The notes below the pieces were generated by a model, which was not told where the DNA came from, searched no databases, and worked only from the letters and a program-made list of their open reading frames with translations. The translations under genes and the position numbers were made by a program. Shown one piece after another: positions 1 through 29,879 of a stretch of DNA of 29,879 bases. The stretch is taken from the IMG/VR virus record IMGVR_UViG_3300009104_000084, positions 1-29,879 of that record, one strand, 5' to 3'. Within the stretch, counting starts at the first letter, position 1. Each line of letters starts with the position of its first letter. This DNA is from a virus.

Positions 1-14
1 GGAGAGTGGCTCAA

Positions 15-1373
15 ATGAGCATGAAAATCCGTAAGATAAGCGGCAATCCCCGTGATATTGGCAACATATGGAGGCCGAGGACGCAGGAGATGACTGGGGG
101 GTTCAATCCCCGTGAGATGGGTAATTATGGTGATTTAGATGTCAATCCGAATGAAAATGCCGACGGGCTTTCTCACCATACTCGTCAAACGCCTGAAGAT
201 GGCGAAAGCACCGATCAGCGAAACCCCAAACTGCGACGAGATAAAGCATTGAGAGAATTGATACCGGGGCTTAGACACATTAGCATCCGCCCAGAAGATA
301 TGGATAGTGCCACAGATAGAAGCCCTATGATGGAATCTGAGAATAAATTGCTTGAATCGGGTCTGGGTGTGGATTTGGGGGCCAATGGCCTATCCTTAGC
401 GGCAGGGGCCAATGTCGGCACGGTTCGCAGCGGCACTCCGCACGTTAGTTATGGTCATCCTTCTCGTGGGCGCATGATGGTTCGCACAAGTTATGATGTT
501 GTATTCTCTGATATACTGAAAGGCCGGAGGAAATACAAAGGCAGACGGTATCAAGGGGACGAGGATAGTGAGGACGATGAGCGAAAATCCAAAGCGAAGA
601 AAAAACGGGAACGACGACGAAAAGGAAAGAAGGGGAAGAAAGCCGGTGGAAAACACCAGTCAAGTGGAGGACGAGAAATCAAGTCAAAATCTAAGCGTCG
701 AGCCGCATCTGCACGACGGCAACTCCTCGCTTCTGCACGACGACAATCGTTCCACCCCAACGTCCATAGCATTCCGTTGAGAATGCGTGGTTCCACGATG
801 TCTGAGGGGATTCCTCTTAGAATCAGAGATCCTGTTGCATGGCAACGCAAACTGGCCAATGAGCGAGATAGGAGAAGCGAAGGGGCTATGCCGCGAGGGA
901 TGACTCACCACAGGTCATCTGAGGCTGGCGTCCATCAGGGGGCTACGAGAGGGAGTGTAATAGGGGGCAGAAAGGGCAGAAGCGCAAAACTCCCCTCCTC
1001 TGTAAAGGTCGGGACGAGCATGAGAGCAGGAGCCTCCGCTGACCGTATGACTGCTGATGCAATAGGCGACCCATTAGGGACTTCTGATTACTTGACTGTT
1101 AAATCGGAGGTTATATCCAAGAAAAAGCACGGATTGACGCGCACCGAACTTATCGCTTTCAAGAATAAGGTCGAGAGAATGCTGAAGTTAATCGAGAAAC
1201 TTACAAAATCATCTCCAGAGTTAGAATGGGAGGCAAAGCGAGGGGGTCAAGCCAGTGAGGACAGAGCATCTGCTCCTATTGGCCCTTGCACCTTGAATGA
1301 GGAGATGAAAGCCGCATATCTCTTTGATGATACATCACTCGCTATACACGCAGGGTTAGCCAGTAAGAGGTGA
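15..1373 (+). CDS. Basic protein of unknown function
   Basis: I do not recognise this family. The N-terminus carries an imperfect internal repeat (NPRDIGN, then NPREMGN). About residues 168-272 are extremely rich in Arg and Lys, with short tandem motifs (ASARRQ twice, IPLRMR then IPLRIR). This could bind DNA or RNA, or be packaged with the genome. The last 100 residues contain a predicted helical, coiled-coil-like stretch (around FKNKVERMLKLIEKL). The ATG at 15 has GGAG at 1-4 as a ribosome site. A GTG at 6 is also in frame, and the frame is open to the left edge, so the true start may lie outside the window. It sits four bases before the next gene, in the same run as the packaging genes, so a virion role is an inference from context only. 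Confidence 0.7.
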   Translation: MSMKIRKISGNPRDIGNIWRPRTQEMTGGFNPREMGNYGDLDVNPNENADGLSHHTRQTPEDGESTDQRNPKLRRDKALRELIPGLRHISIRPEDMDSATDRSPMMESENKLLESGLGVDLGANGLSLAAGANVGTVRSGTPHVSYGHPSRGRMMVRTSYDVVFSDILKGRRKYKGRRYQGDEDSEDDERKSKAKKKRERRRKGKKGKKAGGKHQSSGGREIKSKSKRRAASARRQLLASARRQSFHPNVHSIPLRMRGSTMSEGIPLRIRDPVAWQRKLANERDRRSEGAMPRGMTHHRSSEAGVHQGATRGSVIGGRKGRSAKLPSSVKVGTSMRAGASADRMTADAIGDPLGTSDYLTVKSEVISKKKHGLTRTELIAFKNKVERMLKLIEKLTKSSPELEWEAKRGGQASEDRASAPIGPCTLNEEMKAAYLFDDTSLAIHAGLASKR

Positions 1374-1377
1374 TTGG

Positions 1378-3219
1378 ATGACATGGTTCCTCGATATGGA
1401 TCACTTTAGTATCTCAAAATCTGTTGTAGTGGCTGATATAGACAACCTCATCGCGGCTATTCTTGGCATACAGGGGCCAGCCACTGCTGAAGCATTGGCA
1501 CAGATAACCCCCGGCCTTCATCATCCAATGCAGGATTTTGAAGGGCAGGAGATGAATCCGTATGAGGCAGATGCCGTCGAAATGGCCATCAGAACTGGGC
1601 ATCTCGCAGAACATTATGCTAAGATAATCCATAGTGGGCCGGGAACGCAGGGATACGAACAGGCCGTTCAAGAGGCATTGATGATTGGGCGGCCAATGGT
1701 TAATCATGCGGCACAGGAGCAGAATCGGTTGAACCAAGACAAGTTCAATCCCGCCCCTGTGCCATTCAGGGCCGATGGCTCTTTAGATCCCGCATATCAA
1801 CAAACAGTAGTTTCATCTCTCGCAAAACAAACTGGCATTAGAGGCCGCGGGCGCAGTGATACATCTTTCAACCCATTCGACCCCGAAACTGGACAAGTAG
1901 TCACTCATCTGGTGAGCGGATATAGTCACGGAAATATCGAAGGATATTCACGATGGTATGAACCCGCTGCGAAACAGTTGGGTTATATCGAGAAGAAATG
2001 GAATAAGAAAACCGGAAAAGAATTGGGGCAACGGCGGTGGTTGATTCCAGCCCATTATGTCCATCGGAACCTCATAAGCATAAATGACCGGAATATGCTA
2101 TCGAGAGTTGGTGAGATGGTTAAGGGCTTTCAAGAACAAGGATACACCCATGAGCAAATCAAGCAAGGAGTCCTTGATGACCCTCTGATATACCATTACA
2201 CGCATCAAAGCCAACACGATCCTTCTTCGACTCATGGTCGGAATGGCCGTAAGGCAGGGGAGGCGCAGATGATTAGAGAAACACCACCCGAAGGCGTGGA
2301 AGATCAGATTACAGGGCCGGATGGCAGTATAATCCACCCCAATATGCGAGAAAGCAACTTCTGGCAGTGGCTTACTGCCCCGAAGGGGGCCGTCGGGGGG
2401 CAGAGGGAATACTCAAACCCAAAACTCAACGGAGGGATTTCACAGGCTCTGCAACAACATCATGGATGGACGCCAGAGGAGGTGAAGATGGTCTTTGACA
2501 GAGCAAGGCCGACGAAGGCCAATGGAGGCACGATGCCCGGTAGGAATGTGCGTGAGCGCATTCTCGCTTCGATATACCATCACGAGATGAGAGATGGAGT
2601 TGCACCTCAGTGGTATCAGGGGCAACATTTTGAGCATATACCGCAACAACCAGCCGCACAACCCACTGCACCCCCTCCGACTATTGCTCAACCGCCCGTT
2701 TCTGCGCCTCCGACCTCCGTTTATGCTCCTCCTGCCCCTGTTTCCGCGCCTCCTGCCCCTGTTTCGGCCCCTTTGCCGCCCGATCCGCGTCAGATGACTA
2801 CTCCATCTCAAGAACGATTATTCGGTATAACATCAAATAGCCCCCCTGCCTCTGCTCGTTCCGTTATACCGCGGGGGAAGGGGGAACAAACAAGAATGTC
2901 AAGGCTGGCAGAACTGTTAGGCCGCCTCTCCGCATCGGACATTTTTCACCGTTCGGACGAATATCGCCCTGTGATCGAGGAATACATCGAAGATGTGCAA
3001 ATGGAACTCGCAAAGGCGGTTATAGAGGACAAATTACCAATCAAGAAGATGGAGGTCGAGTCCCCATATGACGTGGCTATACTCTCAAGTCAGATTCAGA
3101 AACCATCAAGTGCGGTTATTGCGATATACCACACTCGTGGTGACTGGCGGAATATCGCCAAAACATTCGGCGTTCCGCATGACTCAGTGCAATTAGTGAA
3201 GGTGTCTTTACATGGATGA
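1378..3219 (+). CDS. Hypothetical 613-residue protein with Pro-rich hinge
   Basis: No family is recognised. The layout is visible. Residues 1 to about 415 are a mixed alpha-helical region with many His, Gln and Trp. About residues 420-475 are a Pro/Ala linker built from repeated APPAPVS units. The C-terminal 100 residues form a compact-looking domain that ends with a pattern of DWRNIAKTFGVP followed by a short strand. The hinge suggests two independently folded modules. The start is well supported: GGTGAT at 1369-1374 lies three bases before the ATG. The stop overlaps the ATG of the next gene by eight bases, which implies coupled translation. Its place upstream of the terminase suggests a minor virion or assembly protein, but nothing in the sequence proves it. 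Confidence 0.7.
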   Translation: MTWFLDMDHFSISKSVVVADIDNLIAAILGIQGPATAEALAQITPGLHHPMQDFEGQEMNPYEADAVEMAIRTGHLAEHYAKIIHSGPGTQGYEQAVQEALMIGRPMVNHAAQEQNRLNQDKFNPAPVPFRADGSLDPAYQQTVVSSLAKQTGIRGRGRSDTSFNPFDPETGQVVTHLVSGYSHGNIEGYSRWYEPAAKQLGYIEKKWNKKTGKELGQRRWLIPAHYVHRNLISINDRNMLSRVGEMVKGFQEQGYTHEQIKQGVLDDPLIYHYTHQSQHDPSSTHGRNGRKAGEAQMIRETPPEGVEDQITGPDGSIIHPNMRESNFWQWLTAPKGAVGGQREYSNPKLNGGISQALQQHHGWTPEEVKMVFDRARPTKANGGTMPGRNVRERILASIYHHEMRDGVAPQWYQGQHFEHIPQQPAAQPTAPPPTIAQPPVSAPPTSVYAPPAPVSAPPAPVSAPLPPDPRQMTTPSQERLFGITSNSPPASARSVIPRGKGEQTRMSRLAELLGRLSASDIFHRSDEYRPVIEEYIEDVQMELAKAVIEDKLPIKKMEVESPYDVAILSSQIQKPSSAVIAIYHTRGDWRNIAKTFGVPHDSVQLVKVSLHG

Positions 3220-4114
3220 TATGATTTTAGCCGCACGGCTGTTTGAGAAGGGCGATATGACTCAGAAAGCGTATATCCCTCAACTTAGAGGCGGTTCTGG
3301 TCTTATGGAATATGGCAAGAATCTCGCTACTGGTGCGGCGAGGAACGTAGTGGGAGCGGTGCGAGACAAGTTAGACCCGCTCGCGGAGCAGGGTCAAAGG
3401 GCGCGGCATCCCGGTTTGCCAGCCGAAGGCGCACCACTCCCTAACACTCCTTCACAGGCGGCGAATCTTGCAGCCATAGACCCATCACGGGTAGCCGCAC
3501 CACCCACACCGGCCGCAACTGCCCCTGTGAATCAACCCGTTGGAGGGCCACAGCAAGACACCAATAATGATGGGCAACTTACAGCCGATGATACTCAGGA
3601 GCGAACTATGAACACAGAGGTGAAGCAGACGCTCGCACCCGATGGTTCTGTGGATACCACTCAAACTACTCACACTACAACAGATAAGAATGCAGATGGA
3701 TTGGATGATACCACTGGTCAGCCAGTCAATTCGCCCGACCCTAATACCAATGCTACACCCACACCTACTACACCAGCGGCCAAACCCGCTACACCGGCCA
3801 AACCGACAGCGACTCAGAATATGGCTGGAAGGCAACAGGTGGCTAACGCTCAGAAACTAACCGAAACGGGTCACGGGGGGTTGTTGGCCAACATAGCGGG
3901 GTTCGGATTACCTGCAATGTATGGTGCGTATCAACGCCGTAAGGGACACAAACAATTAGCAAATCTGGCCGCAGGGGCTGGTGGGCAAACAAATGCCAAT
4001 ATGATTCGTGCTGACGGAACGGAGTTCTTGGACGATTACTGGAATCTCCAGAAAGCCAGAATGGAGGCCCGTGAGCGAGGAACCACGGAGGCCATTCGCA
4101 ATGCCTACCGATGA
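3212..4114 (+). CDS. Low-complexity protein with calcium-loop motifs
   Basis: This 300-residue protein has short ordered ends and a long Pro/Thr/Ala/Asn-rich middle. Two Asp-rich loops stand out. D116-D127 follows the 12-position EF-hand/dockerin pattern (Asp at 1, Asn at 3, Asp at 5, Gly at 6, Leu at 8, Asp at 12). D158-D166 follows the DxNxDG pattern of thrombospondin-3/dockerin-type loops. Both would be expected to bind calcium. There is no signal peptide. A stretch around GGLLANIAGFGLPAMYGAY is hydrophobic, but I would not call it a membrane helix with confidence. The C-terminus is helical and charged. It overlaps both neighbours by a few bases (3212-3219 and 4101-4114). Function unknown; an internal or surface virion protein is possible. 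Confidence 0.68.
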   Translation: MDDMILAARLFEKGDMTQKAYIPQLRGGSGLMEYGKNLATGAARNVVGAVRDKLDPLAEQGQRARHPGLPAEGAPLPNTPSQAANLAAIDPSRVAAPPTPAATAPVNQPVGGPQQDTNNDGQLTADDTQERTMNTEVKQTLAPDGSVDTTQTTHTTTDKNADGLDDTTGQPVNSPDPNTNATPTPTTPAAKPATPAKPTATQNMAGRQQVANAQKLTETGHGGLLANIAGFGLPAMYGAYQRRKGHKQLANLAAGAGGQTNANMIRADGTEFLDDYWNLQKARMEARERGTTEAIRNAYR

Positions 4115-5645
4115 CTTATTTGAAGCCGCGTGGGAGGCTGTGTATGATGTCGAAAAGGGATTTTTCGATGATTTCAAGGCCGCAAGGCAGCATTACAACA
4201 CGCAGAGAGTCGCGCAGGACGCACACAACAGAGTATATGCCAATGCACTCCAGCAATTATGGAGAGAGAAAGCCCCCGGCCTCCCTACTATGGATGAGTA
4301 TCGGGCCGCCTTGCACAACGATGCGCTTTACCCAGAATCGGCACAAATAACAGAGGACGACTCCCCAGACGACTCCCCAGACGACCCTCCAATGGGCGTG
4401 GAACAAGCATTACAGATTCTCGCACCGGATCCACCCGAAGGTGTCGTAGTGCCGGATGTTGATGAGATAGTCGTGCCAAAAGAGGCCGAACAAATTAGTG
4501 AGCCTCCGGTGGAAACGGGCGAATCAACCCCTCCATCAGAGCGTATAACAGAACAAATCAGTAAGCCTCCAAAACCGCCTGAAGGCGCAACGGCTCCAGA
4601 GCCGGGTGATATTGTTGATACGACTGAAACCCTGCCCGAATCTGAGCCGGAGCCACTTGATGATGATGCGACCCCTACGAATGAATCGGAATTAGATGAT
4701 TTTGCCGAAGAAGTTGCAGGTCAGCCCAGACCGACAGAGCAAACGGGCTTTCAATTCCCAACGTCGCAAGACAAATTGACTGGCCATAAGCACGAAGGAG
4801 GTCTGAGACAAGCCCAGACGAGTCTCACTGATTCGCCAATGGAGGCATTACAACACGCAGAGAAAGTCCCTTTGATGGATGTTCAAGGCAATCCTGTCAA
4901 AATGGGCAAACGGACTGGTTGGTATGCTCGTATGAGTAAATCCGGCAGAGGTGTGGAGGTGTTCAACGAAGCAGAACCAAAGGAGGCATGGCCAGTTGAG
5001 GATGTTATGAGGACTGCTGGTGTGACTAATCAGTGGGGCAGCCCTGTGAATCTTCCAAGTGGCACACCCCAATTACCCACAAAGAAAATCGGCCCTGCAA
5101 CAAGCGGGAATTGGATTCATCCCGCTAAAAGAAAAGCGAAACATATACAGGATCATTCAACAAGAGGTATGACCGAAATGCGCGATGGAGAACGGGTATT
5201 AGGAGAAGCAGGGCTGAAGGAGATGGATAAGCGACGGAGAGCCGTGGAGAGTGAAACCCGAAACCGGAAACCCGTAGGAACGGGCGTCTATTATCCAATG
5301 CCCGGAACCTATGCATTAGATCGAAAAACGGGCGAGAAGATCGCAAGCGAATCAATGGCTGTGGATGATGCATGGACTGTTGTGAAGAACCCTCACGCTA
5401 ATCCATTCACTGATTTCAATAGTGTTCTTGCTATCAATGAGCAGAAACCGCCCGAAAGAGCATTTACACCCTCAGACCCAATAATCATGAAGGAGGAAAC
5501 GCCGTTGCAGAAACTCAGACAGAATGGATTTGATATGAATCAGGGCGATAATTTGTCGTTATTGCCGTCCAATATGCTTCTGGATGAGGATATGGGGATA
5601 CAGGATAATATGAGTCTGCTACCTACGGGGTGGCGGAATGAGTGA
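4101..5645 (+). CDS. Acidic Pro-rich protein carrying AW-x-VVK motif
   Basis: This 514-residue protein has no recognised family. I chose the ATG at 4101 because GGAGG at 4087-4091 is properly spaced and the overlap with the previous gene is then only 14 bases. A longer open frame begins upstream at 4008. The N-terminus (LFEAAWEAVYDVEKG) and residues 421-431 (VDDAWTVVKNP) resemble the N-terminus of the 9966 gene product. The middle third is acidic and Pro-rich, with DDSP repeats and paired EQIS(E/K)PP segments, and is probably disordered. The C-terminus repeats DNLSLLP/DNMSLLP about 20 residues apart. The stop overlaps the terminase start. Repeated short peptides on disordered tethers would suit binding to several copies of a partner, but this is inference. 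Confidence 0.68.
   Translation: MPTDDLFEAAWEAVYDVEKGFFDDFKAARQHYNTQRVAQDAHNRVYANALQQLWREKAPGLPTMDEYRAALHNDALYPESAQITEDDSPDDSPDDPPMGVEQALQILAPDPPEGVVVPDVDEIVVPKEAEQISEPPVETGESTPPSERITEQISKPPKPPEGATAPEPGDIVDTTETLPESEPEPLDDDATPTNESELDDFAEEVAGQPRPTEQTGFQFPTSQDKLTGHKHEGGLRQAQTSLTDSPMEALQHAEKVPLMDVQGNPVKMGKRTGWYARMSKSGRGVEVFNEAEPKEAWPVEDVMRTAGVTNQWGSPVNLPSGTPQLPTKKIGPATSGNWIHPAKRKAKHIQDHSTRGMTEMRDGERVLGEAGLKEMDKRRRAVESETRNRKPVGTGVYYPMPGTYALDRKTGEKIASESMAVDDAWTVVKNPHANPFTDFNSVLAINEQKPPERAFTPSDPIIMKEETPLQKLRQNGFDMNQGDNLSLLPSNMLLDEDMGIQDNMSLLPTGWRNE
4356..4385 (+). repeat. 12-bp tandem repeat coding DDSP
   Basis: The unit gacgactcccca is present twice head to tail and then partly a third time. It encodes Asp-Asp-Ser-Pro in the acidic linker of the surrounding gene and probably expanded by replication slippage. 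Confidence 0.85.
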
Positions 5646-7053
5646 GGGCGTCCTTCAACTAACCAGTAAAGTCGATTTCGACATGGGGAAGCGCGATTTT
5701 CGATTCTTCTTTGAGGACATATGTGGCTTTCAATTGACGCCTTTTCACAAAGAGTGGTTCGACAATTCCGAGTCGAATAACAAAATCTGTATCATAGCCA
5801 GCCGTGACCACGGCAAATCAGTATTCTTCAGAGTCTATATCCTATGGAAGATGGCGTATAACCCCGGAACAGAGGTTCTATTCTTCAGTCACAGCCAACA
5901 TCAGTCCATAGACCATATGGGCAAGATGGATGAGTTGATTATGACAACACCCGCGTTGGCTCATCTCAAACCTGCTCGTGGTTGGGCTAAACAATTATTC
6001 CGATTCACCAACAAGTCCTCCATCCGCGCTATGTCTATCGGCAAAGCGGTTCGTGGGGCGCACCCTGACATAGTGGTGCTTGACGATATACTGTCCAGTG
6101 AAGCCGATACTCAACTCAAGTCGATATCGACGTGGTTTTACACCGCACTGCTACCCGTTCTTCACCACTCTGCCCAGTTATGTGTAGTGGGGACTCCGTT
6201 CTCATTTACAGATCTCTATTCCGAATTGAGGGGTTTGAATGGGTATTGCGTCAATGAGTATCCTGCAATTAACGAAGAAACAGGTGATTGCTTATGGCCT
6301 GAAAGATGGAACTTGGACGCATTGAACGTGAGAAGGGGCGAAATGACCTCCATTGCATTTACTCGTGAATATCTGTGCAAACCCATAGCCAGTGAATCCA
6401 GTCTATTCCCAGAGGAGATGCTTGAATTGGCAAAGGACGATTCGATGGCACTGTCCTATTATCCTGTTTCAGATGAATCATTGAATTATTACGTTGGTTG
6501 GGATCCTGCAATAAGCGCAGATAGAAGGGCGGACTATACTTGCATGATGGTTATAGCGATGGACGAGAATCGGCACAAACGCATCGTTCATGTCCATCAT
6601 GAGAAAGGGATGGATTTCAATTCACAGATAGACAAGATAATCGAACTCAATGCCCGATTCAACCCCGTTATAATCGAATTGGAAACTAACAACTTTGCTA
6701 TGGCATTCAATCAAGTATTGAGAGAAATCAGTGATTTGCCCATTAAGCCATTCAATATGAATCGTATGAAGAAGGAAGCATTGATTCATTCGCTTCAACT
6801 TCATTTTGAACAGAAACATCTCGCTATTCCGTTCTTGGATGAAGGTTCCACGAAGCGTCATATGACGGCCCTTATGTCTGAATTATCTTACTTCACGATG
6901 CTCGATAATGGTAAGATGGAAAGCCTCGGAGCGCACGATGATATGGTAATCGCGCTCGCACTTGCTGTGCAAGCCACGAAGGAGTATCGAGAGAATATAG
7001 TTATCCTCGACGGTGCGGTCTGGCAAAAGCGATTAGGGTGGTCAGATGCATAG
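5638..7053 (+). CDS. terL: Terminase large subunit (packaging ATPase-nuclease)
   Basis: This is the motor that pumps viral DNA into the empty head through the portal and cuts it to length. The N-terminal ATPase shows a terminase-type Walker A, ASRDHGKS at 54-61 (Lys60), a Walker B with D149/D150 in IVVLDDI, and the coupling motif VVGTPF at 183-188. The C-terminal RNase-H-like nuclease shows D289 in GWDPA, an acidic IIELETNN segment (E347/E349) and D434/D435 in GAHDDM. These are the three acidic positions expected for two-metal cleavage. At 471 residues it is normal length and intact. The ATG overlaps the stop of the previous gene by eight bases, and the stop overlaps the next start. The small-subunit partner is not recognisable by family; the next gene is a positional candidate. 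Confidence 0.96.
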   Translation: MSEGVLQLTSKVDFDMGKRDFRFFFEDICGFQLTPFHKEWFDNSESNNKICIIASRDHGKSVFFRVYILWKMAYNPGTEVLFFSHSQHQSIDHMGKMDELIMTTPALAHLKPARGWAKQLFRFTNKSSIRAMSIGKAVRGAHPDIVVLDDILSSEADTQLKSISTWFYTALLPVLHHSAQLCVVGTPFSFTDLYSELRGLNGYCVNEYPAINEETGDCLWPERWNLDALNVRRGEMTSIAFTREYLCKPIASESSLFPEEMLELAKDDSMALSYYPVSDESLNYYVGWDPAISADRRADYTCMMVIAMDENRHKRIVHVHHEKGMDFNSQIDKIIELNARFNPVIIELETNNFAMAFNQVLREISDLPIKPFNMNRMKKEALIHSLQLHFEQKHLAIPFLDEGSTKRHMTALMSELSYFTMLDNGKMESLGAHDDMVIALALAVQATKEYRENIVILDGAVWQKRLGWSDA

Positions 7054-8296
7054 AGATTACCTCATACCAATGCAAGGCATTGAAAGCCTCGCTGACTCGC
7101 TGTATAAACTGAATGAGGAGGAGCAATTGGCCGCCGACGAAACAAGGATGGCCCAAGAGCGGCTTACAGCAGCGCAAGAAAAGCAGCGAAACGCCGCCCA
7201 AAAGCCAGTTGATACTCGTCAAGATGCAGATATAGAGGGGATGGATATGGAAGGAAGTGGCCCCCCGACGGATCAAGAAGGCACGACTCTGCCCCCAGAA
7301 GCCCCATTACCTCCATTCCAGCGTTCATGGTTCATTGAAAACTTCGGAGTCACAGGGAGCGAATTGACGGAGATTTTAGTCAAAGCCAATGATTTAGTGA
7401 CTTTGGATGCTATTCAGCCCCTGCTTAGACTGGAAAAAGAGGCGATACTCGCGCACTTTGTCGGTGTCTCTCCTTCTTTGGTGAATGATTTGCCGATGAC
7501 AGATAAGGATTACGACGCATTGAATAAGAATGCAGAGCGGTTGGATTTGCCGTTTAGGAGATTCGTCAAGTGTTGGACTTCTTCGGATGACGGGGGTAAG
7601 GCAGATGCAGAGAGTTTGTGGCGCACTACTATTGACAAATCTGAACGCTTGTCTAATAGAGAACGGAATATACTGCTCAAATGCAAAGTCATTCTCGACC
7701 AAAGAGGTGCTTTGAACGCCCAGACACTAAAATCATATGGCGTTCAAGCCAGTCCTGCCGAGATATCATCACTCATCAAATCACATGGTTTCCTATACGA
7801 TATCATATCAGTAGGCCAATTTAGCAAATCAGTAGGCCGTGGGCTATTCTATGACGTGAGAAGGCGTGAGGTATTGCTCAAAGATGCAGATCGTTTCATA
7901 GCCGGATTGATAGAAAACAACAGTATATTCAAGATGGACGCACGTTTCTATCCTCGACTTGAAGTAAGATTTGCAGCCCCTACTGCATCATGGTATGCTT
8001 CGGCTCTTAAGCGAGAAATGGGAGTTGAGAACATCAAAACTCAAGGGATGAATCTTATCTTTGAGGGAGAACAAGCAGTTTTGAAGGCATTGGAAGTATC
8101 TATGCCTCATCTTAATGGCAATTCGCCCGATGCCACAAGGATGCTGAAAGCGTTGCAGGGTGATGAAAATGCACTCATTATTGTAGCATATGACTCCTCT
8201 AAACCGGAAGATAGGAGCCGAATACTACGAAAACACAATATCTCAACCGATGACTTGGAAAACATACGAGAGGAGGTGATGGCTGTTGGCAGTTGA
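7046..8296 (+). CDS. Degenerate LAGLIDADG-like domain protein; TerS candidate
   Basis: This 416-residue protein starts with a helical, Gln/Ala/Glu-rich coiled-coil-like segment (about 20-55) and a Pro-rich linker. A helical middle follows, with a possible helix-turn-helix around residues 225-250. Residues about 281-352 resemble one LAGLIDADG homing-endonuclease domain: IAGLIENNS (285-293) sits where LAGLIDADG would be. It is followed by a YPRLEVRF strand, a helix, an NIKTQGMNLIFEG hairpin and a helix ending near MPHL, which is the usual strand-helix order of that fold. The catalytic Asp of the motif is Asn292 here, so cleavage activity is unlikely and DNA binding is more plausible. It lies between the terminase and the portal, where small terminases or HNH proteins often sit. 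The fold call is from visual pattern only. Confidence 0.72.
   Translation: MHRDYLIPMQGIESLADSLYKLNEEEQLAADETRMAQERLTAAQEKQRNAAQKPVDTRQDADIEGMDMEGSGPPTDQEGTTLPPEAPLPPFQRSWFIENFGVTGSELTEILVKANDLVTLDAIQPLLRLEKEAILAHFVGVSPSLVNDLPMTDKDYDALNKNAERLDLPFRRFVKCWTSSDDGGKADAESLWRTTIDKSERLSNRERNILLKCKVILDQRGALNAQTLKSYGVQASPAEISSLIKSHGFLYDIISVGQFSKSVGRGLFYDVRRREVLLKDADRFIAGLIENNSIFKMDARFYPRLEVRFAAPTASWYASALKREMGVENIKTQGMNLIFEGEQAVLKALEVSMPHLNGNSPDATRMLKALQGDENALIIVAYDSSKPEDRSRILRKHNISTDDLENIREEVMAVGS
8272..8280 (+). promoter_or_regulatory. Strong ribosome site fixing a TTG start
   Basis: GGAGGTGAT matches the 3' end of 16S rRNA over nine bases and ends five bases before TTG at 8286. The nearby ATG at 8279 is in the frame of the upstream gene, so this site decides the portal start. 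Confidence 0.75.
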
Positions 8297-9965
8297 TGAA
8301 AAGAGAATGGAACGGCTATTCTCAGCCATTGGAATGGATATGGAGCGTCATAGCACTCCTATCCCTTCTATGCCTCTATTCACTGCTGGTGTCCAAGAGC
8401 CTCCTTTGCTTCAAGGGATTACCATTCCTGCTCTTTATGCTGCTGCCTATGAGTGCATGGTTTTACGCTCGATTCTTCAGCATTTATCTGTTGAAACATT
8501 CCGAAAGGGATGGGATTGGAAGGCGAAGTTTGTAGTAAGGTGTAAGGGGTGCGAACAGGAATACCAGCAACAGGTCGATGAATGCAAATCATGTGGTGGC
8601 GAGGTGAGGAAGGCAGATCGTGGCCAGATAGAGTATGCCGAAGGAGTATTGAACAACAATAACCGAATGACTCAGACTTTCATAGATATCCTCAGAGAAG
8701 TGGAGATGGATTTGAACATAGTCGATGATGCGTATCTCGTATTGACGAAGGAATACTTCGTTGATCCCGATTCCAAGAAACCGATGTTCTTCAGAATCAG
8801 GGAGGTATCGAGAGCAGACCCTATATTCATGCGTATTATGTCTGATAAGCGGGGAATAAGAGGCGGAACCCAATATACGAGCCTCATAGACCGTTCTTAC
8901 AGAACAAGTGACCCCACGAAGGCTTGCCCGATTTCAGGGATGCCTGTCGTCCCTATCCATTACATCAATCTCGCGGGCGTAGGTAATGGGCAAGTCTATA
9001 CTGAAGGTGAAATTATCCACATTAGTAAGTGGTCGCCATCGAAACTGTATGGGCGTAGTCCTGTCGCTACCATGTGGCGGCAAGTGAATACACTCATCGC
9101 TATGGATAACTATGTCTATTCTGCATATCAGAAGCGCAGAATGCCTCGTGGAGTCATGGTAATCAAATCATCCAATATGGAAACAGTTGAGAGGACAGCG
9201 AGGAACATTCAGGAGCATCTTGAGCGTGACCCTAACTACATCCCGACTATCGGTGTCGAAACCGAGTCTGGTCGAGGTGGGCTTGAGTATGTCCGTATGA
9301 TGGATACGCTTGAGGAACTCCAATATATCCCTATCAAAGACGACATTCGTCAGCGTATATCGGCATTCTATGGTGTATCTAACGTGTTCATGAATGATGT
9401 TTCAGGCGGCGGCTTGAATAATGAGGGTATGCAGATTGTAGTCAGTAATAGGTCGATTTCATACTCTCAATCAGTGTATAACAGGCTTGCATTCCCTCAA
9501 TTACTGGACGCATTCGGCATAACTGAATGGGAAATCACATTGACTCCTCATGAGGAGGAGGATGAAATCATGCAACTACGCCGCGATGAGATGGCTATCC
9601 GCAACATGATGCAGATGAAGCAGTCTGGTTATGAGGCGAAACTGCGCGATCAGATAGACGATAAGTATCTCACATTCGACTTCAGGGAACCAACTGAGGA
9701 AGAAGTGGAGGCGGCGAAGCAAGAGCAGATGGCCGCAGAGGCGGCTAAGGGTGGAGGTGGAGGCGCACCTCCGGCGGCTCCCGTTCAGAAATCTGATGAA
9801 CCATGTCCGACCTGTGGAAAAGAGATTAAACCCCATAATCAATGGCCGTGTGCTTGCTACACAGGATGGCGAGAAACAGCAGATTGCCCGAAATGTAAGA
9901 CTGAGGAAGATGTCGCCACTCTCGATGAGTTTGGCGGTATGTGTGAAGATTGCAGGGGTGAATAG
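8286..9965 (+). CDS. Portal protein with three predicted zinc sites
   Basis: The portal is a ring at one vertex of the head through which DNA enters and leaves. Family support comes from the 559-residue length, the position after the terminase, and the portal-like core: a WSPSKLYGRSP segment around 245-260, a long central helix, ISAFYGVSNVFM around residues 355-365, and a NRSISYSQ helix near 395. A zinc ribbon, CxxC-x10-CxxC (C86, C89, C100, C103), is inserted near the N-terminus. The C-terminus adds eight Cys (C507, C510, C522, C524, C534, C537, C553, C556), enough for two more zinc sites, after a Gly-rich linker. The start is TTG at 8286, chosen because AGGAGGTGAT at 8271-8280 ends five bases before it; it lies inside the end of the previous gene. 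Confidence 0.9.
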   Translation: MAVDEKRMERLFSAIGMDMERHSTPIPSMPLFTAGVQEPPLLQGITIPALYAAAYECMVLRSILQHLSVETFRKGWDWKAKFVVRCKGCEQEYQQQVDECKSCGGEVRKADRGQIEYAEGVLNNNNRMTQTFIDILREVEMDLNIVDDAYLVLTKEYFVDPDSKKPMFFRIREVSRADPIFMRIMSDKRGIRGGTQYTSLIDRSYRTSDPTKACPISGMPVVPIHYINLAGVGNGQVYTEGEIIHISKWSPSKLYGRSPVATMWRQVNTLIAMDNYVYSAYQKRRMPRGVMVIKSSNMETVERTARNIQEHLERDPNYIPTIGVETESGRGGLEYVRMMDTLEELQYIPIKDDIRQRISAFYGVSNVFMNDVSGGGLNNEGMQIVVSNRSISYSQSVYNRLAFPQLLDAFGITEWEITLTPHEEEDEIMQLRRDEMAIRNMMQMKQSGYEAKLRDQIDDKYLTFDFREPTEEEVEAAKQEQMAAEAAKGGGGGAPPAAPVQKSDEPCPTCGKEIKPHNQWPCACYTGWRETADCPKCKTEEDVATLDEFGGMCEDCRGE

Positions 9966-10286
9966 ATGACAGCATTCGACCAAGCGTGGAGTGTGGTGAA
10001 GCGGGGTCTGCTCGATGATATCCACGGAGAGAGCGTAGTGATGTCGGCACTTTCACCCACTCAAGGAACTGAATTGAAGCCCATACGCACCCGTCATAAG
10101 CGTCATCAACGATTCTCACGCACAGGGAGAGGCAGATCTCCAGACCACATCAAGAGGAGAGAGGGCGGCCCTTCGCTTGGGAATACCAAAGGCCGAGTTT
10201 CGGATATAGGAAAACCCAAAGAAACCGCCGCTGAAGCATCTGTGAAAGCGAAACTAAGGAATGCGGGAGTCGAGGGGTCGAGGTAA
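9966..10286 (+). CDS. Small basic protein with AW-x-VVK N-terminus
   Basis: This 106-residue protein begins with FDQAWSVVKRG, close to VDDAWTVVKNP and FEAAWEAVYDVEKG in the 4101 gene product and FNKIWEDIVKG in the 20211 gene product. The rest is strongly basic and poor in hydrophobic residues (HKRHQRFSRTGRGRS, then HIKRREGG), and is probably disordered or nucleic-acid binding. The ATG directly follows the portal stop (TAGATG), so the two are likely translated together. No family is recognised. A peptide recruited to the head by its N-terminus is one idea; nothing confirms it. Confidence 0.7.
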   Translation: MTAFDQAWSVVKRGLLDDIHGESVVMSALSPTQGTELKPIRTRHKRHQRFSRTGRGRSPDHIKRREGGPSLGNTKGRVSDIGKPKETAAEASVKAKLRNAGVEGSR

Positions 10287-10326
10287 AGGCTAATGAACGA
10301 TTGACTTACAGGGGGGAACGATTACA

Positions 10327-10671
10327 ATGAGCGATGGCTTTGATATACTGGTCAAGATGAATCCAATGGCGAGGCGAGCAATTGCTTGTCTTGAGGCCGT
10401 TGAGAAGGCTACCCTGCTGAATAACCGCGATGATATTGAAAAGAATCTGGAGGTTGCGCGAAACGCCATCTCTATGATGTTTGACGATTTAGGGTTGCAT
10501 GACAATTTAGTCAAGGCTGGTAATCAAAGTCCAACAGATTCGCAAACTGGAATCATAATGAAGTATGATAACACCGAGAGCGACATTAACGCCAATGACA
10601 ATGCAATCGCACTCGGAGTAGTTCGCGCCGGACGGACGAGCAATGTATTCCGTCCTCATGAAGTGTATTGA
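10327..10671 (+). CDS. Small helical protein of unknown function
   Basis: This 114-residue protein has a helical N-terminal two-thirds (residues 13-65, with regular Leu/Ala/Ile spacing and charged faces) and a polar tail. A GGGGGGAAC ribosome site at 10311-10319 precedes the ATG. The N-terminal FDILVKMNP is a weak echo of the AW-x-VVK motif of its neighbours but lacks the Trp. No family is recognised. Confidence 0.65.
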   Translation: MSDGFDILVKMNPMARRAIACLEAVEKATLLNNRDDIEKNLEVARNAISMMFDDLGLHDNLVKAGNQSPTDSQTGIIMKYDNTESDINANDNAIALGVVRAGRTSNVFRPHEVY

Positions 10672-10681
10672 GGGTGGTTTA

Positions 10682-11170
10682 GTGTCGTATTCAACAAGAG
10701 GTTCGATTTCTGAGCGAATGAGAGCGTTGCGTGTCGATAATGGCGGCCCCATTCGCAAACAAGCACCTATGGCGGGGCCACCACAACCAAGCCCCGCTCA
10801 ACCAATGCCACCAGATCCGGCTATGGCATCAATGCAACAGCAGATGCCAATGAATACCCCCGGCCCCAATGGTATGCAGGGTGCAGGTATGGCTCCTTTA
10901 CTGGCAATAGCCGGTGAAATCGAAGGAATCATGGATGCATCCATAATGACGATGGCATCAGCAGAAGAATTGCTTTCAGTATCTCGTGACGCGGATGCGG
11001 GCGACCTTGCTATGGCTTCTCAGGCATTGCACAGTTTGGAGGGGACACTCAAGCAGATTAAGCACACCGAGTTGGGGATAGTAGCCGAATTATTCCGTAA
11101 GGTGCAAGCAGGAATAGAAAAGAATCAAGCAGAGGGGCAACTTTCGACGCTAATGGGTGGTGGGGTGTAA
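10682..11170 (+). CDS. Small protein with Pro/Met/Gln-rich linker
   Basis: I prefer the GTG at 10682, preceded by GGGTGG at 10672-10677 and lying just after the previous stop. An ATG at 10643 in the same frame would add 13 residues and overlap the previous gene by 29 bases. The product of about 162 residues has a short basic start, a Pro/Gln/Met-rich linker (about residues 30-70) and a helical C-terminal domain with EIEGIMDASIMTMASAEELL and a second long helix, ending in LMGGGV. No family is recognised. The stop overlaps the next start (TAATG). Confidence 0.65.
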   Translation: MSYSTRGSISERMRALRVDNGGPIRKQAPMAGPPQPSPAQPMPPDPAMASMQQQMPMNTPGPNGMQGAGMAPLLAIAGEIEGIMDASIMTMASAEELLSVSRDADAGDLAMASQALHSLEGTLKQIKHTELGIVAELFRKVQAGIEKNQAEGQLSTLMGGGV

Positions 11171-11490
11171 TGACTGACGATACTCAACAAGCGATGGAAC
11201 TTGTGAAAGAAGTGCTTGCAGAACTCAAAACCGTCAAAGGGCGGGTTGAGCAACTTGAAGCGGAGAACCTCAGATTGACAAAGGCCGTTGAGGATCCACA
11301 GATAATGATGCAAAAGCAGGGCTGGATGAAGTTCGTCACCCCTCATGCTGATGAAACATTCGATCCACTCAACCGCGATGCCGATGTAGGCGGCACAGGG
11401 CCGTTTTCAGGCAGTGGAGATATAATCGCTAAATCACGCTTCGATGAGTTGCAGGAGTGGGAAGATGCTGAAAGGGAGATGAGAGGATGA
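11170..11490 (+). CDS. Coiled-coil small protein
   Basis: Residues 5-42 form a clear coiled coil: a heptad pattern of Leu/Val with charged flanks through ELVKEVLAELKTVKGRVEQL and on through AENLRLTKAV. The rest is polar and acidic with GGTGPFSGSGD. It starts in TAATG overlap with the previous gene and ends in ATGA overlap with the next. A multimerising assembly or scaffold accessory is plausible from its place among head genes; no family is recognised. Confidence 0.7.
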   Translation: MTDDTQQAMELVKEVLAELKTVKGRVEQLEAENLRLTKAVEDPQIMMQKQGWMKFVTPHADETFDPLNRDADVGGTGPFSGSGDIIAKSRFDELQEWEDAEREMRG

Positions 11491-12101
11491 CGATGAAGTT
11501 CTCTGACCCTCTGACGGAAACCCCTGAAGGGAGGCTTCTCGCTATCAGCAGAGGCTTACTGAAGGCTGTTGAGAAGAATACTAATTGTATGCACAAAGCA
11601 GGTAAGACCTGTAAGAACTGCTACAAATCAGACCGAGGAGATGGCCCCAAACCGAAGTTGCCCAGTCCGAAGGGGAATAAGAATAAACTCAAGTCCGATG
11701 CAACAAGCGAGTTCCTAAGAGAACGCGGCATCATTGCGAAGTATGAGCAGGAGCATTCTGTGGATAACCAAGTGCCTCAATTCATGGAGATTTCAGGGCA
11801 AACAGAGATTAGAGCGGCAGGATACACTACCAATCAACGACTCCCCCACATAGGAGAGGGCAACGCTCTCAAACCTATTAGTGAAGTTGCTAAGATGCCC
11901 AAAGTATCCCAAACTGGGTATGATGCAAAGGGTTCTTCGCTTCATATGCACATGAATGATGGAAGCAATGGCGTTCTTGATGATAATCGCGCCCCCATTG
12001 AGGAATCATTGGCTGAATTGAGGGTAATGAAAGCGGGCGGTCAATTAGGCATTGTTGAGGAAATTGCGGGGTTGGTCGAAGAAGTCTATACCCGCCTATG
12101 A
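11487..12101 (+). CDS. Hypothetical protein with Cys/His cluster
   Basis: This 204-residue protein has a C-x-H-x5-C-x2-C cluster near residues 34-46 (CMHKAGKTCKNC) that could bind one zinc ion, followed by a basic, Pro/Lys/Asn-rich stretch. The C-terminus (ESLAELRVMKAGGQLGIVEEI and on) is helical. A second in-frame ATG at 11493 is an alternative start. It overlaps the previous gene by four bases (ATGA). It is one of at least four Cys-cluster proteins in this region. Function unknown. Confidence 0.68.
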   Translation: MTMKFSDPLTETPEGRLLAISRGLLKAVEKNTNCMHKAGKTCKNCYKSDRGDGPKPKLPSPKGNKNKLKSDATSEFLRERGIIAKYEQEHSVDNQVPQFMEISGQTEIRAAGYTTNQRLPHIGEGNALKPISEVAKMPKVSQTGYDAKGSSLHMHMNDGSNGVLDDNRAPIEESLAELRVMKAGGQLGIVEEIAGLVEEVYTRL

Positions 12102-12110
12102 GGTGGGAAT

Positions 12111-15100
12111 ATGGCTGAAGATCTCCCAAGAAACCGCACGGATGTCGTCCTATCATGCATAATTGGGCTTGAACCCCCTGTCGTTAGGTATCTCGATTCG
12201 CTGAATGGCCAGCCATTCACTAAGGCTGACATGGCCGCATTGGCCTCTGCTTCTGGCGTTGCGCCATATTCAATGAGGGACTTGAACGAGCCTATCCCTC
12301 CTTCGGAGATGGTTATCCCTCAAGATTTCCAATCATACCTTGCAGGACATAGCAGGATTTCCACATCATATTCTAACGATTGGCCGATGGCCGATGGGAG
12401 TAATCGCTTTGGCGAGCATCATCCGTTTGGGATGGCTTCTAATTGCTGCCCACTTCTTCATGGAGCGGCTCATGGAGAACCAGAGTATATTCCGCTCCTA
12501 TTCGATTTCATTGGAGAGGCTGCTGAACAGCACCGGGACGCCGAGCGGCAGAATAAGTTGCATCATGATGAGACTTCGCTTTACGGGCAGCCTACCGAAT
12601 CAATGCTCGATCTGTATAAGCGAGGCAGGGAGCAAAGCGGATATGGCGATGACGATGAATGGGAGGCTGCTAAAACCGATGAATTAACTCATAGATTCGG
12701 TTTATTGCCCTATTTGTTTGGTTTGGAATGGAATACAGAGGAGCAAAGGGATGCGTTTTTCGACATCATTGGGACGATGGCCTCATCGGAAAAGGCCGAT
12801 TCTCCCAATGCGAGAAAGGCGATGAATGATATTCAGCGAAAAACAGGCATTACATGGGATAGGGCATTGCGTAGTTGGAGAGATAGATTCACTCCGATGA
12901 AGGCATGGTGGATGCGGCCGAGCGACCAACACGGCCCCACTTCATCAGGAGATAACTCGATTACATCACCATATGTTGAGGGTGAAAAAGGGCATAATCA
13001 CCATTGGTGGGAGCCATTTCAGGCATGGGGTGGTGTCGGCAGAGATAGCGAATCATTGTATTCTTTGTTATCACAATCCTATCCCAAGATATTCAATGAC
13101 GGTTGGTTAGGTCGTTTTCTAACTGACGGGGTTGAGATAGAGGGGCCGCATATGCTCAGTGGTTCTCATTTTCCGGCCACTAATTCTAATTCCGGCTATG
13201 AATCGACCCTTACCAGACCATCGACAAATCTTGACTTTGAACGGCGGCAATCGAACTGGCGGCACGTCGCCAATGGGCATCAAAATCATCCATCGAATCC
13301 CCAAGAAGGTATGATGAATATCCCTGCGGATGCTTTGCAGATGAGTAAATTGGGGCGTAATATCGCATCAATTTCGGAAATGGGGACTCCGCGAAGCGGC
13401 CGTTTGCGCGAGAACCACCCTAATTCACAACAAGAATATCACGATCTTCACAACCGCCACTACTTGAACACTGATGAAGCACTGATGGGGCTTGTCGGAG
13501 AAATGGCCAGTAAGATTGGAAAAGAACATGGAATTGAGCATTTGGTATCGAATGGCACGGACATCAACCAAAACACCGTTGCTGCGGGCAATCGCGCTCA
13601 GTTAGCCGCCGCCGCCAATTATCGTTTGATGCGAAAGAAAGGGATTTCGCCTAAGAGCATCGACATACCGATGGTGAGTGGTAAGGGCGGTCTAACGACG
13701 GAAGCGGGCAAGTTTGGCCCGGTTCATCCCACATCAGAAGCCATAGCCCCCCCTATATTCAATACAGGCAATACCGATGCATGGAGTCATGATATGCCCG
13801 CTACGCTCGCATGGAGGTGGGATAGAGATTTAGATGATGTATCATTCTCAGTCAAAGATGAACCATTCACAATAGCCCAGAGAACACCTCATGCTGGTTT
13901 CCATTCAAAGATAGACCCTTCATTTGCGACTAAGCAAGTGACTAACAAGCAACGGGAAATCAACGCCCTGTCCAATCACCCGTATGGATACTCATCCTTA
14001 TCTTTCGATTTACACAAATCCGATGATGATTATGAGCCAACAGGGGTGTTTGAATCCCTCATTGAACCGGGACATATCCTACGGGATCTTGATGATATTG
14101 ATGGGTTGAAGGGCTTTAGCGGAGAATGGGTGGTTCAAAAGAAGCCCAAAGGAAAGCACGTTCTCGTCAAGAAATCTGGGAAAAGCATTGAACCGATGAG
14201 TCTGCCCAGTAAAGTGAAGAAATCACTCAAAGATAGCATCAAGGGCGATATGATAATCGACGGCTATGTCGATGGAGATGTCCTCACAGTTGTTGATTTA
14301 TTGGTGCATAAGGACACGGATATGCACATGGAACCACTATCAGATAGGGTCGATGTTTTGAGGACATTGTATCAAAGCACAGACAATGTGCATTTTCCAT
14401 CGCCCATTTCATGCGTTAGCACGGACGAAGAAGGGCTAATCAAGACAATAGCCAATTTCGATAGAGATAACCTATTGATTCGTGATGCCCATTCGACATT
14501 CATGAAAGGCAAAGAGGTTCATCCTAAATGGATACTATACGCGCAAGATGATATTAGCAAACAAATCCCACTCCCTCCATTACCCGAACTTAGCATACGA
14601 GGCTCAGAGATCATATTGGAATATCCTTCAATCTATCAACCAGTGGTGGTTAAGACAGAAATGGATGCGATAGGAATGTTTGTTTCGGGATACGAGGGGT
14701 TGCCCCATCTTGTCAAACAGGCACAGACTCAATTCGGGATATGGAGTCCCGTAGCGGCTCTTTTCATGAAAGAAGGTGCTGCCGGAGGTGCTACTGGTGC
14801 ATTTACATCGGGCGATGTAGGGGGTGGTTCAAAGGCACTCCATTCTATTCCGTCTGCCAGAAAGCGACCAGTAAAGCGAAAATCGCTCGACAAAGCCCCA
14901 GAGGTTGTCACGGAAGGAGAAGGCGATGATGACGATATTGTATCCGCTATCATGAGAAGGGCGCGAAAAGCAATCACTGATGATGATAAGGCTTTGACTG
15001 AGGAAGATTTGTTGTCAAGTGTTGATGGTTTGAGGGCTGAACATCTGAAGCGTTTTGCTGGTGAATATGGCCTTGAACAGACTGAAGATGGTCTATGGAC

Positions 15101-15482
15101 AGTTAATGAGGCCATAGATGATGATGTAGTTGAAATGCCGGATGAAATCGAGAAGTTTGCATTTCCGCGTATGAATCGCGCTTCGCCCGATGGAGGAGCG
15201 TGGTCGGGAATGCAAGCAGATATCACAATGCCCACTGGCCCGACGGAGATTACTGATGAGGAGAATACTACTTTTGGCGATCCGCGACAAGGAGAGGAAC
15301 AGGCGGATGCCACTGAATTATTCAAACCAATGCAGATTCGTATTCAAACTGAGGATGGCGATGCCATTCTTGAAGTGAATGAAAATCGTGCAATTGTGCG
15401 CTTTCCGCGTAAAGAGAAAGGGTTTGAGGAAAACGAGAAGGATGTCGAACCCGCTATTCGGGATGATGATGCGTTGTTATGA
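12111..15482 (+). CDS. 1123-residue protein with degenerate ligase-like domain
   Basis: This is the largest complete gene in the window; a good ribosome site (AGGTGG) precedes the ATG. Residues 1 to about 640 match nothing I recognise and are rich in His, Trp and Asn. Residues about 655-840 resemble the nucleotidyltransferase core of ATP-dependent DNA ligases. K678 in KPKG stands at the motif I KxDG lysine. GDMIIDGYVDGDVLTVVDLL (712-731) matches the motif III/IIIa region, and PLSDRVDVLRTLY the helix that follows it. N787-R791 (NLLIR) replaces the motif IV EGxxxK, and W807 precedes a ILYA that replaces the motif V lysines. Most catalytic residues except K678 are therefore lost, so DNA or nucleotide binding is likelier than ligation. 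The C-terminal 250 residues are acidic and linker-like. It lies directly before the prohead protease. Confidence 0.78.
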   Translation: MAEDLPRNRTDVVLSCIIGLEPPVVRYLDSLNGQPFTKADMAALASASGVAPYSMRDLNEPIPPSEMVIPQDFQSYLAGHSRISTSYSNDWPMADGSNRFGEHHPFGMASNCCPLLHGAAHGEPEYIPLLFDFIGEAAEQHRDAERQNKLHHDETSLYGQPTESMLDLYKRGREQSGYGDDDEWEAAKTDELTHRFGLLPYLFGLEWNTEEQRDAFFDIIGTMASSEKADSPNARKAMNDIQRKTGITWDRALRSWRDRFTPMKAWWMRPSDQHGPTSSGDNSITSPYVEGEKGHNHHWWEPFQAWGGVGRDSESLYSLLSQSYPKIFNDGWLGRFLTDGVEIEGPHMLSGSHFPATNSNSGYESTLTRPSTNLDFERRQSNWRHVANGHQNHPSNPQEGMMNIPADALQMSKLGRNIASISEMGTPRSGRLRENHPNSQQEYHDLHNRHYLNTDEALMGLVGEMASKIGKEHGIEHLVSNGTDINQNTVAAGNRAQLAAAANYRLMRKKGISPKSIDIPMVSGKGGLTTEAGKFGPVHPTSEAIAPPIFNTGNTDAWSHDMPATLAWRWDRDLDDVSFSVKDEPFTIAQRTPHAGFHSKIDPSFATKQVTNKQREINALSNHPYGYSSLSFDLHKSDDDYEPTGVFESLIEPGHILRDLDDIDGLKGFSGEWVVQKKPKGKHVLVKKSGKSIEPMSLPSKVKKSLKDSIKGDMIIDGYVDGDVLTVVDLLVHKDTDMHMEPLSDRVDVLRTLYQSTDNVHFPSPISCVSTDEEGLIKTIANFDRDNLLIRDAHSTFMKGKEVHPKWILYAQDDISKQIPLPPLPELSIRGSEIILEYPSIYQPVVVKTEMDAIGMFVSGYEGLPHLVKQAQTQFGIWSPVAALFMKEGAAGGATGAFTSGDVGGGSKALHSIPSARKRPVKRKSLDKAPEVVTEGEGDDDDIVSAIMRRARKAITDDDKALTEEDLLSSVDGLRAEHLKRFAGEYGLEQTEDGLWTVNEAIDDDVVEMPDEIEKFAFPRMNRASPDGGAWSGMQADITMPTGPTEITDEENTTFGDPRQGEEQADATELFKPMQIRIQTEDGDAILEVNENRAIVRFPRKEKGFEENEKDVEPAIRDDDALL

Positions 15483-15503
15483 CTGACAGGGCTATCATGA
15501 GGT

Positions 15504-15518
15504 CATTCATATAGGATT
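15504..15518 (+). promoter_or_regulatory. Possible archaeal TATA-type promoter before protease
   Basis: The 56-base gap before the protease gene contains CATTCATATAGG. Its ATATA core (15509-15513) is about 28 bases before the ATG at 15539. No convincing ribosome site precedes that ATG, which fits a leaderless archaeal transcript. Only one such site is seen and the match is short. Confidence 0.25.
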
Positions 15519-15538
15519 GGACTGAAACGTGCTGTTCA

Positions 15539-16918
15539 ATGGCTACGGCACAGATGCTCCAACCCTCCATTAGTTGGTCTGCTTTCGGTTCTGATTTCAT
15601 CTTGAAGCAGGATGCAGATGGCGATTTGTATGTAGCCGGATACGCAAGCGTGGATATGGTGGATAAGCAGGGAGACAGGATCCCTTCAGCCGCATTGAAA
15701 AAGGCATTCAATAGTTTCATGAATAACAAGGCGTATAGAAACGTGCAACTCGCGCACAGTGGAATACAAGTGGGTGAAGTTGTTGATTCCTATTCAGATT
15801 CACAAGGTCGTGTATGGAAATCCGAAGTGGATGACATGGGCCTATTCGTCGTATGCAAGATACGCAGCGACATTCAGAAAGCACGAGAAGTGCAAAAGCA
15901 GGTGCGCGACGGAGAACTCCGCGCCTTTTCAATTGGCGGACAGGCATTGTTCCGCGTCACAAAAACCACTCCCGAATTAGGAACCCACCGTGAGATCACC
16001 GACCTTGAGTTGCATGAAATCACCCTTTGTAAGAAGGGCATCAACCCAGAGGCGCGATACACAATCCTAAAGATGGACGAAACTGAAGAAGTGAGCAAAA
16101 TGACAGACAGCGAAGCATTGACTGAAATAAGAGATAATCTGGCCGATGTGCTAAAGGCACTCGACAAGAACGAGGAAAAGACTGAGGAGAAGTCCGAGGA
16201 GAAGTCCGAAGAAAAGACTGAGGAGAAGTCCGATACCGAGAAGTCGCACGATGATGGTGCGGTTGCTTACATCGACACTCTTGAGAAGTTCGCACACGAG
16301 CAGGGAGTTAATCTCGATGCTGTTCGCGCACACTTCGGATTGGAGAAGGCATACCTGCAAGAAGGCAGTGGTGGCTACTCGCACCGTGGAATGGGCGACG
16401 AGGTTGGAAGTGGCGAAAGCGCATCCGAGCCTACATACCCATCACTATCGGCTCCCGGTGGCAACAAGTATGTCATCAAGCAACCCGGTGTAGGCAATAT
16501 GGCTTACAACGGGCCAAAGGGCAACAAGAATGTCATCAAGGCCGATGAAATCACACCAGAAGGACTGGAGCGTGGCTACCGTGCATACGCTTCCATCCGC
16601 GATGAGGACGCATTGAAGGCTCTTGTCAAGCAAGACTGGGAGAATCGCTACGACGCTGAGACTGCTCAAGCACTTGAAGTCCAGAAGGCAAACGATTACT
16701 CCGGTCAGATTGCGGCACTAAAGGCTGAATTGGCCAGTGTCAAAACTGAGTCCGCTGAAATCCAGAAGTCTGCATCACCCGCAGTAAGTGACATACGCAT
16801 TCCAAGCCACGACGAGTTCGCCGCAATGGGGACTGGTCTTGATGGATGGAGAGCCACAGAGGAGTTGGCTCGCCGCGCTCTAAGGGGCGACGACCCGGAG
16901 GTCGCAAACCGAGGCTAA
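15539..16918 (+). CDS. Prohead protease fused to scaffold-like C-terminus
   Basis: Residues 1 to about 180 fit the HK97-type prohead protease family (U35): a GYASVDMVDKQGDRI strand region near 34-48, the catalytic His73 in LAHSG, the nucleophile Ser131 in AFSIGG, and the terminal ELHEITLCKKGINPEA signature. This serine protease trims scaffold and capsid proteins inside the prohead. Residues after 188 look like scaffold: a Leu-rich helix, EEKTEEKS repeats, a charged helical stretch, two GNKxVIK copies, and a final coiled coil (IAALKAELASVKTESAEIQ). The gene ends 38 bases before the capsid gene. Codons in the C-terminal part shift to the C/G-ending style of the capsid gene. An in-frame ATG at 16100 (M188) could produce scaffold alone, as lambda does inside its protease gene. 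Confidence 0.88.
   Translation: MATAQMLQPSISWSAFGSDFILKQDADGDLYVAGYASVDMVDKQGDRIPSAALKKAFNSFMNNKAYRNVQLAHSGIQVGEVVDSYSDSQGRVWKSEVDDMGLFVVCKIRSDIQKAREVQKQVRDGELRAFSIGGQALFRVTKTTPELGTHREITDLELHEITLCKKGINPEARYTILKMDETEEVSKMTDSEALTEIRDNLADVLKALDKNEEKTEEKSEEKSEEKTEEKSDTEKSHDDGAVAYIDTLEKFAHEQGVNLDAVRAHFGLEKAYLQEGSGGYSHRGMGDEVGSGESASEPTYPSLSAPGGNKYVIKQPGVGNMAYNGPKGNKNVIKADEITPEGLERGYRAYASIRDEDALKALVKQDWENRYDAETAQALEVQKANDYSGQIAALKAELASVKTESAEIQKSASPAVSDIRIPSHDEFAAMGTGLDGWRATEELARRALRGDDPEVANRG
16172..16236 (+). repeat. Tandem repeats coding EEKTEEKS
   Basis: Imperfect 12-base units (gaggagaagtcc and gaggaaaagact types) repeat about five times and encode a Glu/Lys-rich linker between the protease and the scaffold-like part. 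Confidence 0.8.
16461..16541 (+). repeat. Paired GNKxVIK repeat
   Basis: Two near-identical 21-base copies (ggcaacaagtatgtcatcaag and the same with aat for tat) lie 60 bases apart in the scaffold-like part. They could be protease cleavage sites or capsid-binding peptides. Confidence 0.7.
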
Positions 16919-16956
16919 TCGCTTCGTGGAAATGGAGATAACAGGAGGAAATAGAA

Positions 16957-18117
16957 ATGAGTGGATCAAGAGGATACATCAGGACAATAGAGGACATGGA
17001 GAGGCTATACTACGGTGCGGGCGCAGGTGCGAACGCATGGGCTTACTCTGGAACAGACTTGCTAAAGGCTGACTCGCCATTGGTAAGTAGCACAACAGGA
17101 ACCTACCAAGCGATCTTTGGACGCAAAGTATGGTCACAACTCAATCAGGAGTTCAATGCATTTAGCATACTCCCCAAGAAGCCGTGGGAGAAGTCTGGAT
17201 GGAGGGTCGTCACCGACAAGCCTGACAGGGCAAAGGGTGGCGGTGTTGCTGAGAATGCAACCCTACCAGAATCGACCAAGCCGACCTTCGCAGAGGTCAG
17301 CACCAAGCCTAAGACCGTGGCTCACACCTTCGACCTAAGCGAGACAGCAATGTTCCTCGCCGACAAGGACGACGGACTTGGAGATGCAAGAGCAGTAATG
17401 AAGATGGAGATGGCAAAGCACCACGCCGAGCATATCAACGTCATGCTCTTGCAGGATCTCGATACCCCCGCAGGGAACAACTACGAATCCCTCGACAGGT
17501 GTCTTTCATCGGCTTTCGTTGAGACAGCCTCCTTTGGAGATGTCAGCGCAATAACCGATCACAACCAATACAACATCACCCGCTCCACTGGTTCAGCACG
17601 TCAGTGGTATGATTCCAACGTGGATGCAGGTTCGACTGGGACAGAGAGAGCATTGAGCCTCAATGTCATGGACGGAATGTTCCGAAGCGTTTGGGAGCGT
17701 GGTGGTCAGCCAAAGGTCATCCTAACTGGCTACGACACACTGGAGAAGGTTCAGCAACTACTCCAGCCACAGCAGAGATTCACTGAGATGAAGCGCGTCG
17801 TTCCCGGCGTGAATGGAGTCAAGGGTGTTCCGGGTATGGAGGCGGGCTTCGTGGTCGCTACCTACAACGGCGTCCCACTAATTCCATCGAAGGATGTCCA
17901 TGCCGAATCCGGCGGACTATCCCGAATGTATTACATCGACTCTGATTACCTATACTTCTCGACAGCCAAGCCTACACTATACCACGAGTCGGGCATTGAA
18001 ACCGGAGATCCTTTCGGAATCAACAGACTCGGACAGATGGGTATGTTCCACACAATGGGCGAACTATGGCAACTGTTCTATGGAGCGCATGGCAAAGTGA
18101 GGGACTTGAGTGCCTGA
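16957..18117 (+). CDS. Major capsid protein, HK97-type
   Basis: This is the head shell subunit, 386 residues, directly after the protease/scaffold. Features of HK97-fold capsid proteins are visible: an N-terminal arm, an E-loop-like segment (GWRVVTDKPDRAKGGGVAENATLPES), a long helix rich in Ala/His/Met (ARAVMKMEMAKHHAEHINVMLLQDL) as the spine helix, an A-domain with NVMDGMFRSVWERGGQPKVILTGYDTLEKV, and a C-terminal MYYIDSDYLYF strand pair. The strong site AGGAGG at 16943-16948 precedes the ATG. Codons are biased to C/G endings, as expected of the most abundant virion protein. More than half of its Arg codons are AGA or AGG. There is no 100-residue delta domain; scaffold function probably resides in the preceding gene. 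Confidence 0.9.
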   Translation: MSGSRGYIRTIEDMERLYYGAGAGANAWAYSGTDLLKADSPLVSSTTGTYQAIFGRKVWSQLNQEFNAFSILPKKPWEKSGWRVVTDKPDRAKGGGVAENATLPESTKPTFAEVSTKPKTVAHTFDLSETAMFLADKDDGLGDARAVMKMEMAKHHAEHINVMLLQDLDTPAGNNYESLDRCLSSAFVETASFGDVSAITDHNQYNITRSTGSARQWYDSNVDAGSTGTERALSLNVMDGMFRSVWERGGQPKVILTGYDTLEKVQQLLQPQQRFTEMKRVVPGVNGVKGVPGMEAGFVVATYNGVPLIPSKDVHAESGGLSRMYYIDSDYLYFSTAKPTLYHESGIETGDPFGINRLGQMGMFHTMGELWQLFYGAHGKVRDLSA

Positions 18118-18153
18118 TATTCGGATCGAGAGGAAAATAAGGAGGAATAAGAA

Positions 18154-18531
18154 ATGGCAAACACAAACCTGACAGGAAATGGAACAATAGTCTTTGACAG
18201 TCGCCTTTGGGGCGGAACAAGCGAGGACGATACAGCATGGCTACAAAGCCCAATCGGAAGCAACAGCGCGACAGGGACAATCAGTCTCGGTATCGTTGAT
18301 GTAGTAGTGACTGACGGAGATGCGGCTCTCGCATACGACTTGGCACTATCGACTAACGCAATTGTCGGAGCAGAACTCATAGGCATACTAAGCGCACACA
18401 ACATCACAACCGCGGCAGGAAACGCCTTCACAGTTGCAGGAAATGTATCAACGACTACTTTGCTCAAACTGACACCGGCTTCCGGCGGTCAGGATGGCGA
18501 CACAGTTAGGATCACATTCCTATACCGATGA
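18154..18531 (+). CDS. Small beta-rich structural protein
   Basis: This 125-residue protein of Thr, Ser, Gly, Ala and short hydrophobic stretches looks all-beta, with no Cys and few charges. A near-consensus ribosome site (AAGGAGGAAT at 18141-18150) and a capsid-like codon bias suggest high expression. Its place straight after the capsid gene fits a head decoration or cementing protein. That is inference from position and composition; I do not recognise the family. Confidence 0.75.
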   Translation: MANTNLTGNGTIVFDSRLWGGTSEDDTAWLQSPIGSNSATGTISLGIVDVVVTDGDAALAYDLALSTNAIVGAELIGILSAHNITTAAGNAFTVAGNVSTTTLLKLTPASGGQDGDTVRITFLYR

Positions 18532-18542
18532 GGTAGGCCAAG

Positions 18543-19010
18543 ATGGCTCTAAGGCTTCGGTATATTGGCGCAAGACCCTACACCGAGTTTATGGTGAATG
18601 GAGTAATGGTCGGCTTTTCGCGTGGTATGGAACGCGATGACATTGATGACGATTGGATCAGGGAGCAGATAATCCCGGCAATCGCTAATGGCGTAAAGAT
18701 GTGGGAGGTCGATGACCTTTCATCTCAAGCAATGGCTTCGGTTCTGGTTGAACCTGAGCCAGAGCCTGAACCTGCCGCGATTGTCGTGCCAGAGCCAGCA
18801 GTTAGCGAGATAGTCGAGGAAGTCGAGGAAGTCGAGGAAACAGTCGCCACTTCAGGCGATGTTCTCCTTGATGGCGGTTTTGACCAATCAATGACACGGG
18901 CGCAAATGATGTCTTGGTGTTCAGAGCGAGGGATATCCGTGCAAAATACTGATACCAAAGCATCATTGACTGATAAGGCCCGTGAGTTTATCACGGGGGC
19001 TTCTGAGTGA
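18543..19010 (+). CDS. Probable neck/head protein with SAP-like C-terminus
   Basis: This 155-residue protein has three parts. Residues 1-60 are a compact N-terminal domain with RYIGARPYTEFMVNG and an acidic WIREQIIPAI helix. An acidic linker made of EPEPEPEP and VEEVEEVEE runs to about residue 103. The C-terminal 45 residues (MTRAQMMSWCSERGI, then SLTDKAREFI) have the helix-turn-helix length and spacing of SAP/HeH/LEM-like domains, which often bind nucleic acid. Similar small domains occur at the ends of virion proteins. The stop overlaps the next GTG start (GTGA). The domain assignment is tentative. Confidence 0.7.
   Translation: MALRLRYIGARPYTEFMVNGVMVGFSRGMERDDIDDDWIREQIIPAIANGVKMWEVDDLSSQAMASVLVEPEPEPEPAAIVVPEPAVSEIVEEVEEVEETVATSGDVLLDGGFDQSMTRAQMMSWCSERGISVQNTDTKASLTDKAREFITGASE
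18813..18839 (+). repeat. 9-bp tandem repeat coding VEE
   Basis: Three exact head-to-tail copies of gtcgaggaa encode Val-Glu-Glu in an acidic linker. Confidence 0.9.
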
Positions 19011-19534
19011 CCGACTCATACAACGACATAGATGATGGCGTAGGCCGTTATGCAAGTCGCACTCGCATCAATCGCAGAATCCTAACTCTGTCCGCAGATG
19101 GCACTAATTCCCTCAATGGGACATTAGACCTCAATGGTAAAATCGGGCGGATAGTGCTTGATTGTTCAAGAGTGACTTGCGGTTCCAATACAGCAACTGG
19201 CGGATCGCTCAAGATTACAATGGATGTCGAGGATACGGGCGGAACAGAATACCCTTACTGCGATACAATAGCGGGGCTTGATGTAAGAACGGCAAGCAAT
19301 ACACCATTGAACTTTCAAACATCAGAAGGCGGCAACATGAATGCCGATGGAGGGGCTACAAGTGGAGTTCATTTCACAGTATCTGCCCCTGCTAATTCAA
19401 CTACTGGTGGCGTGACGATTGATGAGGCCGCATCGTGGAATGGGCTTGTCTGTGGGCAGGTGAGATTTACGGTTGCGACCTCAAATAGCACATTTTCGGC
19501 TGGTTCAATCAGACTCATCATTATTCATGAATAA
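19007..19534 (+). CDS. Beta-rich hypothetical structural protein
   Basis: This 175-residue protein begins with GTG inside the previous stop (GTGA). It is dominated by alternating strand-like segments (LNGTLDLNGKIGRIVLDCS, GSLKITMDVEDTGG, QVRFTVATSNSTF, SIRLIIIHE), with Thr/Ser/Asn-rich loops and no obvious helices, like a single beta-sandwich. With 18154 and 19575 it makes three small beta proteins between capsid and neck genes. A head-surface decoration or fibre role is plausible. No family is recognised. Confidence 0.72.
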   Translation: MTDSYNDIDDGVGRYASRTRINRRILTLSADGTNSLNGTLDLNGKIGRIVLDCSRVTCGSNTATGGSLKITMDVEDTGGTEYPYCDTIAGLDVRTASNTPLNFQTSEGGNMNADGGATSGVHFTVSAPANSTTGGVTIDEAASWNGLVCGQVRFTVATSNSTFSAGSIRLIIIHE

Positions 19535-19574
19535 CCGAACGGTTATAGAGGATTGAACAGAGAGGGATTGCTAT

Positions 19575-19886
19575 ATGGCACTGACTGTCCTTCAACTCGG
19601 CCGCACGAATGTCACTGGAAACCGACTGACTGTTGCACTCAAAATTACCCCAGACAGTTCATGGCTCGCAGCAGGGGAGTCATTGGATCTCACAACTTAT
19701 GTCTCTAATATCGAAACTGTCCATATCGAGAGTCCGGGTGGTTATGTATTCAATTATGACCGCACTAACAAGAAACTGCTTGCATATGAAGCAGGGGCTG
19801 ATGGTGCGGCTCTCGATGCAGTAGCAGATTCGACTAATTTGTCGTCGCTGTCAGTGTATCTCTCGGTCACGGGTGGGCGAGCCTGA
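19575..19886 (+). CDS. Small beta-rich hypothetical protein
   Basis: This 103-residue protein starts MALTVLQLGRTNVTGN and has mostly predicted strands (VALKITPDSSWL, VETVHIESPGGYVFNYD, LSSLSVYLSVTGG). It resembles its upstream neighbours in composition. The 40-base gap before it holds AGAGGGATTG as a possible ribosome site. No family is recognised. Confidence 0.68.
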   Translation: MALTVLQLGRTNVTGNRLTVALKITPDSSWLAAGESLDLTTYVSNIETVHIESPGGYVFNYDRTNKKLLAYEAGADGAALDAVADSTNLSSLSVYLSVTGGRA

Positions 19887-19899
19887 GTGGGGCTTGCCT

Positions 19900-20214
19900 A
19901 TGAGTCTGCAACTCGATGACATTTGCTTTGAAGAAGCACACGAGATAGAACGCCGCCGTAAGGTGCGTATGGCTGAGATAGCCAACCCCGAAGGCTCATC
20001 TATTGGCGAGGACGATTCGCCGTTCAGTAGCCGTAATTTAAGTAAGGCTGAGACTATTCACATTCCATTGACTGGCAAACAGCGATATGATATACAGAAC
20101 ATAGGGACTGGAACGCGCTGTATGTCGTGTGGTCTGTTGCATTTCTGTTGGACTCCCCACTGTGCAGGGTGTGGTGGGCCAATGGATTACAATTTGGGGG
20201 CGCACAGCAGATGA
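19900..20214 (+). CDS. Zinc-ribbon protein, about 104 residues
   Basis: I start this at ATG 19900, 13 bases after the previous stop. GTG at 19873 in the same frame would overlap the previous gene by 14 bases. The N-terminal half is charged and helical (EEAHEIERRRKVRMAEI). The C-terminus carries CxxC-x10-CxxC (CMSCGLLHFCWTPHCAGC), the spacing of a treble-clef or zinc-ribbon site. Such modules bind DNA or protein. The stop overlaps the next ATG (ATGA). It lies between head and neck genes; function unknown. Confidence 0.7.
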   Translation: MSLQLDDICFEEAHEIERRRKVRMAEIANPEGSSIGEDDSPFSSRNLSKAETIHIPLTGKQRYDIQNIGTGTRCMSCGLLHFCWTPHCAGCGGPMDYNLGAHSR

Positions 20215-20438
20215 CGGACTTCAACAAGATCTGGGAAGATATCGTCAAAGGCACTGTTGCCTGTCGGGTATGCGGTGAAATGGGGGATACTAATGAGATA
20301 TGCCCTCAGAGTTCCCCCGACTCAAGCGGAAATCAGAGGACTATGGGGAATTGCGATAGGCGTCGTAATTCTGAGATTCCTCGACATAGCCATATGGTTA
20401 GGCAGAGGCGAAAGCAAAAGAAGGAGAGGGGTGGATGA
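20211..20438 (+). CDS. Tiny protein with Trp-Lys motif and Cys pair
   Basis: The ATG overlaps the previous stop (ATGA). The first 33 residues look genuine: FNKIWEDIVKG matches the N-terminal motif seen in the 4101 and 9966 products, and CRVCGEMGDTNEIC could hold zinc. The remaining 42 residues are polar and Arg-rich, and lie over a second reading frame that looks real (20293-20442). Either both genes overlap, or this frame is joined to the other by frameshifting. The C-terminal half may be only a read-out of the overlapping gene. Confidence 0.55.
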   Translation: MTDFNKIWEDIVKGTVACRVCGEMGDTNEICPQSSPDSSGNQRTMGNCDRRRNSEIPRHSHMVRQRRKQKKERGG

Positions 20439-20442
20439 GTAA
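20293..20442 (+). CDS. Predicted 49-residue membrane protein (overlapping gene)
   Basis: The ATG has GGGGGAT at 20282-20288 in front. The stop forms TAATG with the start of the adaptor gene, typical of coupled genes here. The product has a single candidate membrane helix, L17-L36, and a basic tail (RGESKRRRG). R28 and D31 lie within the helix, so it may be amphipathic rather than fully buried. Size and layout fit a small holin-like or accessory membrane protein, but no lysis enzyme is in the window. It overlaps the 20211 gene in another frame by 146 bases. Confidence 0.45.
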   Translation: MRYALRVPPTQAEIRGLWGIAIGVVILRFLDIAIWLGRGESKRRRGVDE

Positions 20443-22025
20443 TGCCAAGAGTATTCAATCCGGGCCATAGACCCAATCAGCCACTCTATCCAGACGATCT
20501 GGCTTACACTACGGTTGCTAATATCGAAGCATACCTCCAACTGCCTGAACAGAAACCGACTTTGCTTGCGGCTGATACAAGTGTGGCCAGTAGCACAATA
20601 CGAATACCAGTCAATAATGAAGATTATCGGCGTTGGGGCTTTGCTTCTGGTGATGTTGTCACGATTTATGACGATGTTGATGCGTTGGGGAGTAGCGTCA
20701 CGCTTACTGGTGTGGCATCATCCGGTGCTTCGGGTATCATCAATCTTCTGGCAGCAAATCCCGGCACAGCATATACTAAAGCGAATAACGCTACCATTCA
20801 ACCTCAATCAATACTCACGAACAGCAAACAACGCGGCATAACCAAGTCACAGGTCGAAGATATCATTCGTCGGAGACAGGATTACATTGATCGCATAACA
20901 CGACAGGCATGGCGGCCCCGTATTGTTGTCGATGAATACAAAAACTTCACCACATTCAAGCCATATCGTCGCCGATACTACACAGATTATGTTGGAGCGG
21001 TTTATCTGAACCATCGTTCCGTGCAAAGGGTATTGCGAATGGGGGTTTGGCAAGGCGACAAGTATCGTGAATTGGCGGCATCGAGAGTCAAATTGCTGGT
21101 TCAGAACACTCATCAACTCACAGGAACTCCTAAGATATTCCTTTGTCCGAACATAGCCCACACTGCGATTCTATCCAGTGGGACTACTTCTTCAACGTGG
21201 CAGAAGGATTTTGGCCCGAAGTCCGTCGCAACGGAAATAGCGAATCTCATCAATCAGGACACAGAATCAGGAAAAGTGGCCGTGCAAGTGGGGTCAATGA
21301 CTGAAAATGGCAAAGCATTGAATGTCAGTCACGAGTTTTTGGCTACGGCTAACAGTGACGAGGGCGATGGCCAGATTCATATCAGCAGTATGCGCTCAAC
21401 CGATGAAGGCGAGCAGACCACCATTGCTTTCACTACATCGAACTGCTTTGTTGCATCGTTAGGCACGGATGTCAGTGCGAATGTCCAAACCACGGGTTCT
21501 TCCTTTGCTGTCGATGACGGTTCGGTTTTCGTGGAAGGAAATGGTTTGTATTATTTCGACGGCTCCAATGGTGCGCTTCATGTTGCTCGTTGCACGAGAA
21601 GTGGAGATACTATCACCATAGCCGATGATTTGACTTCATCATTCCAATCCAACCTTACTAATGTCACAGTATTGAAGCAGATCAAACTCCTGAGCGATTC
21701 AGTCGATGAGCAAAGGCAGAAGGATTGGTGGTCGATGGAGGATGAAGGAGCAATTCTGTTCAACAACCAGTATCCATTCTTTGAGAATCACAGCCTCAAG
21801 ATTTCCTACATCTATGGGGAGCGGTATCTCGATAAGGCCATAGAGGATGCTTGCACCAAATTAGTGGCGATAGATGTAATGATGACCGATGATTACTCTG
21901 CTTTATTCCCCGAAGGGACACAAAACGTCGATCTGAATGCCAAAATACAGAAGTTAGAAGAAGAAGTCAAGCGGATTCTCGTCCCGTATCAAGAGAGCAT
22001 TATCGTAGCAGGTATGGGTGGTTGA
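20442..22025 (+). CDS. Probable head-tail adaptor with large insertions
   Basis: This 527-residue protein has the ends of an HK97 gp6-like neck protein. There is an N-terminal AYTTVANIEAYLQ segment, a helix near 130-155 (SQVEDIIRRRQDYIDRITRQ), and a helical C-terminus near 458-520 (LDKAIEDACTKLVAIDVMM, then DLNAKIQKLEEEVKRIL). Such adaptors form a ring under the portal, usually in about 100-200 residues. Here two beta-rich stretches (about 44-122 and 240-425) are inserted. The first has IRIPVNNEDYRRWGF and SGDVVTIYDD; the second holds strand-rich, Thr/Ser-heavy sequence. The insertions may face outward. It is preceded by TAATG coupling and followed closely by a gene starting GTG. The family call is moderate. 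Confidence 0.72.
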   Translation: MPRVFNPGHRPNQPLYPDDLAYTTVANIEAYLQLPEQKPTLLAADTSVASSTIRIPVNNEDYRRWGFASGDVVTIYDDVDALGSSVTLTGVASSGASGIINLLAANPGTAYTKANNATIQPQSILTNSKQRGITKSQVEDIIRRRQDYIDRITRQAWRPRIVVDEYKNFTTFKPYRRRYYTDYVGAVYLNHRSVQRVLRMGVWQGDKYRELAASRVKLLVQNTHQLTGTPKIFLCPNIAHTAILSSGTTSSTWQKDFGPKSVATEIANLINQDTESGKVAVQVGSMTENGKALNVSHEFLATANSDEGDGQIHISSMRSTDEGEQTTIAFTTSNCFVASLGTDVSANVQTTGSSFAVDDGSVFVEGNGLYYFDGSNGALHVARCTRSGDTITIADDLTSSFQSNLTNVTVLKQIKLLSDSVDEQRQKDWWSMEDEGAILFNNQYPFFENHSLKISYIYGERYLDKAIEDACTKLVAIDVMMTDDYSALFPEGTQNVDLNAKIQKLEEEVKRILVPYQESIIVAGMGG

Positions 22026-22028
22026 ACT

Positions 22029-22292
22029 GTGGATGATTACAGTAAGATGGTAAAACGGAGAGGAAAGGCATTAGACGCCCTCTCCAAAGCAATAGATGAC
22101 CTTATCCTCAAAGAACCGGCTATGGCTAAAGTCATAGAACAGAGGGAGAGAGAGGGGCCGCTACCAGCGGGAATTGAGATGTCGGACGAGGACATCAATA
22201 GATTGGTTGAGATTCAGATGAAACAGAATCCTTACCGAATGGCTTTAGAACAAAGACGGAGAGAGTTGGACGAGGTGATTCAGAATGGCTGA
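22029..22292 (+). CDS. Small charged helical protein
   Basis: This 87-residue protein starts with GTG three bases after the adaptor stop. It is almost entirely helical and charged (KRRGKALDALSKAIDDLIL; ALEQRRRELDEVIQ) with a Pro/Gly break in the middle. The stop overlaps the fibre start (ATGGCTGA). Its place between adaptor and terminator-like domain suggests a neck or tail assembly factor. No family is recognised. Confidence 0.68.
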   Translation: MDDYSKMVKRRGKALDALSKAIDDLILKEPAMAKVIEQREREGPLPAGIEMSDEDINRLVEIQMKQNPYRMALEQRRRELDEVIQNG

Positions 22293-25200
22293 TGCGATAT
22301 CTGCGGTGCGTGATCTGATTGAATCTAATTGGACTAAGCCGCCGAAACCGTCTATTGAGGATATCGCTGTTCTTGACAGAGGCGACGCCAAGCGCGTTAG
22401 GATGTTGGATAACGATGTTATTCGTATCTTTGAGACTGCTCACAATGAAGCGCAACCTGAGTTGCTCTATGATTATGTGAATAGACACGTCAATATCACT
22501 CTCGATGTGAGGACGGTCAAGAGCAGGGAACGATTATCGGAACTTAGAACCGAGGTTCGTAGGATTCTCCACGCATTCAGAAAGGGCGACGGGGTTAATT
22601 TTGACCGTTTGATATTCAAGACAAGGACTGATCTCTCAGATCGGTCAAAAAAACTGTTCAGATATACAATTCAAGCAGAAGTAGTGACTTTTGCTTTGGT
22701 TGCAGGGACTGACGATACAGTAGTAAATCCATTTACTGGTGTCGTTTCGGCAAGCACTACCTATCAAACATATGATACAGGTCTGACAGAGATAGCGAAC
22801 CTCACACCGACCAACGGCTATGTCATCATTGGCGATGGTTCATCATGGACTACTTCGGCAGTGGCTGGCGACATAACTGCCGTCACAGCCGGGACGGGGT
22901 TGAGTGGTGGTGGGGTGACAGGCGATGTCACATTGAATGTCAGTGGCCTCACCGTATCAGAATTAGCCGCAGGTAGCCTTCAGATAAGTTCTGAGGCGTT
23001 TGCAGACAACGACACTACCCTGATGACCTCGGCGGCAATACAGGACAAGATACTGTCCTATGGCTATACCACGGCAGTAGGTGATATTACGGCCGTCACG
23101 GCCGGGTCTGGGCTGACTGGAGGGGGGTCAAGTGGCGACCTCACAGTCACTCTCGATCTCAAAGACGAAGATAACATGGCCTCCAATTCTGCAACACACG
23201 CGGCATCTCAGCAATCAATCAAGGCGTATGTGGATGCAGAAGTCGCGGGATTAGTCGATTCTGCCCCGGCGGCATTGAATACCTTGAACGAATTAGCCGC
23301 TTCGCTAAATGACGATGCCAACTTTTCGACTACGATTTCCACCGCATTGGGCCTTAGAGTCCGGGTGGATACCAACGGTCAATCCCTGACGAACACCCAG
23401 AAGGCCAATGCTCGCACAAACATAGCCGTTGATGTCGCGGGAACTGATAACTCAACTAATGTCACATTAGCAGGAAGCAGAGACTATCTCACTATTAGCG
23501 GGCAGGAGATAACTCGTGGCGTAATCGACATCTCGGATGATACAAATCTTGCTGTATCGGCTCCAATCACACTTTCTGGAGACACTATCGGCCTTGCAGA
23601 TCCAGCAAATCTAAGTCAATTAACAGAGAGTTCGGATGCTACGGACGACAAGATACTCCTTTGGGACGAATCAGCATCCTCTTGGAAATACATGACAGTT
23701 GATGATTTACAGGATTCCATAGATACCTCGACCCTCGCGGCCAATGACGCTACAATTACCCTAACCGCAGGGACGGGGTTGAGTGGTGGTGGTGATTTTA
23801 CCACGAATCAAAGTGGTAATGAAACTCTCACATTCAATGTCGGCGGCCTCACAATCGCAGAATTGGCCGCAGGTGCTATTCTCCTCTCGTCAGAGTCCTT
23901 TGTCGATTCGGATACTCAGTTGATGACTGCTAAGGCGATAGCAGATAAGATTGAGTCATATGGCTACACTACTCAAGTAGGTGATATCACTGGAGTCACC
24001 GCCGGGGCTGGCCTCAGTGGGGGAGGCAATTCTGGTGCGCTTACGCTAAATCTGAGTCATTTGGGCATTGAATCCCTATCTGACCCCAATGATGACCGTA
24101 TCTTGTTCTGGGATGACTCGGCAGGGGCAACAGCATTCTTGGATATCGGTAGCAATTTAACCATAACTGGCACGACAATCGCGGCTACGGATACCAATAC
24201 AACCTATTCGGCTGGCACGGGCCTCACTTTATCCGGCACAACATTCAGCGTATCGGATCCCGCGAATCTGGATGAATTGACTGAATCGGATGATAATCCA
24301 TCCGACAAGATACTCCTATGGGATGAATCTGCATCCGTATGGAAACACATGACGATAGATAATCTCGGCGATGCATTAGATGTCAGCACTACTTTGAATG
24401 CACTGACTGATGTGACGATAAGTAATCCAGCGGCAGGTCATGTCCTCGTCTATGACAATACCAATTCTATTTTTGAAAACACACCCTTGACAGCAGGTAG
24501 CAACATTTCGATAACTAATGCAGATGGCTCGATAACCCTCGCATCAACAGATACAAACACTCAACTTTCAACAGAACAAGTCCAAGACATTGTTGGAGCA
24601 ATGTTCTCATCCAATACAGAAACGCGCATTTCTGCGACATATGAGGATGGCGATGGCACAATAGATCTCGTTGTCGATGACATGACTACGAACACCCAAC
24701 TCTCAACTGAACAGGTGCAGGATATTGTCGGAGCAATGTTCTCATCCAATACAGAAACGAGGGTTTCTGCGACATATGAGGACGGAGATGGAACCATTGA
24801 CCTCGTTGTCGATGACATGACTGCGAATACAAATCAACTGACTACTTTTGTGATACGAGATGATGATGATGACTCCAAGACTGTCGCCCATAACAAATAT
24901 CTCAAGTTCGCATCTGCCACTGGGGCCGCGGGGACGAATTGGTCGGGTTCCGGCACTACTGGCGACCCGTGGATTATGACAATAACAAATCCAGATACCA
25001 CTTATTCAGTGGGCGATGGCGGCCTCACTCAAAACAATTTCACGAATACTCTGAAAACGAAACTGGACGGCATAGAAGTGTCGGCGGATGTGACAGATAA
25101 AGCGAATGTCGGTTCTGCATTGGCATCTCTTGATGGGACTGATACCCTATACATCGGCGATGCAGGAAATGATGCGACAATTAGAGTCCGAGGTAATTTC

Positions 25201-28200
25201 TATGTGGATGGAACGACCACAAGCGTGAATCAAACAGAAGTGAATGTGCAAAACGCATTCGTGTTTGAGGGAGCAACCTCTGATAATTATGAGACTACTC
25301 TGACTATTACCGATCCAACCGCAGATAGAACGATTACATTGCCTAATGCAAGCGGCACGATTTCTCTATCAGATACTCAACTTTCAACAGAACAGGTGCA
25401 GGATATTGTAGGTGCTATGTTTGCTTCCAATACAGAAACGCGGATTTCAGCAACATACGAAGATGGTGACGGGACTATTGACCTCGTTGTCGATGACATG
25501 ACTGCGAACACCCAACTTTCAACAGAACAGGTGCAGGATATTGTAGGCGCAATGTTCTCTGGAAATACGGAAACCAACACCGCCGTCACCTATGATGATA
25601 GCGACGGGACTATTGATGTAGTCACAACCTTAGATGGCGGGCCTCTTTCCACTGAAGCCATCCAAGATATTGTAGGTGCAATGTTCTCAAGCAATACAGA
25701 AACGAGTATTACCGCAACTTATCAAGACAGCGACGGAACAATAGATCTTGTCGTTTTGCCGGGTTCCGATCAAGGTGTTGTCGTCAATACAGGCGGGGCA
25801 TTGAATACCACTTCCTATATGCATCTTGCCTTCGGTGGCAGTTCAAGCGGCGACCCACGCGGTATTGCTCTTGGGCATACTACGGGTGGAAATAATTTTC
25901 CCGGTTGGGTCACGACCTACAATGACAATAATTTACTGTTAGACACCAATAAGGGAACGAATACTGGAAAAATAGAGATTTTTGAGGGGTCGAATAACAA
26001 TATCGCCATAACACCTCACGGAACAGGTAAGATAATTCTTGATGGTTTATCATGGCCCAATGCCGATGGAACGGCAAACTATGTCCTCCAAACCAATGGA
26101 TCAGGTGCGCTTTCGTGGGCGGCGCAGACCAGCAACACATGGCGAACTGTCACGGTAGCGGGTAATGCGAGTCTAACCGATAGTGAGGCTTTGACTTTTA
26201 ATGCTGGCTCTAATGTATCCATTACCGAACAGAACGGGTCTGTGACTATTGCTTCCACAGATACCAATACCACATATAGCGCAGGAAATGGCCTGACTCT
26301 ATCTGGCACTACATTCACACTTGCAGATCCGGCTACTGGCACAACAATTGATGAATCGACTGCGGATCCTGCTGATAGATTGCCAATTTGGGATGAAAGT
26401 GCTTCTTCATGGAAATACATCACTATTGATGATTTGCAGGATGAGATAGACACTGCATCAGGAGGCACAGTCACGGAAGTCACCGTAGGAGGTGGCCTCG
26501 ATATCTCAAATGGCACATCAACACCGAGTATTACTCTCGATTTCGCGGAACTTTCTGCATCAGGCACTCTTGTAGGCACTGATGATTTAGTTGTAATTGA
26601 TGATGCTGCAACCCGTAAAACCCAGATAGACACTATCCCCCTCTCGATTTTCAGCAACGACGCGGGATGGACATCGAATACAGGCGACATTACTGGAGTC
26701 ACGGCCGGGGCGGGGTTGAGTGGTGGGGGGGCCAGCGGCTCAGTCACCCTCTCATTAGATGACCCTGCGAATCTTTCTCAACTGACTGAATCGACTGACG
26801 CCACCGATGACAAGATCCTGCTTTGGGATGAAGATGCGGGTTCATGGAAATACATGACATTAGATGACCTTCAAGATTCGATAGACACCACAGCATCGGG
26901 TGGCGCGGGAGAGGCATTCAAGACTATCTCAGTGAGCGGTCAGGACGATGTAGTAGCGGATGGGGCAACAGACACTCTAACGCTCGCAGGTGGCTCAAAT
27001 GTCACCATCACTACTACTGCTGGTTCAGATACCATCACCTTTGCATCGGCAGATACGAACACTCAACTCACGGATGAATATGTCCAAGATTTGGTTGGGG
27101 CCATGTTCAGTAGCAATACGGAAACTAATACGACAGTCACATATCAAGACGGCGACGGAACGATAGATGTAGTCACGACTCTTGATGGCGCACCCCTCAC
27201 GACAGAGGCGGTTCAAGACATAGTAGGGGCTATGTTCTCATCGAATACTGAAACACGAGTTGCCGTCACATATCAAGACGGAGATGGAACCATTGATGTT
27301 GTTGTCGATGACATGACGGCGAATGACAACACTTGGAGAACAGTCACAGCGGGCGGCAATACTCTCTCCACAAGTGAAACCCTCGCCTTCACCGCCGGGT
27401 CAAATGTGACTATTACTGAGAGTGGGGGTGCGGTCACGATTGCTTCGACAGATACCGACACTAACACATGGAGGACAGTCACAGCAGGGGGCAACACTCT
27501 CTCCACCAGCGAAACCCTCGCCTTTACTGCCGGGTCGAATGTGTCTATTACCGAGAGCGGAGGTGCAGTCACAATCGCTTCAACTGATACAAATACCACA
27601 TATTCAGTAGGAGATGGTGGGCTTACTGAATACAACTTTACAAGCACTCTTAGGAGCAAACTTCTCGGTGTCGAATCGGATGCTGATATCACAGATAAGG
27701 CCAATGTTAGCGCAGCCCTCGCTTCACTCACAGGCGATGACACACTTTACATTGGAGATTCGGGGGATGATACTACTGTAAGAGTTCGTGGTAATTTCTA
27801 TGTGGATGGAACAACAACCAGTGTGAATCAAACCGAAGTGAATGTGCAAAATGCCTTCGTCTTTGAGGGGGCTACTGCCGATGCTTATGAAACAACATTG
27901 ACTATCACAGATCCAACAGCAGATAGAACGATTACGCTACCTAATGCAAGTGGAACTGTATCGCTGTCTGATACTCAACTCTCAACCGAGCAAGTTCAGG
28001 ACATAGTAGGTGCAATGTTTAGCAGCAATACAGAAACGCGCATTTCCGCTACCTACGAAGATGGCGACGGGACGATTGATCTTGTTGTCGATGATATGAC
28101 CGCGAATGACAATACATGGCGAACAGTCACGGCAGGTGGTAATACTCTATCCACCAGTGAAACCCTTGCCTTTACTGCGGGTTCCAACGTGACCATTACT

Positions 28201-29879
28201 GAAAGCGGCGGGGCTGTCACGATTGCTTCGGCAGATACGAACACCCAATTATCCACCGAGGCTGTTCAGGATATCGTAGGTGCAATGTTCAGTAGCAATA
28301 CAGAAACACGAGTAGCAGTCACATACCAAGATGGCGACGGGACGATTGATCTCGTAGTTGATGACATGACTGCTAATGACAATACATGGCGAACTGTCAC
28401 GGCAGGAGGCAACACCCTATCAACAAGCGAAACACTGGCTTTCACAGCCGGATCCAATGTGACTATCACAGAAAGCGGAGGCGCGGTGACGATTGCCGCT
28501 ACGGGTGATGTGACGACAACAGCCACGCAGACTCTCACGAATAAGACATACGGCCCGTTATCGTCGGGTTATGTCGTCATGGGTGCTTCCAATGATACCC
28601 TCGCTATCACTTCCAATGGGGCGCACAATCTCCATCTATCCACGAATAGCAATTCCAATTCAGGCAGTATTCTCATTCAACAAGGCGCGAACCAACCCAT
28701 AAGCATCACACCCAATGGGTCAGGAGATGTAATCCTTGATGGGTTGAAGTGGCCTCAAGCAGATGGAACAGCGAACTATGTCCTGAAAACTGACGGGAAT
28801 GCTCAGTTATCATGGGTTGCTCAAACATCCGACACGAACACGACCTATTCAGGAGGGACGGGGCTTACACTCTCAAGCACCACCTTCAATGTCGATGCCG
28901 CACAGACGCAGATAACGAGCATTGGGACGATAGGCACGGGAGTATGGCAGGGAACGGCCATAGCGCAAGCATACATAGCAGATCAGGCCATCAATGAGGC
29001 CAAACTGCAAGTTTCTAATTCTCCAACCAACGGGTATGTCCTGACGGCTCAATCCGGCAACACGGGTGGTCTGACTTGGGCGGCGGCGAGTAGTGGTGGT
29101 GCTTCTGCATTAGATGGATTATCAGATGCTAAATCGGAAGGAACGGATTTCTCCGGTTCATTACTCATAGGCCATCAAACGCATGGGACTCTAAGTTCGG
29201 CGGATCACAATACAGGAGTAGGAATAGCCGCTATGGATGCAATAACTTCAGGTGATAGAAACACAGCATTGGGCCACCAAGCATTAAGCGGATTAACGGG
29301 TGGTGGTGATAATACCGCTATTGGAAAAGACGCTCTATTGGCTAACAACAATCACGGTAGCGTGGCTATTGGTGCTTATGCGGCTCATGCTCTATCTAAC
29401 GGCAAAGGATATACTGTGGTAATTGGAAGTCAATGGAACAACAATGCTTTCGACGCTGAAAAGGCGGTGGCAATAGGAAGAACTGCATTAAGCAACACAA
29501 CAGCAGATTATACTGTTGGTATAGGTTCTTCTGCGGGATATGGCATAACTTCGGGTTCAGGGAATATAGCCATTGGAAAAGATGCAGGGTATAATGTTGG
29601 AACAGGTGCAAGAAACATCGCTATTGGTTATCAAGCGATGGATGGTGCTTCTAACGATAGCGACAACATAGCAATTGGATATGATGCCCTCGGTGGTGCT
29701 GTTAATGGTGGTGAGAAGAACCTCGCCATTGGAAACTACACCCTCGATGCTTTGACCTCCGGCGACCAAAATGTAGCACTTGGGTATAATGCGGGTGGTG
29801 GGATTACCGAAGGTCACTCCAATGTAGCAATAGGACATGACGCTCTTACTGCGACCTTGATTTACGGAGAAAATGTAGC
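22285..29879 (+). CDS. Giant tail fibre with terminator-like N-terminus (3' partial)
   Basis: I translated this frame codon by codon; it stays open from ATG 22285 to the right edge, more than 2530 codons. Residues 1 to about 138 look unlike the rest: a mixed alpha/beta domain (IRIFETAHNEAQ; VNITLDVRT; ERLSELRTEVRRIL; LFRYTIQAEVV) with the strand-helix order of tail terminator/completion proteins. After that come fibre repeats: GDITAVTAGTGLSGGG units, DPANLSQLTE..KILLWDESASSWKYMT units, nine QLSTEQVQDIVGAMF units, four or five TWRTVTAGGNTLSTSETLAF units, and a 171-residue block present twice. From about 29209 the protein enters AIG repeats like YadA-type beta-roll heads. The fibre probably trimerises and binds the host cell. 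The end lies outside the window. Confidence 0.93.
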   Translation, partial: MADAISAVRDLIESNWTKPPKPSIEDIAVLDRGDAKRVRMLDNDVIRIFETAHNEAQPELLYDYVNRHVNITLDVRTVKSRERLSELRTEVRRILHAFRKGDGVNFDRLIFKTRTDLSDRSKKLFRYTIQAEVVTFALVAGTDDTVVNPFTGVVSASTTYQTYDTGLTEIANLTPTNGYVIIGDGSSWTTSAVAGDITAVTAGTGLSGGGVTGDVTLNVSGLTVSELAAGSLQISSEAFADNDTTLMTSAAIQDKILSYGYTTAVGDITAVTAGSGLTGGGSSGDLTVTLDLKDEDNMASNSATHAASQQSIKAYVDAEVAGLVDSAPAALNTLNELAASLNDDANFSTTISTALGLRVRVDTNGQSLTNTQKANARTNIAVDVAGTDNSTNVTLAGSRDYLTISGQEITRGVIDISDDTNLAVSAPITLSGDTIGLADPANLSQLTESSDATDDKILLWDESASSWKYMTVDDLQDSIDTSTLAANDATITLTAGTGLSGGGDFTTNQSGNETLTFNVGGLTIAELAAGAILLSSESFVDSDTQLMTAKAIADKIESYGYTTQVGDITGVTAGAGLSGGGNSGALTLNLSHLGIESLSDPNDDRILFWDDSAGATAFLDIGSNLTITGTTIAATDTNTTYSAGTGLTLSGTTFSVSDPANLDELTESDDNPSDKILLWDESASVWKHMTIDNLGDALDVSTTLNALTDVTISNPAAGHVLVYDNTNSIFENTPLTAGSNISITNADGSITLASTDTNTQLSTEQVQDIVGAMFSSNTETRISATYEDGDGTIDLVVDDMTTNTQLSTEQVQDIVGAMFSSNTETRVSATYEDGDGTIDLVVDDMTANTNQLTTFVIRDDDDDSKTVAHNKYLKFASATGAAGTNWSGSGTTGDPWIMTITNPDTTYSVGDGGLTQNNFTNTLKTKLDGIEVSADVTDKANVGSALASLDGTDTLYIGDAGNDATIRVRGNFYVDGTTTSVNQTEVNVQNAFVFEGATSDNYETTLTITDPTADRTITLPNASGTISLSDTQLSTEQVQDIVGAMFASNTETRISATYEDGDGTIDLVVDDMTANTQLSTEQVQDIVGAMFSGNTETNTAVTYDDSDGTIDVVTTLDGGPLSTEAIQDIVGAMFSSNTETSITATYQDSDGTIDLVVLPGSDQGVVVNTGGALNTTSYMHLAFGGSSSGDPRGIALGHTTGGNNFPGWVTTYNDNNLLLDTNKGTNTGKIEIFEGSNNNIAITPHGTGKIILDGLSWPNADGTANYVLQTNGSGALSWAAQTSNTWRTVTVAGNASLTDSEALTFNAGSNVSITEQNGSVTIASTDTNTTYSAGNGLTLSGTTFTLADPATGTTIDESTADPADRLPIWDESASSWKYITIDDLQDEIDTASGGTVTEVTVGGGLDISNGTSTPSITLDFAELSASGTLVGTDDLVVIDDAATRKTQIDTIPLSIFSNDAGWTSNTGDITGVTAGAGLSGGGASGSVTLSLDDPANLSQLTESTDATDDKILLWDEDAGSWKYMTLDDLQDSIDTTASGGAGEAFKTISVSGQDDVVADGATDTLTLAGGSNVTITTTAGSDTITFASADTNTQLTDEYVQDLVGAMFSSNTETNTTVTYQDGDGTIDVVTTLDGAPLTTEAVQDIVGAMFSSNTETRVAVTYQDGDGTIDVVVDDMTANDNTWRTVTAGGNTLSTSETLAFTAGSNVTITESGGAVTIASTDTDTNTWRTVTAGGNTLSTSETLAFTAGSNVSITESGGAVTIASTDTNTTYSVGDGGLTEYNFTSTLRSKLLGVESDADITDKANVSAALASLTGDDTLYIGDSGDDTTVRVRGNFYVDGTTTSVNQTEVNVQNAFVFEGATADAYETTLTITDPTADRTITLPNASGTVSLSDTQLSTEQVQDIVGAMFSSNTETRISATYEDGDGTIDLVVDDMTANDNTWRTVTAGGNTLSTSETLAFTAGSNVTITESGGAVTIASADTNTQLSTEAVQDIVGAMFSSNTETRVAVTYQDGDGTIDLVVDDMTANDNTWRTVTAGGNTLSTSETLAFTAGSNVTITESGGAVTIAATGDVTTTATQTLTNKTYGPLSSGYVVMGASNDTLAITSNGAHNLHLSTNSNSNSGSILIQQGANQPISITPNGSGDVILDGLKWPQADGTANYVLKTDGNAQLSWVAQTSDTNTTYSGGTGLTLSSTTFNVDAAQTQITSIGTIGTGVWQGTAIAQAYIADQAINEAKLQVSNSPTNGYVLTAQSGNTGGLTWAAASSGGASALDGLSDAKSEGTDFSGSLLIGHQTHGTLSSADHNTGVGIAAMDAITSGDRNTALGHQALSGLTGGGDNTAIGKDALLANNNHGSVAIGAYAAHALSNGKGYTVVIGSQWNNNAFDAEKAVAIGRTALSNTTADYTVGIGSSAGYGITSGSGNIAIGKDAGYNVGTGARNIAIGYQAMDGASNDSDNIAIGYDALGGAVNGGEKNLAIGNYTLDALTSGDQNVALGYNAGGGITEGHSNVAIGHDALTATLIYGENV
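22867..26760 (+). repeat. Dispersed GDIT-VTAG-GLSGGG fibre repeats
   Basis: Four full copies of GDITxVTAGxGLSGGG (at about 22867, 23080, 23980 and 26683) and one partial copy (about 23767) each begin a new segment of the fibre. They are often followed by T(L/V)-strand sequence and a DPANL..LLWDE block. Confidence 0.85.
24997..25509 (+). repeat. 171-codon fibre block, copy 1
   Basis: This runs from TTYSVGDGGLT to VVDDMTAN and is repeated without length change at 27595-28107. Both copies contain VRGNFYVDGTTTSVNQTEVN and the ADRTITLPNASGT segment. Confidence 0.92.
27331..28500 (+). repeat. TWRTVTAGGNTLSTSETLAF fibre repeat
   Basis: Clear copies start near 27331, 27463, 28108 and 28381, and a more diverged one lies near 26137. 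Each runs through FTAGSNVTITESGGAVTIA. They alternate with the QLSTEQVQD units. Confidence 0.88.
27595..28107 (+). repeat. 171-codon fibre block, copy 2
   Basis: This is the gap-free second copy of 24997-25509. Its last 120 residues are almost identical in protein, but the DNA differs at many synonymous positions. Confidence 0.92.
29209..29879 (+). repeat. AIG-type beta-roll repeats in fibre
   Basis: About nine to ten imperfect repeats of roughly 20-28 residues with an (A/V)(I/L)G core (TAIGKDAL, VAIGAYAA, VAIGRTAL, VGIGSSAG, IAIGKDAG, IAIGYQAM, IAIGYDAL, LAIGNYTL, VALGYNAG, VAIGHDAL). This is the pattern of trimeric YadA-like heads and of phage fibres that end in an S74 self-cleaving chaperone. 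It runs off the window. Confidence 0.88.

Follow-up and report, generated by a model that had tools for sequence, protein, structure and literature searches.

Does the gene listed as the DNA ligase of magroviruses encode a ligase at all and, if it does not, what would a ligase-like domain be doing inside a large protein encoded among the head genes? Magroviruses are known solely from metagenomics (PMC12999244) and have been credited with a DNA ligase in published lists (PMC10160649; PMC12999244). An "ATP-dependent DNA ligase" is annotated for them in PMC7318539 and PMC10160649 and in the ICTV profiles PMC10768690 and PMC12999244, all four of which treat it as an active member of the replication set. 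According to PMC7318539 it adjoins the prohead protease, a position that fits the open reading frame at 12111-15482 of the stretch analysed here, and the ligase of the literature is thus probably the 1123-aa head-module gene described below. The resemblance to ligases is itself already annotated in the literature; inactivity of the domain throughout the family, its place among the head genes of both clades, and the missing recognisable viral ligase did not turn up in the searchable literature.

The virus and its head-gene cluster

The window, meaning the whole stretch of DNA analysed, is a 29.9-kb virus record (IMGVR_UViG_3300009104_000084). The genes that matter here are:

5638-7053, terminase
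7046-8296, unknown gene
8286-9965, + strand, portal protein (Pfam Phage_portal, 1.7e-11)
12111-15482, + strand, 1123-aa virion-module protein (ORF)
15539-16918, + strand, prohead serine protease (Pfam PF04586, Peptidase_S78, 2.8e-9)
16957-18117, + strand, major capsid protein (MCP), HK97-type (PHROG 24667, 2.1e-53)

Five small genes separate the portal gene from that of the 1123-aa protein, which lies inside the head-gene cluster and adjoins the prohead protease, as a preliminary description of the window had pointed out.

The MCP shares 34% identity with its counterpart in haloarchaeal virus HCTV-1 and places the virus in the magrovirus/Druskaviridae group; IMG/VR contains 148 relatives, and 80 of these were retrieved for analysis. 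A homologue of the 1123-aa protein, 58% identical, is encoded on the 106-kb contig CACGHY010000002.1 (L099) of the Ca. Poseidoniales single-cell genome AG-422-I20. From the capsid kinship and this homologue together, the window is identified as a magrovirus, that is, a virus of the Poseidoniales, which are abundant ocean archaea. About 110 close relatives of the 1123-aa protein, 37-79% identical to it, are present in IMG/VR, and homologues accompany the MCP gene in all 55 of the 55 loci with sufficient upstream sequence.

Two further observations concern the virus as a whole. The L099 contig looks like an almost complete magrovirus that was captured together with, or inside, the cell it infects, and as such provides direct host evidence. 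At the far end of the window, an ORF of at least 2531 aa (22285-29877) extends past the window end; its DNA is highly repetitive, with recurring caggatattgtaggtgcaatgttc-like units, and it apparently encodes a giant tail fibre.

Layout of the 1123-aa protein

Four regions can be distinguished along the protein:

12111-14015, + strand, N-terminal helical region, residues 1-635 (AlphaFold pLDDT mostly 60-95)
14043-14555, + strand, nucleotidyltransferase (NTase) domain of a putatively dead ligase, residues ~645-815 (AlphaFold with Foldseek, Pfam)
14568-14726, + strand, short beta region following the NTase, residues ~820-872 (AlphaFold strands 826-862)
15036-15290, + strand, conserved C-terminal motif region, residues 976-1060 (conservation 0.62; model confidence mostly low)

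The preliminary description had boxed the ligase-like domain at 14073-14631 (residues 655-841); the domain is real, but the box is shifted slightly in the 3' direction. It also spoke of a fusion to more than 600 unknown residues; in the N-terminal region, searches with 23 members gave no Pfam or PHROG match above noise; nor did Pfam or PHROG reveal a MuF or other recognised head or effector domain in the N- and C-terminal regions. The beta region at ~820-872 occupies the place of the ligase OB domain, being reduced in the window protein and OB-like in the sister clade described below. Mean pairwise identity is highest in the C-terminal motif (0.62), followed by the NTase (0.58), the N-terminal region (0.46) and the post-NTase stretch (0.41). 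The C-terminal motif region, which reads EYGLExTExGxWTVNEAIDDD ... GGAWSGMQADIT and is without known family, may serve the protease or the capsid as a site of docking or cleavage.

A sister clade with the same gene order

A second viral clade was found by way of its capsid protein, which is 64-67% identical. Its gene order of portal, big protein, protease and MCP matches that of the window, and its homologue of the 1123-aa protein reaches 1.9-2.4 kaa (loci L311-L366; for example 2724-8570 of L321). The domains of the two clades align by hhalign at 7e-46; between the clades homology covers profile columns 565-909 at 2e-43, and a weaker shared patch lies at residues 196-279 (2.4e-4). Behind the NTase of the sister clade comes an OB-like stretch, the same order as in ligases; this was recognised by sequence inspection, and the stretch matches no Pfam OB family. 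Some 1,450 residues precede the NTase in the sister-clade protein, mostly unmatched to the near clade, as we call the window's own.

Evidence for the ligase fold

Taken alone, the 1123-aa protein matched nothing in Pfam (E<=1), PHROGs or PDB sequences, and neither it nor its domain gave a meaningful tblastn match to annotated phages. Family alignments were therefore used. Pfam DNA_ligase_A_M (PF01068) was matched at E<=1 by 38 of 47 members, all below the cut-off, the best at 2.6e-4. The AlphaFold model of residues 636-832 has a pLDDT of 85, and its best Foldseek match in the PDB is the Thermococcus ligase 4eq5 (E 5.3e-8, TM 0.60), with archaeal ligases first; at E<=0.001 the PDB yields 91 matches, and every one of the first 37 is a ligase or a ligase complex. 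The best structural matches of the full-length model are again ligases. In BFVD the top match is A0A516LT18 (827 aa, E 8e-13).

Profile comparisons point the same way. Motifs IIIa-V were aligned by hhalign with those of 30 archaeal ligases (1.9e-4). The near-clade profile found no ligase among PDB sequences; with the sister-clade profile the top four matches are all archaeal DNA ligases, the best being 4eq5 again (E 0.0013), and in the HMMER alignment of that profile the ligase KYDGAR pairs with yPeGeR, which fixes the register of motif I. The preliminary description had allowed that the region might have an unrelated fold, or homologues that match no ligase; what was found is a ligase-like NTase core, with the motif spacing kept in the homologues. 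The domain is almost certainly derived from a ligase.

Loss of the catalytic residues

Residues were counted over 104 non-redundant domains, 83 from the near clade and 21 from the sister clade. The ligase motifs have these equivalents in the window protein:

14142-14159, + strand, motif I, K678-P-K-G-K-H; Lys not conserved, G681 and R/H683 conserved
14259-14270, + strand, motif III, D717-G-Y-V; Glu replaced (Y719), Glu in 0/104
14295-14321, + strand, motif IIIa, D729-L-L-V-H-K-D-T-D737; D729 in 104/104
14466-14486, + strand, motif IV, D786-N-L-L-I-R791-D792; motif Lys replaced by an invariant Arg
14520-14540, + strand, motif V, H804-P-K-W807-I-L-Y; both Lys lost, H804 and W807 invariant

A motif I-like lysine, K678 in KPKG (codon 14142-14144), had been noted in the preliminary description and is present in the window sequence, but it is not conserved across the family. 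Position 678 in the near clade is K in 57 members, M in 22, and R and V in 2 each; in the sister clade it is Y, W, F, I or M, and K in none of the 21. The motif I Lys is thus missing from 47 of the 104 domains (26/83 and 21/21), so that K678 does not count among conserved catalytic residues. Mapped on the near-clade tree, position 678 shows at least six changes of state, and five gains or losses of Lys. A Lys at either 677 or 678 is found in 79 of the 83 near-clade members, leaving four with neither.

The losses reported for motifs III and V hold throughout: no member has the motif III Glu, and at the two motif V Lys positions 808 is V, I or T and 810 is Y, F or L in 104/104 (I808 and Y810 in the window). 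The motif IV acid, also said to be missing, is ambiguous: D786 aligns there in the window protein, but no more than about one relative in four has an acid at this site. Seven residues are the same in every one of the 104 domains (G681, D729, R746, R791, D792, H804 and W807); this, together with an NTase identity above that of its surroundings, indicates a domain under constraint rather than one in decay. Judged from its residues, the domain is very probably dead as a ligase, and both its fold and its inactivity are well supported by computation.

Ligases elsewhere in the virus and its host

In 36 other magrovirus contigs, a PF01068 search returned only the homologue of the 1123-aa protein, below the cut-off, and a PF01653 search returned nothing in 13 of the 36. 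With a local archaeal-ligase HMM, used unfiltered on four magrovirus contigs of 96-107 kb, the best match was again that homologue, at less than 15 bits, and no other ligase was seen; T7 ligase, as a control, scored only 20.7 bits with this HMM, so a very diverged second ligase could be missed. By these searches, the gene of the 1123-aa protein appears to be the sole ligase-like gene in magroviruses.

An NAD+-dependent ligase is encoded by all 13 of the Poseidoniales genomes tested for it. PF01068 is found in 63 of 116 genomes drawn from the phylum of the Poseidoniales and in 0 of 26 Poseidoniales genomes; with the latter count and the NAD+-dependent ligase in 13/13, an origin of the domain from present Poseidoniales genomes is unlikely.

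If the listed ligase gene does not encode a ligase, magroviruses probably rely on the NAD+-type ligase of the host for sealing, and the claim that they encode one of their own may need correcting: a gene from the near-complete replication set of very abundant marine archaeal viruses is suggested not to be a ligase.

Possible roles of the domain

A forerunner of the marine magroviruses may have captured an archaeal-type ATP-dependent DNA ligase, in which the NTase core was originally joined to an OB domain behind it. The ligase would then have lost its nick-sealing chemistry and been retained as a non-covalent binding module of a large protein encoded in the head cluster between portal and protease. 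That protein would be made late, with the head proteins, and would be located within the capsid or on its surface, close to the portal, as a minor or internal component; the remodelled pocket or the ligase-type surface would bind, without catalysing anything, either a nucleotide or DNA, the latter at an end, at a nick or as duplex in the portal region. Genome ends so held could be sealed after entry by the NAD+-dependent ligase of the host. This reading as a whole, a ligase-derived, non-catalytic binding module in a minor head protein, with presence in the virion, ligand and end-holding all conjectural, is the likeliest of those considered, and we give it about an even chance.

Its parts differ in strength. 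The 1123-aa protein is probably a head or virion protein, a reading supported by its encoding in the head cluster and by its conservation with the MCP, at every locus that could be judged and in the same order in the sister clade; against this it counts that a gene adjoining head genes need not be packaged. Whether binding of DNA or of a nucleotide is the retained function we regard as evenly balanced. The slight acidity of the domain weighs against DNA binding (net charge -6 for the window NTase domain and about -3 for the near-clade domain, with -59 for the whole window protein), though archaeal ligases score about the same, averaging -3.6 across a similar stretch. The OB domain lets ligases close around DNA, and that the near clade is without most of it counts against a binding module. 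The preliminary description had proposed DNA clamping or end sensing in the head; of its interpretation, the dead ligase fold and the place of that fold in a head-cluster protein are supported, whereas clamping and sensing stay proposals. The most specific form of the idea, that a particle-borne pseudoenzyme clamps genome ends or nicks, or labels the end nearest the portal, and passes the ends on to the host NAD+-dependent ligase, is attractive but unlikely.

The ligase fold could instead be a purely structural scaffold, a rigid block of a minor capsid or portal-vertex protein that binds neither nucleic acid nor nucleotide. The loss of all catalytic residues, the reduced OB region and the acidity of the domain agree with this, as do the large size of the protein and its encoding between portal and protease. 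Yet polar or charged residues at the former active-site motifs, namely D729, R791, D792 and H804, never vary, which is more than a scaffold needs, and conservation around the old active site is above that of most of the remaining protein. We hold this possible, with perhaps one chance in four.

A virion-borne effector, ejected with the DNA and serving inside the host as decoy or sensor in the manner of polyvalent or MuF-linked effectors, with the dead NTase as target binder (for example of a nucleotide or cap-like ligand), seems rather improbable. Fusion of effectors to head proteins has precedents, MuF-linked ones among them, and the MuF of phage Mu itself bears an inactive PBECR domain (PMC5512222). 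Druskaviridae proteins at the equivalent gene position are annotated with zeta-toxin and ParB-nuclease domains, and the Pfam snurportin m3G-cap domain is matched in the sister clade at up to 3.8e-5. The 1123-aa protein is, however, without homology to the Druskaviridae protein, matches no MuF family, and has a domain whose conservation and vertical inheritance set it apart from swapped effector cassettes.

Less probable still is that the domain retains enzyme activity, whether as a ligase or as another nucleotidyltransferase, by way of catalytic residues at shifted positions (K677, for instance) or of a non-covalent reaction. In its favour are the Lys at 677 or 678 in most near-clade members, the likeness of KPEGKR to KxDGxR, and the standing of the gene as the only ligase-like one found in magrovirus genomes; set against these are the four near-clade members with Lys at neither site, the absence of K678 throughout the sister clade, and the uniform loss of the motif III Glu and motif V lysines. 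That the resemblance is a chance or modelling artefact, as the window protein's want of a Pfam match and the near-clade profile's failure to find a PDB ligase might suggest, is scarcely credible, given that AlphaFold with Foldseek, Pfam across members and the sister-clade profile against the PDB agree, in register, and that the OB-like continuation of the sister clade comes in the correct order.

Comparison with known systems

With the ATP-dependent DNA ligases of archaea and eukaryotes (PF01068, e.g. 4eq5), the viral domain shares the NTase fold, the order and spacing of motifs I-V, the GxR of motif I (with Arg or His in the virus), the Asp of motif IIIa, ST[YF] between motifs IV and V and, in the sister clade only, an OB-like stretch after motif V. 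It differs in having neither the motif III Glu nor the motif V lysines and in a motif I Lys that is dispensable; the viral protein, moreover, has no recognised helical DNA-binding domain, and the NTase is embedded in a head-module protein of 1.1-2.4 kaa.

The zeta-toxin-annotated protein of the Druskaviridae (HCTV-1, HVTV-1, HCTV-5) is likewise encoded between portal and protease, in a structural gene cluster related to that of the window, and is of similar size, but its annotated domains are of kinase and ParB type, not of the ligase fold. Homology of the 1123-aa protein to these zeta proteins was rejected (hhalign E 0.86). The Druskaviridae zeta-toxin/ParB-nuclease proteins, of 1.2-1.3 kaa (2663-6295 of L083, 1458-5399 of L097 and 1999-5880 of L098), show ADP-ribosyltransferase-like stretches by eye.

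Snurportin-1 uses a fold of the nucleotidyltransferase class for binding, not catalysis. Its m3G-cap-binding domain (PF21974) belongs to the same fold class as the viral domain, is among the Foldseek matches (3nby_B), and is weakly matched by 5 of 47 near-clade members (best 0.0023) and 6 of 18 sister-clade members (best 3.8e-5). It differs in being part of a eukaryotic nuclear-import adaptor, with cap binding as its own feature, and the viral domain is structurally closer to the DNA ligases. Reuse of a pseudoenzyme as such is a known kind of event; the magrovirus domain would be a clear case in which the head module of a tailed virus has taken over the fold of a DNA-repair enzyme but not its chemistry, with conservation across two deep clades, and it adds a correction to the published annotation.
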